NCBI GenBank assembly: GCA_016178705.1
Contig: JACOST010000028.1
Location: forward strand, 192,951-256,950
Direction of reading: 5' to 3'
DNA length: 64,000 bases
From: Deltaproteobacteria bacterium
GTDB taxonomy: Bacteria > Desulfobacterota > Binatia > HRBIN30 > JACQVA1
Under the pieces are notes generated by a model. That model was not told where the DNA came from. It did no database searches and worked only from the letters and a program-made list of their open reading frames with translations. Made by a program: the position numbers and the translations under genes. Below are positions 1-64,000 of the stretch, one piece after another; positions within the stretch are counted from its first letter, which is position 1; each line of letters begins with the position of its first letter.

Positions 1-213
1 GATGCGCACCAGGAGATCGCTCTCAGCCTGGCGCGCTTGCTGGCCAAGCGTTTACACTCGGTGACGACGTACCTGGTGGATCTCAAGCGCCAGTTCGAGG
101 ATCACGACAACCATCTGTCTATTGTGGACGAGGTGTTGGAGACGCTGGTTCACCATCAAGGTGTGGAGTCTGAACCGGGTTCGGATCGCTGTCCGGATCC
201 CAAGGTCGAGTAA
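1..213 (+). CDS. Cyclic nucleotide-binding (Crp-like) protein, C-terminal part only
   Basis: The open frame enters from the left edge and stops with TAA at 211-213, leaving 70 residues. The visible piece is an amphipathic region (SLARLLAKRLHSVTTYLVDL) followed by an acidic helix and a short polar tail. It resembles the helical segment that follows the beta-roll in Crp/Fnr-type cyclic nucleotide-binding proteins; the roll itself lies outside the window. Its last 95 bases overlap the 3' end of the convergent metallophosphoesterase gene. The family call rests on a short tail and is moderate. If right, a cyclic nucleotide effector sits beside a phosphoesterase and cyclase A. Confidence 0.55.
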   Translation, partial: DAHQEIALSLARLLAKRLHSVTTYLVDLKRQFEDHDNHLSIVDEVLETLVHHQGVESEPGSDRCPDPKVE

Positions 214-958
214 GCTCGGTAACCGGCCGCGAGGGCGATCCGTCCAACTCGACGATCTCATTGCCAGCCAACGAGCACCACGTCGCGCGCATCGCCGCGG
301 TATCGACGGCAATGAAGGTCGGGCACGCTCCGATCTGCCGTCCGGCGTTGAAGATCCAAGTTGTATCGATGCGATCGACCCACGCGCCGCCGCTACGGAA
401 GGGGGCCTGATGGATGTGCCCGGTGAGCACGAAGTCGGGGTGGTATTGATGAATCCAGCCCACCAGGTCGGTATCGCCGTAGTGCTTGGTGCCCGTCCAG
501 CTGAGCGGGGATGGTTCGGGTGGTGCGTGGTACACCCAGATCCAGCGGGCCTTGCGATGGGCGGCGTCGCGGGCCAGCAACTCGCCGACGCCGTCGCGCC
601 CGCGCGGCCCGTCCCACCATGGGCACACGGTGATCAATGCGTCGTCGACCTCGATACGCTCGCCGTCGACGAGAAACCCGAGGCCGCGCGCGTCGGCCAA
701 CCAGCGGGCGACACGTTCGCCGGAAGCGTCGCGGCCGTTGAGGTCGTGATTCCCGGAGCTCACGAGCAGGCGCACCTTGGCTTGCAACCGGCGCAGGTAT
801 TTCGTGATGACGACGATCTGCACGTCCATGCCCACAGCGGACGAAATGTCGAGATGATCGCCGGCGATGACGACCGTATCGAAGCAGTCGGCGACATTGT
901 GGACCCAGTCGAACTGCTTGAGGGTGTAGTGCAGATCGGAGACGAGGAGGAGCTTCAT
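119..958 (-). CDS. Calcineurin-like metallophosphoesterase
   Basis: This 279-residue protein carries the full metal-binding set of the calcineurin-like family: D8 and H10 in SDLH, D34 in AGDH, N70-H71-D72 in GNHD, H144 in YHAPP and H181/H183 in GHIH. No signal peptide is visible, so it should be cytoplasmic. The family includes class III cAMP phosphodiesterases such as CpdA as well as nucleases and phosphatases, and the sequence alone does not fix the substrate. The gene is divergent from cyclase A and convergent with the putative cNMP-binding protein, which makes cyclic nucleotide hydrolysis an attractive guess. The tail after residue 240 is Pro-rich and probably disordered. Confidence 0.85.
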   Translation of the reverse strand: MKLLLVSDLHYTLKQFDWVHNVADCFDTVVIAGDHLDISSAVGMDVQIVVITKYLRRLQAKVRLLVSSGNHDLNGRDASGERVARWLADARGLGFLVDGERIEVDDALITVCPWWDGPRGRDGVGELLARDAAHRKARWIWVYHAPPEPSPLSWTGTKHYGDTDLVGWIHQYHPDFVLTGHIHQAPFRSGGAWVDRIDTTWIFNAGRQIGACPTFIAVDTAAMRATWCSLAGNEIVELDGSPSRPVTELTRPWDPDSDPNPVQTPHLDGEPASPTPRPQ

Positions 959-1115
959 CGCGGTTGCGGCGACCAGCGGTGGCGTCCGTCTCCCATGCGT
1001 TGGTAGTGCCGCATCCGCCTATGTCACGTCAATGGCTGGCATCGGTGGGCTCGCACCGGAGGTCTCTTCGTGAGTTCGCACCGGGTGTGGTAGTCACCGC
1101 GAGCGAAGACACGCG

Positions 1116-4100
1116 ATGCACTGCCCGTCCTGCAACCACGACAACCGCGCTGAGCGCCGCTTTTGCGGGGAATGCGGCGCGACACTCTCCGTTACATGTC
1201 CCTCGTGCGGTGCCCCGGCCGAGGCTGGTGAGAAATTCTGCGGCGGATGTGGCGGTTCGTTAGCTGCAAGCGAAAAGTTGAAAGCCGAAAGCCAGATCGC
1301 CTCCGCAACCCTAACAACCAACAACCTAACACCGAACAACCTGTCTTCGGGCGAGCGTCGCCAACTCACCGTACTCTTCTCCGACCTCGTCGGTTCCACC
1401 GCGCTCAGCGCGCAATTCGATCCCGAAGAGTGGCGCGAGATCGTTTCCCGTTACCACCGCGCCACAACAGCCGCGGTACAAAACTTCGGCGGGCATGTTG
1501 CCAAGAACCTCGGCGATGGGCTGCTGATCTACTTCGGCTGGCCGACGGCGCGTGAGGATGATCCGGAACGCGCGATCCGCGCAGGGCTGGCGATCGTCGA
1601 GGTTGTTAGGTTGTTGGTTGTTCGGTTGTTAGGCGAAGAAGGGACCGCTTCTGACCTCACAACCAACAACCTAACAACTAACAACCTTTCGGTCCGCGTC
1701 GGCATGCACACCGGCCCTGTGGTGATCGCCGCCGGCGGCGAGGTCTTCGGCGAGACCGCGAACATTGCGGCGCGGGTGCAGAGCGCGGCCGAGCCCGACA
1801 CCGTGGTGATCACCGCCGCGACGCAGCGTTTGGTGGCTGGGCTGTTCGTGGTCGAGGATCGCGGGCCGCAAGAACTCAAGGGCGTGCGCGAGCTGGTGAC
1901 GCTCTATCGCGTCGTGCAGCCGAGCGGGGTGCGCAGCCGGCTCGATGTTGCGGCGGGACGCCTGACGCGCTTCGTCGGCCGCGACATCGAGCTGGCCACA
2001 TTGATTGATCGCTGGGAGCGGGCAGCGGATGGCGAGGGGCAGAACGTCGTCGTCCTCGGCGAAGCGGGGGTTGGGAAGTCGCGCCTCGTCTACCAGCTGC
2101 ACGAGCAGTTGGCGGACGTGCCGCACACGTGGCTCGAATGCGGCGCGTCGCCGTACACGGAAGGGACGCCCTTCCATCCGGTGATCGCGCTGGTATCGCA
2201 GGGGCTGTCGTTCGCAACCGAGGACACGGCAGCCGAGAAGTTCGAGAAGGTCGAGCGCGGGCTCGGCACGCTCGCGTCGGTGGAGTCGATCGCGCTGCTC
2301 GCCGACTTCCTCGGCCTGCCGCCACCCACGCGCCTGCAACTGAGCCCTGAGCTGCAGCGGCGCAAGACGATCGACTTGCTGGTGCAATGGAATCTGTCCA
2401 TCAGCGCGGCGCAGCCCCTCGCGCTGTTCATCGAGGACCTACACTGGTGCGACGCGTCGACGCTAGAGCTGCTGGGCCATCTGATCGCGCAGAGCCCGAC
2501 GGCGCGCGTGCTGCTGCTCGCCACGGCGCGCCCGGACTTCACCCCGCCCTGGCCGGCGCGTTCCAACCTGACCACCGTGCAGCTCGCACGCCTCACCAAG
2601 CGCCAGGGGCGGGAGATGGTGGTGGCGCTGCGCGCCGGGGCTGGGGATCAGGGGCTGGGGGCTAGTCCGACCCCCGATCCCCGACCCCTGACCCCCGAAC
2701 TCGTCGACGCCCTCGTCGCGCGCGCCGACGGCGTGCCGCTGTATCTCGAAGAGCTGACCAAGACAGTGATCGGAGGACCCTCCACTGTAGGGGCGCACGG
2801 CCGTGCGCCCGGCCGAGAAATTCCGGCCAGCCTCGCCGACTCGCTGATGGCGCGGCTCGATCGGCTCTCAACGGCGAAAGAGGTGGCGCAGACCGCGAGC
2901 GTGCTCGGCCGCGAATTCTCGTACGCGATGCTGCAGGCACTTGTAGGGGCGACGCATGCGTCGCCCTCCGTCTCCGACGCAGCCGACGCAGGTGATGCGC
3001 GGGCGAGGCATGCCTCGCCCCTACAGGGAGAGGACTTGCAGCGGTCGTTGCAAAAGCTGGTCGACGCGGAGATCCTCTTCGCGCGCGGCGAGCCGCCCGC
3101 GGCCACGTACACCTTCAAGCACGCGCTCATCCAGGAGACGGCGTATCAGTCGCTGCTCAAGCGCGCGCGCCAGCAACTGCACGCGCGCGTCGCCCAGGTG
3201 CTGGAGGAGCGTTTCCCCGAGCGCGTCGCGGCCGAGCCCGAGGTGATCGCGCGGCACTACGACCAGGCGGGGGTGGTCGCGCAAGCGACCGGGCACTACC
3301 AGCGGGCCGGCGACCGCGCGACGCAGCGGTCGGCGAACGAGGAGGCCATCGGCCATCTGCGGCGCGCGCTCACGCTCGTCGGGACGCTGCCGGAGACGCG
3401 CGAGCGGTATCAGATGGAGCTTGGGCTGCAGATGGCGATCGGGCCACCGCTCGCGGCGGCCAGGGGATGGTCGCACCCGGAGTACGAGGAGACCTACGCG
3501 CGCACCCGCAAGCTGGCGTCCCAGATCGGCGAGTCGCCCGAGCTACCGCGAGTGCTCGTGGGAGTGGCGGCGGTCTATAACGTCACGGGTGATCTGGCGA
3601 TGGCGGCCGAGGTCGCGCACGAGGCTTTGGCAGCCGCCGAGCGCACGGGAGATGCGTTTGACCGGCTCAATGCTCACAGCCAAGTCGGCCTCCCATTGCT
3701 CTTCCAGGGCAACTTCTCGTCGCGGGCGCTGCAGCATTTCGAGCAGAGCATCGAATTGTACGATCCCAGCGAGCATGGGTCTCTGGCGTACACGGTGGGA
3801 GACGACCGTGGCGCCTGCGCCCACGGGTATGCGGCCCTGTGTCACGTGTACCGTGGCCATCCCGACCGAGCGTTGGCGTTGAGCAAGGAGGCGGTGGCGC
3901 TGGCGAGGGTCGGAGCGCCCGCGCTCCTCTTCTTCTTCGCCGAGGGCCTCCGGAAGGTCGGGCGCCATGACGACGCCCTGGGCGCGGTCGGACTCGGGCT
4001 CGCACAAGCCGAGCAACAGGGACAGCACTTCTTCGATGCCGATCTGCACCGACTGCGGGCAGAAATTCTCCTCGACGTGGGCGGCTATGCGGTCGAGGAT

Positions 4101-4319
4101 GCGGAGGCACTCTTCGGCCAGTCGCTGGAAATCGCCCGGCGGCAAGAGGCCAAGACGTTCGAGCTGCGCGCCGCCACCAGCCTGGCGCGGCTCTGGCAGC
4201 GCCAAGGCAAGCGCGACGCCGCGCGCGCCCTCCTCGCCCCGCTCTACGCCTGGTTCACCGAAGGCTTCGCCACGCGCGATCTGAAGGACGCAAAGCTCCT
4301 GCTCGACGAACTCTCCTAA
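1116..4319 (+). CDS. Cyclase paralog A: zinc ribbon, class III cyclase, AAA ATPase, TPR
   Basis: The 1067-residue protein starts with two zinc ribbons (C3/C6, C17/C20, C28/C31, C42/C45), followed by a class III nucleotidyl cyclase domain at about 84-267, a STAND/AAA ATPase (Walker A 315-322 GEAGVGKS; Walker B-like LFIEDLHW near 440-447) and helical repeats to the end. Both metal aspartates (D90, D134), K130 before GDG, and N216/R220 in NIAAR are present, so this copy looks catalytically competent, unlike its relatives. Residues about 163-192 are a low-complexity insert inside the cyclase domain, and three more repeat-derived inserts lie downstream. No clear Shine-Dalgarno precedes the ATG. 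Activity on ATP versus GTP cannot be read from this. Confidence 0.9.
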   Translation: MHCPSCNHDNRAERRFCGECGATLSVTCPSCGAPAEAGEKFCGGCGGSLAASEKLKAESQIASATLTTNNLTPNNLSSGERRQLTVLFSDLVGSTALSAQFDPEEWREIVSRYHRATTAAVQNFGGHVAKNLGDGLLIYFGWPTAREDDPERAIRAGLAIVEVVRLLVVRLLGEEGTASDLTTNNLTTNNLSVRVGMHTGPVVIAAGGEVFGETANIAARVQSAAEPDTVVITAATQRLVAGLFVVEDRGPQELKGVRELVTLYRVVQPSGVRSRLDVAAGRLTRFVGRDIELATLIDRWERAADGEGQNVVVLGEAGVGKSRLVYQLHEQLADVPHTWLECGASPYTEGTPFHPVIALVSQGLSFATEDTAAEKFEKVERGLGTLASVESIALLADFLGLPPPTRLQLSPELQRRKTIDLLVQWNLSISAAQPLALFIEDLHWCDASTLELLGHLIAQSPTARVLLLATARPDFTPPWPARSNLTTVQLARLTKRQGREMVVALRAGAGDQGLGASPTPDPRPLTPELVDALVARADGVPLYLEELTKTVIGGPSTVGAHGRAPGREIPASLADSLMARLDRLSTAKEVAQTASVLGREFSYAMLQALVGATHASPSVSDAADAGDARARHASPLQGEDLQRSLQKLVDAEILFARGEPPAATYTFKHALIQETAYQSLLKRARQQLHARVAQVLEERFPERVAAEPEVIARHYDQAGVVAQATGHYQRAGDRATQRSANEEAIGHLRRALTLVGTLPETRERYQMELGLQMAIGPPLAAARGWSHPEYEETYARTRKLASQIGESPELPRVLVGVAAVYNVTGDLAMAAEVAHEALAAAERTGDAFDRLNAHSQVGLPLLFQGNFSSRALQHFEQSIELYDPSEHGSLAYTVGDDRGACAHGYAALCHVYRGHPDRALALSKEAVALARVGAPALLFFFAEGLRKVGRHDDALGAVGLGLAQAEQQGQHFFDADLHRLRAEILLDVGGYAVEDAEALFGQSLEIARRQEAKTFELRAATSLARLWQRQGKRDAARALLAPLYAWFTEGFATRDLKDAKLLLDELS
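1311..1341 (+). repeat. AAC-rich short-word repeat in the linker of cyclase A
   Basis: Reiterated AACAACC/CTAAC words encode an Asn/Thr-rich linker (TTNNLTPNNL) between zinc ribbons and cyclase domain. The 18-mer at 1314-1331 recurs exactly at 1659-1676. A related word fills the same joint of cyclase F (52221-52256). Confidence 0.8.
1603..1689 (+). repeat. In-frame inverted repeat inside the cyclase A catalytic domain
   Basis: The left arm (GTTGTTAGGTTGTTGG...) and right arm (...CCAACAACCTAACAAC) are near-complementary, so the insert can fold as a hairpin. It is translated in frame as about 30 residues, VVRLLVVRLL then LTTNNLTTNN, between the AIRAGLAIVE helix and the SVRVGMHTG strand. The flanking cyclase sequence is otherwise continuous. 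Confidence 0.85.
2641..2698 (+). repeat. In-frame G-rich/C-rich inverted short-word repeat
   Basis: A G-rich half (GGGGATCAGGGGCTGGGGG) is followed by a C-rich half of matching words, translated as GDQGLGASPTPDPRPLTP. The 18-mer at 2674-2691 recurs as its complement at 48819-48836, in the linker of cyclase E. Confidence 0.75.
2791..2810 (+). repeat. Perfect 20-base palindrome, in frame in cyclase A
   Basis: GGGCGCACGG followed by its exact reverse complement CCGTGCGCCC, preceded by TGTAG. It is translated as part of VGAHGRAPG in the ATPase region. It has the same design (TGTAG, GGGC, palindromic core) as the element at 2943-3025. Confidence 0.85.
2943..3025 (+). repeat. Composite palindromic element, in frame in cyclase A
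   Basis: The 83-base element is bounded by TGTAGGGGCGA and its complement TCGCCCCTACA. It holds two perfect 20-base palindromes, 2947-2966 and 3001-3020. It reads through without a stop as about 28 residues containing GATHASP and ARHASPLQ. It looks like a miniature palindromic element tolerated inside a coding sequence. Confidence 0.85.
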
Positions 4320-4323
4320 CGAG

Positions 4324-4348
4324 CACGAATCACGAACACGAGTCACGA
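4324..4348 (+). repeat. 25-base intergenic short-word repeat
   Basis: Reiterated ACGAATCACGA/ACGAGTCACGA words between cyclase A and the LLM gene. The same 25 bases occur exactly at 10522-10546, and a diverged inverted copy lies at 10444-10472. Confidence 0.85.
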
Positions 4349-4364
4349 CTTCGGAGGACGACGG

Positions 4365-5402
4365 ATGAAGATCGATGCCTTTGGCTCTGGGTTGGAACTG
4401 CACCGTGCCGGCGAGCGCGCGCGTGACTTCGCACGCTTGGGTTACGACGGGCTCTGGCTCGCGGAAGCCGGGCGCACGGCGTACCTCACCTGCGCGGCGA
4501 CCGCGTTGGCGGCGCCGGAACTAGATGTAGGGACAGCGGTCGCGACCGCGTTTCCGCGCAGCCCGATGGTGACGGCACAGATCGCGTGGGAGTTGGCCGA
4601 AGCGACGCGCGGCCGCTTCATCCTCGGACTGGGCACGCAGATCAAGGCGCACATCGAACGCCGATTCTCCACCGCGTACGATCATCCGGGTGCGCGCTTG
4701 CGCGAGTACGTGCTCGCTCTGCGCGCGATCTTCCGCGCCTTCAGCGGGCAGGAGCGGCTCAACTTCAAGGGAGATTTTTACTCATTCAGCTTGCTCGGCA
4801 TGTGGACGCCTGGCCAAATCGCCGATCCGGACATTCCGATCTACCTCGCCGCCGTGCGGCCGTGGATGCTGCGCGCCGCCGGTGAAGTTGCCGACGGCAT
4901 TCACGTGCACCCGTTCCACTCGCGTCGCTACCTCGACGAAGTGATCATCCCAAACGTCGCCAAGGGTGCGCAGCGCGCGGGCCGTGACTCGAAGTCGATC
5001 AAGCTTGTCTGTCCGGTCTTCACCATCGTCGGCGACAGCGAAGAAGAGCGCGCCGAGTGGCGCCAGCGAGCGCGCTTCCAGATCGCCTTCTACGGCTCGA
5101 CGCCGGCGTATGCCGGCGTGTTCGAACTCCACGGGTGGCACGGAGTGTCGCAGCGGCTCACCGAACTGCAGCGCGCCGGCGATATCGCCGGGATGGCCGG
5201 CACGATCACCGACGACATGCTCGACGTCTACGCCATCACCGCGACGTGGGACGAGTTTCCGCGGCGCATCGTCGAGAAGTACCAGGGCAGCGCGGATCGT
5301 GTGATTCTCTACTTCGCCACCGAGGCCTGGGAAAAAGGGCCGCAGCAGTTCGAGCGCTGGCAGCAGTTGATCGCACGGACCCGGGCGCTCGCCGCTGGGT
5401 AA
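4365..5402 (+). CDS. LLM-class F420-dependent oxidoreductase
   Basis: The 345-residue protein has the luciferase-like monooxygenase TIM-barrel pattern: a start with a strand and GLELHRAGERARDFARLGYDGLWLAE-type helix, GRFILGLGTQ, and a conserved IPIYLAAVRPWMLRAAGEVADGIHVHPF-type segment that closes the flavin pocket. It best fits the actinobacterial/deltaproteobacterial group annotated as TIGR03617-type F420-dependent enzymes. Such enzymes move hydride between F420H2 and an unknown substrate in the cytoplasm. A good ribosome-binding site (GGAGG, about 4352-4357) precedes the ATG. It follows cyclase A by 45 bases and may be transcribed with it. Cofactor identity (F420 rather than FMN) is inferred. 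Confidence 0.85.
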   Translation: MKIDAFGSGLELHRAGERARDFARLGYDGLWLAEAGRTAYLTCAATALAAPELDVGTAVATAFPRSPMVTAQIAWELAEATRGRFILGLGTQIKAHIERRFSTAYDHPGARLREYVLALRAIFRAFSGQERLNFKGDFYSFSLLGMWTPGQIADPDIPIYLAAVRPWMLRAAGEVADGIHVHPFHSRRYLDEVIIPNVAKGAQRAGRDSKSIKLVCPVFTIVGDSEEERAEWRQRARFQIAFYGSTPAYAGVFELHGWHGVSQRLTELQRAGDIAGMAGTITDDMLDVYAITATWDEFPRRIVEKYQGSADRVILYFATEAWEKGPQQFERWQQLIARTRALAAG

Positions 5403-5410
5403 ATCCCGAT

Positions 5411-6982
5411 TCAGGGATCGCGGTCGATGGGGATCGCTTGCCGCGCCATGTGGTTGAAGAAGAAAGAGTCCAACGGGCAGATGTACTGGTAGAGGTACGG
5501 CCAGTGGTCGCGAACCTTCAACTGCATCTCGAACAGGCTGACAACCGGTGAAAGCTGAAACACGCTGCCGCGGCGCGCGACGGTCAGCGCGTTGATCCGG
5601 AGCCGAGTGGCGGGATGCAGCGCGCCGATGGTCAACAGGGCGATGAGGCTGAAGCGAATCGCGCGCGATGGTGCTGTCGCGAGCGCCGTCAGTGTCAGTA
5701 CCAAGAGCGCGAAGAGCGGTGGAATGGACACCCGCATGACCAGGTCGTTGAAATGTCCGTGGTGGAAGAAGGGCAACGCCAACAGCGTGACTGTGCTGGC
5801 CACGAGGATCTGTCGCTCGCCAGGACGGCGTCGATACACGAGAGCGAGTAGGCTCGCGAGCATCCCGAACTCCAGAAGCATAGAGCTGGCGTAGTGCAGC
5901 GCGAATTTTAGCGGCGGCATCTCATGCAGTCCGACCGCGAACGCGCCGCGTTCGAAGGCTGACGGCGGCGAGACGTACGCGTCGGCGAGCGCGACGGGAG
6001 CCGATCGCGCGGCGAAGTACACAGCGCAGATGACCCCAACGATGACGCCGGAGAGATTGGCGAGCGAGAGCTGACCGGCGGCGAGCGTCCTGATGCGTGC
6101 GCCGCTGGCGACGATCGAGAGGACGCTCAGTACTCCGAGGCCGATGGCGACATACGGCGACCACATGAGTGCCAGCGCAACGATGAGTACGCACGGAAGG
6201 CGATTGGTCCGCTCTCGCAATCCGTCGATCATCAGGCAGGTGAGCAGCCATCCCCCGAGCGCTTGCTGCGGAACATACGCGATCAGCGACAAGTTGCCGG
6301 GGATGATCCAATGCCCCTCCCACCATTCGAGTTGGAGGTTGTTGGTCCAGGACGTCCAGGTTTCCGCCCCGCTCACCGCTGCCCGCAACCATCCGCCGAT
6401 GGCATCGAGGCCGGAGAAGAATGTGAAGCCGAGCAGGCACAGCCACACCGGCGCGCGACTCAGCACGACGAGCCAGAGCACGGTGAGCACGCCACCGAGA
6501 ACAGTCCACCCGTAGAGAACCAGGTTGGCCGCGGTCCACCCGCAGAGCTTTCCGACCAGCGCCGCCGGCAGGTAGTAGGCGACGTAGTAGACCAACGCGA
6601 TCGGCCCCGCGGACGTGCGGTACGCCACGGGCCAGGGCTGGTTGATCAAGTCACTGAGTATAGCATTGTGCTTCAACCAATCGTCGGTCTGAACACCGAA
6701 GCCACCGGCGCCAGTTAGTCCAATGACGATGCACACGACAATGCTGACGGCGGCGATCTCCCACCGTGAGATGCGTCGGCCATCTTTGTCCCGCCGCGCG
6801 CTCGCCGCGATCTGCGAGGCCAACAAGCCAGTGCCCGTGCACAGCGCGGCGATTCCGATCAGAGCGAAGAGCGGCGCGAGCCAGCCGAGCATCCAGAGTG
6901 CGACGGGCAGTGCGATATAGGCGATCGATGTCAGGCCGACCACTCGGCGCAACTGACTCAGCTCGACGCCGCGAGGGTTCAC
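5411..6982 (-). CDS. Polytopic membrane protein, GT-C glycosyltransferase-like
   Basis: The 523-residue protein has about a dozen hydrophobic segments. After the first few there is a soluble loop with TDDWLKHNAILSDL and then QPWPV. An acidic DD motif in the first large external loop, followed by alternating long helices, is how GT-C lipid-linked sugar transferases are built, but no specific family motif is visible, so this is a fold-level guess. The C-terminal tail after the last helix is about 70 residues and aromatic. Its ATG overlaps the stop of the Prim-Pol gene by 4 bases, so translation of the two is probably coupled. It ends 8 bases from the convergent LLM gene. Confidence 0.6.
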   Translation of the reverse strand: MNPRGVELSQLRRVVGLTSIAYIALPVALWMLGWLAPLFALIGIAALCTGTGLLASQIAASARRDKDGRRISRWEIAAVSIVVCIVIGLTGAGGFGVQTDDWLKHNAILSDLINQPWPVAYRTSAGPIALVYYVAYYLPAALVGKLCGWTAANLVLYGWTVLGGVLTVLWLVVLSRAPVWLCLLGFTFFSGLDAIGGWLRAAVSGAETWTSWTNNLQLEWWEGHWIIPGNLSLIAYVPQQALGGWLLTCLMIDGLRERTNRLPCVLIVALALMWSPYVAIGLGVLSVLSIVASGARIRTLAAGQLSLANLSGVIVGVICAVYFAARSAPVALADAYVSPPSAFERGAFAVGLHEMPPLKFALHYASSMLLEFGMLASLLALVYRRRPGERQILVASTVTLLALPFFHHGHFNDLVMRVSIPPLFALLVLTLTALATAPSRAIRFSLIALLTIGALHPATRLRINALTVARRGSVFQLSPVVSLFEMQLKVRDHWPYLYQYICPLDSFFFNHMARQAIPIDRDP

Positions 6983-7677
6983 GGTCGCTTCACCAGCGAA
7001 CGCAGGGCGCGCCGTAGGGAATGCGGAGTGGTGGCGGCGAATGCATAGCTCAAGTTGATGCAGTCGCGAACCGTGGCCGAGTAGCCGCGGCGATGCGGAT
7101 CGAACATTGGCTGCGGCGTAACCTGCGCGCAGCGTTTCGCGAAATCGTCGGGCAGCGCGCCGATCGGGACATCGGGATCGTCGAATCGGTAGCGCGATCC
7201 TTCAATGTGTCGGGACGGCGGCATGACGACGGAACCCATCTCACCGATCACGTCGAGCCCCACTTCCACCTGCCGAATCGAGGTCGGGATCTCCATTGCC
7301 TCGGGGTAGCGATAGTACATGTGAAAGCCATTCTGGGTCGTCACTTGCAGCGTTTCGGGGAGATGCGGACGGAGACGTTCCGACACCGGACGACCGCCGA
7401 AGCGAAAGTCAAAATCCAGTACGACGAGATTCGAGATGCGGCCGGTGCGGGCGATGATGTTGGCGTTGGGGAAGCGGCTGAACCAACGCTCGATCGTTCG
7501 CACATCGGTGGTGGCGCGATGGCGGTAACCGGCGCTGAGGGGACCCTTGAGGCCCGATCGTGAGGGGATGAGCAACACGTAGTCGGGAACAAGCCCCGGG
7601 CAGACGGCAAACCCGCGTCCGGCCGCGGCGAGCGCATGGGCCAACATATCGGGGTGTCCGGAGGTTGCGTCAGCCAT
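6979..7677 (-). CDS. Stand-alone Prim-Pol (bifunctional primase/polymerase) domain
   Basis: The 232-residue protein is essentially one archaeo-eukaryotic primase domain. Visible marks are KGPLSAGYRHRATTD, PNANIIARTG, the metal-binding LVVLDFDFRFGG (DxD), TTQNGFHMYYRYP, GLDVIGEMGSVVMPPSRH (the SxH motif) and IEGSRYRF. No helicase, zinc or C-terminal primase domain follows. Such domains are usually in phage or plasmid replication proteins or in repair, and none of those neighbours is seen. An in-frame ATG at 7740 would add 21 residues; I chose 7677 because the domain begins just after it, but no good ribosome-binding site supports either. It is 4 bases overlapped with the membrane protein gene. 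Confidence 0.8.
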   Translation of the reverse strand: MADATSGHPDMLAHALAAAGRGFAVCPGLVPDYVLLIPSRSGLKGPLSAGYRHRATTDVRTIERWFSRFPNANIIARTGRISNLVVLDFDFRFGGRPVSERLRPHLPETLQVTTQNGFHMYYRYPEAMEIPTSIRQVEVGLDVIGEMGSVVMPPSRHIEGSRYRFDDPDVPIGALPDDFAKRCAQVTPQPMFDPHRRGYSATVRDCINLSYAFAATTPHSLRRALRSLVKRP

Positions 7678-7797
7678 GGTGAGTGTCGGTCCCCGCTGAG
7701 CGGAGCCGGGAACATGACACGCAACCACGACTCGCATCAAGGAGACGCCAACCCGTCGGAGACGCTAACCAGGCCGCGAAGTCGCCTGCGACGCCCG

Positions 7798-9258
7798 TTA
7801 CTTCAAACTCTTCGTCGCAAATCCGCGCTCGGTGTAGGTGAGCAGGGCGCGCTTTCCGCTGGAGAGCGTTTCCAGCGCGACGTCGCGCTGCCACAGGCGG
7901 TGGACGTAGGCGAGGGTTTTCTCGGCGTACTCCAGTTGCAGGTCGCGGCCGTCGTGGGCGTGGACGAGGTAGAGCGTACGGTTGCCGCCGAAGTCGGCGT
8001 CGTCGACCTTGATCACCGGCGTGGTGCCCATGCCGATGTTTTGCAGCAGCACGTTTTTCACGTCGCGCCAGCCGTCGGCGTCGGCGACCTTGCTGACGAT
8101 GATCTCGTCGCCGCGGGTGTCGTGTTGGAAGAGATCGAGCTCGCGGATGAGTCGCTCGGTGAGATGGCGGCGGAGGAAGGAGACGTCGCGGTCGCTCTCG
8201 CGCACTTCGAACATCTTCTGGATGCCGGTCTTGCCGGGATCGCCGATCTCGTCGCGCTCTTCGGGCGTTGGATCATCGTAGCGACGACGGATGTCTTCCC
8301 AGACTTTGTAGCCAAGGTGATACGGATTCAGTCCGCCGGGGTGCGGCCGCACGACTTGGTTGTGGCGGACGAGGAACTCGAGGTGCAGGTCTTGCGGCAG
8401 ATCGAGGCTGTCGAGGATCTGTTTGTGCCAGTAACTCGCCCAACCCTCGTTCATGATCTTGGTTTCGATCTGCGGGATGAAGTACTGCGCCGCCTCGTGG
8501 GCGATCGTCAGGAGATCCTTTTCCCAGTCAGTGAGGTAGGGGTTGTGGTCGCGGACGAAGAGCAGCAGATCTTCGTCGGGCTCGGGCGGAACCTTGCGCA
8601 GATCGGGCTCGGTGTATTCGGGGCGGCGGTGGAGATGGTGGAACGGATCCGAGGGTGGGCGCGCCGCATCGAGCAGGTCGGCGCGGGCCTCGTCGATCGA
8701 GCGCTTGTGCACGGCGAGGTTGCGCCGGCACTGCAGCGCGAGCGCGTGGGCGGCATCGAGGATGTGCTCGACCTTCTCGACGCCGATGCTCGGGTCTTCA
8801 ATGTAGTGCCGTACTCGCACGGCGTGGGCCTTGAACGTGCTGATCGTGAACTCGGCGCGCGTGCTGTGAAACGTCGCGTTGTTCTTGAAAAAATCGTTGT
8901 GCCCGTACACGTGCGCGATGGTGAGGACCTGCAGCAGCAGGGTGTTGTCGCGCATTAGATACGCGAGCGCCGGGCTGGAGTTGATCACCATCTCGTACGG
9001 CAAGCCGCTCACGCCGTAGTCGTAGAGGGTCTTCAGCTTCTCGTACGCCTTGCCGTACGACCAGTGCGGGTAGTGCGACGGCATGCCGGAGTACGCCATG
9101 TAGCCGAGCATCTGGTTGTGGTCGCACATCTCGAACTCTTGTGGGTAACAATCGAGTCCGAAGGCGGTGGCCTTCTCGCGGATGCGATCGTCCCACGCGA
9201 TCAAGTCGTCGATGTCCCAGGTAGCGGCCGTCGGTTGTGTCGCGAATTCCACGTTCAC
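7798..9258 (-). CDS. spoVR: SpoVR family protein
   Basis: The 486-residue protein matches the SpoVR/YcgB family: YPQEFEMCDHNQMLGYMAYSGMP, PHWSYGKAYE, GLPYEMVINSSPALAYLMRDN, HVYGHNDFFKNN, and later HEAAQYFIPQIETKIMNEGWASYWH with LNPYHLGYKVWEDI. Its biochemical role is not established; in Bacillus it affects the spore cortex and in enterobacteria it is linked to the PrkA/YeaG stress regulon. I start at GTG 9258, which overlaps the yeaH stop as GTGA; the longer frame to 9441 lies inside yeaH and lacks family similarity. It is third in the prkA-yeaH-spoVR operon. Confidence 0.92.
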   Translation of the reverse strand: MNVEFATQPTAATWDIDDLIAWDDRIREKATAFGLDCYPQEFEMCDHNQMLGYMAYSGMPSHYPHWSYGKAYEKLKTLYDYGVSGLPYEMVINSSPALAYLMRDNTLLLQVLTIAHVYGHNDFFKNNATFHSTRAEFTISTFKAHAVRVRHYIEDPSIGVEKVEHILDAAHALALQCRRNLAVHKRSIDEARADLLDAARPPSDPFHHLHRRPEYTEPDLRKVPPEPDEDLLLFVRDHNPYLTDWEKDLLTIAHEAAQYFIPQIETKIMNEGWASYWHKQILDSLDLPQDLHLEFLVRHNQVVRPHPGGLNPYHLGYKVWEDIRRRYDDPTPEERDEIGDPGKTGIQKMFEVRESDRDVSFLRRHLTERLIRELDLFQHDTRGDEIIVSKVADADGWRDVKNVLLQNIGMGTTPVIKVDDADFGGNRTLYLVHAHDGRDLQLEYAEKTLAYVHRLWQRDVALETLSSGKRALLTYTERGFATKSLK

Positions 9259-10442
9259 GCTTCCTGCTGGGCGCGGTCTTTGGCGAGGAAAGCTTTGAAG
9301 CTCGGCCAGATGTCTTCCTTGCGTTCGATCAGGACGGTCTGGAAGTTGTCGGCTTCGAGGCGGCGAAACAGGTTGAGCATCGAGCTTTCGTAGTAGCGCG
9401 AGCCGAGCGGTTTGATCTCCCCGTAGCCGAACAGATTGCACACCTCGGTGAGCTCCTGCGCTGTGCGCAGCGCGGCGGCGTTGTCGGAATCGAAGTTATC
9501 GCCGTCGGAACAATGGAACGCGTAGACGTTCCACAGCGATGGATGGTAGCGCTCGGCGATGATGTCGAGCGCCTTCTGATAGCCGGAGGAGATGAAGGTG
9601 CCGCCCGATTCCCCCTTGTGAAAGAACTCCTCTTCGCTGACTTCGCGCGCCTCGGTGTGGTGGGCGATGAAGACGATTTCGACGTTGCGATACTTGGTGC
9701 GGATGAATTGGTAGAGCAGAAAGAAGAAGCAGCGCGCGAGGTACTTCTTCATGGTGTCCATCGAGCCGGACGTGTCCATGATGCAGACCACGACGGCATT
9801 CGATTCGCGTTTGAAGTCGGTGACCATGTGGCGGTAGCGCAGATCGTCGTCGTGGAATGGGAAGCGGCGCGGTTGGTCGTCGGGGTAGTGCGTCCCCACG
9901 TGCCGCGTGGCGAGGCGGCGCTTGACGCGCGCCTTCACGGTGTGCCGCTTGTCGAGGCGGACGCGGATACCGACCTGGCGGTAGCCCTTGCGCTTGCTGA
10001 GTTGCGGTGCGGCGATTTCGCGCAGGCGTTTGCGTTCGAGGTCGGGCAATTCGAGATCCTCGAACATGATGTCGATGAGTTCGTCGAGGGTCACGTCGGT
10101 TTCGTAATAGTCGACGCCCGGACGATCGCCGGCCTTGTCGGGAGGCCCTTGCCCCTCGCCGTGGGCCTTGCCGACGACTTGACCGGGCTGGGTATTGCCA
10201 TCGCCCTGGGCGACGCCGGACGCGTTGTCGCCGTAGACGAAGCGATACTCCTTGATGCCGCGAATCGGGACCTTGATGATCCGCTCGCGGTCTTTTCCAA
10301 TGATCGATTCCTCGGCGATGATGTCGGCGATGTTCTCGCGGATCGACTGGCGGACCTTCTGTCGGTGGCGGAGTCGGTCGCCCGCGGAGCGGTCACTGCG
10401 CTGCGCGTCGGAATGACGGAACGGACGAAAGATGGTGCTCAT
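9255..10442 (-). CDS. yeaH: YeaH/YhbH family protein (DUF444)
   Basis: The 395-residue protein has the family's von Willebrand factor A-type domain with an intact MIDAS motif DTSGSM at 223-228, and the downstream GGTFISSGYQKALDII and AFHCSDGDNF signatures. The N-terminal 110 residues are basic and then Gly-rich, as usual for YeaH. It is thought to act with the PrkA/YeaG kinase in starvation and nitrogen stress responses. No Shine-Dalgarno is seen before the ATG: the leader is occupied by the short-word repeat at 10444-10472. The spoVR start overlaps its stop by 4 bases. Confidence 0.92.
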   Translation of the reverse strand: MSTIFRPFRHSDAQRSDRSAGDRLRHRQKVRQSIRENIADIIAEESIIGKDRERIIKVPIRGIKEYRFVYGDNASGVAQGDGNTQPGQVVGKAHGEGQGPPDKAGDRPGVDYYETDVTLDELIDIMFEDLELPDLERKRLREIAAPQLSKRKGYRQVGIRVRLDKRHTVKARVKRRLATRHVGTHYPDDQPRRFPFHDDDLRYRHMVTDFKRESNAVVVCIMDTSGSMDTMKKYLARCFFFLLYQFIRTKYRNVEIVFIAHHTEAREVSEEEFFHKGESGGTFISSGYQKALDIIAERYHPSLWNVYAFHCSDGDNFDSDNAAALRTAQELTEVCNLFGYGEIKPLGSRYYESSMLNLFRRLEADNFQTVLIERKEDIWPSFKAFLAKDRAQQEA

Positions 10443-10443
10443 G

Positions 10444-10546
10444 TCGTGATTCGTGCTCGTGCTCGTGACTCGTACTCGTCCCGGAGGAGGCCGAACGCGA
10501 TGCCTGGTTCCGGTTCACGAACACGAATCACGAACACGAGTCACGA
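10444..10546 (-). repeat. Inverted pair of short-word repeats between prkA and yeaH
   Basis: The arm at 10522-10546 is the same 25 bases found at 4324-4348. The arm at 10444-10472 is a diverged inverse copy (TCGTGATTCGTG ... TCGTGACTCG). Together they fill almost the whole 106-base gap, so the prkA-yeaH message would contain a long imperfect hairpin right before the yeaH start. Confidence 0.8.
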
Positions 10547-10548
10547 TT

Positions 10549-12486
10549 TCAGTCCTTCCACAGATTGTTGGCGGCGTACTTCAACACCACATCGACGCAG
10601 TTGTCGCAGTAGCCGTGTTCAAGCAGGTTCTTGACCATGGTGTTGTACTTGTCGCTCTGCTCCTCATCGCGCGTGCGCGCCTTGGTGATGATGCGGCTGA
10701 TATCACGGACCGACGTCATCAGCTTCTTCTCGATCGCTTCCTTGAGCGGCTCGTAGCTCCGATAGCTGATGCGCCCACCGCGCCGGCCGGCCGCCCACAG
10801 ATACGCGATCACTTCTTGGCGGAAGCCTTCGGCGGCGGAGCCGATGATAGCAATTTGTTCTTCGATCGATTTCAAGAAGCCTTCATCCGGGTGGAGTTCT
10901 TCCTTGGTATTGCGGTCCTTCACCTTGGTTTTGTTCACGTAGGCTTCAGCGTGATCGAGGTAGTTCTGGAACAGCGCTTCGGCCTGTTCCTGATACGAGT
11001 ACACGAAAGCCTTGGTGATCTCCTTCTCCAGGATGTCGAGGTACTCCTTGTGGAGGACATCCTGGAGGAAGTCGAGGTACTGTTTGCGCGTGTCGTCGGG
11101 GAGGTCGGCCTCCTTGGTCATGTTGATGAGCGCTTCGCGCACATTGATGGGGTTGATGCAGTTGCCCTCGATGTTGTCGGACAGCGCATTGTCGAGCGCC
11201 TTCATGATGAAGCGCGTCGAGATGCCGCTCATGCCTTCGCGCTTGGTGTCGTCGCGCAGTTCGTTCACGTCGATCTTCTTGGTCTTCCCCTTCTCGACCA
11301 CTTCCTCGCCGTTGTAGAGCTTGAGCTTGGTCATCAGATCGCACTTGCTGGTCGGCTCGAGGCGCGACAGGATCGCGAACATCGAGGCGATTTCGAGCGT
11401 ATGCGGCGCGACATGGGCGCGGAAGTCCGAGTTGCGCGTGATCTTCTGGTAGATCTTGACTTCCTCGGACAGGCGCAAGTTGTACGGGACCTTGATGACC
11501 ACGATGCGATCGAGGATGGCTTCGTTGGTGTGGTCGGCTTTGAACTTCTGCCATTCGGCTTCGTTGGAGTGTGCGACGATCACCGTGTCGACGTACACCA
11601 TGCCGTGGCGCCCAGGCGCCGGGATGACTTTTTCCTGGGTCGCGGTGATCATCGCGTGAAGATACTCGGTCTCGTTCTTGAAGACTTCGATGAACTCAAC
11701 CAGGCCCCGGTTGCCGACGTTGATGGCGCCGTTGAGGTCGAGCACACGCGGATCGCCTTCGGAGTAGAGGTCGAGCTTCGAGATGTCTTCGCTGCCGATC
11801 AGAACCGAGGTGTCCTGGTTGTTGGGGTCGACCGGCGGCACCACACCGATGCCGACGCGGTTGCGCTTCGAGAAGAAGCAGGTCGTCACCGGGACTTCCT
11901 CGTAGCGTTCGCCGAACTCCTCCTTGAGTCGGAAGCGACACACCGGGCACAGGTCGCCCTCGATGTGAACGCCGAGCATCTTCTCGAACTCGCGCCGCAG
12001 ATGGCGCGGGATGAGGTGGAGCGGCTCTTCGTTCATCGGGCAGCCTTCGATGGCGAAGAACGTCTCGGACTCTTCCAGACCGCGGTGAATCTTTTCTACC
12101 AGCGAGCTCTTGCCGGAGCCGACCGGCCCCATCAGGTAGAGCACCTGGCGGCTCTCTTCGCCCTTGAGGGCCGCCGATTGGAAGTAGCGCGCGATGTGGG
12201 CGAGCGTCTTCTCGATGCCGAAGAACTCGTCTTCGAAGAAGTGGTAGACCTTGACGTTGTCGTCCTTGAAGAGCCGCTTCACCCGCGGATCGTCGGAGCC
12301 GAGGATGTCGTGGGCGCCGCCCTTGGTGATGTTGTCGTGCAGGCGGGCGTGGGCGAGTTTGGGAAGCGTGGAGTCCGCCTTGACCAACTCGAGGTAGTCG
12401 AGGAAGCGTCCCTTCCACACCCGTGTGCTGTGGGCGGCGCGGTCGTCCTTGATCAATTGCTCGAAACTAACTTGATCGTTGTCCAT
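10549..12486 (-). CDS. prkA: PrkA serine protein kinase / AAA protein
   Basis: The 645-residue length is typical for PrkA/YeaG. An AAA-type N-terminal half has the Walker A GPVGSGKS at 120-127, an LCPVCRFRLKEEFG cysteine pair and the family signature YVDTVIVAHSNEAEWQKF; the C-terminal PrkA domain contains SYQEQAEALFQNYLDHAEAYVNK. It functions in stationary-phase and stress adaptation; kinase activity is reported for the family. The ATG is preceded by AGGAGGAG. It leads the prkA-yeaH-spoVR operon, with yeaH following after a 106-base repeat-filled gap. Confidence 0.95.
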   Translation of the reverse strand: MDNDQVSFEQLIKDDRAAHSTRVWKGRFLDYLELVKADSTLPKLAHARLHDNITKGGAHDILGSDDPRVKRLFKDDNVKVYHFFEDEFFGIEKTLAHIARYFQSAALKGEESRQVLYLMGPVGSGKSSLVEKIHRGLEESETFFAIEGCPMNEEPLHLIPRHLRREFEKMLGVHIEGDLCPVCRFRLKEEFGERYEEVPVTTCFFSKRNRVGIGVVPPVDPNNQDTSVLIGSEDISKLDLYSEGDPRVLDLNGAINVGNRGLVEFIEVFKNETEYLHAMITATQEKVIPAPGRHGMVYVDTVIVAHSNEAEWQKFKADHTNEAILDRIVVIKVPYNLRLSEEVKIYQKITRNSDFRAHVAPHTLEIASMFAILSRLEPTSKCDLMTKLKLYNGEEVVEKGKTKKIDVNELRDDTKREGMSGISTRFIMKALDNALSDNIEGNCINPINVREALINMTKEADLPDDTRKQYLDFLQDVLHKEYLDILEKEITKAFVYSYQEQAEALFQNYLDHAEAYVNKTKVKDRNTKEELHPDEGFLKSIEEQIAIIGSAAEGFRQEVIAYLWAAGRRGGRISYRSYEPLKEAIEKKLMTSVRDISRIITKARTRDEEQSDKYNTMVKNLLEHGYCDNCVDVVLKYAANNLWKD

Positions 12487-12894
12487 GACCTACTCCTCCT
12501 GCGCTGGAGTCGCAGTGCGCCCGGTCTCGCGGGCCGGTGCCGTGTGGGGTTACGTCATCGTTGGGCTCACTTCGAACGTCGCGACTATAGCCGAGTGTAA
12601 ATTGATGCGCGCAACGTGCGCGGCGGTGGTGCTCACAACCTTCACCCTTCGGGTTGGATTGTAGCGGGGCGAGATGCTGTGATTCAAGGAAGCAGAACGA
12701 GAAAGGCAGTGGCGTTTCGACCAGCCGAAGTGCGAGGACGAACGTGCTGCGGAAGAAAACCGAGGACCGAGACGGATGACGCAACCCTTCACCGTGCTCC
12801 TTTCCCCCTCACCCAAGCGTCGAGGAAAACGGTAACACCCACCTATTGATGAGTCAAGAAAATTCGCCGCTCGGCCGCGGCGTCGAGCGCGCGC
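12487..12894. other. 408-base intergenic leader of the prkA operon
   Basis: No convincing gene is seen on either strand. The part next to prkA should hold its promoter; the TATAGT at 12584-12589 is the best -10 candidate. The rest, up to the end of the DUF4105 gene, is GC-rich with no repeat I can recognise. Confidence 0.5.
12584..12589 (-). promoter_or_regulatory. Possible -10 element of the prkA promoter
   Basis: TATAGT on the minus strand lies about 98 bases before the prkA start. No good -35 box is spaced correctly (TTGCGC sits 19 bases upstream), so this is a weak candidate; the operon may use an alternative sigma factor. Confidence 0.25.
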
Positions 12895-13917
12895 TCAGTG
12901 TTCGGAATTGCCCGCCGATGGATTCGGTAAGCCCGCGCGAATCTGCTGCGAGAAGTCGGCGGCCTGATCCGCGGCGTGGGCGGCGGCGTTGATGTGTGAG
13001 CGCTGCTTCAGCTCTTCGAACGGCAGGCTGGTGTCGAGTCGCCCTCGCTCGTACGCGTATAGCGGCGCGTAGCCGCTCAACAGGATCTTCCACGAGTAGG
13101 CGTGGCTACCGGGATTCACTTTGGTGTGCATGAGCACATTCGTCGTGCAGTTCGTAGTCAGCGTATTGTAGAAGCCTGGGTGCTGTTTGAGCTCGTTGAT
13201 TTTGTCGAAGTAGCTTCGAAACAGCCGGCGGACGTTCTCGGGCGGAGCGTTGGTACGGTAGAGGTAGGCGTCCTCGGGCGGATCTTTGCGGTAGTTGGTG
13301 CGCAGCCGGATCAGGTCGCGTTCATCGCCGACGATGTAGATCAACTCGTATTGCCGGAAGAAGCCCTTGATGGTGTCGTAGGTCTCGCCGACCTCTTTGC
13401 GCGTCTCGATCGAGACCGTGACGAAGTCGTGTTCGGCGAAGCCGAAGCTCAGCATGATGTGCGCGATGGCATCGCCCATCCAGTAGACGGCAATCAGGTC
13501 GGCGGAATCGAGCTGCTGCATGTCGTAGGTCTTGTCGTAGTAGTGCGGGGTGAAGTCGGTCTCGCTGCGATAGTCGAAGTTGCGGACGTTGTGGATCGTC
13601 ACCAGGTCGCCATCGAAAGTGGCGAAGGGCAGCACGGCGACATCGGGTTGCCATTCGCGATCGTTGGATGGCTGGACACTGTCCCAGCGAAGCAGGAAGG
13701 CGATGAAGGCGGCCGTGAACAATGCTAGGGGCCACCAGCGGAGGCTAGGCAGGACTGCGGCGACAACGGCGACCAGCCCCGCCGCAACGAGTGCGGCGGC
13801 CCACAGCGTGGATTGCAAAGGCCCCAAGTACAGAGCCAGAGCCGCCCACGCTGAGAGGCCCAGAATGACGATCACCAGGAGGGTGCGTGTCGCGACCTTT
13901 GCCAGGGTGCGTCTCAT
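12895..13917 (-). CDS. DUF4105 membrane protein
   Basis: The 340-residue protein has three N-terminal membrane helices (about 8-30, 34-56, 60-78) and then a DUF4105-type soluble domain: the HNVRNFDYRSETDFTPHYYD segment, SFGFAEHDFVTVSIETRK and the conserved NCTTNV. DUF4105 is a periplasmic or outer-face domain, proposed to be peptidase-like but not characterised. I start at ATG 13917, which overlaps the stop of the upstream lipoprotein gene by 4 bases; the longer frame to 14037 has no membrane-protein character before that Met. The pair is very likely one functional unit at the envelope. Confidence 0.82.
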   Translation of the reverse strand: MRRTLAKVATRTLLVIVILGLSAWAALALYLGPLQSTLWAAALVAAGLVAVVAAVLPSLRWWPLALFTAAFIAFLLRWDSVQPSNDREWQPDVAVLPFATFDGDLVTIHNVRNFDYRSETDFTPHYYDKTYDMQQLDSADLIAVYWMGDAIAHIMLSFGFAEHDFVTVSIETRKEVGETYDTIKGFFRQYELIYIVGDERDLIRLRTNYRKDPPEDAYLYRTNAPPENVRRLFRSYFDKINELKQHPGFYNTLTTNCTTNVLMHTKVNPGSHAYSWKILLSGYAPLYAYERGRLDTSLPFEELKQRSHINAAAHAADQAADFSQQIRAGLPNPSAGNSEH

Positions 13918-15863
13918 GGCTCCACCGCGCTGCGCGGTGCGCTGGCGGCCGAGTCCGAACGACCGCACGCGACATCGGCGGCGTGCAAGTGCAGAATCCG
14001 GTCTACCTCGTCGATGGTGTCGGCATTCGACTGACATGAATGCGGCGAGTTCACGACGTACTCCGACTCGACGCCGTCGATGTGAGCGCTGACATACTTG
14101 ACCACGCCGTCGCCGCCGCTTTCCTTCGGGACATCGCCGTCGACCGAGATGATCGAGTGCGCGTGGACGCCCGGCGCCACCGGAATCTCCGCGATGGTTC
14201 GAATGAAGGGATGGCCGGGAGACATGTTGTCGATCGCGGTGGGGAGCGTCTGCATTTTCAAGTACGGCTTGACGTCGTCTTTGGAGAACAGATCGGCGCC
14301 GGTTTGCACCAGCGTGCTCGGCATCGAGACCAGCTTCTGCACCACGCGGCGCACCAGCTCCGGACCGGCGAGATAGCTGCCGCGATGCGGCGTAGAAATG
14401 AAGACCACCCGACTCACGAACGGTAACGGCTCAACGAACATCGCTTCCTGCACCAGGGCGCGCGTGTCTTCGGAGACATGCAGCTGGTCGATCGGTGTGT
14501 CACTGACATTGCGCCAGAACCGATCCCCGGAATCGATCACGGTCATCTTGGTGAGCAGCCCCCCCTGGCTGTGGCCGATGACAATCATGTGCTGCAGGCA
14601 CGGGTCGCGACCTTCCGGGTCGTAGGTCTGGATGCCCTTCTTCAGGGCGCGCCTCAGCAGCATCGCCGAGTAGGCGATGGGGTTGCCGCTGTCGTACGAA
14701 AAAAACCAGAACTGATAGTGCTGGCGCACCCAGGGATCGGCCTCGAGATCGTTGACCATGTCAGCCCAGCGTGCCGGACTCGAGTTGGTTCCGTGGACGA
14801 ACACCACCGGAATACGGCCGGGCTGAAAGGGCTCGCGCGCGGCAAGACGGCTCTGGCCGTGCATGCCCGTCGCATTGCCCAGAAAGTTGAACAGCTCGTT
14901 TTCCAACATTGAATTTGCCGCCAGCGTCGTCGCGATCGCCGCTGTTCGATCGTTTTCCAGCGGAACGGTTTCGGTGCCGATGGCGATCGTGTCCGCGCTG
15001 TTTGCGGCGATGAGGCGGAGCGTGGCGCTCAGCTCAGGACCAACGAGCTGTTGCCGCGGATGTTCGAGGAGCAGGACCGCGGTGAGGGGGATGCGCACGA
15101 AGGGGCCGACGAAGTCATCGCCGGGCTGGCTCGAGCCTGTGCGTTCGGTAGTGGCGGCCAGCGGCGCACCGATGCCGTGCGAGCGGTAGCGGTTGCGCAG
15201 GCCGATCACCTCCAACTCGGCCACCGGCACGAAGTCCTTCAGCCGGCGGTTTCCCCAGGTCAGATCCGTTTCGTCAAACTCCACGTTGAGTACGCCGAAC
15301 GGCAATTGGTAACGGCCCGCACGCGGCTCGATGTTGTCTCCCTTCGCCGCTTTGAACCCGAGGGTGAGGGCGCGATCGTAGACATCGCAAGCCCAGCGGT
15401 AGCGCGGATCCATGGCCACCGGTCGATGCGTCGCGTCCTCGGGGAACAGAAAGGCGAAACTGTAGACTGCGGCGGCGAGATAGTAGGACTGCTTGCCGCC
15501 GCGTTCGGCGTGAAAGAACGAGAGCTCCGCCAAGGCGAACAGATCATCGTTGGCCGCGCCTTCGCTCAGCACGGCGCGGTGCAGTTGCGCGAGGGCGTCT
15601 TCCGGCTTGTCATCGAACTGCTCGACCAGATTGTGCCGCCGCAAAGCGATGCGTGTCGCGTCGCTGAGATCGTCGGTAGAGAGCACATTGCTGGTATACG
15701 AGCGGCCCACGTCGCGCGCGGAGAGATGCTTGACGCCGACCAGCGGCGCACAGCCGGTGGCCAGCCCGGCCACCCCCACGCTCATTGCAAGAGCCAGCAA
15801 TCGGGCTCGGATTGGGCGCCGAAAAGTGGGCCGCACGTTTTGACTCCGTCTGGTATATGTCAC
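13914..15863 (-). CDS. Lipoprotein with alpha/beta-hydrolase domain
   Basis: The 649-residue protein has a basic N-terminus, a hydrophobic stretch and a lipobox-like LATGC, so it is probably a lipoprotein. The N-terminal 330 residues are family-specific. The hydrolase part shows the oxyanion-loop motif VVFVHGTNSSPARW, the nucleophile elbow IGHSQGG, then FISTPHRGSYL and a late histidine region (GDGVVKYVSAH), as in lipase/PGAP1-like enzymes. Substrate is unknown; a lipid or ester in the envelope is likely. Its 3' end overlaps the DUF4105 start (ATGA). Confidence 0.82.
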   Translation of the reverse strand: MTYTRRSQNVRPTFRRPIRARLLALAMSVGVAGLATGCAPLVGVKHLSARDVGRSYTSNVLSTDDLSDATRIALRRHNLVEQFDDKPEDALAQLHRAVLSEGAANDDLFALAELSFFHAERGGKQSYYLAAAVYSFAFLFPEDATHRPVAMDPRYRWACDVYDRALTLGFKAAKGDNIEPRAGRYQLPFGVLNVEFDETDLTWGNRRLKDFVPVAELEVIGLRNRYRSHGIGAPLAATTERTGSSQPGDDFVGPFVRIPLTAVLLLEHPRQQLVGPELSATLRLIAANSADTIAIGTETVPLENDRTAAIATTLAANSMLENELFNFLGNATGMHGQSRLAAREPFQPGRIPVVFVHGTNSSPARWADMVNDLEADPWVRQHYQFWFFSYDSGNPIAYSAMLLRRALKKGIQTYDPEGRDPCLQHMIVIGHSQGGLLTKMTVIDSGDRFWRNVSDTPIDQLHVSEDTRALVQEAMFVEPLPFVSRVVFISTPHRGSYLAGPELVRRVVQKLVSMPSTLVQTGADLFSKDDVKPYLKMQTLPTAIDNMSPGHPFIRTIAEIPVAPGVHAHSIISVDGDVPKESGGDGVVKYVSAHIDGVESEYVVNSPHSCQSNADTIDEVDRILHLHAADVACGRSDSAASAPRSAVEP

Positions 15864-15985
15864 GCGAGCTTCAGCCTTTCTTAGCCTTGATCTGACACAA
15901 CGACGGAACCACCGATGAACACAGATCTAGCGCAGATCCGGAATGCAATGGTTGGATTCCGTATCGGGTGCCCCCCGCTATCAGA

Positions 15986-16079
15986 GAATCACGAAGGCGC
16001 GAAATCGCGAAATTACGAAGCGGAGGGTGAGGGCCTTTTTCTCATTTCGCACTTTCCCTCTGTCGTGTTTTCGTGATTC
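15986..16079. repeat. Inverted short-word repeat
   Basis: GAATCACGAA at 15986-15995 is matched by TTCGTGATTC at 16070-16079. The left side continues with reiterated CGCGAAATCGCGAAATTACG words. It shares the ATCACGAA word with the repeats at 4324 and 10522. Confidence 0.75.
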
Positions 16080-16100
16080 GCATTTGACTGCATCCGCCGC

Positions 16101-16196
16101 TCACTTCACCGAATAGCCGCGGCCGTCCATGCTGGCGGCGAAGGCGCGTTGGTACGTGTTGGTGGTCTCCGCCGCGGCGGCCTGCGTGTCATTCTT
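16101..16196 (-). pseudogene. C-terminal remnant of a small Ala/Thr-rich protein
   Basis: The frame ends AFAASMDGRGYSVK then TGA. An ending like RAFAxCMEGRGYxVK is common in small glycine-zipper lipoproteins of proteobacteria, but here only about 30 residues look protein-like; upstream the reading runs into unrelated sequence and the start of the HAD gene's 3' end. I read it as a decayed remnant, with low confidence. Confidence 0.3.
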
Positions 16197-16303
16197 CGAC
16201 CGGCGGCGTTTCCCGACTGGGTGTTCCGCCCAGCTTGTCAGCGTAAGCGCCCTTGAGAACGGGCAGCCCACCTTGATCGCCCGGGCTTCTGCGACTCTGC
16301 GGA

Positions 16304-17938
16304 CTACGGCTTCAAATCCCACTCCTTGAGTTGCTTCGCCGCCGTGCCGAACGGGCCGAGTTGGTAAACGGCCGCGCCCGCTGGCGAGAAGGTGAACGGC
16401 TCGAACGGTTCGGTGAGCATTGCGTCGAGGTATTCGCGGAGCGCGATACCGGTGGTGACGTGTGGACTGAAGTTCTCGCCGGTCTGCTTCGTTACGAACG
16501 TCGACACGTATTGGATCATCTGCGCGTCGATTGCGGGGTCGTCGTGCGCAGCGGTGAACGCGGTCATGGTTCCGGAGTCCACCGTGAACGGGGCCACGGC
16601 CGCAATGATGTCCTCTTGCAACTTGAGCAGTTCGGGCGTCGGCTTCGCGACAATGCCCGCGAGGCCGATGGCCCCGCTCGGGACGTAGTAGTATTTGAAG
16701 GCGTCCAGTTTCATGCCGTTCACGTTGGCGGCGGCGAGCACCTTGTGAACGGCGGCATAGACCTTGTCGAGGTCCGCCGTGCGGACGAAACACTGGATCA
16801 TCGTGATGTGCGGACGGTGCGCCGCATCCAGTGCGAAACCTTTCGGGAAGACCGCGAGCAAGCGGGCGTTGTTGGCTTCGGAATGCTGCAGCATCACGGC
16901 GTCCGGCTCCAGCAGGATGTCGATGGCGGTGACGGGGGACTGCTCGGACGGGAAGACCTGTTTCCAATCGTCCTTCATGCTGACGACGGTCCAGCCATCC
17001 TTCTTCGCTTGTTCATCGAGCGCGGGCGGGAAGGCACCGAGCTTGACGTCTGGCAGTCCGCGTGCCGGACCGTAGGCGAATTCGCGCGCGGCATCATCGT
17101 GCAGCACCAGGAGTTCGAACCGCGCGCCGCTGCCGCCCTGCGTGTACTCCAACATTTCTTGGTCGCCACGGGAGTTTCCGAACGCGGCGATGGGCCGGCG
17201 GCCAATGTTCCGGTGGATGCCAACGGGCTTGTCGGCCTTGTCGTCATTGAAGATCAGCTCGGGCAGACGCACGAGGACGGGCTTGCCGTCACGCATTTCA
17301 AACTTCGTCTTGATGATGCTGCCGATGACCTGTTCCGGCGGGATGCCGTACGCCTGCTCCGTCCATGGACGCATGAACTCGATGCCGCCGCCGGAGACGA
17401 TGAAGTTCTTGAAACCGTTCGCGCGCAGGTAGGCGAGCACTTCGAGCATCGGCTGATAGGTCATCTCGGTGAAGAGCTTACCGGTTTTCGGATGTCTCGC
17501 GGTCGCGAGCCAGTCCTTGACCATCTGCTCGAATTCCACCGTGGTCATGCCCGCGTGCGTGGCCATGACGAGTTCGAGGAGCGCGTGGTCACCACCGGCG
17601 AGCGCAGTTTTCAAATCGCCCTTGAGCAGCGAGGCGAATGGTTCCTTCGTTTTCCATTCGGGATGCTGCGGCGCGAGCGCCTTCACGCGGTCGAGCGCGA
17701 AGTAAAATTGAACGGGCACCGGCTGCTCGCACCACAGCGTGCCGTCGTTGTCGAATACGGCGATGCGTTCAGGCACCGGCACAAAATCCGGCGAGCCGGC
17801 CGTCGTGACCTTCTCGACAAAGGCGATGATCGCCTTCTTCGCTGCGGTGTCGTTCCAGGAAGGGAGCGGGTCGAGGGCGGAGGCCGCCTTTGTGAGCAGC
17901 AGCAGAGCGACCAGAGTCTTCACAACCAAGCTTCTCAT
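16304..17938 (-). CDS. Exported HAD hydrolase fused to a 2H phosphoesterase-like domain
   Basis: The 544-residue protein starts with a signal peptide (MRSLVVKTLVALLLLTKAASA). Residues about 55-325 are a HAD phosphatase: FDNDGTLW with D63/D65, FIVSGGG, and GNSRGDQEML. Residues about 335-544 carry two HxT motifs, HITM at 377 and HVTT at 493, spaced and placed like the two catalytic motifs of 2H phosphoesterases (LigT/cyclic phosphodiesterase fold). The fusion suggests sequential removal of phosphates or opening of a cyclic phosphate outside the cytoplasm. The start at 17938 is chosen for the signal peptide. It follows the sulfatase gene by 58 bases on the same strand. Confidence 0.8.
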   Translation of the reverse strand: MRSLVVKTLVALLLLTKAASALDPLPSWNDTAAKKAIIAFVEKVTTAGSPDFVPVPERIAVFDNDGTLWCEQPVPVQFYFALDRVKALAPQHPEWKTKEPFASLLKGDLKTALAGGDHALLELVMATHAGMTTVEFEQMVKDWLATARHPKTGKLFTEMTYQPMLEVLAYLRANGFKNFIVSGGGIEFMRPWTEQAYGIPPEQVIGSIIKTKFEMRDGKPVLVRLPELIFNDDKADKPVGIHRNIGRRPIAAFGNSRGDQEMLEYTQGGSGARFELLVLHDDAAREFAYGPARGLPDVKLGAFPPALDEQAKKDGWTVVSMKDDWKQVFPSEQSPVTAIDILLEPDAVMLQHSEANNARLLAVFPKGFALDAAHRPHITMIQCFVRTADLDKVYAAVHKVLAAANVNGMKLDAFKYYYVPSGAIGLAGIVAKPTPELLKLQEDIIAAVAPFTVDSGTMTAFTAAHDDPAIDAQMIQYVSTFVTKQTGENFSPHVTTGIALREYLDAMLTEPFEPFTFSPAGAAVYQLGPFGTAAKQLKEWDLKP

Positions 17939-17996
17939 CGATTGCCTCCTGCGCGGACTAGTGGCGCTTCGGTGGGAGCGCCCCACCGCATCCGTA

Positions 17997-19634
17997 CTAC
18001 TTCGACCCCTCGCTTTCCTTCAGCTTCCGAAAAACGTCATCCAGGTTGAAGCTGTCCGCCTTCTGCCGCTGCGGGTAGTCCTTGAAGGTCATCAGGAACT
18101 GGCCCACATACGCCTGCGCGGGGACCAACAAGAAGGCGTGATCCAGCAGCCAGTCATAGTAGGTGTTCGAAGTAATGTCCGCCCGCTCGTATGGGTCCGT
18201 GCGGAGATTGAGTATCTTCGGGACCCGTAAGGAGGTGAACGGGTTTGCCCAGAGGAGCAACGTGCCCTTGGCCCGCTGCTCCATGAAGACGAGCTTCCAG
18301 TTGTCGTAGCGCAGAGCGGTCAATTGTTGATCGTCGTTTATGTACAGAAACGAAACCCGCGGACTCTTCTCGGCCTGGCCGGTCAGGTAGGGAACGAGGT
18401 TGTCACCGTCCAGGTGGACCTTGTAGGTCACGTCTCCGACCTTGTAGCCCTTGAGCAACTCCTCTTTCACTTGCGTGTCGCCAGCAATAGCCAGAAGGGT
18501 CGGCAGCCAGTCGAGGTGAGCGACGATGTCGTTCGAGACGCTGCCCGGCTTGATGTGACCCGGCCAGCGGACCATCGCCGGCACGCGATAGGCGCCTTCC
18601 CAGTTCGTGTTCTTCTCGCTGCGGAACGGTGTCATCGCTGCGTCCGGCCAGGAGTTCATGTGCGGACCGTTGTCGGTCGAGTACATGACGAAGGTGTTGT
18701 CCGCGATGCCCAGGTCATCGAGGACCTTGAGGACGGAGCCGACATTCTTGTCGTGGTCGATCATGGTGTCGTGGTACGGGCTCTGCCAGCGCCCCGCCTG
18801 GCCAATGCTCTCCGCCTTGGTGTGTGTGCGGAAGTGCATGTGGGAGAAGTTCACCCAGACGAAGGCTGGCTTGCCGGCCTTGTTTTGCCGCTGGATGAAG
18901 TCCACGGCTCGGTCGGCGACGTCATCGTCGATGGTTTCCATCCGCTTCTTGGTCAGCGGACCGGTGTCGGTGCACACCTGCTTGCCGACCTTGCCGAAGC
19001 GCGGATCGACCGTTGTGTCGTCCTTGTTCGAGGCCTTGCAGTCCAGCACGCCACGGGGGCCGAACTTGGCGAGGAACGCCGGGTCTTTCGGAAAGTCCGG
19101 CAGCTCCGGTTCTTCGTTGGCATTGAGGTGGTAGAGGTTGCCGTAGAACTCGTCGAAGCCGTGCACGGTGGGCAGGTACTCGTTGCGGTCGCCCAGATGG
19201 TTCTTGCCGAACTGGCCGGTCGCATAGCCTTGTGCCTTCAACAGCTCGGCAATCGTCGGGTCTTCCTTTTGTAACCCTACCGCAGCGCCCGGCAACCCGA
19301 CCTTGGTCAAGCCCGTGCGCAAGCCGGACTGCCCGGTGATGAACGACCCGCGGCCGGCGGTGCAGCTTTGCTCGGCGTAGTAGTCGGTGAAGATCATGCC
19401 TTCCTTGGCGACCCGATCGATGTTGGGCGTGTGAAAGCCCATCAGTCCCATCGAGTAAGCACTGACATCGGTCTGACCGACGTCGTCTCCCCAGATGATG
19501 ACGATGTTGGGTTTCTTGTCCGCAGGCGCCTTGGGCTTGGCCTCTTGCGCGGTCGCACCACCGATCCACAGGGCTACGCCCGCTGCCACGCTGGCGATGA
19601 GCCGCGTGGCCTTGAGTCCCTTGCGTTGAATCAT
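17997..19634 (-). CDS. Arylsulfatase, periplasmic
   Basis: The 545-residue protein has an N-terminal signal peptide ending near ATAQ, then the sulfatase alkaline-phosphatase-fold pattern: PNIVIIWGDD (D50, D51 for calcium), the formylglycine motif C91-T-A-G-R, GKNHLGD, and STDNGPHMNSWPDA. The cysteine type needs FGE or an anaerobic maturase, not seen here. It hydrolyses sulfate esters, probably to release sulfate or organic substrate. It sits between the STAS gene (30 bases upstream) and the HAD-2H gene, and all three face the same way. The 545-residue length and insertions after residue 180 fit this bacterial subgroup. Confidence 0.92.
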   Translation of the reverse strand: MIQRKGLKATRLIASVAAGVALWIGGATAQEAKPKAPADKKPNIVIIWGDDVGQTDVSAYSMGLMGFHTPNIDRVAKEGMIFTDYYAEQSCTAGRGSFITGQSGLRTGLTKVGLPGAAVGLQKEDPTIAELLKAQGYATGQFGKNHLGDRNEYLPTVHGFDEFYGNLYHLNANEEPELPDFPKDPAFLAKFGPRGVLDCKASNKDDTTVDPRFGKVGKQVCTDTGPLTKKRMETIDDDVADRAVDFIQRQNKAGKPAFVWVNFSHMHFRTHTKAESIGQAGRWQSPYHDTMIDHDKNVGSVLKVLDDLGIADNTFVMYSTDNGPHMNSWPDAAMTPFRSEKNTNWEGAYRVPAMVRWPGHIKPGSVSNDIVAHLDWLPTLLAIAGDTQVKEELLKGYKVGDVTYKVHLDGDNLVPYLTGQAEKSPRVSFLYINDDQQLTALRYDNWKLVFMEQRAKGTLLLWANPFTSLRVPKILNLRTDPYERADITSNTYYDWLLDHAFLLVPAQAYVGQFLMTFKDYPQRQKADSFNLDDVFRKLKESEGSK

Positions 19635-19664
19635 GCTGCGTCCTCCTTTGCGTCTTCGCTTGAC

Positions 19665-19916
19665 TTACGGCTCCGCACCGAGACGAAGCTCGATGTAGGG
19701 CGATGCGCCGCTGAGAGTGGCGCCGCTCGCGCGCGCCGTCCGGATGGCCTCGACCCCATGATCATCCAAGCCAAGTAGCTCCGCGAGATCGAGACACAGC
19801 GGTCCCATCACTGCTCGACAAGCCTCTTCGAAGGCCGGTACGTCATCGTGACCGAGCTGTCCGCACACCCGAATGACCCACGTTGCGCCTTGCTTCTCGG
19901 TGTTGAGCCGAACCAT
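19665..19916 (-). CDS. Small STAS-like (anti-anti-sigma type) protein
   Basis: This 83-residue protein reads like a minimal STAS domain: a first strand (WVIRVCGQL), a helix ([13 protein letters not shown]), the central [29 protein letters not shown] and a last strand ending in SPYIELRLG. The residue usually phosphorylated in SpoIIAA-like proteins (Ser in the DS/DSSG turn) is replaced here by LDDHG, so classic partner switching is doubtful. It starts 155 bases from the divergent sigma-54 regulator and runs into the sulfatase gene with a 30-base gap. Confidence 0.65.
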
Positions 19917-20070
19917 TCAACTACTCGTGATACGCACATCACATGCCGCGCCTCCTCATGCCTTCGATGAAGCTGGATGCCTGCGTCCCGAGAGCCCGTC
20001 TCGCAGCATGCTGCGACCGGCTCTCAGCATTTTGACACTGCGGGCAACTGCGCTAGTGGAATGCGTCACG

Positions 20071-21672
20071 ATGATGCGCACCGCAGCCGAAGTCCCCACG
20101 CAAACGGGTGAGGGCCAGGTTCCAACTCATCCATTGGCGTTCGAGCGCCTGCTTGCGGACCTTTCAGCGACCTTTATCAACCTTCCAACCGGGGAGGTCC
20201 AAGCGCGGATCGAGGCCGCAATGGCCAGACTGGTAGATTGTCTCGGCTTTGATCGGACGACGTTTCTCGAAGTTACGCAGAACGACGGCCGTGTTCGTGC
20301 CGTCGCATCGTGGGCTCGCTCCGACATCCCGGTATTTCAGTCGGAAGATTTTGCCAGGGACTACCCATGGTTCAGCGGGAGGCTGCAATCGGGCGAGGTG
20401 TTGGCACTCACGCGGTTGCCCGACGACTTGCCCGCCGAAGCAGCGGCCGAGCGCCAGCATTGCGAGGAAGTTGGGCTCAAATCAATCCTGACCATTCCCA
20501 TCGCCGTCGGCGGCGCGTTCCGGGGGATCATGTCGTTCGGGGCCATGCGTACTTACCGCACCCTCCCGGATGAGCTCACTCGCCGGATTCGGCTTATCGG
20601 CGAGGTGTTTGCCAACGCGATCGTCCGCGCGCGTTCCGAGCAGACGCTCGTGCAGGCGTTGGCGGAGATCCGGGAGCTGAAGGATCGGCTACAGGCCGAG
20701 AACGTGCTGCTGCGCGAGGACGCAAACGCGTCGCACGACTTCGAGGAGATCGTCGGCGACAGCGTCGCCTTGCGCCGCGTGTTGGTGCAGGCAGAGCAGG
20801 TCGCGCCAACCGACGCGGCGGTGCTGATCACCGGTGAGACCGGGACAGGCAAGGAGCTCATCGCGCGTGCCGTCCACAATCGCAGTCCGCGGCGCGAGCA
20901 GTCCTTCGTGGCCGTCAACTGCAGCGCGCTACCCGCTGGGCTCATTGAGAGCGAGCTGTTCGGACACGAACGCGGCGCGTTCACTGGCGCGGTGACCCGC
21001 AAGATCGGCCGCTTCGAGGTGGCCAACGGCGGGACTATCTTCCTCGACGAGATCGGCGAGTTGGCGCCCGACCTGCAACCGAAGCTGTTACGCGTGCTGC
21101 AGTCGGGTGAGTTCGAACGCGTCGGCGCCACGCGAACGTTGAAGGTCGACGTCAGGGTCATCGCTGCAACCAACTGCGATTTGGCGGCGGCGGTGGCGCA
21201 GGGGCAGTTTCGGGCCGATCTTTACTACCGGCTCGGGGTGTTTCCGATTCATATGCCCGCGCTGCGCGAACGGCGTGAGGACGTGCCGTTGCTGGCGTGG
21301 TTCTTCATCACCCGCAAACAGAACAAGCTGGGCAAACGCATCGACAAGATCCCGGAGCAGGCGATGACGGCACTGGTGTCCTACCCGTGGCCCGGCAACG
21401 TGCGCGAACTCGAAAATGTCATCGAGCGTGCGCTCATCCTATCCGCCGGATCGACGCTGCACGTCGACGAGCTGTGGGCCAGGGGTACCTCGAGGACGGC
21501 GGGCACCTCTGACACGATCGAGTCGCTGGAACGCTCGCACATCCTCGCGGTGCTGCGTGCGTGCGAATGGCGCGTCAACGGCGTGGGCAACGCCGCCGCA
21601 CGCCTCGGCCTCAACCCGAGTACGCTGCGCTTTCGGATGAAGAAGCTGGCGATCGCGCGGCCCGGGACGTAG
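20071..21672 (+). CDS. Sigma-54-dependent transcriptional regulator with GAF domain
   Basis: The 533-residue protein has an N-terminal GAF-type sensor (about 20-190), a coiled linker ([19 protein letters not shown]), an AAA+ domain with Walker A GETGTGKE at 255-262, the sigma-54 contact GAFTGA at 302-307 and Walker [10 protein letters not shown], and a Fis-type HTH at the end ([18 protein letters not shown]). It is an FhlA/NtrC-like activator without a receiver domain. I start at ATG 20071 rather than 19873, because the longer reading overlaps the divergent STAS gene and adds nothing domain-like. Likely targets are neighbours such as the STAS-sulfatase operon, but no -24/-12 site was identified. 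Confidence 0.9.
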
Positions 21673-21689
21673 AGCCGCCGCCGACAACT

Positions 21690-21801
21690 TGCGCGGGGTT
21701 TTCGTTCCACCGTGCATGCGATAGCCTGAGCCAAGCGAGGCGAGCCGGAGATGCAGAAGCGCATTCGATTCTCGATTGGATACTTCATCGCGGCGGTGGC
21801 G
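21690..21801 (+). repeat. Copy A of a duplicated ftsH leader and start
   Basis: These 112 bases match 22914-23025 with about six mismatches by eye, and the 51 bases from the ATG onward are identical. Upstream, the end of the regulator gene (CTGGCGATCG ... GGGACGTA, 21646-21671) also has a diverged copy at 22841-22866, so the duplication once covered the regulator end plus the ftsH start. Confidence 0.9.
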
Positions 21802-21846
21802 TGCTTGGTTTCCTCGAAGTGTGGCGGCGCGCGCCTATCCGGTTGA
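21751..21846 (+). pseudogene. Truncated ftsH start (17 native codons, 31 in total)
   Basis: The reading begins with the same 17 codons as ftsH ([17 protein letters not shown]), then diverges into 14 unrelated codons and stops at 21844-21846. It retains the putative ftsH leader, so it may be transcribed and translated as a short membrane-directed peptide. I treat it as a fragment. Confidence 0.7.
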
Positions 21847-21869
21847 TGGCAGCGGGCGGATACCCTAAT

Positions 21870-21886
21870 GTAGTGCCTGTCACTAC
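21870..21886. promoter_or_regulatory. Possible operator of the Phd/PIN pair
   Basis: GTAGTG-CCTGT-CACTAC is a perfect 6-base inverted repeat just before the ribosome-binding site (AGGAGG, 21889-21894) of the antitoxin gene. Phd antitoxins usually bind such palindromes to autoregulate. Confidence 0.45.
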
Positions 21887-21901
21887 CTAGGAGGTTCCCC
21901 T

Positions 21902-22180
21902 ATGCAACTCGGACTGCGCGAAGCGAACCAACATTTCTCGAAGGCGATCAAAGCGGTGAAGGCCGGGCAGGAGGTCGTGCTGACCGAGCGCGGCAAGCCG
22001 ATCGCGGTCATCAAGCCGCTGCCCCCAGGTGATGACGTGGACGCCGCGTTGCGCCGCATGGAAGCCGCAGGGCTGTTGACCCGCGCCACCCGGCGCGGGC
22101 CCATGCCGCCGTTCCGCCCGCGCCGCATCAAAGGGCCGCCGCTGTCGCACACGATTCGCGAAGAGCGCGACGAAGACTGA
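21902..22180 (+). CDS. Phd/YefM-family antitoxin
   Basis: The 92-residue protein begins with the Phd/YefM pattern: MQLGLREANQHFSKAIKAV, a Gly turn, EVVLTERGKPIAVIKPLP. This N-terminal half binds DNA; the Arg/Pro-rich second half should wrap the toxin. The start has a strong ribosome-binding site 7 bases upstream. The stop overlaps the toxin start (TGATG), so the two are translationally coupled. Confidence 0.85.
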   Translation: MQLGLREANQHFSKAIKAVKAGQEVVLTERGKPIAVIKPLPPGDDVDAALRRMEAAGLLTRATRRGPMPPFRPRRIKGPPLSHTIREERDED

Positions 22181-22619
22181 TGCCCCGGGCCTCCGCCTAT
22201 TTCGACACCAGCGTGGTGGTGAAGCGGTACGTCCACGAAGCCGGTGCGGTCCGTGCCCGCACCCTGCTGCGTCGCTATCGCTTTGTCTCGTCCGCCCTCA
22301 CTCCGGTTGAGGCGCTTTCGGCACTCAATCGCCGGCGGCGAGCGGGCGACCTGGCGACGACCGACTTCGAGGCGATCATCGCGCGCCTCCAGCGCGATCG
22401 CGCGATCTGGGATCTGGTGAGCCTGAGCCCCACAGTGTTGGGCCTGGCCGAGCAAGTTGTGCGCGACACCCCGACGTCCGCACACTCGACGCGCTACAGC
22501 TCGCTGCGGCCCAATCGGTTCGCACGCTGTCCGGTCAGCCCGTGCCGTTCATCACTGCCGACGCCCGCCAGCGCGATGCGGCCATACAACTCGGCCTCGA
22601 CGTGATCTGGGTCGGATGA
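22180..22619 (+). pseudogene. PIN-domain (VapC) toxin, frameshifted
   Basis: The N-terminal part is a PIN ribonuclease: AYFDTSVVVKRY with D9, then SSALTPVEALSALNRR. From about 22469 the open frame becomes meaningless and stops at 22605, but the next frame reads DVRTLDALQLAAAQSV then PFITADARQRDAAIQLGLDV and ends at 22619, as expected for PIN. One missing C in the run at 22469-22472 restores the gene. So the toxin is either inactivated or the base is an assembly error. The repaired product would be about 146 residues. Confidence 0.75.
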
Positions 22620-22974
22620 CGGTGCGGACTCTCTTGTCTCTCCGCTCGGTCTTGTTGCCATCTCGTCATCGATGACCTGCTTCGACCGACCTGGTGGCCC
22701 GTGAGAATCGCACCGTGACCGTGGAGTCGAAGCCCGGTCTTGAAGCGTAAGCCCGATGAGGAGGAACTGACTGACTACGCGACTAGAAGTTCTGAGGCGC
22801 CTCGATCCCAAGCTCAGCACGCGCGCGCTCTCGGAAGAGGCTGGCGATCGAACGGCCGGGGACGTAATACCGCCGCTGTTCGAATCTCGCCGAGCGGGTT
22901 CTGCCGCCGCTGCTGCGCGGGGTTTTCGTTGTGCCGTGCATGCGATAGCCTGAGTCAAGCGAGGCGAAGCGGAG
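22620..22974. other. 355-base gap with copy B of the duplicated region
   Basis: After about 160 bases with no recognisable content comes a decayed copy of the regulator gene's 3' end (about 22800-22867, reading LAIERPGT then TAA), a 40-base insertion, and the intact ftsH leader (from 22914). No gene is seen. Confidence 0.7.
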
Positions 22975-23025
22975 ATGCAGAAGCGCATTCGATTCTCGAT
23001 TGGATACTTCATCGCGGCGGTGGCG
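22914..23025 (+). repeat. Copy B of the duplicated ftsH leader and start
   Basis: This is the partner of 21690-21801 and leads into the intact ftsH. The two copies flank the Phd/PIN toxin-antitoxin pair about 1.2 kb apart as direct repeats. Confidence 0.9.
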
Positions 23026-24855
23026 GTGTTGCTCCTCCTCAATACCTATCTCGTGCACGAGGAGGTCGGCGAGATCACGTACGCTCAATTCAAGCAGCTC
23101 GTTGCCTCCGGTAAGGTGACGGATGTCGTCATCAGTCCGGATTACATCACAGGCCGATTCACGACGACGGATCTGGGCGACATGTTGCCCGAAGCGCAGG
23201 TGCGCCAGATTCAACACTGGGGTGGCACCGAGCACTACTTCCGCACGGTGCGCCTCGAAGATGGAAAGTTGATCGAACTGCTCGATGCGCAACACGTGCC
23301 CTACAGCGGGCGGCTGGCCGCAACCTGGGTCACGAACCTGATGTCGTGGGTCGGCACGGTCGCGTTCTTCCTCATCGTCTGGGGCTTTGTGTTTCGGCGC
23401 ATGGGGGCGGCTGGTCCGGGGGCGGGGCTGATGGCCATCGGCAAGAGCAAGGCGAAGGTTTACGTTGAGAGCGCAACCCAGGTCACGTTTGCTGACGTGG
23501 CCGGCGTCGACGAGGCGAAGGAAGAGTTGCAGGAGGTCGTCGAGTTTCTCAAATCGCCGGAGAAGTTCCGGCGACTGGGAGGGAAACTTCCCAAAGGTGT
23601 GCTCCTGGTCGGCGCGCCCGGTACCGGCAAGACCTTGCTCGCCCGCGCAGTGGCGGGTGAAGCGAAGGTGGCGTTCTTCAGCATGAGCGGCTCGGAGTTC
23701 GTCGAGATGTTTGTCGGGGTGGGTGCCGCGCGCGTGCGCGACCTGTTTGAACAGGCGAAGCAGAAAGCGCCGTGCATCGTGTTCATCGATGAACTCGACG
23801 CGCTGGGCAAATCGCGCGCGATCAATCCGCTCGGCACCCACGACGAACGCGAGCAGACGCTCAATCAGTTGCTGGTCGAGATGGATGGTTTCGATCCCAA
23901 CATCGGCGTGATCATCATGGCGGCCACCAACCGGCCGGAGATTCTCGATGCGGCGCTGCTGCGAGCGGGACGATTCGATCGTCATGTCGCGCTCGATCGG
24001 CCGGACGTGCGCGGCCGCGAGGCCATCCTGCGGGTCCACACCCGCACCGTGAAACTCGGGCCGGACGTGAACCTGGCGCTGGTGGCCGGGCGCACGCCCG
24101 GCTTCGTCGGCGCTGACCTCGCCAACATCGTCAATGAGGCTGCGCTGCTCGCCGCGCGGCGTGAGCGGTCGGAGGTTACGATGGCCGACTTTGACGATGC
24201 GATTGATCGCGTCGTCGCCGGACTCGAACGCAAGACCCGGGTGATGAACAAGCGCGAGAAAGAAATCGTTGCCTACCACGAATCGGGGCACGCACTGGTC
24301 GCCAGCGCGTTACCGGGCGTTGATCCGGTGCGCAAGATTTCGATCATCCCGCGCGGGATCGCTGCGCTCGGGTATACCCAACAGCAACCCACCGAGGACC
24401 GCTACTTGATGACCCGCTCCGAGCTCGAGGATCGGTTGTGCGTGCTGCTCGGCGGCCGGGTCGCCGAGGAGATCGTCTTCGGCGACATTTCCACCGGGGC
24501 GCAAGACGACTTGCAGAAGGCCACCGACATCGTGCTCAGCATGGTGACCCAGTACGGTATGAGCGAGGCCCTGGGACTGCGCACGTTCGATCGTCAACGC
24601 CGCTCGCCGTTCTTCGACACGCCGGGCTTGATGACGACGAAGGACTACAGTGAAGACAAGGCCAGCAGCATCGATGCCGAGGTCGAGAAGATCCTCGAGA
24701 CGGCGCACAGCCGCGTGCGCGGTATCCTCACCGACTGGCGGGCGTTGCTGGAGCGGGTGGCGCAGCACCTCATCACCGCCGAAGCGATCGATGGCGATGA
24801 GTTGCGCCGGATGATTGCGGAATACCGCGAACAGAGCGCGGTCCGCTCTGCCTAG
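22975..24855 (+). CDS. ftsH: ATP-dependent zinc metalloprotease FtsH
   Basis: The 626-residue membrane protease has an N-terminal helix (about 8-27), a periplasmic domain, a second helix (about 120-142), then an AAA domain with Walker A GAPGTGKT (213-220), Walker [11 protein letters not shown], and SRH motif ([20 protein letters not shown]). The zinc site HESGH is at 435-439, and the third ligand lies in [12 protein letters not shown]. It degrades misfolded membrane proteins and short-lived regulators. Its leader and first 17 codons are duplicated upstream. It ends 11 bases from the convergent pfk gene. Confidence 0.97.
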
Positions 24856-24866
24856 TGCTCACCGGT

Positions 24867-26171
24867 TCACGTCGTCGTGCCGGCGGCTGTGGGCAGGGGT
24901 TCGATCTGCAGCGGCGGGGGCTCGGTCTCGATCAGATACTCGAACTGCTGCCGGAATTCTTGCAGCGTCAACCCCACGGTGGCGGCGAACTTCGCCAGTT
25001 CGTGCGGATCTTCGAAGTCATCGCGCCGCAATCGGATCATGTAGCGGCGAGCGATGGCGTAGCGTGCGCTGTGGACGTCGACCATGCGGACACGCGTGCG
25101 TCCGGTCTGCGGATCGATCAGTTGGGCGAAGGGGACGGGTACGAACTTCCCGCCTTGCATCGAGATCATCACCGCATTCCCACCGGCCAGCAGATACTTG
25201 GCGGCGCAGTAGCCGAGGTCGCGCGTGTACTCCATATCGAACGGTATCGGATCGGCGCAGCGCAGCTCGTAGCCGATGTTCTTCGCCGCGATCGTGGTCT
25301 TGATGTGAAACTGCTTGAGCCGCGCGATCACGGCGCGTTTGAGGATCTCGCCGATGTCGACCTCGGCGATGCGGATGTTGCCATGGGTGTCGCGCTCGAT
25401 GTCCTCGACCTGCGCGAGTTCCTGCGGATCGATCCCGAGCACCACACCCTCGGCGACCACCGCGACGCCGTCGCGTCGCCCAGCGCTGAGTCGCTTGATG
25501 ATAGCACCGACCAAGGTGTCGACGATCGCTTTGAATTGGATGCGGCCACCGCCGAACTCTTCCGGAATGAGCGTGAGTGTGGCGCCCGCGGCCTTGCCGA
25601 TGCCGAGCGCGAGGTGGCCGGCTTTGCGCCCCATGGCGATGATGAAATACCAGCGCGACGTGGTCTCCGCGTCGACCATCAGGTTCTTGATGATCTCGAC
25701 GCCGAGATGGCGCGCGGTCTGGTAGCCGAAGGTGTCGACGTGGGGCGGCAGATCGAGGTCGTTGTCGATCGTCTTCGGGACGTGCACGACGCGAATGCGA
25801 CCGGCGGATTTCTCCTCCAGTTTCATCGCCGAGAAGGCGGTGTCGTCGCCGCCGATGGTGATGAGCTGCGAGACGTTGAGGCGCAACAATGAGATCACGG
25901 TGTTTTCGAGGTGCTGCGGGTCCAGCGTTGGGTTGGCGCGTGAGATGCCGATGTACGAGCCGCCGCGAAAGTGAATCCGGCTCACCTCGTCAATCGACAG
26001 TGGCCGCACGTGCTCGACGTTCCCGTGCATGATCCATTCGAAGCCGTCGCGAATGCCGAGCACGTCGATCCCTTCCACGATGCCGCGGATGGTGGCCGCG
26101 CCGATCACGCTGTTGATGCCGGGAGCGGGTCCGCCCCCGACCAGTATCGCCATGTTCTTGCGGTGGCTCAT
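24867..26171 (-). CDS. pfp: 6-phosphofructokinase, probably PPi-dependent
   Basis: The 434-residue protein has the PFK fold motifs VGGGPAPGINSVI, GGDDT (107-111), PKTIDND (132-138) with catalytic D136, and MGRKAGHLALGIG. At the two diagnostic sites it has Asp (D110 in GGDD) and Lys (K133 in PKTIDND); ATP-dependent enzymes have Gly at both. By that rule it uses pyrophosphate and would work reversibly in glycolysis and gluconeogenesis. Length fits the long bacterial group. The start MSHRKNMAIL is the only one close to the first strand. It stands alone between convergent ftsH and a divergent unknown gene. Confidence 0.9.
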   Translation of the reverse strand: MSHRKNMAILVGGGPAPGINSVIGAATIRGIVEGIDVLGIRDGFEWIMHGNVEHVRPLSIDEVSRIHFRGGSYIGISRANPTLDPQHLENTVISLLRLNVSQLITIGGDDTAFSAMKLEEKSAGRIRVVHVPKTIDNDLDLPPHVDTFGYQTARHLGVEIIKNLMVDAETTSRWYFIIAMGRKAGHLALGIGKAAGATLTLIPEEFGGGRIQFKAIVDTLVGAIIKRLSAGRRDGVAVVAEGVVLGIDPQELAQVEDIERDTHGNIRIAEVDIGEILKRAVIARLKQFHIKTTIAAKNIGYELRCADPIPFDMEYTRDLGYCAAKYLLAGGNAVMISMQGGKFVPVPFAQLIDPQTGRTRVRMVDVHSARYAIARRYMIRLRRDDFEDPHELAKFAATVGLTLQEFRQQFEYLIETEPPPLQIEPLPTAAGTTT

Positions 26172-26251
26172 GCGTGCAGTATCGGCCGACTGGGTCGCAA
26201 ATCAAGGCCAGCTGGGTTGACTTCGCGCGTCGCTGAACTTAGTTCCGGCGC

Positions 26252-26950
26252 ATGCCGACCGCCCTCGATGTTCGGCGCGACGTCGCGCGCGCGTTCTTTC
26301 GCTTCCTCGAAAACAGTTTAGCGAGCGATGAAGTCATCGCTGACAAACAGTGCGTCCGCATGATTCTCGACAAGGGCGCAAACGACAGTCGTGCCGCGCA
26401 CAAGCGCTTCAACCGTGAGGCGGCCTTCCGCAAATTAGTGTTCGGGAAGATCGACGATGCGCTGGTTGCGTGGTGTGAGCGGCGGGAAATCCGCGCCGAC
26501 CCGTTCATGTGTTTCCGCTATGGCGGAGAAGAGCGCGGTCCGACGCAGCACGACACGGCTCTCGGCCTGGCCAAGCCGGCGATTGAGCGGACGTTCGAGC
26601 GGGTGCGCGAAGCGGTCGCTGAACTACCGGACGAGTCGGCGGTCTTCCGCGCGCCCACCAAAGCCCCGGCGCCCGACTTTCGCTTGCAGACGCCGTTGCC
26701 GTTCGGTGCCGTGGGCGAGATCGTGTACTCCGACGATCGCGCCGAGCTGACCCGCGGCGCCTATCGCGTCGCGATGTATGCGGCCACTGGCGGCGACGTC
26801 TCGCGCGGGTGGCGGTACGACTGCGGTTTGCTGATCTACTACGCGAGCGACCGCTTGCGGTCGATGATCGGCGACGAGTTGTGGGAAGTCTGGCCGGAGG
26901 TGCAGGAGCGCCTGTGGGAATCCGGGCGAGTGTGGGCGCTGGCGCTGTGA
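26252..26950 (+). CDS. Unknown protein
   Basis: I do not recognise this 232-residue soluble protein. It has no signal peptide or membrane segment. The N-terminal 80 residues are basic and helical (DVRRDVARAFFRFLENSL, ILDKGANDSRAAHKRF); the C-terminal part contains aromatic beta-like stretches (PLPFGAVGEIVYSDDR, GWRYDCGLLIYYASDR) and ends WESGRVWALAL. Its codon use is like the neighbours and no overlapping frame makes better sense. It diverges from pfk (80 bases apart) and converges with the AIR-synthase-like gene (12 bases). Confidence 0.65.
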   Translation: MPTALDVRRDVARAFFRFLENSLASDEVIADKQCVRMILDKGANDSRAAHKRFNREAAFRKLVFGKIDDALVAWCERREIRADPFMCFRYGGEERGPTQHDTALGLAKPAIERTFERVREAVAELPDESAVFRAPTKAPAPDFRLQTPLPFGAVGEIVYSDDRAELTRGAYRVAMYAATGGDVSRGWRYDCGLLIYYASDRLRSMIGDELWEVWPEVQERLWESGRVWALAL

Positions 26951-26962
26951 GTGGCACCGCGC

Positions 26963-28024
26963 TCACAAGACGCGGGTCAGTTCATCGCGTTCCGACCAGG
27001 TGAAGCGCGCGCGTTTGCCGTCGCGGCGCGCGGCGACGCCGCGGCCGCGTTGAACTGACCCGATCACCGCAGCGGCAATGCCGGCGCTCGCGAGCCGAGC
27101 GATGAGTGCCGCGGCGCGTGGTGCCGGCAGCGTCGCCAGCAAACTTCCCGAACCGATCAGTCCCAGCGGATTGATGGCGAAGTGTTCACAAAGCTTGGTC
27201 GTGAGCGGGTGGATGGTGATGCGATCGAGATCAATCTGCAGACGGCACTCGGACGCGGTCGCCAACTCGAACAGACCAGCGGCCACGCCGCCTTCAGTCG
27301 GGTCGTGCATCGCGGTCGCCCCCGCACGAGCAGCCATGCGAGCGTCAGCGACGACTGAGATGCCTGGTTGGTGATGAAACCGAGCCGCCACCTGCTGGCC
27401 CTTGAGACCGAGAACTCGGCGCGCAACGACAGGCCGTTCACGCGCGAGGATCGACGTGCCCTCGATGCCTGCCGACTTGGTCAGCACGACGCAGTCGCCC
27501 GCTCGCGCCCCCGCTGAGGTGACCAAGTGCTTCTTGGCGACGAGCCCTTGCATGTCGCCCGCGATGATTGGCTGGTTGACCGCCGCAGACACCTCAGTGT
27601 GACCGCCGGTGATCGCGATGCCCAATCGTTGCGCGGCTCGATCGATGTCGCGGATGATTGTTCGTACTGTGGCCGCGGTGGTGCGCGGTGGCACGATCAA
27701 GGTGGTCTGGAACCATCGCGGCGTCGCGCCCATGACCGCAACATCGTTGGCATTGACGTGGACCGCGTACCAGCCGATCTCTGCGGCAGTGAATGTTACC
27801 GGATCGCTTTTGAGAATCAGGTATTGGTTTCCAAGATCGATGACGGCTGCGTCTTCTCCAAAACGTGGCCCGACGTAGACGTTCGGGTCTGGCGCGCCGG
27901 TATAGCGGATCAATTGGCGTAGTAGCCGGATCGGGAGTTTTCCTGGCCGTAGTGCGATCTGACTGTCACCCGTGCGAGAATGAGACACGCGAAGTCCCAT
28001 AACCTTCGCTACCGGGCGAAGCAA
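26963..28024 (-). CDS. AIR synthase-like (HypE/PurM superfamily) protein
   Basis: The 353-residue protein has the two-domain PurM-superfamily layout: an acidic GEDAAVI strand, [42 protein letters not shown], then [17 protein letters not shown] in the second domain. It binds ATP and a phosphate-containing substrate in members such as HypE, ThiL, SelD and PurM. The pattern is closest to HypE-like 'AIR synthase' proteins of unknown substrate; no hydrogenase genes are nearby, and the C-terminal PRxC tail of HypE is absent. The true start may be an internal Met or Val; 28024 gives about 35 extra residues. Confidence 0.8.
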
Positions 28025-28095
28025 CGTTGGCGGAAGCTAGGTGGCACGGGGAGTGCTGTGAATCAGAAGTTCGAGGGGTGCGTCAAAAGGGGCAT

Positions 28096-29259
28096 ATGCA
28101 ATTAGATACGACAGAGGATCTCGCGCGGCTGAGCGACAAGAGCAGTTCAATCGAGGCCGACCCGGAACTCGAAACGCCGCTGCCACAGGAAGACGATGAG
28201 GCAACGGCCGACGTAGAGGGAGCGCGCGCGGACGTCGATCTGGCGAACGTTTTTTTTGCGGATGTCGCAGAAACTGCGCGGCTGGATCGTGACGAGGAAA
28301 CACAGTTGGCGAATGAGATCGCCATGCGGCGAGGGGTGATTGTGCGTTTGTTGCGCGGCCAGCGGCGGCTCGTGTCGGCTGCCCTCGCCGACGCCGGCCG
28401 GAGCTTAGTCCACCCCGACGCTGATTTTCGGGAACGGGAGACTCTCCTCGTGCTCAACGAGGCACGCCGTTGGATCGCTGATGCTCCGTCGCCAAAAGAG
28501 CGCGAGCGGACCGCGCAGTTTGTCGGCAGACTCGAACGCGCGCTGGTTGCCTACCGCGCCGTACGCGATCAGATGGTGACGGCCAACATTCGTTTGGTGG
28601 CGATGATTGCTCGCCGCTACCGCCATCCCACGCTGTCGTTGCTCGATCTGATTCAGGAAGGAACCATCGGTTTGGTGCGGGCTGTCGAGAAGTTCGAACC
28701 TAGTCGTGGACTCAAGTTCAGCACCTACGCCGTGTGGTGGATCTGGCAGCAGATTGCTCGAGCGGGGGATTGCCAGGGATCGTTGATCCGTACTCCCGTA
28801 CACTGGAATCAACTGCGGAGAAAAATGGCGCACATCCCCACCGAAGCGGTGGGAGAAGAGCGCGAGCGGATGGCTGCCGAGGCGAGCCTCAGCGCTGAGC
28901 AAGTAGCAACGATGACACAGTCGCTCTACTGTGTGTCGTTGACCGCACCGATCGGTGCCGATGATGAGCGCACTCTGGACAGCATTCTGCCGGCTCCCGA
29001 CGAGTGGGAACCGGACAGTCTAATGTGTGGCCGAGAGTTGACCGCCCAGATGGCGGCAGCCCTCAACGAACTACCCGCGCGCGAAGCGGCGATTCTGCGC
29101 CTGCGCTTTGGTGTCAGTGGCGACTCCTGCGAGACGCTCGATGAGATCGGAACGCGCTTCGGGGTGAGCCGAGAACGCATTCGCCAGCTCGAGGCGCGCG
29201 CGCTGCGCCAAATGCGGGTGATCTGCGAACGTCAAGGTCTCGGTGAGCTCCTGCACTGA
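28096..29259 (+). CDS. Sigma-70 family RNA polymerase sigma factor (group 2-like)
   Basis: The 387-residue protein has sigma region 1.2 ([27 protein letters not shown]), a non-conserved spacer, region 2 ([33 protein letters not shown] near 180-200, [17 protein letters not shown]), a region 3 and region 4.2 ([27 protein letters not shown] near 350-375). Region 1.1 is replaced by an acidic 50-residue tail, so this is an RpoS/RpoD-like alternative sigma rather than the housekeeping factor. Region 2.4 has [14 protein letters not shown] instead of WWIRQAI-R, so promoter choice may differ. The ATG at 28096 follows an AAGGGG site. Confidence 0.9.
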
Positions 29260-29438
29260 TGTGCTGCGCGTGTCACACCGCCACGCCAGCGAGGCCGCCG
29301 TGCAGTTTAGTAACGCCGATGAATTGTGTGGAGGCGGAGCGCTCCGAACCGGTCTCCCACAAGAAGTCATGGCATGCTTTCTGCTCAGCTGATTGATTGG
29401 CAGGGATGAGAGAAAATTCCTTCGAAAGGAGAGACCGA

Positions 29439-29651
29439 ATGACGCACTCGCACGTTCCAACCGCGGTCAATGCCCAGCTGATGAAGATCGGTTTGGAAGT
29501 GTTCCCGGTCTATGGCGACGAAGCGTCCGGATGGAGTGTTGATCCGGTCGACTTGGCACCGGGGCAGCCCCAGGTGTTCCGCTATCGTTCACTCGATGAA
29601 TTGTTCTTCGCGCTGGTCAATCTCAATCTGAGCCCGGAAGGCCAGGCATAG
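29439..29651 (+). CDS. Small unknown protein (70 residues)
   Basis: The ATG at 29439 has a strong ribosome-binding site (AAGGAGA, 29426-29432). The product is a compact soluble protein (VNAQLMKIGLEVFPVYGDEA, GQPQVFRYRSLDELFFALVNLNL) without membrane segments. A terminator-like hairpin follows at 29710. It lies 180 bases after the sigma factor gene and may be its own unit. I do not recognise a family. Confidence 0.7.
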   Translation: MTHSHVPTAVNAQLMKIGLEVFPVYGDEASGWSVDPVDLAPGQPQVFRYRSLDELFFALVNLNLSPEGQA

Positions 29652-29709
29652 AAGCAACCGAATACACGCATCATCTGCGGAGTCGCGATGTCTCGCACTC
29701 GTCGCATAA

Positions 29710-29736
29710 GCGTCTCGACTGAGACGCGCTAGTTTT
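29710..29736 (+). terminator. Rho-independent terminator after the 70-residue gene
   Basis: GCGTCTC-GACT-GAGACGC is a 7-base-pair stem, followed by GCTAGTTTTC. It lies 59 bases beyond the stop codon. Confidence 0.6.
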
Positions 29737-29770
29737 CGTCCAGCGCTCTCCGGCGCTGTCTAGAACAACA

Positions 29771-29789
29771 GGTCCGATGTGATCGGACC
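29771..29789 (-). terminator. Possible terminator of the cytochrome c gene
   Basis: GGTCCGAT-GTG-ATCGGACC is a perfect 8-base-pair hairpin. On the minus strand it is followed by TGTTGTTCTAG, a weak T-rich tail. It lies 67 bases beyond the cytochrome stop. Confidence 0.45.
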
Positions 29790-29855
29790 GCCTGAACCTC
29801 CCTCGCTAGCATCAATTTGATCGCGAGCCGTCATCGAGACGGTCGCGGGCTGCCG

Positions 29856-30317
29856 TTACGGGCGCGAAGCCTTGGCGGCTTGCATGCTCTCCAGGTAGGA
29901 GATGATGTCATCAATCGTCTTCGACTGCGGCGAGCGGTCGCGTTCCTCTTCGCCGGCTGGGCGCCAGAACGTTTCGCCCCAGATTGGCAGGTCGCGCGAA
30001 CCGTGGGCATCAACTGGCTTGGTCTGATCCAATATCCTGAGCAAGTCGGAACGCGGAAAGCCTCCAGCTTTTTTTGCTAAACCGGTTAGATCGGTTGGTG
30101 GTACACGAAACGCCACGCGCATGGGGCTAGTGCCCGTGCCGTCTTCACCATGGCACACGGCGCAGTACTGCTGATACGCGCGCTGTCCGTCGTTTGGCCG
30201 AGCCACGGATGGCTGAGCGGTTGCCAGGGTCAGGCTGAAACTGATCGCCAAAACAGCCATCGCGGGAAGCCTGCCTGTCGATCCAACCAGGAAACGCGGG
30301 GGCGAGTTGGGTTGCAT
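29856..30317 (-). CDS. Exported monohaem cytochrome c
   Basis: The 153-residue protein has a signal peptide (hydrophobic core AVLAISFSLTLATA) and one haem-binding motif C52-A-V-C55-H56, in QQYCAVCHGEDGTG, typical of class I cytochromes. The segment PPTDLTGLAKKAGGFPRSDLLRIL and the closing ISYLESMQAA helix complete the small cytochrome fold; the Met ligand is probably in the C-terminal third. It should carry electrons in the periplasm. I start at 30317, though 30260 also leaves a signal peptide. No partner oxidase is nearby. Confidence 0.85.
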   Translation of the reverse strand: MQPNSPPRFLVGSTGRLPAMAVLAISFSLTLATAQPSVARPNDGQRAYQQYCAVCHGEDGTGTSPMRVAFRVPPTDLTGLAKKAGGFPRSDLLRILDQTKPVDAHGSRDLPIWGETFWRPAGEEERDRSPQSKTIDDIISYLESMQAAKASRP

Positions 30318-30616
30318 GCGCGACCGTCGAGGCTTCACGATGCCGACCGATATCGCAGATGAGCGGCCGAAGCTCAAGTCTATGCTCGACCGTGCCCCGC
30401 GCAGCGCTCCATCGCATCCGGGGTGCGACTGATCGAATCACTGACGCGGCCGAACACGCCGCCGATTTGACCCTAGGGGATTTTACTGAGTAGGCAGGTG
30501 CTTTGAAATGCGGTAAAGATGTTTGCAGCTGTTGTCGGTAGGTTGGGAGGCAGCGGCGGGCACGGAGAGGAGAATAGGTCCAGCGTGCCTGCTGCGGGGG
30601 CACGTAGGAGAGAGCC

Positions 30617-30880
30617 ATGCCGAATTTTAGAGCGACCGTACGATTCCACGACGTACCAGGCCCGGATGTCTTGACCGCGCGCAAGACACTCGAGGAGCGC
30701 ATCCAGACGTCGGGCCTGGGTCACTGGCGTGTCGTCGATATCGTGAAGGAAGGTGCAACGCGCCGGTCCGCAAATGCTGCGGCCGCTCGGTGGCGCACTG
30801 ACCGCGACATCGCCGGCAAGCTGATGATCATGGGTGCGGCCGTCTGGGCAGTGTGGTTCTTCTGGATACTAGCCGACTAG
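30617..30880 (+). CDS. Small unknown protein with a C-terminal membrane helix
   Basis: The 87-residue product starts after a good ribosome-binding site (AGGAGAG, 30605-30611). The first 55 residues are soluble and basic (FRATVRFHDVPGPDVLTARKTLEERI); residues about 66-85 (KLMIMGAAVWAVWFFWIL) form one membrane helix, so it may be tail-anchored. No family recognised. The flanking intergenic stretches (30318-30616 and 30881-31173) hold nothing I can identify. Confidence 0.6.
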   Translation: MPNFRATVRFHDVPGPDVLTARKTLEERIQTSGLGHWRVVDIVKEGATRRSANAAAARWRTDRDIAGKLMIMGAAVWAVWFFWILAD

Positions 30881-31173
30881 CCAAGTCGTCGATCGCCACG
30901 CTCGTAGTCGCGTCGCCTTGTGGATTTTTGCCGACCGTGGCCGTGCTGATACATGTAGCTTCGAAGTCTGGCGATCGCGTCCAAGGGTGACCCGCCTCGT
31001 GGGCGCGCTGCATACCCGACCCAATCCATCTGCCTTCCGGGGCGACGAGTTCCGCCGCTAAGTATAGGCAGCGGCGAAAAGCGCCTCCGCCTTCCCACGT
31101 CCATCTCCGCGGCGTTGCATGCGCGACGAAAGCTGTTATCCATCGGAGCACGCCGAACAGGAGATGCGCCACG

Positions 31174-32880
31174 ATGAGTGAGAGCCCAATAGCCGAATCG
31201 ACCTCGCCCACAGGCGGAACCGACTTCATTCGCCAGATCGTCGCCAGCGATTTCAAGAGCGGCAAGCATTCATCCGTGTGCACTCGCTTCCCACCCGAAC
31301 CGAACGGCTACCTGCACATCGGTCACGCGAAATCGATCTGCCTGAACTTTGGCATCGCGCGCGAGTTCGGCGGCGTCTGCCACCTGCGCTTCGACGATAC
31401 CAACCCGGTCAAGGAAGACGTCGAGTACGTCGATTCGATCCAGGCCGACGTGCGCTGGCTGGGTTTCAATTGGGGCGACAAGAAGTTCTACGCCTCGGAC
31501 TACTTCGCGCGTCTCTGCGAGTTCGCCGTCGAGTTGATCCGCAAGGGCAAGGCGTACGTTTGCCACCTCACCGCGGAAGAGACGCGCGCCTACCGGGGCA
31601 CACTGACAGAACCGGGCAAGAACAGTCCGTATCGCGATCGTCCAATCGCAGAGAACCTGGACCTGTTCGAGCAGATGCGGCGCGGCGAGATCGAGGAAGG
31701 CGCCTGCGTGCTGCGGGCAAAGATCGACATGGCGTCGGGCAATATCAACCTGCGCGATCCCGCCATCTATCGCATCAAGAAGGCCCACCACCATCGCACC
31801 GGCGACACGTGGTGCATCTATCCGATGTACGACTTCGCCCACGGGCTCTCCGACGCCATCGAAGGGATTACCCACTCGATCTGCACGCTCGAGTTCGAGG
31901 ACCACCGCCCGCTCTACGATTGGCTCCTCGACCAGCTCGACGTGCCCTGCCACCCGCGGCAGATCGAATTCGCCCGCCTTGCCGTGACCTACACCGTGCT
32001 CAGCAAACGCAAACTGTTGCAGCTCGTGCGCGACGGGCACGTCGATGGATGGGACGACCCGCGCATGCCCACCCTCGCCGGCTACCGCCGCCGCGGATAC
32101 ACGCCCGAGTCAATCCGCAACTTCTGCGAGCGCATCGGCGTAGCCAAGGCGAACAGCACGGTCGACGTCGCCATGCTCGAACACAGCATCCGTGAAGATC
32201 TCAACCAGCGCGCCCCGCGCGCGATGGCGGTCCTCAAGCCGCTTCGCGTGATCATCGACAACTACCCGGCGGATCACGTCGAGCAACTTGCGGCGGTCAA
32301 CAACCCGGAGGACCCATCCGCCGGCACGCGCGCGGTGCCGTTTTCCAAGGTGCTGTACATCGAGCAGGACGACTTCCGCGAAGTGCCTCCGGCGAAGTAT
32401 TTCCGCCTCTCCCCCGGCAAGGAGGTACGCCTGCGCTACGCCTACTTCATTACGTGTCAGAGTGTGGTGAAGCATCCGCAGACCGGTGAGGTCACCGAAG
32501 TCCACTGCACCTACGATCCCGCGACCCGCGGCGGCGATTCCCCCGACGGGCGCAAAGTGAAGAGCACGTTGCACTGGGTCTCGGCGCCGCACGCCATCGA
32601 TGCCGAGGCCCGTTTGTACGAGCGCCTGTTCGCCGTGGAGTTTCCCGACCGCGAAGAGAATTTCCTCGCCGCGATTAATCCCAACTCGCTCGAAGTTCTC
32701 CAAGGCTGCAAGATCGAACCGTCGCTCGCAACCGCACAGCCCAGTGATCGCGTGCAGTTCGAACGGCAGGGCTACTTCTGCGTCGACCCGAAACTCACGC
32801 GAGCTGGCGCGCTCGTCTTCAATCGCATCGTCGGTTTGAAGGATGCCTGGGCAAAGATCGAGAAAAAACGGGCGGTGTGA
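31174..32880 (+). CDS. glnS: Glutaminyl-tRNA synthetase
   Basis: The 568-residue class I synthetase has the HIGH region [14 protein letters not shown] at 41-54, the glutamine-type [10 protein letters not shown] and the KMSKS equivalent VLSKRK at 275-280. It charges tRNA-Gln with glutamine directly. The C-terminal anticodon-binding beta-barrels are complete ([29 protein letters not shown]). An AGGAGA site precedes the ATG. The presence of this gene and of a discrete gltX at 56437 indicates direct glutaminylation rather than the amidotransferase route. Its tRNA-Gln lies at 56315. Confidence 0.97.
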
Positions 32881-33052
32881 AGTGGGTCTGAAGTGGGCCT
32901 CGCTCGTCGGCCAGGTGCTAAGCGTAACGGGCACTGCCAGATCGAGTTAGCACCGCTCGCGCGAATCGCGCGACGATCCTTCCGAAAAAGCCGAGGCTGC
33001 GCGCGGCGGCCTGTGCCTTGCTGGAACGCTTGACTAGAGTGCTCACCTGCGG

Positions 33053-33472
33053 ATGATGAGCGATGCCAATTGGAAAGAGACAGCCACCATGCAGACACAG
33101 TGCGGCAGCGGCGTGGAGCGGGAACAGCGAGCCCAAGAGCGAGCAAAAGAACGATTGCTCGCCGAGCTCCACACTTGGGAACGACGGCTCGTGCTGCGTT
33201 CTCTCGAAGAAGCGATTCGCTTGATCGAGTCAGAGAAGGTTGCGAAGCTGACTGGGCAACACCTTCACTGCATCGCGGAGTATGACGCGATCACGATTGA
33301 TGGAGAATCCTTCTTCGACAAGGCATTCACCAGCGGCAAGGAAGTGGCCGCTTGCCTCGCCTTCGCGATGGAACTTGGATGGCGCGAGGCGCTCGATGAC
33401 ATGACGCGACTCCGGGCGATCCTGATAGAGCGCGACGGTTCCGCAGCCACTTCTCTGGCCTCACCCGCATAG
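33053..33472 (+). CDS. Unknown soluble protein
   Basis: This 139-residue protein has a long charged helix (REQRAQERAKERLLAELHTWERRL) and a compact C-terminal part (CIAEYDAITIDGESFFDKAF, ACLAFAMELGWREALDDMTRL). No signal peptide, membrane segment or known motif. Two consecutive ATGs (33053, 33056) or the one at 33089 could be the start. It is convergent with cyclase B, 28 bases apart. Confidence 0.6.
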   Translation: MMSDANWKETATMQTQCGSGVEREQRAQERAKERLLAELHTWERRLVLRSLEEAIRLIESEKVAKLTGQHLHCIAEYDAITIDGESFFDKAFTSGKEVAACLAFAMELGWREALDDMTRLRAILIERDGSAATSLASPA

Positions 33473-33500
33473 CTCCCCACCCTCCAACAGATCGCGCGGT

Positions 33501-36500
33501 TCATCCCTCGATCGACCGCGCGTAGTCGTCCCAGCCGGTGACGTCCATCTCGGCGAAGAGGCGCCGCGCTTCGGCCAGGTCGCGCGCCAAGCCGTCCGCA
33601 TCACCGCGCAGGCGAGCCAGTCCCGCTCTCTCCAGCAGAAGCAGAGGCAGCCAACCCTTTGCGTCATTGCGCCGCAGGACTTCAAGCGTTTCTGCAATCT
33701 GGGCTTCGAGCTCATCGAGGTGGGTCGCGCCGTTGACCATGCGCAGCACACGCGCCCTAAGAAAGCCAACCGCGCGTGCCGTGTCGGTCGATGCCAGTTC
33801 CGCACTTCTGCGCGCCAGATCCAGGCTTCGCTCGCGGTCGCCCATGCCTGCCAGACAGAGTGCCTGGTGAGGATCGACGAATAGGCTCCACTCTCCGCCC
33901 GCGCCGGTCGCCGAGATTCGCTGTCGCGCGCGCTCAAAAAATCCGTTGCCCTCTTCCCATCGAAGTCCGAGCGTGCTCGCATTGCCGCACGCCATCAGCG
34001 CGTACACAATATTTCGGTCGGAGCCGTAACGCTCGGCCAACTGCAACGCTTCGTTAGAGTAGCGCCGGGCGCGCGGCGCATCTCCCAATACCCAGCATGG
34101 CCAGAACCGGTCGCTTGCAGCCGATGAAATATCCGAACCGATCCCAGAGCGGCGGAGCAGCTCAGGGAAGCGCTCAGCGAACTCAAGCGCTTCACGGGGG
34201 CGGCCCAGAATGCTGAGCACCGCACCGCGAATGCCGAGGGACTCTACATAGGGCCGCCAGCCGAGCACTTCGATTTCGGCGGCGGCATCGCCGCCGGCGA
34301 TCGCAACGCTCTGGTCAAAGACCGCGAGGCTTTCCTTCCAGCGCGCTTGCCATGCGTAACCACGCCCCAGAAAATGGCGCGCGAAGAGCCCGATGGCCCG
34401 ATCGCCCTGGGTGTCGGCAAGCGCTATCGCGCACGAAGAGTGCTCGACCATGCTGACGAAGTCGCTATGCGAACTCTTGAGGTTGCCATAGGCGGCTTCG
34501 AGCAACGCCTCGGTGCGCCGATCGCCTGCACTCCGGGCGAGATCGACCGCCTCGCGAAATACGGCGTCCGATTCGGCCGGCTCGGCGCCCAGGCGATCGA
34601 GCGTGTTGATGAGCTCGGGATACACTTCGAGGAGGAACCGGGTGCGCTCGGAGGAGTCCGGGAGCGCCACGAGCAGCATGCGCGCTTGCGCCCAGTGGCG
34701 CCGGGACGCGGCCAGATCGGTGATGCGTACCCAGCGCGCTGCGCGCACGTGCCACGTGGCAGCACGCAACGCCTCACCCGCTTCGGTCCAGTGATGCGCC
34801 AGCAAGCCGGCGTGCTCGTCGAGCCGCTCGGCTTCGGTGACTTCGATTGCTTCCGCGACCGCCGCGTGCCGCGCGCGCCGGGCCGCGGTGAGCTGCGCAC
34901 CCAGCGCGACCTCGTGTGTCAGTGGATGCTTGAAGGCGTATTCCGCCACCGGATAGATCGCACGCTCGTACACCAGCTCGGCCGCGAGCAACGCCGCCAA
35001 CGCGGCATCGAGATCGTCGCCGTGGACCTCCACCACTGACTCGAACAGGGGGCGGGGAAACTCCTTGCCGATGACCGCTGCCGTATACAGCAACTGCTTC
35101 TCGCGCTCACCGAGGCGGTCGATGCGCGCCGCGAGCAGCGCCTGTACCGTCGCGGGAACCTCGAGAGCGTCGAGCGCCGTTGTCAACTCGTACGCGCCGC
35201 GCGTGCCGACGAGACGGCCGGTGTCGAGCAGCGAGAGCACGATCTCCTCGGCGAAGAACGGGTTGCCTCCCGAGCGCGCACGCACCAGCGCGGGGAGCGC
35301 CGCGACCGACGGACTCGATCCCACCCAGTCGCGCACCAGATCCGCCAGCGCCTCCGCGCTTAGCGGCGCCATCGGCAGTTGCAGCACCCACGACTTCCGG
35401 GTCCAGTCGGCCTCATATTCCGGCCGGAAGTTGACCAACAGGAGCGTGCGCGTCGCGCTCACCGCCTCGACGATCTGCGCCACGAACAGATCGCTACCGG
35501 GATCGATCCAGTGCAGGTCGTCGATCAGCAACACGATCGGCTCGGCCTCGGTGCGCAGTTGGATCAGACGGCGGAGGAAGGTGAAGAGCCGGCGCTGCCG
35601 CACCGCGGGTTGGAGTTGGAGCGCGGGCGCCTTCGGATCGGTGACACCGAGGAAGTCGAGCACGAGGGCGCGGTCGTCGGCGAACCCGTCGTCGAGCAGC
35701 GCCAGTTCGCCGGCGATCTTCTGCCGCGCCTCACGCGGCCCGTCTTGCTCCGTGATGCCGAACAGGTTGCGCAACAGTTCGAGCAGCGGGAGATACGGAA
35801 TAGTCTTCCCGTGCGCCGGGCAGTGGGCTTCGTAGACCATCAGTCCGCGCGCGCGACAGCGTTCGATGAACTCGACGCACAGCCGGCTCTTGCCGACTCC
35901 CGGCTCGCCGACCACCGTGGCGACGCGTCCCGTACCCGCGAGCGCACGTTGCAACGCCGACTCGAGTGCCTCGATCTCGTCGCTGCGACCGACGAAGCGC
36001 GACAGCCCGCGGGCTCGTGAAGTATCGAGGCGCGTGCGATGGCTGCCGACGCCTTCGAGCACGAACACGCCGATTGGTTCGCGCACTCCTTTGACCGGCA
36101 CCGGCCCGAGTGAACGCAGCGCAAAGAAGCCGTCGACCGGCTTCTGCGTGTGCTGCGAGAGCGCGATACCGTCCGGCGGCGCGAGCTGCTCCATGCGCTG
36201 CGCCAGGCCCACGGTGTGCCCCTGCGCGGTGTAGTCCATGCGCAGATCGTCGCCAATTTTTCCGACAATCACCTCGCCCGAGTTCAAGCCGAGACGGAAG
36301 GAGAAGTTCACACCCGGGTTGACGCGCAGCTCGTCGGCGTACTGGCGCAGGCGATTGCGCAGATGCAGCGCCGCGTAACAGGCACGTTGCGCGTGATCTT
36401 CGTGCGCGATCGGCGCGCCGAAGAGCGCCATGATGCCGTCACCGGTGTACTGGTTCACCGTGCCTTCGAATCGGTGAACGCCGTCGGTGAGGATGGCGAA

Positions 36501-36890
36501 GAAGCGATCGAGGATCGTGTGCCACTCTTCGGGATCGAGCTGTTCGGCCAGCTCCATCGATCCCTTCACGTCGGCGAACAGGACAGTCACTCGCTTTCGC
36601 TCGCCTTCGAGCGCGGACTTCGATTGCAGGATTTTGTCGGCGAGATGTTTGGGGGTGTACGAAATGGGGCTAGGGGTTATTGGGTTGGGGGTTAGGGACA
36701 GAGCAGGAGGGGAACTGCCTACTGCCTTCTGTCTACTGCCTACTAGCGCCGCGCCGCACTCGTCGCAAAATTTTGCAGTGAGACGTAGCTCGGCACCGCA
36801 GCGCGCGCAGATTGACTCGATCGGCGCGGCGCACTCTTCGCAGAACTTCGCTCCAGCGCGATTCTGGTGTCCGCAGACAGTGCAGGTCAT
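33501..36890 (-). CDS. Cyclase paralog B: zinc ribbon, cyclase, AAA ATPase, TPR
   Basis: The 1129-residue protein has zinc ribbons (C3/C6, C17/C20, C28/C31, C42/C45), the conserved joint YTPKHLADKILQSKSALEGE, a class III cyclase domain (101-280), Walker A GEPGVGKS (328-335), Walker B VLLIDDLHW, and about 600 residues of helical repeats. The metal aspartates D107 and D151 are present, but the usual Lys is Q147 (VNQYTGDG) and the transition-state Asn is G228 (TVGLAQR; R232 kept). I start at ATG 36890, directly at the first zinc ribbon; the frame is open upstream to 36983. A Phd/PIN pair lies just upstream on the same strand. Confidence 0.88.
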   Translation of the reverse strand: MTCTVCGHQNRAGAKFCEECAAPIESICARCGAELRLTAKFCDECGAALVGSRQKAVGSSPPALSLTPNPITPSPISYTPKHLADKILQSKSALEGERKRVTVLFADVKGSMELAEQLDPEEWHTILDRFFAILTDGVHRFEGTVNQYTGDGIMALFGAPIAHEDHAQRACYAALHLRNRLRQYADELRVNPGVNFSFRLGLNSGEVIVGKIGDDLRMDYTAQGHTVGLAQRMEQLAPPDGIALSQHTQKPVDGFFALRSLGPVPVKGVREPIGVFVLEGVGSHRTRLDTSRARGLSRFVGRSDEIEALESALQRALAGTGRVATVVGEPGVGKSRLCVEFIERCRARGLMVYEAHCPAHGKTIPYLPLLELLRNLFGITEQDGPREARQKIAGELALLDDGFADDRALVLDFLGVTDPKAPALQLQPAVRQRRLFTFLRRLIQLRTEAEPIVLLIDDLHWIDPGSDLFVAQIVEAVSATRTLLLVNFRPEYEADWTRKSWVLQLPMAPLSAEALADLVRDWVGSSPSVAALPALVRARSGGNPFFAEEIVLSLLDTGRLVGTRGAYELTTALDALEVPATVQALLAARIDRLGEREKQLLYTAAVIGKEFPRPLFESVVEVHGDDLDAALAALLAAELVYERAIYPVAEYAFKHPLTHEVALGAQLTAARRARHAAVAEAIEVTEAERLDEHAGLLAHHWTEAGEALRAATWHVRAARWVRITDLAASRRHWAQARMLLVALPDSSERTRFLLEVYPELINTLDRLGAEPAESDAVFREAVDLARSAGDRRTEALLEAAYGNLKSSHSDFVSMVEHSSCAIALADTQGDRAIGLFARHFLGRGYAWQARWKESLAVFDQSVAIAGGDAAAEIEVLGWRPYVESLGIRGAVLSILGRPREALEFAERFPELLRRSGIGSDISSAASDRFWPCWVLGDAPRARRYSNEALQLAERYGSDRNIVYALMACGNASTLGLRWEEGNGFFERARQRISATGAGGEWSLFVDPHQALCLAGMGDRERSLDLARRSAELASTDTARAVGFLRARVLRMVNGATHLDELEAQIAETLEVLRRNDAKGWLPLLLLERAGLARLRGDADGLARDLAEARRLFAEMDVTGWDDYARSIEG
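36666..36744 (-). repeat. Two short-word repeats in the linker of cyclase B
   Basis: GGGGTTA/GGGGGTTAGGG words (36666-36698) resemble those of cyclase C (41736-41770). They are followed by ACTGCCTACTGCC words (36714-36744). In translation they give the Pro/Asn-rich LTPNPITPSPIS and GSRQKAVGSS, between zinc ribbons and cyclase domain. Confidence 0.8.
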
Positions 36891-36992
36891 AGGCCGCGCT
36901 CCCGCGTCGATCGCGCGCGGCGATCGACGCGGCTGTCGCTCAGTGGATTCGCAAACCTGTTCGCCGTACACCGCACCGCCCACCGCCCGCTG

Positions 36993-37379
36993 TCACCAGA
37001 CCCGTCGAACGCCGTACGCGTCGAAGACCCGTTCGTTGCTCACCAGTGCCAGGTCTTCATCTTGCGCCTGGGCGATCAGCATGCGGTCAAACGGGTCTCG
37101 ATGCGGCCCGGGCAGATTCCCGGCTCTCAGGGCGTGGACGATGGCGATCGACAAGGGCTCGAAATTCTGCCCCCGCAAGATCGTGGGGAACTCGGCGGCG
37201 ACCTCGATCGCGCCCGGGAGTTTGCCCAACCGCACCTTCGTCGAGATCTCCCAGGCCGAGGCGGCACTGACCAGGACGGCGTTGTCGTCGTCGGCGATCA
37301 CGTTGCGTGCGCGCCGGCTCAAACGTCGATCACCGTCGAGCCACCAGAGCAGGGCGTGCGTATCAAGCAGGACGCGCAC
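36993..37379 (-). CDS. PIN-domain (VapC-like) toxin
   Basis: The 128-residue protein has the full PIN acidic set: D6 (LLDTHALLWW), E44 (SAWEIS), D95 and D98 (HRDPFDRMLIAQA), with the closing SNERVFDAYGVRRVW. It is a predicted Mg-dependent ribonuclease that cuts tRNA or rRNA when freed from its antitoxin. This is the only intact PIN toxin of three in the window. It follows the Phd-type antitoxin gene by 3 bases and precedes cyclase B by 102 bases. Confidence 0.92.
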   Translation of the reverse strand: MRVLLDTHALLWWLDGDRRLSRRARNVIADDDNAVLVSAASAWEISTKVRLGKLPGAIEVAAEFPTILRGQNFEPLSIAIVHALRAGNLPGPHRDPFDRMLIAQAQDEDLALVSNERVFDAYGVRRVW

Positions 37380-37382
37380 GCC

Positions 37383-37616
37383 TCAACGCTCCCAGGCTTC
37401 GATTTCCTTATCGGGCAGGGGCTCAAAGAAGCGGTGGTCAACCTTGGCGCGTCCGCGCATGGCGCCGAACACCCGGCCCTTCTTCTGCGGCTTGATGGGC
37501 ACGAGCCGCGCCACTGGGTCCTTGCCGCGCGCGATCACGACGTGCTCACCGCCGGTCACTTCCTCGATCAGGCGTGAAAGGTTGGTCTTCGCCGCGTGAA
37601 TCGTCACCACCTTCAT
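37383..37616 (-). CDS. Phd/YefM-family antitoxin
   Basis: The 77-residue protein shows the Phd/YefM N-terminal pattern (MKVVTIHAAKTNLSRLIEEV, GGEHVVIARGKDPVARLVPI) and a charged C-terminus that should bind the toxin (DHRFFEPLPDKEIEAWER). It precedes the PIN toxin on the same strand. It diverges from the thioesterase gene across a 140-base gap that would contain both promoters. Confidence 0.9.
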   Translation of the reverse strand: MKVVTIHAAKTNLSRLIEEVTGGEHVVIARGKDPVARLVPIKPQKKGRVFGAMRGRAKVDHRFFEPLPDKEIEAWER

Positions 37617-37736
37617 GTGGGTCGACTAACACGGATTAGCTAACGTGGTCAATCGAGCCCGCAGCGGGGCGCTGGACCGTTGGTGATCGCAGCGCGCTAC
37701 GACCCGAGCGACAGCCGGCGCTGGCGGTAGCGTGGC

Positions 37737-37756
37737 GCGCCGGTTATCGCCGGCGC
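37737..37756 (+). promoter_or_regulatory. Hairpin directly before the thioesterase start
   Basis: GCGCCGG-TTATCG-CCGGCGC is a 7-base-pair stem that ends immediately before the ATG at 37757. It occupies the place of a ribosome-binding site, which is not otherwise visible. Confidence 0.4.
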
Positions 37757-38551
37757 ATGAGTGACGCCATCTTTTTTCGCGACGGGGAGCGCTTCGTTCC
37801 CACCGACTCGGCGCGCGGCCCGTGGAGTCGTGACGCGCAACATGGCGGACCGCCGTCGGCGCTGCTGGCGCGCGCGGTCGAGGGCTTCGCGGACGGCGAC
37901 CGGATGTTCGTGGCGCGGCTGACGATCGAGCTGTTGCGACCGGTTCCGCTCGTGCCGTTGACGATACGCGAACGTCTCCTCCGGCCGGGAAAGAAGGTGC
38001 AACTGATCGAGGCGTCGTTGTGCACGGCGGAGGTCGAAGTGGCGCGCTGCACCGCGTTGCGGATTCGCCGCGCCGATGTCCCCCTGCCTTCGGGCTTGCC
38101 GACGGTGGCGTTGCCACCCGGACCGGAGGCGGGGATAACCAGCGCGCCACGCGCGGCGGAGTCCGGCGACGAAGCCTTTCACAGTCATGCGGTGGAGCAT
38201 CGATTTGTCGCCGGCGGGTTCGATCGGCCCGGACCCGCCACCGATTGGATCCGCCTGCGCGTGCCGCTCGTTCAGGGTGAACCGACGTCACCGCTCTGTC
38301 GCGTGGCGGCAGCCGCCGACTTCGGTAATGGCGTCAGCTCAGTGCTGAACCCGGCCGAGGGCTACCTCTTCATCAACCCCGACCTCACCATCTATCTCGA
38401 TCGCTACCCCGAAGGGGAATGGGTCTGCCTCGACGCGGTGACCTACGTCCAACCTCACGGCGTCGGTTGGGCCGAGAGCCTCCTCTTCGACGAACGCGGG
38501 CCGATCGGGCGCGCGGCGCAATCGCTGCTCATCGAAAAGCTCTCGGCGTGA
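37757..38551 (+). CDS. Acyl-CoA thioesterase, double hot-dog family
   Basis: The 264-residue protein fits the TesB-like thioesterase family with two hot-dog halves: RGPWSRDAQHGGPPSALLARAVE with the central helix in the first half, RLTIELLRPVPLVPLTI strands, and in the second half YLFINPDLTIYLDRYPEGEWVCLDAVTY and GVGWAESLLFDERGPIGRAAQSLLIEK. It should release free acids from acyl-CoA. It is alone on the plus strand between two minus-strand cyclase regions, with no obvious ribosome-binding site and a hairpin at the start. The substrate range cannot be read. Confidence 0.85.
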   Translation: MSDAIFFRDGERFVPTDSARGPWSRDAQHGGPPSALLARAVEGFADGDRMFVARLTIELLRPVPLVPLTIRERLLRPGKKVQLIEASLCTAEVEVARCTALRIRRADVPLPSGLPTVALPPGPEAGITSAPRAAESGDEAFHSHAVEHRFVAGGFDRPGPATDWIRLRVPLVQGEPTSPLCRVAAAADFGNGVSSVLNPAEGYLFINPDLTIYLDRYPEGEWVCLDAVTYVQPHGVGWAESLLFDERGPIGRAAQSLLIEKLSA

Positions 38552-38569
38552 TCTGAGCACGGCCGCGGA

Positions 38570-41500
38570 TCACGCGCCGATTCTCGCTTCGGCCTGCGTC
38601 GCCAGCCATTCCTCGCCGTTGTCGCGGTGCCGGCGTGCGGCTTCGCGCAGCGCGCGTTCGCAACTGATGTCGTCTTTGCGGTGCCGCGCCAGCTCGGCGC
38701 GCGCTTCCTCGATGCGCGCCAACAAGTCGCGCGCGTCCAGCGCCGTCGCCAGCTCCGACGCCTGGGCGAGCGTGGTCTCCGCGCCAGCGTCGTCCCCGCC
38801 GGCAACCAGCGACCGCGCCAGCGCGATCAAGTTGTTCGCTTCGGCGTGCCGGTATCCCATCGCGCGGGCCAACTCGATGCCGCGCTCGGCGGCGGCGCGC
38901 GCCGCGCCGATGTCGCCGCGGCGGAGTTGGATCTCGGCGAGCAGCGGCAGGCCAGGCGCAGCCGCGAACGGTTTCGATATGGCGCGATCAATCGCCAGCA
39001 CCAGTGCTTGGTCGACTTGCTCGAGCGCCTCGTCGAGTCGCCCGGCACTGAGCAGTGCCGAGCCCCGTGTGACGTGCCCGACCACTCGCAGCATCATATT
39101 TTGCGACTGCGTCGCCCATTCGAGCGTTTGCCGTGCGTGCTCGATGGCGGCAGTCACGTCGCCGCGTTTGCTCCGCACGGTGGCGGAGATGGAATGCAGC
39201 ATCACTTGCTCGACCGCGTTGCGGCTCTCGCCGACCCGAAGACGCATCTCCCCCAGCCGCGCGTCCACCTCGCCACCGGCGCCGCGCCGGAAGAGCGTGT
39301 TGATGCCGAGCGTGCGCACGGTGGCCCATGCCCGCCAGCCAATGACGTCCTCGCCGAGCGAGTGATCGGTGGCGCACAAGCGTTCGATCTCGGCGGTGAT
39401 GCGGGTGTATTCGTCGGGAAACTCCGTCGAGAAATAGATGATGCTCCGGCACGTCTCGCTCGCGACGATGAGAGCGGCGTCGTCGAGGCGCCGCGCCATC
39501 TCCATCGCCTCGACGTTCAAACGCTGGGCCTCTTCGACCGCGCCGGCGCCGTTGCGTACCACGGCGTAGCTGTTGAGCGCCCAGGTGAGATCGCGCGAAT
39601 CGGCGTCCCCCAACTCGCGGCGCGCCTCCGCGAACAGTTGCGCCACCTCCGCCTCGGGCGCGGCGCTGCGTCCGGCGGCATACACTAGCCGGGCGCGCGC
39701 CTGGCCGAGCAACGCGCGTGCTTCCGGTGATTCGCGCTCCTCGGCGAGCAGCTCCGTCACTTTGCGCCAGTGGACGACGGCTTCACCGGCATTCGAGCCC
39801 AGCCGCGCCGCCGTGTGCGCCTGCCAGCGCGCGGCTTCGAGGTTGCGCCCCGCCTGCTCCCAGTGGTGGGCGAGCAGGAGCGCGCGTTGATCCACCGCCG
39901 CGCCGGCGAGGATTTCGAGTGCCGTGGCCACGGCCGCGTGCAGCGCGCGCCGCCGTTCCCGCAGCAGCGAGGCGTAGGCGACCTCGCGCGTCAGCGGGTG
40001 CTTGAAGGCGTATTCGCTGCGCGGATAGAGCGCGGCCTCGTAGAGAAACTCGCTCTGCACCAACTGGCGCACGCCGCCGCGCAGCGTGTCGCTGTCGAGC
40101 CCGGCGACTCGTTCGAGCACTGCTTCAACCACTTCGTCGCCGATCACCGCCGCGGTTTGCAAGAGGCGTTTGGTCGCTTCTTCAAGTCGATCGATACGGG
40201 CCGCCAGCAGGCTCTGCACGCTCGTCGGCACGTCGATGCTCTCGATCGGCTGCTGCAGGCGGAAGTGTCCGCGCACGCCGACGAGCCCACCCGATTCGAT
40301 CTGGGCTTGCACCACTTCCTCCATGAAGAAAGGGTTGCCGCCGGTGCAGGCGCACACCAATGCGACGAAGCGCGCGAGCGAGGGGTCGCTGCCGAGCCAA
40401 TCGCTGAGCAACGCACCGGCGGCGGCCGCGTCGAGTGGGCGCAGGGCGATGTGCTGGTAGTGCGTGCGCCCCACCCAGCTCGCGCGGTACTCGGGACGGA
40501 AGTTGAGCAGCACGAGCGTGCGCGTGCCTGCCGCCGCATCGACGATGCCCTCGACAACGGCCTCGGTGTCGGGGTCGATCCAATGGAGATCCTCGAAGAC
40601 GAGCACTGCCGGCTCGCGGCGGCTGCGCGCCGCCGTGCCCCGGCGCAGCAGTGACATCAGCGCGCGCAGCCGTTCGTCGGGCGCCAGGTCGGGGGCCGGC
40701 TGCGCCGGGTCGGGCACGCGCATGAAGTCGTAGAGTAACGGCAGCGATCCGAGCTCCTCGGGCGCCATCTGCGCGACGCTGCCGGCGATCTTCTGGCGTG
40801 CCTGCACGTCGGTGTCCTCGGGGGTGATCCCGTAGATCTCGCGGTACAGCTCGAGCGCCGGCTGGAGTGGGACGGCGTTGCCGTGCGGCACGCCGGTGCT
40901 GCTGTGTACGACGATGCCGCGCGAGCGACAGCGTTCGAGGAACTCGTAGCACAGCCGCGATTTGCCGGAGCCGGCTTCGGCCATCACGCCGACCACCTGC
41001 CCGTCGCCGTCGAGGGCACGACGTAGCGCGGTCTCGAGACGGTTCATCTCGTCGTCGCGGCCGACGAATTTCGACAGCCCGCGCGCGCGCGAGCGATCGA
41101 GCCGTGTGCGCATCTGGCCGACGCCCTCGAGCTCGGCCACGCGCACCGGCGTGTCGACACCCTTGATCTTCATCGTGCCGAGATCGCGTAGCGCGAAGTA
41201 GCCGTGGACGATATCGATCGTCGACCCGGCGAGCATCGCTTTGCCGGCCTCGGCGAGCGCTTCCATGCGCTGGGCCAGCCCGACCGTGAGCCCTTGCGCG
41301 GTGTAGTCCATGCGCAAATCGTCGCCAATTTTACCGACGACGACGTCGCCCGAATTGATGCCCATGCGCACCGAGAAGTTAAGGCCGTGCTCGACGCGCA
41401 GCGCATCGGCGTAAGTTTTCAGTGTGTCGCGCAAGTGCAGCGCGGTGTAGCACGCGCGCTGCGCGTGATCTTCGTGCGCGATCGGCGCGCCGAAGAGCGC

Positions 41501-41953
41501 CATGATGCCATCGCCGGTGTATTGGTTCACCGTGCCTTCAAAGCGATGGACGCCTTCGGTAAGGATCTCGAAGAAGCGTTCGAGAATGCGGTGCCACTCC
41601 TCCGGATCGAGTTGCTCGGCCAGCTCCATCGAGCCCTTCACGTCGGCGAAGAGAACGGTTACCTGCTTGCGTTCGCCTTCGAGCGCGGACTTCGATTGCA
41701 GGATTTTGTCGGCGAGGTGCTTGGGCGTGTACGACAGGGGGTTAGGGGTTACGGGGTTGGGGGTTAGGGTCTGGCTTGGAGCTTTCAGCTTGTCGCTTGC
41801 AGCTACCAACGCGGCGCCGCAGCCATTGCAGAAGCGGCTGTCGCCGACATTCTCGCGGCCGCAGGACGAACAGGACCGCGCGAACGGGCGGCCGCATCCG
41901 CTGCAGAACGCGGCATCGTTTGGGTTGTCACGGGTACAGTGGGGGCAGCGCAT
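38570..41953 (-). CDS. Cyclase paralog C: zinc ribbon, cyclase, AAA ATPase, TPR
   Basis: The 1127-residue protein has zinc ribbons (C3/C6, C17/C20, C28/C31 or later, C42/C45), a class III cyclase domain (about 98-277), Walker A AEAGSGKS (325-332, first residue Ala), the Walker B equivalent VLVFEDLHW, and TPR-like repeats. Metal aspartates are D104 and D148; Q144 replaces Lys and G225 replaces Asn, with R229 kept. It starts 15 bases after the frameshifted PIN gene, on the same strand as P450 and cyclases F-E-G-H, so it could be the last gene of a long transcript. It ends 18 bases from the convergent thioesterase gene. Confidence 0.88.
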   Translation of the reverse strand: MRCPHCTRDNPNDAAFCSGCGRPFARSCSSCGRENVGDSRFCNGCGAALVAASDKLKAPSQTLTPNPVTPNPLSYTPKHLADKILQSKSALEGERKQVTVLFADVKGSMELAEQLDPEEWHRILERFFEILTEGVHRFEGTVNQYTGDGIMALFGAPIAHEDHAQRACYTALHLRDTLKTYADALRVEHGLNFSVRMGINSGDVVVGKIGDDLRMDYTAQGLTVGLAQRMEALAEAGKAMLAGSTIDIVHGYFALRDLGTMKIKGVDTPVRVAELEGVGQMRTRLDRSRARGLSKFVGRDDEMNRLETALRRALDGDGQVVGVMAEAGSGKSRLCYEFLERCRSRGIVVHSSTGVPHGNAVPLQPALELYREIYGITPEDTDVQARQKIAGSVAQMAPEELGSLPLLYDFMRVPDPAQPAPDLAPDERLRALMSLLRRGTAARSRREPAVLVFEDLHWIDPDTEAVVEGIVDAAAGTRTLVLLNFRPEYRASWVGRTHYQHIALRPLDAAAAGALLSDWLGSDPSLARFVALVCACTGGNPFFMEEVVQAQIESGGLVGVRGHFRLQQPIESIDVPTSVQSLLAARIDRLEEATKRLLQTAAVIGDEVVEAVLERVAGLDSDTLRGGVRQLVQSEFLYEAALYPRSEYAFKHPLTREVAYASLLRERRRALHAAVATALEILAGAAVDQRALLLAHHWEQAGRNLEAARWQAHTAARLGSNAGEAVVHWRKVTELLAEERESPEARALLGQARARLVYAAGRSAAPEAEVAQLFAEARRELGDADSRDLTWALNSYAVVRNGAGAVEEAQRLNVEAMEMARRLDDAALIVASETCRSIIYFSTEFPDEYTRITAEIERLCATDHSLGEDVIGWRAWATVRTLGINTLFRRGAGGEVDARLGEMRLRVGESRNAVEQVMLHSISATVRSKRGDVTAAIEHARQTLEWATQSQNMMLRVVGHVTRGSALLSAGRLDEALEQVDQALVLAIDRAISKPFAAAPGLPLLAEIQLRRGDIGAARAAAERGIELARAMGYRHAEANNLIALARSLVAGGDDAGAETTLAQASELATALDARDLLARIEEARAELARHRKDDISCERALREAARRHRDNGEEWLATQAEARIGA
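41736..41770 (-). repeat. CCCTAA-type short-word repeat in the linker of cyclase C
   Basis: On the coding strand it reads as reiterated CCTAACCCC/CCCAACCCC words, giving LTPNPVTPNPLS. The word GGGTTGGGGGTTAGGG (plus strand) is shared with cyclase B. Confidence 0.8.
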
Positions 41954-41968
41954 TGCGGGGCTCCAGAC

Positions 41969-42401
41969 TTACGGCACTAACACGAATGATTTGTCCAAGC
42001 GCTCGCCGACGCGCAGGACGCCAAAGTCTCTCCGGTCGGTCGTGAGAATACGAAAGATGCGACGCCGTTCGGCGACTGCCGCCACCACCCCGTCCACCAG
42101 CCCGATACTTAACTCGCGGAACTTCGCATCGAGTTCGAGCGCGCGCACGATGTCACGCGGGGTGGCCAACTCGAACTCGTACGTGGTCGCCGGATCGAAG
42201 AGCTCGGCAATCAGCTTGCGCATTGCCACTCGCTCCGCGCGCAGGAAGTAATCGACCTCGGCGAGCACCAAGGCCGGCACCACCACTGTTGCGGCGCTGG
42301 TGAGCGCGGTGGCGTAGGCAGGCCAAGTCGCCCGCCCGTCGGGCCGGCGCGCGAGGGCACGGAGCAGACCCCCCCGTGTCGGCGATCAGGCTGCCCTTCA
42401 C
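41969..42401 (-). pseudogene. PIN-domain (VapC) toxin, frameshifted at a 7-base homopolymer
   Basis: Starting at GTG 42401 the frame reads MKGSLIADTGG and then garbles; a second frame carries VVVPALVLAEVDYFLRAE, the SIGLVDGVVAAVAER acidic patch and LTTDRRDF to the stop at 41969. Removing one base from the C-run at 42369-42375 joins them into one PIN toxin of about 143 residues with LIADTGGLLRAL at its start. The start overlaps the antitoxin stop (GTGA). Either the gene is broken, or the run length was miscalled, or it switches by slippage. Confidence 0.8.
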
Positions 42402-42625
42402 TCCTCAAGATCCTTGAAGAGTTCTGACTCATCACCCAGCTTGATGGCGGTCGAGACAAAGAGCCCCGTCGACGGCGGGCGGCGGCCGCGGTAATACTTG
42501 GCGGCTACGACGCGCAACCCCTGGCGAATCAGGCGAGACGCCGACAAACCGTGCGCGCGTGCTCGGATCAGTGCGTCCGCATCTTCTGGATCCAACCGAA
42601 CCGTTGTCGTCAGCTTGCGAGCCAT
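42398..42625 (-). CDS. CopG/ribbon-helix-helix antitoxin
   Basis: The 75-residue protein begins at ATG 42625 with a ribbon strand and two helices (ARKLTTTVRLDPEDADALIRARAHGLSASRLIRQGLRV), the DNA-binding fold of CopG-type antitoxins, and ends with an acidic tail. An upstream in-frame Met (42706) would extend into cyclase H and is not supported. It follows cyclase H by 31 bases and overlaps the toxin start by 4 bases. Confidence 0.8.
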   Translation of the reverse strand: MARKLTTTVRLDPEDADALIRARAHGLSASRLIRQGLRVVAAKYYRGRRPPSTGLFVSTAIKLGDESELFKDLEE

Positions 42626-42656
42626 ACACACGCCATACGTGCGAGGTCGCAGCGAG

Positions 42657-43490
42657 TCAATCCGCCGCCAGCCGTGCGGCGTGTAGCGGCGCGCCGATCT
42701 CTTCATAGCCTCGCTGCGCCTGTTGCAGCAACTGCGCGCGCGTCACGTCGTCGCCGAGGACGGCGGCCAGCTCGGCGCGCCATTCACAGAGCGCGGGCGC
42801 GAGCGTCTTCGCTCCGGTGCGTTCGATCAGTTCGGCGGCGCTGGCGAGGGCGGCTTCGGCGGCGGCGCGGGCACCGGCGCCGTCGCGACGGAGGAGCGCG
42901 CGGGCGATGACGCCATGGGCCGCGGCTTCGTACATGCCGCGCAGCGAGCGGCGGCAAGGCGTGATCGCCTCTGCTGCCGCGGACTGCGCGGCCGATAGGT
43001 CGCCCGTTTGCAGCAGGGCTTCGGCCAGAAGCGCTGCTGCCATGCCTGCCGTTTCCTTTTCGACGTGTCCGAACATGCCGAGCGCGGCGCGCGCCGGTTC
43101 GATGGCATCGGCAGCTCGCCCGGCCGCGAGGTGTGCACCCATCGAACCTTTCACATCGGCGAAGAGGACGGTGACCTGCTTGCGCTCGCCTTCGAGCGCG
43201 GACTTCGATTGCAGGATTTTGTCGGCGAGATGTTTGGGAGTGTAGGCGCGAGGGGATAGGCTGTCAGCAGCGACTCGGGTCGTGGCTGTCACGGGGGGCG
43301 CTGGCGCGGCCACCGGGTGGGCGCACTGCGGGCAGAAACGCGCGGCGGTTGGTACCTCCGCGTCACATTCGGCACACCGCGGCGGCAGCGGCGCCGCGCA
43401 CTGCATGCAGAAGCGTGCGGCCGCGGGACTCTCGCTGCCGCACGTCGTGCAGATTAGCGGTGCGCGCCCGGCATTCGTGCGACGGTTCAC
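42657..43490 (-). CDS. Cyclase paralog H: internally deleted, zinc ribbon joined to TPR tail
   Basis: The 277-residue protein starts with the family zinc ribbons and the usual joint YTPKHLADKILQSKSALEGE and VTVLFADVKGSM, then jumps straight to a TPR-like tail (GAHLAAGRAADAIEPARAAL). Relative to full-length copies about 850 residues (most of the cyclase domain and all of the ATPase) are gone, yet the frame is preserved. It starts with GTG 43490, overlapping the end of cyclase G by 4 bases. It may be an adaptor-like leftover or a decaying gene. The 56 bases at 43183-43238 are identical to 36598-36653 in cyclase B. Confidence 0.8.
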   Translation of the reverse strand: MNRRTNAGRAPLICTTCGSESPAAARFCMQCAAPLPPRCAECDAEVPTAARFCPQCAHPVAAPAPPVTATTRVAADSLSPRAYTPKHLADKILQSKSALEGERKQVTVLFADVKGSMGAHLAAGRAADAIEPARAALGMFGHVEKETAGMAAALLAEALLQTGDLSAAQSAAAEAITPCRRSLRGMYEAAAHGVIARALLRRDGAGARAAAEAALASAAELIERTGAKTLAPALCEWRAELAAVLGDDVTRAQLLQQAQRGYEEIGAPLHAARLAAD

Positions 43491-45616
43491 GGTTCTAGCC
43501 CCACCTTCTTCAGCAGCTCCGTAAAACGCGGGTCGGAGCGCAGCGGGTCGAAGTCGGGATCGACCTTCAACTGCATCACGTAATACGAGCGCTGCTCCTG
43601 CGCCTGCGCCAAGGCCACGAGCGCCTCATCGAGTTGGCCGAGCCCGACGAGGATGCTGGCTACGAAGGCGGGAGAGACGAACTCATCATGCACCCGTTGG
43701 CGCAGATGGTTCAGAACCTTCGTCGCTTCCGCTCGGTTGCCCGCATCGGCATAGACGCGCCCGAGGACCGACTCGATTTCCGGAGAGGACGACAACTGCT
43801 TGGCCTTGAGCAGCTCGGCAATCGCCTCCGGAAATCTGCCGGCGCGCCCGTGGCTGTGCCCGAGCCACTCGTGTGCCCACCAGTTGTCGGGATCGATGGC
43901 GACCGCGGTTCGGAACTGCTCGATCGCGGCATCGTTGCGGCCGGCAAAGTAGAGGTCGTAGCCGTAAAAGATGCAGGCGTTGGGCGACAACGGATCGAGC
44001 TCGACCGCGCGCCGCCCCTCAGCGAATCCCTCATCGAACTGGCCGGCCGCCACCAGGAGGGAGGAGTACCATTGGTGCGCCGAGGCCAACTGCGGCTGCA
44101 GCGTCAACGCGGTCTGGAACTCGTGGCGTGAGCCTTCGATGTCCTGGTCGTACCAGAAGCGTACGAGGGCAAGCCATACGTGCGCTTCCGCCAGCGACGG
44201 GTCGAGCTGCAGCGCCTTCTCTGCCGCCTCGCGGGCGCGCGGCAGAGCCCGGTTCGACGGCAGCGCCCAGTCGACGATCCAGACGTAGTACCCGGCGAGG
44301 CCGACGTACGCCAAAGCATAGTTCGGGTCGCGCGCGATCGCTTGCTGCAGGTAGCGCATCGCCGTGTCCCAGTCGTTGAGCGTCTCGGTGGCATGCCGCG
44401 CCTTCAGGTAGAGCTGATACGCCTCCAGGTCCTCCGTCGGCTTCTGCTCGAGCGTCTGGCGCTCGCCGGCAGCGAGGGTGACCTGCAGCGCCTTCGCCAC
44501 CGTTTCCGCCACCTGGCTGCGGATGGCAAAGATGTCCCGCAGCTCGCGGTCGTAGCTGTCGGACCACAGGTGATAGCCGTCGGCGGCGTTGATGAGCTGG
44601 GCGGTGATGCGCACCTGGTTGCCGGCCTTGGCCACGCTGCCTTCGAGCACAGTGCCGACGTGCAGTTGCGCACCGATGCTTTCGATGGGTTCGTTCTTGC
44701 CTTTGAAGGCGAACGACGAGGTGCGGGCCGCGACGTGCAGGCCCGACACTTTGGACAATGCGGTGATCAAATCTTCCGTGATGCCGTCGCTGAAATACTC
44801 GTTCTCCTTGTCGGAGCTCATGTTGACGAAGGGCAGCACGGCGACGGACTTACGATCCTGGTCGCGAGTCAGCGGGGTGCGTACGGTGGGCGAGACGGAT
44901 GACGAACGATCCGCGGTGCGCGACCACGTGAGATAGGCACCCACAGCTCCCAGCACGACCACCGACACGATGGCGATAGGTAGCGTCCGCCGTCGCGTCA
45001 CCGCCGATTCCGGCGGCCGCGTCGGCTTCGCCTTATCGCTCGCCGCCGGCGCCTCGAATGAAGCCATGCCCTCGAGCCCGGCCTCGCGGATCTGCAGGGC
45101 CTCGTCGAAACCCTTCAGCGCATAGCTGCCGTGGGCGCGCCAGAGGACCGGCTGAAGGAAGGCATCGGCTTCGAGACGCTGCCGCGCACTGTCCGCCACC
45201 GCGGATGACATGAGCACTTGGCCGGGCCTTGCAAGGCCGGAGATGCGGGCGGCGAGGTCGACGGCGAGACCTTCGACGCGCGGCTGCGCCAGATCTCCAT
45301 CGGGTCCGGGCCGTTCGCTCACCTCGCCCATGTGGATGCCGGTGCGCACCCCCGGAAGGTCGGGCTCTTCGCGGTGTACTTGCTGGAGCCGCAGCGCGAA
45401 CAAGACCGCGGCACTGGGCGTCTCGAAGGTCAGGAAGCAGCCGTCGCCGGCCCAGTCGATGATGCGGCCGCCGGACTCGGCCGCCAGCCGTCGCACGTGG
45501 GCCCGATGCCGAGTGATCAACTCGCCGACGGCCTGGTCGCCCCGCTGCGTCTTCAGGGCGGTCGAGTCCGCCAAGTCGGTGAAGACCAGCGTCAGGATAC
45601 GGGAGATGTCCGTCAC
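43487..45616 (-). CDS. Cyclase paralog G: cyclase domain, membrane helix, TolB-like domain, TPR
   Basis: The 709-residue protein differs from its neighbours. It has no zinc ribbon; it opens directly with a class III cyclase domain (LTLVFTDLADSTALK, WAGDGCFLTF; VDLAAR where Asn is usual), then a membrane helix near 215-235 (LPIAIVSVVVLGAVGAYL), a TolB-like domain (VAVLPFVNMSSDKENEYFSDGI) and about ten TPRs. Such proteins occur widely as cyclase/TolB/TPR fusions with the TPRs outside the membrane. I start at GTG 45616, overlapping the end of cyclase E by 4 bases; an upstream frame to 45697 lies inside cyclase E. Its stop overlaps the GTG of H. Confidence 0.85.
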   Translation of the reverse strand: MTDISRILTLVFTDLADSTALKTQRGDQAVGELITRHRAHVRRLAAESGGRIIDWAGDGCFLTFETPSAAVLFALRLQQVHREEPDLPGVRTGIHMGEVSERPGPDGDLAQPRVEGLAVDLAARISGLARPGQVLMSSAVADSARQRLEADAFLQPVLWRAHGSYALKGFDEALQIREAGLEGMASFEAPAASDKAKPTRPPESAVTRRRTLPIAIVSVVVLGAVGAYLTWSRTADRSSSVSPTVRTPLTRDQDRKSVAVLPFVNMSSDKENEYFSDGITEDLITALSKVSGLHVAARTSSFAFKGKNEPIESIGAQLHVGTVLEGSVAKAGNQVRITAQLINAADGYHLWSDSYDRELRDIFAIRSQVAETVAKALQVTLAAGERQTLEQKPTEDLEAYQLYLKARHATETLNDWDTAMRYLQQAIARDPNYALAYVGLAGYYVWIVDWALPSNRALPRAREAAEKALQLDPSLAEAHVWLALVRFWYDQDIEGSRHEFQTALTLQPQLASAHQWYSSLLVAAGQFDEGFAEGRRAVELDPLSPNACIFYGYDLYFAGRNDAAIEQFRTAVAIDPDNWWAHEWLGHSHGRAGRFPEAIAELLKAKQLSSSPEIESVLGRVYADAGNRAEATKVLNHLRQRVHDEFVSPAFVASILVGLGQLDEALVALAQAQEQRSYYVMQLKVDPDFDPLRSDPRFTELLKKVGLEP

Positions 45617-48600
45617 GATCCGAGCTCCTGCGCCAACCGCTCCGCGTATCCCGTCGCGCCCATCTCGGTGAAGAGGCGATGCGCCTCGCGCAGCCACTGC
45701 TGCGCTTCAGAGGCGTCGGCTCGCAGCGCCGCGAGCCGGGCGCGCTCGACGTAGATCTGCGGCTCGTAGGAGCGTGCGCCGGTCGACTGCACCAGCGCCT
45801 GGGCGTGATCCAGTGCGGCTGCGATGGCGACGCTGGCGCCGGCTTCATCGATGGCGCGGCGCACGCGCGCCAGAGCGAGCTGGGCGCGCACCTCGGCGAC
45901 TCGCATCTGCATGCGCACGGCAGTCTCGATCGCTTCCTCGACCAGCGCGCGCGCGCGGGGCTCGTCGCCCAGGCCGAGGTGCGCTTCGGCGAGCGCCGCC
46001 AAGTAGTAGGCGTCCAGAAAGCGCCCCGCCTGGTTGGCGCGACCCAAGTCCAGAGCGAGCTCCAGATTCTCGCGGGCGCTCTGCCACTCCTTGGCCAGGA
46101 CGCAGGCCATGCCGTAGTGGCCGTAGGCGCCGACTCGGCCGAGGACGCTGCCGATCTTCTCAGCGGACTCGATGGCTCGCCGGCCCATCGATTGGGCGCC
46201 CGACGGGTCTCCGGCACGCGAGAGGTTGCGCGCCGACCAGAAGTCGATCCAACTCGCCATCTCATTCCCACCGAAGCGACGGGCGCGCTCGTCGGCGCGG
46301 CGGAGCGCTTCTGCGGCCTCCTGGAAGCGGCCGAGATCGGTCAGGATCACCCCGCAGTGCCAGAGTGAGTCGGCGGTGCAGATGCCGATCGTCGCGATGC
46401 CCAGGGCGGGATCGACTTCGCCGAGCGCGATCTGCTCGGCGTTCATTCTCTGCGCGGCGACGAGATCGCCGAACAGCCAGAGTGAAAAATCGAATGCCGT
46501 GCGCGCCGACCAACGCAGCTCCGGGTCGCCGGTCGCATCCGCCAGAACGACGGACTCCTCGAAGATCGGAATGGCGCGCCGCGGGCTTCCGTCCAGGGCA
46601 TGGATGAGCCCGAGCGAATAGTGGAGACGCACCTGTTCGCGCACGTCGCCGGCCGCCACGGCCAGGGCCTTACCCTCCGCGAAGATCTCAGCGACGCGCT
46701 CGCTGGTCATTCCCAGTCGCCAGCCGAAGAGCAGCAACTGCGACGTCGCCTCGCGGCGCAGAGCTACGCCCGCGTCGAAGGACGGCGCCGACTGCAGGAT
46801 CCCCCACACCTTCTCCCAGTGGCGCACCGCTTCCACCGGACTGTCGAAGCCGGCGACACGAGCGGCCCGCGCGTACCACTGCGACGCGGTCAACGCGTCT
46901 CCCGCCTGCTCCCAATGATAGGCGAGCAGCGCCGCGCGTTCATCGAGCTTGGTGGCGTGCCGTTGCTCGGTGGCACGCGCCACCGCGGCGTGCACCTGCG
47001 CCCGGCGTGCGCCGAGCTGCGAGCGGTACGCGACTTCCTGCGTCAGCGGATGCTTGAAGGCGTACTCGACCTCAGGATAGAGCGCCGTCTCGTAGACGAA
47101 CTCGCCGGCCCGCAACGTATTGAGCGCCGCGGCGAGCCTAGGCGAAGACAGCCGACCGCCCTCGTCCGCCGCGACCACCGCGGCCAGAATCGCGCCGGAG
47201 AACTCCTTGCCGATCACCGACGCGGTCTGCAGCGTGCGCTTCTCGTCGTCGCCGAGACGGTCGATGCGCGCCGCGAGCACCGTCTGCACCGTCGCCGGAA
47301 TCTCCACCGCTTCAACCGAGCCGACCAGGCGATAGGCGCCGTGCGCGCCCGTCAGGCGGCCGCTTTCCAGCAGCGACTGCACGACCTCTTCAATGAAGAA
47401 CGGGTTGCCGCCGGTGCGCCGGTGCACGTACGCCGATAGGCCCGCCACCGAAGGGTCGGATCCCAGCAGATCGGCGAGCAACTCCCGGGTCGCCTCCGGC
47501 CCGAGCGGCAGCAGCGGTATCTGCTGGTAGTACGCCTTGCGCATCCAGTCGGCTCCGTACTCCGGGCGGAAGTTCACCAGCCAGAGCGTACGGGTGTTCT
47601 GCACAGCGGCGATCGAGTGCGCCAGAAAGGCGTCGCTGCCGGGATCGATCCAGTGCAGGTCGTCGAGAAACAGGACGGTCGGCTCGCGCACACTGCGCGC
47701 TTCGGTCAGATGACGCACGAAGGCGAAGAGCTTTTGCTGTCGACCCTCAGGGCTCATGGCGGGCGCCGGCCTGCTGGGATCGGCGACGCCCATGAAGTCG
47801 AACAGGATCGGCAGCAGCTCCTGGAACGCGTCGTCGAGCAGCAGTAACTCACCGGCGATCTTGCGGCGCGCCTCGTGATCGGTGTCGCGCTCGGCGATGC
47901 CGAAGATGTCGCGCAGCATCTCCAGCAGCGGCAGGTGAGGAATGGTCTTGCCGTGCGCCGGGCAGTGTCCTTCGTTGACGCGCACGCCGCGGGCCCGGCA
48001 GCGCTCAACGAACTCGAGGCAGAGGCGGCTCTTACCGGTGCCGGCGTCGGCAACCACGCCGACGACCTGTCCTTGGCCACCGATCGCCGCGTCGAGTGCG
48101 CCCTTGAGCGTCGCCATCTCGCGCTCGCGGCCGACGAACTTCGAGAAGCCGCGCGCGCGGGAGATGTCGAGGCGCGTGCGCAACGACCCGACGCCTTGCA
48201 GCTCGTAGGCGCGCAGCGGGGCGCTCACGCCTTTCAAGTCGAACTCGCCGAGATCGCGGAGTTGAAAGTACCCCTCGACGAGGCGCGCGGTGTGCGCTGT
48301 CAGGTACGTGCTGTCGGCGGCGGCGCGCGATTCCATGCGTTGCGCCAGGCCCACGGTGTGACCCTGCGCCGTGTAGTCCATGCGCAAGTCGTCGCCGATC
48401 CTGCCGACCACCACCTCGCCCGAATTGATCCCGATGCGCGTCGACAGGCTCACACCGGACGTGCGCCGCAGCTCGTCGGCGTAGCCCTTGAGCGCGTCGC
48501 GCAGATGCAGCGCCGCGTAGCAGGCGCGCTGCGCATGGTCCTCGTGCGCGATCGGCGCGCCGAAGAGCGCCATGATGCCGTCGCCGGTGTACTGGTTCAC

Positions 48601-49020
48601 CGTGCCTTCGAAACGATGCACGCCCTCGGTGAGAATCTGAAAGAAGCGATCGAGGATCGTGTGCCACTGTTCGGGATCAAGTTGCTCGGCCAACTCCATC
48701 GAGCCCTTCACATCGGCGAACAGCACGGTGACCTGCTTGCGCTCGCCTTCGAGCGCCGACTTGGATTGCAGAATTTTGTCGGCGAGATGTTTGGGGGTGT
48801 AGGCGCGGGGATCGGGGTTCAGGGGTCGGGGATCGGTCTGGCTTTCAGCTTTCGACCTGTGACTTGTGGCTGTTGTTGCCGCGCTGCATTCGAGGCAGAA
48901 CTTCGCGGCGGGCGGCAGCTCGGTCCCGCAGCTCGCGCAGCGGGCAGCGATGGCCGCGCCGCACTCAAGGCAGAACTTCGCCCGCTCGGGGCTCTCGCAA
49001 CCGCACTTCGCGCAGTTCAT
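45613..49020 (-). CDS. Cyclase paralog E: zinc ribbon, cyclase, AAA ATPase, TPR
   Basis: The 1135-residue protein has zinc ribbons (C3/C6, C17/C20, C28/C31, C42/C45), cyclase domain (about 97-276; metal D103 and D147; Q143 for Lys; G224 for Asn; R228 kept), Walker A ADAGTGKS (324-331), Walker B VLFLDDLHW and long TPR-like repeats. The ATG at 49020 overlaps the stop of F (ATGA), and its own stop overlaps the GTG of G (GTGA). It is the second of four coupled genes. The linker (48806-48838) uses the CGATCCCCGACCCCTGA word found also in cyclase A. Confidence 0.88.
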   Translation of the reverse strand: MNCAKCGCESPERAKFCLECGAAIAARCASCGTELPPAAKFCLECSAATTATSHRSKAESQTDPRPLNPDPRAYTPKHLADKILQSKSALEGERKQVTVLFADVKGSMELAEQLDPEQWHTILDRFFQILTEGVHRFEGTVNQYTGDGIMALFGAPIAHEDHAQRACYAALHLRDALKGYADELRRTSGVSLSTRIGINSGEVVVGRIGDDLRMDYTAQGHTVGLAQRMESRAAADSTYLTAHTARLVEGYFQLRDLGEFDLKGVSAPLRAYELQGVGSLRTRLDISRARGFSKFVGREREMATLKGALDAAIGGQGQVVGVVADAGTGKSRLCLEFVERCRARGVRVNEGHCPAHGKTIPHLPLLEMLRDIFGIAERDTDHEARRKIAGELLLLDDAFQELLPILFDFMGVADPSRPAPAMSPEGRQQKLFAFVRHLTEARSVREPTVLFLDDLHWIDPGSDAFLAHSIAAVQNTRTLWLVNFRPEYGADWMRKAYYQQIPLLPLGPEATRELLADLLGSDPSVAGLSAYVHRRTGGNPFFIEEVVQSLLESGRLTGAHGAYRLVGSVEAVEIPATVQTVLAARIDRLGDDEKRTLQTASVIGKEFSGAILAAVVAADEGGRLSSPRLAAALNTLRAGEFVYETALYPEVEYAFKHPLTQEVAYRSQLGARRAQVHAAVARATEQRHATKLDERAALLAYHWEQAGDALTASQWYARAARVAGFDSPVEAVRHWEKVWGILQSAPSFDAGVALRREATSQLLLFGWRLGMTSERVAEIFAEGKALAVAAGDVREQVRLHYSLGLIHALDGSPRRAIPIFEESVVLADATGDPELRWSARTAFDFSLWLFGDLVAAQRMNAEQIALGEVDPALGIATIGICTADSLWHCGVILTDLGRFQEAAEALRRADERARRFGGNEMASWIDFWSARNLSRAGDPSGAQSMGRRAIESAEKIGSVLGRVGAYGHYGMACVLAKEWQSARENLELALDLGRANQAGRFLDAYYLAALAEAHLGLGDEPRARALVEEAIETAVRMQMRVAEVRAQLALARVRRAIDEAGASVAIAAALDHAQALVQSTGARSYEPQIYVERARLAALRADASEAQQWLREAHRLFTEMGATGYAERLAQELGS
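48806..48838 (-). repeat. GATCCCCGACCCC-type short-word repeat in the linker of cyclase E
   Basis: It encodes the TDPRPLNPDPRA joint. The 18-mer at 48819-48836 matches 2674-2691 in cyclase A on the opposite strand. Confidence 0.8.
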
Positions 49021-52000
49021 GCGCCGATCTCCTTCGCCAGCCGCTCCGCATGTCCCGTGGCGCCGATGGATCGGTAGAGAGCCAGCGCCTCCCGCACCAG
49101 CCGATCGGCAGCCGGCGTGTCACCGAGCGCGGCGCTCAGACGCGCGCGCATCTCCAGGATGCGCGGTGACAGAGCGCGACCCTCGATCGAGTCGACGAGG
49201 TGCTTGGCGCGGTCGATGGCGGCCCCGATCTCTGCGCGCGGCACGACCCCATGGGTCGCCAGGAGAGTCCCGGCCAGCGCCAGCTGGGCCGCCGCCTCGT
49301 AGTAGTGGCAGCCGCCGGCGCTCGCGAGATCGATGCCCTCGCGCGCCGCGGCCACGGCCTCGGCGCGTTGGCCGAGTGCCAGATGTGCCTCCGCGAGTAC
49401 GGCCAACCCCAGGGGAAGGAGCGCGCGCAGCACGCGGCGATCCCGAGCGATCGCGGCGCTCTCGCGGAGGGCGTCGCGAGCGGCGGCGGGCTGTCCTTCA
49501 AGCAGATACGCAAACCCAAGGGTCAGGTACGCGCACATCCGGGACGCCTCGTTGTCGAGCTTCTCCGCAATCTCCAGGCTCCGACGACCGTGCTCCAGGG
49601 TGGACTCGGTGACTCCGCATGTGTACGCGAGCATCGCCCAGGTGACTTGCATCCAGGTGAATATCTCGAGCTCACCTGATTCTTCCGCGACGCGCTCCGC
49701 CTCTCTGACCTGGCTCCATGCCTCCGTGAGGCGCCCCAGATACGTGAGGGCGTGTGCGCGCGCGTGAAGCATCCCCGTTCGCGGGCTGTAGCCGACGATG
49801 TCCTTGCCCAGCCGATTATCCGATCCGACCTCTTCCAGCACCCGCGCCGACCACTCGAGCCCCGCCCGGCCATCGCCCCCGTGGAAGTGCCCAAAGGCTG
49901 GGAACGTTCCAATCGCCGCGCGCAATCCCGGATCGCCACATTCCCGCGCCAAGAGTGCAGCCTCCTCGCCGTAGCGGACGTAGTCATGCGCAGAGCCTGC
50001 GACACTAAACCGCACGAGGCCGTAGCGGCCAACCAACAGAGCCGTTGCGGCGCGATCACCGAGCCCCTCCGTGAGGGCGCGGCCTTCTGCGAACACCGCC
50101 GCCGCCTCTTCTTCACTGCCTCCCATCCGCCAGCCGAGCGAGAGGAGCTGGTTGCATGCGTGCAGCGCCAGCTCGCTGCGCTCGCTGACGTCCTCCACAC
50201 CGGGCGCCAGCTCGCGCACGCGGCGCCAGTGGCGCAGTCCTTCGCGCGGGTCGGAGAGGCCGGCCCACTCGGCGGCGCGACGGTGCCAGCGCGCCGCACG
50301 GCCGCGGTCCTCCGCGTCGGCCCAGTGCTGCGCGATCTCGGCGGCGCGCTCCTCGAGGTTGCCGCCAGCATCTTCTAGCGCCTGTGCCACCGCGGCGTGC
50401 ACACGCGCGCGCCGCTCACGCAACTGCGAGCGCTCGGCCACCTCTTGCGTCAGTGGGTGTTTGAAGGAGTACTCGAGCTGCGGATAGAGCGCCGCTTCGT
50501 AGAGGAACTCCGCCGCCGCCAGCGCCGCCAGCGCTTGGCTGAGTGCCGTCTCGTCGATCGCCGCGACCTTTGTCACCACCAGCCGCAACAACGCCTCGCT
50601 GAACGTCTTACCTATCACCGCCGCGGTTTGCAGGATTTGTTTCTCGCGCTCCGCCAGCCGATCGATGCGTGCCGCCAGGACGGCCTGCACACTCGCCGGG
50701 ACCTCCAGTGCTGCAACCGGGGTCGTCAGCCGGTAGGCACCGCGCTTCCCCGCGAGATGGCCGCTCTCCACCAGCGACTGCACCACCTCCTCGATGAAGA
50801 ACGGGTTGCCCTTCGTTCGCTCGTGAATCATCTCGGGCAGCGCCGCGACACTCGGATCCTCACCAAGTTGATCGCGTAACAACGCGCGGATTGCCTCCGG
50901 TCCCAGCGGTTGTAGCGGGAGGTGTTGATAGTACGAGCGCTGCATCCAACGCGCCTGGTATTCGGGACGGAAGTTGACGAGCCAGAGATCGCGGGTGGCG
51001 GGGACGCTCTCGACGGTCGTCTCCAGGAAGGCGTCGCTCGCGCCGTCGAACCAATGGAGGTCTTCGAGCAGGAATACCCGCGTTCCACCGTACCCCGGGT
51101 CGTGGAGAATCCGCTTCACCACACCGTGTATGCGCTTCTGCCGCTGCTCGGGGTCGATCGCGGGGGACGGGTTCGCAGCATCGGGCACGCCGAAGACGTC
51201 GAAGATGAAGGGCAGGACCTCGCGGAAGCCCTCGTCCATCAGCAGCAGGCGGCCAGCGATCTTCGCCCGCGTCGTTTCCGGCGTGTCTTCATCGGTGATG
51301 GCGTAGAAGGCGCGCCAGACCTCGAGCATCGGCAGCATCGGGATCGACTTGCCGTGCGCGACACCGCGTCCCTCAAGCACCGGAATGCCGCGCGCCCGGC
51401 AGCCGTCGAGGAACTCGGCGCACAGGCGCGACTTGCCGGTGCCTGCGTCGGCCACCACACCCACCACTTGGCCGCTACCGCTGCGGGCGCGTTCAAGTGC
51501 GGCATCGAGCACGGCCATATCGCGATCACGTCCGACGAAGGTCGAGAGCCCGCGCGCTCGCGAGCGGTCGAGGCGCGTGCGAAACGTTCCCACGCCCTCG
51601 AGGTCGAAGAGGCCGACGGGTTCGGTGACGCCCTTCACCTTGGTGCGACCCAGGTCCTGCAACTGGAAGTAGCCCTCGACCAACCGCGCCGTGTGCTCGG
51701 AGAGACAGATGTGTCCGGACTCGGCGAGCGCTTCCATGCGTTGCGCGAAGCCGACGGTGTGTCCTTGCGCAGTGTAGTCCATGCGCAGATCATCGCCGAT
51801 CTTGCCGACCACGACATCGCCGGAATTGAGACCGATGCGCACGCCGAACGGCACTCCGTGCCGCGCCCGGACTTCCTTGGCGTACTCGCGAACGGCGTCG
51901 CGGATGTGCAGCGCCGTGTAGCAGGCGCGGTGCGCGTGATCCTCGTGCGCGATCGGCGCGCCGAAGAGCGCCATGATGCCGTCGCCGGTGTATTGATTCA

Positions 52001-52445
52001 CTGTCCCTTCGAAGCGATGCACGCCATCGGTGAGAATGGCGAAGAAGCGATCGAGGATGCTGTGCCACTCTTCGGGATCGAGTTGCTCAGCCAGCTCCAT
52101 CGAACCTTTCACATCGGCGAAGAGGACGGTGACTTGCTTGCGCTCGCCTTCGAGGGCGCTGCGCGAGGTCAGGATCTTGTCGGCGAGGTGCTTGGGTGTG
52201 TAGGAAAGGGGGCTCGGAGGAAGGTTGTTCGTTGTTAAGTTGTTTGTTGTTGGGGAAGAACCGATCTGGCTTTGGGCTTTCAACTCGTCGCTTGAAGCTA
52301 GGGCCGCGCGACATTTGCGGCAGAACTTGGCAGTGGGCCGGTTGCTGGCACCGCAGGTTGGGCACGCGGCTTCCAGCGGCGCGCTGCACTCTTCGCAGAA
52401 AGCGCTATCGGCGAGATTCTCAGTGTGGCACTTGGGGCATTTCAT
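49017..52445 (-). CDS. Cyclase paralog F: zinc ribbon, cyclase, AAA ATPase, TPR
   Basis: The 1142-residue protein is the first cyclase after the P450 gene. It has zinc ribbons (C3/C6, C17/C20, C28/C31, C42/C45), cyclase domain (about 105-285; metal D111 and D155; Q151 for Lys; G232 for Asn; R236 kept), Walker A ADAGTGKS (332-339), Walker B VFLLEDLHW and TPR-like repeats. No Shine-Dalgarno is apparent before its ATG, 67 bases after the P450 stop; the gap holds a short-word repeat. Its stop overlaps the start of E by 4 bases. Confidence 0.88.
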   Translation of the reverse strand: MKCPKCHTENLADSAFCEECSAPLEAACPTCGASNRPTAKFCRKCRAALASSDELKAQSQIGSSPTTNNLTTNNLPPSPLSYTPKHLADKILTSRSALEGERKQVTVLFADVKGSMELAEQLDPEEWHSILDRFFAILTDGVHRFEGTVNQYTGDGIMALFGAPIAHEDHAHRACYTALHIRDAVREYAKEVRARHGVPFGVRIGLNSGDVVVGKIGDDLRMDYTAQGHTVGFAQRMEALAESGHICLSEHTARLVEGYFQLQDLGRTKVKGVTEPVGLFDLEGVGTFRTRLDRSRARGLSTFVGRDRDMAVLDAALERARSGSGQVVGVVADAGTGKSRLCAEFLDGCRARGIPVLEGRGVAHGKSIPMLPMLEVWRAFYAITDEDTPETTRAKIAGRLLLMDEGFREVLPFIFDVFGVPDAANPSPAIDPEQRQKRIHGVVKRILHDPGYGGTRVFLLEDLHWFDGASDAFLETTVESVPATRDLWLVNFRPEYQARWMQRSYYQHLPLQPLGPEAIRALLRDQLGEDPSVAALPEMIHERTKGNPFFIEEVVQSLVESGHLAGKRGAYRLTTPVAALEVPASVQAVLAARIDRLAEREKQILQTAAVIGKTFSEALLRLVVTKVAAIDETALSQALAALAAAEFLYEAALYPQLEYSFKHPLTQEVAERSQLRERRARVHAAVAQALEDAGGNLEERAAEIAQHWADAEDRGRAARWHRRAAEWAGLSDPREGLRHWRRVRELAPGVEDVSERSELALHACNQLLSLGWRMGGSEEEAAAVFAEGRALTEGLGDRAATALLVGRYGLVRFSVAGSAHDYVRYGEEAALLARECGDPGLRAAIGTFPAFGHFHGGDGRAGLEWSARVLEEVGSDNRLGKDIVGYSPRTGMLHARAHALTYLGRLTEAWSQVREAERVAEESGELEIFTWMQVTWAMLAYTCGVTESTLEHGRRSLEIAEKLDNEASRMCAYLTLGFAYLLEGQPAAARDALRESAAIARDRRVLRALLPLGLAVLAEAHLALGQRAEAVAAAREGIDLASAGGCHYYEAAAQLALAGTLLATHGVVPRAEIGAAIDRAKHLVDSIEGRALSPRILEMRARLSAALGDTPAADRLVREALALYRSIGATGHAERLAKEIGA
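52221..52256 (-). repeat. AAC-type short-word repeat in the linker of cyclase F
   Basis: On the coding strand AACAAC/CTTAACAAC words give TTNNLTTNNL before PPSPLSYTPK. It is the same word family as in cyclase A (1311-1341 and 1603-1689). Confidence 0.8.
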
Positions 52446-52490
52446 GGGAATGGTCTCATCGGATCATTTGGTCATGGGCTCTTTGCGGAA

Positions 52491-52526
52491 AATGAATCAA
52501 TGACTCGATGACTCAATGGCTCGATT
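52491..52526. repeat. GACTCAATGA-type short-word repeat at the P450 3' end
   Basis: Reiterated AATGAATCAATGACTCGATGACTC words span the P450 stop codon (52513-52515) and its last codons, and most of the gap to cyclase F. Confidence 0.7.
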
Positions 52527-54378
52527 CCGCGAGGTTCGGATAGCGCCGGCGCATTTCCTCCAGCATCCATTCGCGCACTGCGGGGTCGTTCTCGACGAGC
52601 GCGCGCAGCCGCTCGCGCGAGATGGCGTAGGTGATCATGTGCGACATCGCGGTGACCGTCGCGGATCGCACGGTGTCGAGCAGCACGCCGCGTTCGCCGA
52701 CGACGTCGTGCTCGCCGACCGTGGCCACGCCTTTGCGTCCGATGGTCACCGAGGCGTGGCCTTCCTCGATGATGTAACACTCCGGCGATTCGCCGCCCTC
52801 GACGCACAGCATGTCGCCGGGCTCGAAGCTCATTGGGTAGGCCGTCGCGGCGAGATGTTGCAGTTCGTCGCGCGTGCAGCGTTGGAAGAGACTGTTGCGC
52901 GATAACAGCGTCACCGTGGCGGCCAAGCGGTCTCCCGTGCGCACGGGAACCGAGTCGGCACGCGTCGGCTCGCTCTCGATCCGCTGCCGCAATTCGGCGC
53001 GCCAACGCAGATCGGCCTCCGCGCCGCCCGGACGAAGCCCGCGCTCCGCAGACGCCGGGGTTGCTGTTCTCACCGCGGTCGTCTCGGTCGGAATCGCTGC
53101 TACCGGCACAGATCGCCGCGCCGCCGCCGAACGGCAGGCGACATGCAGTGAGGTGAGTCCACGCAGTGTGAGGCGGTCTTGGAAATGTGGCGGCTCGCCG
53201 CTCAGCTCGATGGAGTTGAAACGGGCGAGCATGTTCTTGAAGGTGATGCCGATCTCCGCGCGCGCCAGCGCCGCTCCGAGACAGAAATGGACTCCACCGC
53301 CGAATGACACGGGTTCGATTTCGGTGCGGGTGACGTCGAGTTGATCAGGGTGGGGATAGTGGGCGGGGTCGTGATTGCCCGCGCCCAGCAGCGCGAAGAC
53401 CTGCTCGCCCGCCGGGATGGTGATGCCGCCGATGTCGATGGCCGCCTCGGTCACGCGATTCACCAACTGGGCGGTGCCGTCGTAGCGCAAGAACTCGTCG
53501 GGCAGATTGGCGAAGAGCGAGTCATCGGTGCGCAGCAGCGCAAGTTGGTCGGGATGGCGCAACAACGCCAGCAATCCATTGCCGAACAAGTTGGTGGTCG
53601 TCTCGAAGCCCGCGCCGAAGAGGAGCGACGCCATCGTGGAGAGTTCATCGTCAGAGAGCCGATCACCGTCGCTTCCCGCCCCCGCCAACGCGCTGAGCAG
53701 GTCCTCGCCCGGTTGTTTTCGTTTCTCCGCGATCAATCCCAGGAAATATTCTTTGATGGCGACCTGGGCGACGTCGGCCGCTGCGAGCTGCTCGGCCGTC
53801 GGTTGCATTTCGAAGATCGCCACCAGATCGCGAACGAGACCTCGGAACCGCGGGCGGTCCGTTTCGGGCACGCCGAGCATCACGCCGATGATCGTCACCG
53901 GGAGTGGAAAGCCGACGGCTTCCAGCACGTTGCCGCCACCGGCCTCGGCGATCGGATCGAGCAGCGCCGTCACCGTGCGTTCGATGACCGGCTTGAGGTT
54001 CTCGATCATGCGCGGAGTGAACGACTTCGACACCAGCTTGCGCAGCCGCGTGTGTTCCGGACCGGTGGTATTGAGCATGGAGTGTTCGCCGGCGGTCAAC
54101 GACGGATGTGTGCGCCAATCGGGACCAAAGCGCTGTTCGATCTGCGGCGCGTAGTCCTTGCCGAGGCGCGGATCACGCATCGCCGCCCAGCAGTCGTCGT
54201 AGCGGCTGAGCAACCACATCCCCATCTTGGTGCGATGCACCGGCGCCGTTTCGCGCAGTTGATGGTAGAGCGGGTAGGGATCGGCGCGTCCTTCGGGCGT
54301 GAAGAACAGTTCGTTGACGACACGCTCAGCGGCTTCGAACCGATCCGTGTCCTTCCCATTGTGCTGATTCGGCATCAC
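52513..54378 (-). CDS. Cytochrome P450 fused to a cyclic nucleotide-binding domain
   Basis: Residues 15-415 of this 621-residue protein are a complete P450: I-helix AGFETT (256-261), ExxR E295-R298, and haem loop FGGGVHFCLG with C366. After a 60-residue Ala/Arg/Pro-rich linker, residues about 485-605 form a Crp-type cyclic nucleotide-binding beta-roll: LFQRCTRDELQHLA, GDMLCVEGGESPECYIIEEG and the phosphate-binding cassette GERGVLLDTVRSATV, with E562 and R571 intact. So ligand binding is plausible. It lies directly before the cyclase F-E-G-H genes on the same strand, with a GGAGG ribosome-binding site. The substrate is not predictable. No ferredoxin partner is seen nearby. Confidence 0.92.
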   Translation of the reverse strand: MMPNQHNGKDTDRFEAAERVVNELFFTPEGRADPYPLYHQLRETAPVHRTKMGMWLLSRYDDCWAAMRDPRLGKDYAPQIEQRFGPDWRTHPSLTAGEHSMLNTTGPEHTRLRKLVSKSFTPRMIENLKPVIERTVTALLDPIAEAGGGNVLEAVGFPLPVTIIGVMLGVPETDRPRFRGLVRDLVAIFEMQPTAEQLAAADVAQVAIKEYFLGLIAEKRKQPGEDLLSALAGAGSDGDRLSDDELSTMASLLFGAGFETTTNLFGNGLLALLRHPDQLALLRTDDSLFANLPDEFLRYDGTAQLVNRVTEAAIDIGGITIPAGEQVFALLGAGNHDPAHYPHPDQLDVTRTEIEPVSFGGGVHFCLGAALARAEIGITFKNMLARFNSIELSGEPPHFQDRLTLRGLTSLHVACRSAAARRSVPVAAIPTETTAVRTATPASAERGLRPGGAEADLRWRAELRQRIESEPTRADSVPVRTGDRLAATVTLLSRNSLFQRCTRDELQHLAATAYPMSFEPGDMLCVEGGESPECYIIEEGHASVTIGRKGVATVGEHDVVGERGVLLDTVRSATVTAMSHMITYAISRERLRALVENDPAVREWMLEEMRRRYPNLAESSH

Positions 54379-54610
54379 AGTCCTCCGGGATTTGGTTGAG
54401 TGCGCGGTCGGGTTCAGTCGTGATTGAGACGCTGAGTAGGGCCACAGCTAGCAGCCGCCACTTGGGCGCGCAAACCGCCGTCGCCGCAAATCGCAATCGC
54501 TCCTCGAGTCGCGATCGTATGACGTCGAGTGGGCTTCGCGACGTTGTGTTTCCCGTGCGCGCGTGACAAGCGTCCGAAATGCCCTGCCTCGCAATCGCCG
54601 GAGTTAGCCG

Positions 54611-56104
54611 ATGACGTCGACGCGCTGGGAAACGCTCGATCCGCGCACGCCGGTGATCGTCGGCGTTGGCGTGGCGACGCAACAACTCGACGACCCGGGG
54701 CGCAGTCTCGAAGCGATCGAGCTGATGATTGCCGCGACGCTCACGGCGGCCGAAGACAGCGGCGCCCCCAGTATCCTCAAGGCGGTTCAGCGCGTCGCCG
54801 TTCCGGGCGGCTTATGGCAGTACTCCGACCCCGGCCGCATCATTGCACAGCGCATCGGCGCCGCCGGCGCGCAGACGGTGCTGGTGGCAACCGGCATCCC
54901 GCAGCAGACACTGTTGAACGACGCGTATGCGGCGATCCGCGACGGAACGCTGGAGGTGGCGCTGATCGTCGGTGGCGAAGCGGCGCGGCGAGCCGCGATG
55001 GCCCGCCGGCTCGGCGTCACCGTCGTGGATACGGTGCAGGAGGAAGCGACGCCCGACGATCTGCAGCTCCCAACCGATGAGATCATCACCAGCATCGAGA
55101 TCGACGCGGGGGTGTCCTCCGCGATGCAGCCCTTTGCGCTCATCGACAGCGCGCTGCGCTATGCCGAAGGGCGTTCGCTCGATCAGCACCGCGACGAGAT
55201 TGCGCGACTGTGGGCGGGATTCAGCACGGTGGCGTCGCAGTCCCCCCACGCCGCCTTCCCCGAGCCGCGCGACGCGGCGTTCATCCGCGAACCCAGTGCG
55301 TCGAATCGTCCAATCGCATTCCCATACAACAAGTGGCACTGCGCGCAGATGAACGTTGACCAAGCGGCGGCGCTGCTGGTGTGCAGCCTCGACGCGGCGG
55401 TGCGGTTCGGCGTCGACCGCGATCGGGTGGTGTTCCCGCTCGTCGCGCTTGAATCGAGTTTCTCGCTGCCGGTGCCGAAGCGGCGCGACTTGCATCGCTG
55501 GCCGGCGATGGAGGTGCTAGGCGCGGCGGCCGAGGCGCACCTCGGTCACGCGCTGTCGGACATCGCGTTCGTGGAACTCTACAGTTGCTTTCCCGCTGCG
55601 GTGCGCGTTCAACAACGTGCCCTGCGACTGCCCAGCGACGGCGTGCCGACCATCACGGGCGGCGAGACCTTCGCCGGGGGGCCGTGGAACAACTTCGTAC
55701 TGCAGGCGACGGTTGCGATGATCGAGCGCCTGCGAGTGGAACGAGATGTGAAGGGCCTCGTCTCCACGGTGAGCGGGATCGTGAACAAGCCCGGCCTCGC
55801 CGTGTACGCGACGCGACCCGAGCCGATGCCCCTACTGCTCGGTGACCTGGGTGATCAAGCCGAGCGGGCAACGCCGCGCGTCGAGTTGATTGCCGGGCAC
55901 CGCGGCCCGGTTCGAGTGGCGGCATACACCGTCACCTACGAGCAAGCGGGGCCGACGAAGTGCACCATCATCGCCGACACGCCGAGCGGCACGCGCTGCA
56001 TGGCATCGTCCGACGACGCCGCGTTGGCGCGCCGCGCGACGCACGAGGAGCTGATCGGGACCACCGTCGTCATCGACGGCATCCGGTTCGAGCTCCGAAC
56101 GTGA
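54611..56104 (+). CDS. Thiolase-like protein (TLP1/SCP2-type) with C-terminal OB-like domain
   Basis: The 497-residue protein has the thiolase fold layout (TPVIVGVGVATQQL, the SAALIVCSLDAAVRFG-like AALLVCSLDAAVRFGV, DIAFVELYSCFPAAV, TGGETFAGGPWNNF) plus an extra C-terminal beta domain (VRVAAYTVTYEQAGPTKC, IADTPSGTRCMAS) typical of thiolase-like proteins type 1. The nucleophilic Cys region (here VATGIPQQTLLNDAY) has no Cys, and the C-terminal CxG is also missing, so ordinary thiolysis is unlikely. It diverges from P450 across 232 bases and may act on the same lipid or terpenoid substrate. Confidence 0.8.
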   Translation: MTSTRWETLDPRTPVIVGVGVATQQLDDPGRSLEAIELMIAATLTAAEDSGAPSILKAVQRVAVPGGLWQYSDPGRIIAQRIGAAGAQTVLVATGIPQQTLLNDAYAAIRDGTLEVALIVGGEAARRAAMARRLGVTVVDTVQEEATPDDLQLPTDEIITSIEIDAGVSSAMQPFALIDSALRYAEGRSLDQHRDEIARLWAGFSTVASQSPHAAFPEPRDAAFIREPSASNRPIAFPYNKWHCAQMNVDQAAALLVCSLDAAVRFGVDRDRVVFPLVALESSFSLPVPKRRDLHRWPAMEVLGAAAEAHLGHALSDIAFVELYSCFPAAVRVQQRALRLPSDGVPTITGGETFAGGPWNNFVLQATVAMIERLRVERDVKGLVSTVSGIVNKPGLAVYATRPEPMPLLLGDLGDQAERATPRVELIAGHRGPVRVAAYTVTYEQAGPTKCTIIADTPSGTRCMASSDDAALARRATHEELIGTTVVIDGIRFELRT

Positions 56105-56144
56105 GGCGGAGCAGTACGCGGCCTTCCAACCGCTCGGATCAAGG

Positions 56145-56216
56145 TGGTCCCAACGGGAATCGAACCCGTGTTCCCGACGTGAGAGGCCGGTGTCCTAACC
56201 GCTAGACGATGGGACC
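56145..56216 (-). tRNA. tRNA-Glu (CTC)
   Basis: The 72-base minus-strand sequence folds as a cloverleaf: acceptor GGTCCCA/TGGGACC, D arm GTCTAGCGGTTAGGAC, anticodon loop CTCTCAC (anticodon CTC, reads GAG) on a CCGGC/GTCGG stem, and T arm ACGGG-TTCGATT-CCCGT. CCA is not encoded. Confidence 0.95.
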
Positions 56217-56237
56217 GTCGTTATCGAATGCGGAACT

Positions 56238-56304
56238 CGGAATGCGGAATTCGGAATGCGCGATCCGCCGAGCTGCAATTCCGCATTCCGAATTCCGCAT
56301 TCCG
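56238..56304. repeat. Perfect 23-base inverted repeat between the two tRNA genes
   Basis: The arms at 56238-56260 and 56282-56304 are exact complements, with a 21-base loop. They consist of GGAATGCGGAATTCGG words that also continue outward in imperfect form (56226-56313). Confidence 0.9.
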
Positions 56305-56314
56305 CACTCGTGAA

Positions 56315-56387
56315 CTGAGGAGGTAGGACTCGAACCTACAATAACCTGATCCAGAGTCAGGTGGCTTACCAATTTGCCCACTCCTCA
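56315..56387 (-). tRNA. tRNA-Gln (CTG)
   Basis: The 73-base minus-strand sequence has acceptor TGAGGAG/CTCCTCA, anticodon loop CTCTGGA (anticodon CTG, reads CAG) on a CCTGA/TCAGG stem, and T arm GTAGG-TTCGAGT-CCTAC. CCA is not encoded. It lies 49 bases after gltX on the same strand, so the two tRNAs may be cut from the gltX transcript. Confidence 0.95.
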
Positions 56388-56436
56388 TCAAAAACGTCCC
56401 GAAGACTAAGCGGTGACTTCCCGCTTGTCAACATAC

Positions 56437-57864
56437 TCAACCTACGGATGCGCCCGCGAGAGTGCTGTCGCCGATCAGTGAAAGCGCGTGGCGCAGGCGC
56501 GTCAACGTGCGCGCTTTGCCGAGCACCTCGATCACCTCGAAGATGCCGGGACTGACCGTGCCGCCGGTCAATGCGACGCGCACCGGCTGCGCCAACTTGC
56601 CGAGCGCGAGCCCGTGCCGCTCCATCACGGTGTTGAACGCGGTCTGCAGCGCCTGGTGATCCCACGACGCCAGTGCCTGCAACTCGGCGATCAATTGCTG
56701 CAGCGGGTTGGCAATCTCCGTGCGCAAATGTTTCGCGACCGCTTTGGTGGCGTACTCGAAGTCGTCCGAAAGATAGAAGCGCGCGCAATCGGTCAGCTCA
56801 ACGAGGGTCTTCGCGCGCTCCTGCAGCGTGGCGAGTGCCCGCTGCAGCGCGGTGGCGTCGTCGAGGTACTTCGTCCACCCGCGTGCGGCGATGAAGGGCC
56901 TGGCGGCCTCGGCGAGCTGCGCGATTGGCAACGCCTTCAAGTGCTGGAAGTTCACCCACTCTAGTTTCTCGGGATTGTAGACGCCCGCCGATTTTCCAAC
57001 GCTCTCCAGCGAGAAGTACTCGATCAGCTGCGCGCGGCTGAAGATTTCCTGGTCGCCGTACGACCATCCGAGCCGGGCCAGGTAGTTCGTCACGGCGTCC
57101 GGCAGATACCCGGCCTCGCGATAGGCGGTGACCGAGGTGGCGCCGTGGCGCTTGCTGAGGCGCGCGCGGTCGAGCCCAAGAATGAGCGGGATGTGGGCGA
57201 AGGCCGGCACCGGGAAGCCGAACGCGTGATAGAGCTGGATCTGCTTGGGTGTGCTCGCCAGCAGATCTTCGCCGCGGATGATGTGGCTGATGTTCATCGC
57301 GGCGTCGTCGATGACCACGCAGCAGTTGTACGTCGGAGCGCCGTCGGAGCGCACGAGAATGAGATCGTCGAGTTCGCGGTTCTGGAAGACGACGGGACCC
57401 TTCACCAAATCCGCGACCGCAGTCTCGCCGTCGAGCGCCGCCTTGAAACGAATCGTGAACGGTCCGCTGCCTGAGGGGGTGGCGTCGCGGCAAGTGCGGT
57501 CGTACATCGCCTTGCGCCCCTCGGCCATCGCGGCCTTGCGCTTGGCGTCGAGGAGTTCGGCACTGCAATAGCAGCGGTAAGCATGGCCGGAACTCAGCAA
57601 ACGCTCGACATGTTCGCGATAGATGTCCCAGCGATCGCTCTGAAAGACCGGCCCCTCGTCCCACTCGAGGCCGAGCCAGCGCATCGCCTCGATGATCGCG
57701 TCGATCGACTCGGGGGTCGAGCGCTCGCGATCGGTGTCCTCGATCCGGAGGACGAACGTGCCGCCGTGGTGCCGGGCGTAGAGGTAGGAAAACAGTGCCG
57801 TCCGCGCGCTCCCGATGTGAAGATAGCCGGTCGGGCTGGGTGCGAAACGCGTGCGCACGGCCAT
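56437..57864 (-). CDS. gltX: Glutamyl-tRNA synthetase
   Basis: The 475-residue class I synthetase has APSPTGYLHIG at 8-18, the Glu-type LRIEDTDRERS, a zinc pocket C98/C100/Y121/C125 that keeps the spacing of the E. coli enzyme, and KMSKS equivalent LSKRH at 236-240. It charges tRNA-Glu. I start at ATG 57864, because homology begins there; the frame is open upstream to 57987 but without family similarity. tRNA-Gln and tRNA-Glu follow on the same strand. Confidence 0.97.
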   Translation of the reverse strand: MAVRTRFAPSPTGYLHIGSARTALFSYLYARHHGGTFVLRIEDTDRERSTPESIDAIIEAMRWLGLEWDEGPVFQSDRWDIYREHVERLLSSGHAYRCYCSAELLDAKRKAAMAEGRKAMYDRTCRDATPSGSGPFTIRFKAALDGETAVADLVKGPVVFQNRELDDLILVRSDGAPTYNCCVVIDDAAMNISHIIRGEDLLASTPKQIQLYHAFGFPVPAFAHIPLILGLDRARLSKRHGATSVTAYREAGYLPDAVTNYLARLGWSYGDQEIFSRAQLIEYFSLESVGKSAGVYNPEKLEWVNFQHLKALPIAQLAEAARPFIAARGWTKYLDDATALQRALATLQERAKTLVELTDCARFYLSDDFEYATKAVAKHLRTEIANPLQQLIAELQALASWDHQALQTAFNTVMERHGLALGKLAQPVRVALTGGTVSPGIFEVIEVLGKARTLTRLRHALSLIGDSTLAGASVG

Positions 57865-58073
57865 GGGCTGCGAGTAACAAGGGCCTTCCGGCAAGTCAAC
57901 GCGCTGAATCCATCCATTTGATTGCCAATGGATCGCCGGCCGGTGCGATGCACGCGCGCGTGCGAGCAGCACTTTATGCCTTGCCAAGACGCTCGTGTCT
58001 CTAGTATGACCGCGTCACGGCGCAGCGGTTGGGGGTGCTCGCTCGGCCGCGGTGACTGAGAAGGAGGGGTGCA

Positions 58074-59960
58074 ATGGGTGAATCAGCGCGATGTGGGGAT
58101 TCTCGCTGGGTCAGGCTGTTGGCTGCGGTGGCGTTGGCAGTCGCGATGGTCGGCGGCGCCACGCGGCCGGGGCACGCCACCATCAAGTATGGGGCGATGC
58201 AGGTCTCAGGCAGCTTCGAGGCGCAGAACTTGGCGCGCGATCCGTCGCCGACCGAGTTTCACTTCATCCAGCAACGCAATACCTTCCGATTGCGAATCGA
58301 CTGGGACTGGGTGCAGAACGGCAACTTCCTCGACAAGGTCAACGTCCCGTTCGCCGAGTCTTCGAAACTCTTCATGCTCTATCGCGGTGTCTACGATAGC
58401 TTCTACGACATCGCGCCGACCGAGAACCAGATCGGCCAGACGATATTCGACGACAAGGTCGGCGGTCCGATCGACGGTACCGGTTCGCGCTTCAACAATT
58501 CCACGCGCAGCGCCGACAAGTTCGAAAACCAGTTGCGGGAGTTCTACATCGACACCAAACTCAAGGATCTGCCGGTCAGTCTCCGTACCGGCCGGCAGCA
58601 AGTGATCTGGGGCGAGAGCGACCAGTTCCGCTTGATGGACATTTGGAACCCGCTGGATACCACGTGGCACTTCCAACAAGAGTCGTGGGACAACATCCGC
58701 ATCGCCACCTGGCTGGCCAAAGCCTTGTGGGATGTCGGCGATGTTGGTCCGTTCTCCAACACGTTTGTCGAAGTCGTCTACAACCCGTTTGATTTCCAGC
58801 CTGGCGCGAAGGTCGACTTTTTGCCGCGACCCTGGGCGCTGCCGTTTCCAGATCCGCTGCGCGGCGGACAGGTGCAGTACGACCCAAGGATCAACCGGTA
58901 CGTCTCACCCACGTTCAATTTGGAAGGCACGAGCCTGCGCAAGGGAGCGTTCCAGCGCAACCCGGCGGACGCCAGTGAGATCGGTACGCGGGTGCACGCG
59001 GTGACACCACAGGGCCTCGAGTTTTCGCTGAACTACTTGTACGGCCGCGGCCGCGGTGTCGGCGCCGCGTCGCCGTTCGCCGTCAAGATTCACTCGATTA
59101 CAACGAACGGGCACGGTCAAAGCGCACTTGGAATGCCGATCGAGGATGCGAAGTTTCTGGGCAAGAGTGTATACCCGGTCGCTGTGGATGCTGAAGTAAT
59201 CCACCCATACATGCACATCTTTGGCCTTACGGGGAACTACTTCGAAGGTGACTTTACGCAAGCCGTCTTCCGCTTTGAAAGCGCGTACGTGATGGGTGAG
59301 CCGTTCCAGACCACGGACCCAAGCAAGCGCGTCACGGTCACGAACGAGGATGGTGTTTCCAGCGGAACACTGGCTCCGATCGGGTTCGAACAACGCGATG
59401 TGTGGGCCGGGATGATCGGCTTCGACCGCCCGACCTGGATTCGCTGGCTTAATTCGAAGGCCACCTGGTTCCTCACCGGCCAAGCGTTTTGGAACTACAC
59501 GACCGGCGCGAACGTCGATCAGCTGGTCGGCAACAACAGCGCCGGCGACTCTCCGTACTTCACGCCGAAGGCGGGTCAGCCTGGCTCGAACACGCAAGGC
59601 CTCGGTGTCTGGCAGGGCGGTCAATTCAACGGTTTCACCGAGCGACTCCAGGATGCTTCGGTCGCCGGCAACGGCGATAACATCCGCCGCTGGGAGAGTT
59701 TGATCACGATCGCGGGCACCAGCTTCTACCGCGGTGGGACCATTGTGCCGTTCATTGCCGACGCGTTCGATCCCGTCAATATGAACGACGAGTTCCTCTA
59801 CAACCTCGATTGGTTCGCGACCAACGATCTGATCTTCAGCTTACAACAGAAATTCTTCACCGCGTTCGGGCGCACCGTGCCGAGCAACGACCCGTGGTTC
59901 GCCGGCGGCCGATTCACTCGCCGCGATGAGACGGGGGTGAAAGTCACATATCAGTTCTAA
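58074..59960 (+). CDS. DUF1302 outer-membrane beta-barrel protein
   Basis: The 628-residue protein has a signal peptide (LLAAVALAVAMVGGA...GHA) and alternating beta-strand pattern typical of DUF1302: QRNTFRLRIDWDW, LREFYIDTKLKDLPVSLRTGRQQVIWGESDQFRLMDIWNPLD, and ends in VTYQF with a terminal aromatic as in porins. Proteins of this family occur beside hydrocarbon, sterol or lipid catabolism genes and are proposed to be outer-membrane channels; function here is not defined. A strong ribosome-binding site (AAGGAGGGG) precedes the ATG. A hairpin terminator follows. Confidence 0.9.
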   Translation: MGESARCGDSRWVRLLAAVALAVAMVGGATRPGHATIKYGAMQVSGSFEAQNLARDPSPTEFHFIQQRNTFRLRIDWDWVQNGNFLDKVNVPFAESSKLFMLYRGVYDSFYDIAPTENQIGQTIFDDKVGGPIDGTGSRFNNSTRSADKFENQLREFYIDTKLKDLPVSLRTGRQQVIWGESDQFRLMDIWNPLDTTWHFQQESWDNIRIATWLAKALWDVGDVGPFSNTFVEVVYNPFDFQPGAKVDFLPRPWALPFPDPLRGGQVQYDPRINRYVSPTFNLEGTSLRKGAFQRNPADASEIGTRVHAVTPQGLEFSLNYLYGRGRGVGAASPFAVKIHSITTNGHGQSALGMPIEDAKFLGKSVYPVAVDAEVIHPYMHIFGLTGNYFEGDFTQAVFRFESAYVMGEPFQTTDPSKRVTVTNEDGVSSGTLAPIGFEQRDVWAGMIGFDRPTWIRWLNSKATWFLTGQAFWNYTTGANVDQLVGNNSAGDSPYFTPKAGQPGSNTQGLGVWQGGQFNGFTERLQDASVAGNGDNIRRWESLITIAGTSFYRGGTIVPFIADAFDPVNMNDEFLYNLDWFATNDLIFSLQQKFFTAFGRTVPSNDPWFAGGRFTRRDETGVKVTYQF

Positions 59961-59987
59961 GCGATACGACCGAAGCGCTGCGAGTTG

Positions 59988-60016
59988 CGAGGGCCGACAC
60001 ATGGTGTCGGCCCTCG
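59988..60016. terminator. Bidirectional hairpin between convergent genes
   Basis: CGAGGGCCGACAC-ATG-GTGTCGGCCCTCG is a perfect 13-base-pair stem with a 3-base loop. It lies 27 bases after the DUF1302 stop and 16 bases before the end of the convergent gene; T-tracts are weak. Confidence 0.7.
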
Positions 60017-60032
60017 GCGTTTGTGGCCCTCG

Positions 60033-60833
60033 CTACGCGATGCGAACAGTGATGCCGATGCTACGCGCGCACGCTGCCAGCGCGTCGCGAAAGTTAGCGT
60101 AGGGCTCACCGGCCGCTTCCCACCATTCGTCGCCGGCTTCGCTGCCCAGTACCAGCGTGAACGGGGCAACCAGACATGCTGTGTAGGCGCGCAATGTGGT
60201 TTCGTCCTCGGCTTGAAAGATCGCGATGTCGCACGCCCTCAGATCGAGCGCGAGCGTGATCGGCGCGTCGAGCGTCTCTCGCTCCTCGGCGAGGCTGAGC
60301 ATCGGTAGCGCCAGTTCCCACCAGTCGTCGCTCGCCGGTTCGGGCCGAATGCCGTCGCGACAGGCGGCGATCTTCTCCGCCGCGTCCGCTACGGTCAGAA
60401 ACGGTCGTCCGCCGGGCCGATGCCGTCGCGGCGCTGCGACGGAAACGGCGTAGTGCAGTTCGTGTGGGAGCAGTGTGACCGCGCGGAGACCCGCAAAGAC
60501 CTGCGGGAGGAGCCGCGCGAGTGCGGCGCGGTCGTCGCGCTGAAAGGCGTCGATGGCGGACACCACGGGCGCGCTGGTGCGCAGGTCTTCGAGCGCGCCT
60601 CCCCACCGCGCGGTGAGCGTCTGCAACTCCGCCGCCGTGCGCTCGATCGCCGGCCACGCGAGCGTGCCGCCGCGCAGATCGTGACGCAGATGGCTGCCGA
60701 GTTCGCTCATGCGGGGCAGCAACTCGTGCTCGGCGCGTTCGCGCAGCGGTGCGAACAGCACGGCCACTTCGTACAGCCGCGCCAGATCGCGCATGGCGGT
60801 CTCCAACGCAATCAGTTGCGCCGCCGGTGTCAT
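60033..60833 (-). CDS. Unknown soluble protein
   Basis: I do not recognise this 266-residue protein. The N-terminal half is helical (QLIALETAMRDLARLYEVAVLF, AIERTAAELQTLTARW, ALARLLPQVFAGLRAV), followed by a possible beta region (ITLALDLRACDIAIFQAED, LVAPFTLVLGSEAGDEWWEAAG) and a last helix. No signal peptide or membrane segment. It starts 16 bases before the end of the phosphoesterase gene on the same strand and may be its downstream partner. Confidence 0.65.
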   Translation of the reverse strand: MTPAAQLIALETAMRDLARLYEVAVLFAPLRERAEHELLPRMSELGSHLRHDLRGGTLAWPAIERTAAELQTLTARWGGALEDLRTSAPVVSAIDAFQRDDRAALARLLPQVFAGLRAVTLLPHELHYAVSVAAPRRHRPGGRPFLTVADAAEKIAACRDGIRPEPASDDWWELALPMLSLAEERETLDAPITLALDLRACDIAIFQAEDETTLRAYTACLVAPFTLVLGSEAGDEWWEAAGEPYANFRDALAACARSIGITVRIA

Positions 60834-60849
60834 GCTTACAAATCAGAAA

Positions 60850-63800
60850 CTACAAACCCGAAACCATAGACCGTTTCCGTTGCATGGCCGCGCCGCCGAG
60901 GATGAGCAGGGTGACGAAGGCAAGGGTGAGCATCACAGCGAGGTGTTTTTCGCGCTCGAAGCGTTCACCCACATGGGCGAGCCAGAGCACGCGCGACAGT
61001 TCCGGCCCGGCTTCGTCGTAGTCTGAGAGATTGAGGCCGCTGGAGACTTCGGCGGCTTCGCGCAGATACGCGTTGCCGGCGTCCACTGCCGATGGATTGA
61101 CTTCGGCCGCCACGGCCGAGGAGAGCGCCGTGTACGGCGTGAAGTCGGGTGTGGTCGTGAAATAGTCACGCATGTCGGTGGTATAGCGGTCGTACTGGGA
61201 TTGCGGGCCGACGCCGAGCAGCAGTTCCATCGTCTTCAGCATGCTGACGTTGGAATGGTGAACGTGCGACAGGAAGCCGTGCTTGATGTACGGTCCGATC
61301 GCCAAGTCGATGGTGCGATGCGCCGACACGTGATCCTGGGCGTCCTGCGCGTCGTCCTCGCTGATGAAAATCGCCATGTCGTTCCAAAACGGGCTATGAC
61401 TGAGCGCGTCGATGACCATGCCCAGGCCACGGTCGTTGTCGGCGACTGCCGCGCGGGGCGTCGGCATGTTGGGCGTCGCTCCGAAGGTGTGATCGTTGGG
61501 CAACCAGATGAAGAGGAACTGCGGTAGTTCGCCACTCGTGGTGTACTGATCGAGTTCATCGATGAACAGCCGTGCCCGTTGGACATCGGTCTTGTCGGGC
61601 AGAATGTTCGACGGATAGTCGAGTTTGAAGTTCGGCCACACCTCGTTCTTCAAGATGTCGACGTTGATGCCGGCGGCGCTCAGCGCCGCGACATCTCCGG
61701 CGAAAATCAGGCCGGCATTGGCGGCGAGATTGCTCACGCTGCCGGCGGCTTGTACCAACTTGGAGAACAGACCCTGGACCCCTCCACCGTTCTTTCCAGC
61801 TTCGAGCCGTGACAGCAGCGCGAAGGCCTCCCCGTAGACCCGGAACGGAACCTGTTCGCGATCCATCAGCTCGAAGATGTAGCCGGCTTTGGAAAAGCCT
61901 TCCTGTCCGGTCTGCGCCATCGCGTCGGAGATACCGCCGCCGTTGTAGTTGAACGGCCACGTTTTTTCGGTCCAGTCGGTGTCGTTGCCTTGGTCGGTCC
62001 ATTCGTGCCCAGGGATCGAGACTTCGGCGTCGCAATAGAAGTTGTCGCCGGTGGCGAACTGACGCGCGAGTGCGTGATGATTCGGCGTGACGTCGTCGCC
62101 GAACAACGTCAGACGACTGTCACGGCTGGCGCCCGGCAGATCGAGATCACCGAACACTTGATCGTAGGTGCGGTTCTCCTTCAGGATGAAGACCACATGC
62201 TTGATCTGTTGCGACGCGCTGCTGCCGAAGTCGGGAGGCAGTGGGTGCCCGTGTTCGAGATCGCCGTCGCCAGCATGGCCATCGACCCGTTGAACCGTAA
62301 CCGGGTCGAAGCCATTGAGCGCGCGCACCGTCGCGGTACCGGCATCGAGGTCGACGTGATCGACCCCATCGATGATCGACACGCTGCCTTTGATGATGCG
62401 GCCAATGTAGTACGGCGTGGCTCCCAGGTTCTCGTCGCTGATGTCGATCAGTTCGGCCCCGTTGCCACCGACGCCGACACCCTTGGCGTTGGCGACGTAG
62501 AGGCGCGTACCATCGTGGGTGAGTGCCAGCGCGCTCGGATACCAACCGGTGGGGATGAAGCCGAGTGACTGAAATGTGCGCGCGGCCGGATCGGCGGCGA
62601 TGACTTGGACCGCGTTGATGCCCGCGTCGGCAACATAGATACGCCGTCCGTCGGCGCTCACCGTTACCGCGTCGGGGTAGAGACCCTGCAGTCCGAGCGA
62701 AGCGCCGCCGGAGTCGAAGCGGTTCAGCTGTAGCTCCGTGGCTAGCGTAAAGGTTGCGGTGTCGATCACCGCGAGCGAGTCGAGGTTGGTGGCGGTAACG
62801 TACAGCAGCGCGCCGTCGGGGCTGAGTGTCATGGCGGTAGGATGGCTGCCGCCGAACACGGTGCGGTTGTCGATATGCGCGCTGCGGCCGATCGGAATGG
62901 ACTTCTGGAGTCGTGGCTGTGTCGGGTTGCTCAGATCGACGACGATCACCGACGAGCGCGAGAAACCGTTGGGATCGAATGGTGGCAGCGGTGCCGGAAT
63001 CAGTCCGGAGGGATTCCCATTGTTCAAACCCCACGAGGTGACGAACGCATGTTGCCCATCAGCGGCGAGCTTCACGCTGTAGGGGAAGTTGCCGAAATCA
63101 GGGCCGTGCATCGTCTCGCCGGTTTGCAGATCGACGGTCCACAACGCGTTGCTGCGCAGACCGACGACGTAGAGATAGCGCCCATCATGGCTGACGGTCA
63201 GGCCGGTCGGGAATGTACCGTCGGCCAGAGTGGCGACGACTTCCGGGGGCTGGAGTTCGCCATGTTCGAAGCGAAGGCGTTGCACCGTGTTCAAGGTGCC
63301 GTTGGGGACGAAGACTTGCTCGCCATCGGGGCTGAGCGCCAAGCCGAGATAGTGGGGCACCGGCACGCGACTCACGGTCCTCGATGCGGTTTCGATCACC
63401 TGCAGGTTGCGCTGAAAGTTGTCGTTGCCGAAGCCGTCGTTGGTGACGATCACGTGCGCTTCGTCTGGCGTGAGTGCCAGGTTGAGCGGAAACGTGTCGA
63501 TCGGCACTTGCTCGCCCATCGGCTCGACTCGGCGACCGTTGGGCAGCACGCCGCTTGCACTCGACTGCGGACCGGCGACCGCCTCGCCGGCCGGCGCCCG
63601 ATAGACCTCGATCGATGCCGGGCAAGTAGCTAGCGCAACGTTTACCGCCCGCACCAGCTCTTCCACCGTCACGAGGTGATCGCCGTTTGCATCGAGCGGA
63701 CGGCACAGCCGCAGGGCGCCACCGCTGCCCAGCGCGAGGTTCACGCCGTACACGAGTTCCTCGACCGTGACCTCGCCGTCGTCGTTGCAGTCACCGACGC

Positions 63801-63894
63801 AGAGCGCGCCGTGGGCGCGAGCGGGCAGGGCGGCGAGCAGGAGAGTGATGCCGAGCATCGTGACGAGGGGGCGGAAGGACTGAGACAAAGGCAT
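60850..63894 (-). CDS. Exported EF-hand / YncE-like propeller / phosphoesterase, C-terminally anchored
   Basis: The 1014-residue protein starts with a signal peptide, then two dockerin-like EF-hand loops (CVGDCNDDGEVTVEELV and LDANGDHLVTVEELV with paired cysteines), a YncE-type beta-propeller of about 450 residues (repeated LALSPDGxxVFV units), and a phosphoesterase domain of the phospholipase C/acid phosphatase family (HVVFILKENRTYDQVFGDL, IFISEDDAQDAQDHVSAHR). It ends with a membrane helix (AVMLTLAFVTLLILGG) and basic MQRKR tail. So it is envelope-anchored; substrate is unknown. The start at 63894 has an AGGAG site. Confidence 0.88.
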   Translation of the reverse strand: MPLSQSFRPLVTMLGITLLLAALPARAHGALCVGDCNDDGEVTVEELVYGVNLALGSGGALRLCRPLDANGDHLVTVEELVRAVNVALATCPASIEVYRAPAGEAVAGPQSSASGVLPNGRRVEPMGEQVPIDTFPLNLALTPDEAHVIVTNDGFGNDNFQRNLQVIETASRTVSRVPVPHYLGLALSPDGEQVFVPNGTLNTVQRLRFEHGELQPPEVVATLADGTFPTGLTVSHDGRYLYVVGLRSNALWTVDLQTGETMHGPDFGNFPYSVKLAADGQHAFVTSWGLNNGNPSGLIPAPLPPFDPNGFSRSSVIVVDLSNPTQPRLQKSIPIGRSAHIDNRTVFGGSHPTAMTLSPDGALLYVTATNLDSLAVIDTATFTLATELQLNRFDSGGASLGLQGLYPDAVTVSADGRRIYVADAGINAVQVIAADPAARTFQSLGFIPTGWYPSALALTHDGTRLYVANAKGVGVGGNGAELIDISDENLGATPYYIGRIIKGSVSIIDGVDHVDLDAGTATVRALNGFDPVTVQRVDGHAGDGDLEHGHPLPPDFGSSASQQIKHVVFILKENRTYDQVFGDLDLPGASRDSRLTLFGDDVTPNHHALARQFATGDNFYCDAEVSIPGHEWTDQGNDTDWTEKTWPFNYNGGGISDAMAQTGQEGFSKAGYIFELMDREQVPFRVYGEAFALLSRLEAGKNGGGVQGLFSKLVQAAGSVSNLAANAGLIFAGDVAALSAAGINVDILKNEVWPNFKLDYPSNILPDKTDVQRARLFIDELDQYTTSGELPQFLFIWLPNDHTFGATPNMPTPRAAVADNDRGLGMVIDALSHSPFWNDMAIFISEDDAQDAQDHVSAHRTIDLAIGPYIKHGFLSHVHHSNVSMLKTMELLLGVGPQSQYDRYTTDMRDYFTTTPDFTPYTALSSAVAAEVNPSAVDAGNAYLREAAEVSSGLNLSDYDEAGPELSRVLWLAHVGERFEREKHLAVMLTLAFVTLLILGGAAMQRKRSMVSGL

Positions 63895-64000
63895 CGCAAA
63901 TCTCCTACGTGTTGATGGCGTAACGAAGCCGCCAGCCTGCGTCAAATGAAAACTGCGAGTCGAGGAAAACTTGAGGGCCCGAGGGAAATCCGTTACCGTG

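Follow-up and report, generated by a model that had tools for sequence, protein, structure and literature searches.

Results

Layout of the gene and its product

The window (the whole 64,000-nucleotide stretch of DNA analyzed here) encodes on its minus strand a single chain in which a flexible linker joins a complete cytochrome P450 to a cyclic nucleotide-binding domain (CNBD), likewise complete, at the C-terminal end; two cyclase-type genes follow it (Table 1). The open frame comprises 621 codons plus a stop when read from the GTG at 54378, from which all residue numbers are counted (C366, E562, R571, etc.). Since a GGAGG, read by eye, lies at 54386-54382, 6 bases 5' of an ATG at 54375, the latter is the likelier start and would give a product of 620 residues.

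Table 1. Coordinates of the fusion gene, the domains of its product and the adjoining cyclase-type genes in the window.
Feature	Positions	Strand	Basis or placement
P450-CNBD fusion gene	52513..54378	minus	Open frame and Pfam; start probably ATG 54375
Cytochrome P450 domain, residues 17-416 (E295, R298, C366)	53131..54330	minus	Pfam, matches to solved P450s, model
Linker, residues 417-484; pLDDT <50 at 420-446, helix 453-468	52927..53130	minus	Alignment, model
CNBD, residues 485-613; cassette G561-T574	52540..52926	minus	Pfam, alignment, model
cycA, double zinc ribbon / class III cyclase / AAA_16 / TPR protein	49017..52445	minus	67 bp downstream of the fusion
cycB, second protein of the cycA kind	45613..49020	minus	4 bp overlap with cycA

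A preliminary description of this gene had credited it with full P450 signatures, and indeed the haem-thiolate cysteine motif (FGGGVHFC366LG), the ExxR motif (E295-x-x-R298), and the acid-Thr motif of the I helix (AGFETTT, residues 256-262) are all present, together with the P450 fold. The same description proposed a domain search for PF00067 with PF00027; both exceed their curated cut-offs in this protein and in five further homologues. In the window's protein, p450 scored 98.7 bits against a cut-off of 22.8 (E 4.5e-28; best stretch 86-401), and cNMP_binding (PF00027) scored 52.1 bits against 27.5 (E 6.7e-14; residues 516-598), with the beta-roll, short cassette helix, and C-terminal helices of a CNBD all seen in the structural model. 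At an E of 0.1, the Pfam scan returned nothing beyond these two families; it found neither the fused reductase or ferredoxin domain of a self-sufficient P450 fusion nor the C-terminal HTH of a CRP/FNR regulator. The phosphate-binding cassette, said to be intact, does contain E562 and R571 (VVGE562RGVLLDTVR571SATV), and it aligns without gaps to solved cGMP-dependent protein kinases.

Predicted structure and nearest solved proteins

The model of the fusion protein (40 sequences) had a mean pLDDT of 86.6 and a pTM of 0.66, with the P450 extending to about residue 417, the CNBD at 482-612, and a short helix at 562-566 within the cassette; a model of the CNBD by itself was poor (mean pLDDT 58.3) and was set aside. 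The P450 part aligned with solved P450s across residues 28-415, and P450BioI and CYP107P2 were among the top-ranked Foldseek matches (33-40% identity, TMt 0.91-0.94). The individual values, all for the same P450 fold over about 390-400 residues, were 40% identity in structural alignment and TMt 0.91 for CYP107P2 (8yhn), 33-34% and 0.93-0.94 for P450BioI (3ejb), which we take to be CYP107H1, and 37-38% and 0.84-0.86 for PikC CYP107L1. By convention, assignment to a P450 family calls for identity of roughly 40% or above with its named members. The solved CYP107-type chains, at 380-411 residues, are no longer than a P450 alone, and none has a CNBD, unlike the fusion.

Self-sufficient P450 fusions of the P450 BM3 and RhF types carry a redox module behind the P450. 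The protein described here likewise has a P450 and then another domain in one chain, but by Pfam its tail is a CNBD alone. That domain matches in sequence the lysine acetyltransferase Pat (4ava) and the regulatory domains of PKA and PKG, enzymes which are governed by CNBDs, and the GER form of its cassette is shared with two domains of solved cGMP-dependent protein kinases. Their effector parts are acetyltransferases or kinases, whereas the corresponding part of the fusion is a haem monooxygenase. CRP/FNR regulators also have a CNBD in common with the fusion, but lack a counterpart in it for their HTH. An encapsulin-type CNBD (Family 2B encapsulin) was considered and rejected, as the shell-protein model reached 23 bits against a cut-off of 400 and matched residues 483-607 only.

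Conservation of the fusion

A search of the class (148 genomes, best 8 candidates per genome) recovered six full-length fusions in 5 genomes, namely the window's own, G459 (two copies, 80% and 77% identity), G360 (60%), G445 (59%), and G523 (58%), and all six exceed both Pfam cut-offs. The same six were returned by a CNBD profile search (at most 28 candidates scored) at 231.6-258.5 bits, the next CNBD scoring 61.7 bits. In a tree of 40 P450s the fusions form one clade (support 100/99), whose sister group consists of five P450s, from G466, G467, G465, G174, and G470; Pfam detected a CNBD in none of these five. With six homologues in five genomes, an artefact or a chance joining is ruled out and the fusion is real.

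Among the 15 pairs of fusions, the P450 showed 61-87% identity and the CNBD 56-92%, against 25-75% for the linker. Since the ranges for P450 and CNBD are alike, the CNBD is conserved roughly as strictly as the P450, while the linker drifts. Residues G561, E562, R571, A573, and T574 are invariant in all six proteins. Residue 572, however, is S, S, A, T, T, and T, and because of this variation the nucleotide preference is not settled by sequence.

The architecture had been called unusual, and as far as tested it is: it occurs in 5 of 148 class genomes, and neither a plasmid match of 80% coverage nor a paper describing it was found. In a phylum sample of 395 genomes (best 3 candidates per genome), matches at E 1e-30 came from 15 genomes, every one of them in the window's own class. 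Distribution is patchy, since G463, the one other genome of the window's family among those listed, gave nothing at E 1e-80. Across 84,980 species, each represented by one genome, a scan queried with two short CNBD peptides and therefore sensitive to close relatives only, confirmed 7 loci, i.e., 4 fusions and 3 CNBD proteins without a P450; unrelated P450-CNBD fusions could exist elsewhere. Those 4 fusions belong to three Deltaproteobacteria metagenome assemblies and lie on the same contigs as the fusions of G459 (two), G523, and G360. Mobile origin was backed neither by tblastn against 72,556 plasmid records (1312 records matched, but never over 80% of the query in a single location) nor by a CNBD alignment scan of viral contigs (0 of 9 candidates confirmed). 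Within the searches made, the P450-CNBD fusion was thus found only in this one clade. Among the papers listed by searches of open-licence PMC literature there was no description of such a fusion and no report of cyclic-nucleotide control of a P450 through such a domain; in the excerpted text of PMC3359211, P450 and cyclic-nucleotide terms refer to different genes.

Other CNBD proteins of the genome

The window's genome has 16 PF00027 matches, and the 15 that reach E 1e-8 compare with 2-8 in five relatives. Seven of the 10 other CNBD proteins scanned are likewise enzyme, transporter, channel, or iron-sulphur fusions, the partners (L056-L067) being a patatin phospholipase, a sulphate symporter, an MscS channel, ferredoxin domains, a glutaminase, a FeeM-like domain, and an MMPL transporter; of the remaining three, one has a Crp HTH and two are a CNBD alone. 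Glu and Arg stand at the standard cassette spacing in 9 of 12 CNBD loci (best 12 of the 16 matches), including the fusion and L064, and the pair is not kept in L062, L063, and L066. As 3 of the 12 loci have no Arg there, its retention is common but not automatic.

Cyclase neighbors of the fusion

Neighborhoods were compared by tblastn. Among the matches listed, a PF00211 match lies within 2.5 kb of the fusion at 4 of the 6 loci, at distances, determined by hand, of 374 bp in the window's genome, 2461 in G459 copy 1, 979 in G445, and 1494 in G523; the 2.5 kb limit was fixed after these distances were known, and common ancestry means that the loci are not independent. Order and strand of the cyclase neighbors vary. 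Behind the fusion of G459 copy 1, a cycA-like start at 33 bp (84% identity over 37 residues) is ended by the contig edge, so that the window's gene order is repeated there; a full-length cycA relative of G459 (80%) sits on contig C160. The neighbor in G445, by comparison, is only 32-33% identical to cycA. No relative of these cyclases was detected by tblastn on the contigs of G360 (15 kb) and G459 copy 2 (7 kb), which we scored as misses because at least 2.4 kb was available on each side.

These frequencies bear on the possibility that the cyclase neighborhood is a coincidence, i.e., that the fusion sits in a cyclase-rich island and receives a signal that originates elsewhere in the cell. PF00211 matches number 48 in this genome, five of them (one weak) in the approximately 16 kb adjoining the fusion (36054-52142, minus strand), the cyclase neighbors are of more than one subfamily, and two of the six loci have none. 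Conversely, a randomly placed gene would fall within 2.5 kb of a cyclase with a frequency of 0.052 in the window's genome and an estimated 0.023-0.044 in the other four, i.e., 2-5% as against the four of six loci counted above. None of the five stretches around the sister P450s (11.7-19.9 kb each) contained a cyclase relative by tblastn. Manual merging reduced the 28 P450 matches of the window's genome to 22 places, and of these a single one, the fusion itself, lies within 2.5 kb of a cyclase match. Considering also the fusion-then-cycA order in G459 copy 1, we regard coincidence as doubtful, though it is compatible with control of the P450 by a nucleotide. A promoter and terminator scan of 48900-54700 found neither and so speaks neither for nor against an operon.

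CyaB-type cyclases depend on metal-binding Asp residues and on Lys, Asn, Thr, and Arg for catalysis. In alignment with CyaB, both metal-binding Asp residues, the Thr, and the Arg are retained in cycA, but the Lys is replaced by Gln and the Asn by Gly; by motif, the same replacements occur in cycB and in the neighbors at L068 and L072, while the G445 neighbor (L071), compared by eye, has Gln for Lys and keeps Asn. Of the five PF00211 matches beside the window's fusion, motifs were located in three genes (38570-41953, 45613-49020, and 49017-52445), and in each of them Gln and Gly take the place of the Lys and Asn of canonical class III cyclases. Because of these replacements, cycA and cycB may make little or no cyclic nucleotide. 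By eye, however, cyclases encoded in L107 and L109 of the same genome have the full catalytic set, so the cell can probably make cyclic nucleotide.

Several further observations concern these surroundings. The cyclase gene ahead of the fusion in G459 copy 1 (L068:4445-7198) lies in pieces in different frames and may be broken or misassembled. L072 encodes a GAF / sigma-54 activator / Fis protein (9973-11571, minus) that is 66% alike to a neighbor at fusion locus L071 (12204-13745, minus). On the other side of the window's fusion lies a thiolase-like gene (54611-56104), a relative of which (L084:8416-9906; 35%) adjoins a CNBD gene without a P450 in a distant lineage (an Acidimicrobiales record); as tblastn detected no relative of it near any of the other five fusions, in the stretches searched, this association is probably coincidence. 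Farther out are a DUF1302 protein (58074-59960) and a gene with Lactonase-propeller and Phosphoesterase family matches (60850-63945), short parts of which match L069 (G459 copy 2) in two places.

Discussion

The likeliest reading of this architecture is allosteric control by a nucleotide, and we consider it fairly probable that the protein is a CYP107-like monooxygenase governed by cyclic nucleotide through its C-terminal CNBD. In its favor, the two domains share one conserved chain and are conserved in parallel, the cassette is intact, and a cyclase neighbor recurs; against it are the residue changes in cycA and cycB, the two loci of six without a cyclase, the low identity of the G445 neighbor, and the richness of the genome in cyclases. 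A soluble CYP107-like P450 would presumably receive its electrons from separate redox partners, while the CNBD would bind cAMP or cGMP, between which the sequence does not discriminate. Nucleotide binding moves the C-terminal helices of PKA and CRP-type domains. By analogy, binding in the fusion may shift its own C-terminal helices, and perhaps the helix at 453-468, and so could alter how substrate enters, how electrons are delivered, or the oligomer state. Local supply or sensing of the signal would fall to the products of the adjacent cyclase/AAA/TPR genes.

Alternatively, the CNBD might bind its ligand as a docking or localization module, by dimerization or by holding the P450 beside a partner, with turnover unchanged. 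The intact cassette suits such a role, and the low confidence of the model across linker residues 420-446 suggests that the CNBD could act independently; no partner was identified, and we rate this as unlikely. Less likely still is a CNBD that is a fold only, binding no cyclic nucleotide in the cell and serving a structural role or another ligand: the nearest cyclases lack canonical residues and nucleotide binding is read from sequence, but the cassette residues are invariant although CNBD identity drops to 56%, and GER...R is common to the solved cGMP-dependent kinases.

Allosteric control of the P450 could conceivably extend to a signal-to-oxidation module within one operon, an idea we offer tentatively and with low confidence. 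Turnover of the P450 would be gated directly by a second messenger, the cyclase/AAA/TPR proteins would sense the cue and set the messenger, and the fusion would be one of this lineage's set of CNBD-tagged enzymes and transporters. To our knowledge, control of bacterial P450s operates through gene expression, substrate, and redox-partner supply. If the proposed control is true, a P450 carrying its own cyclic nucleotide receptor would connect second-messenger signaling directly to oxidation chemistry, and would represent a natural design for a switchable monooxygenase.
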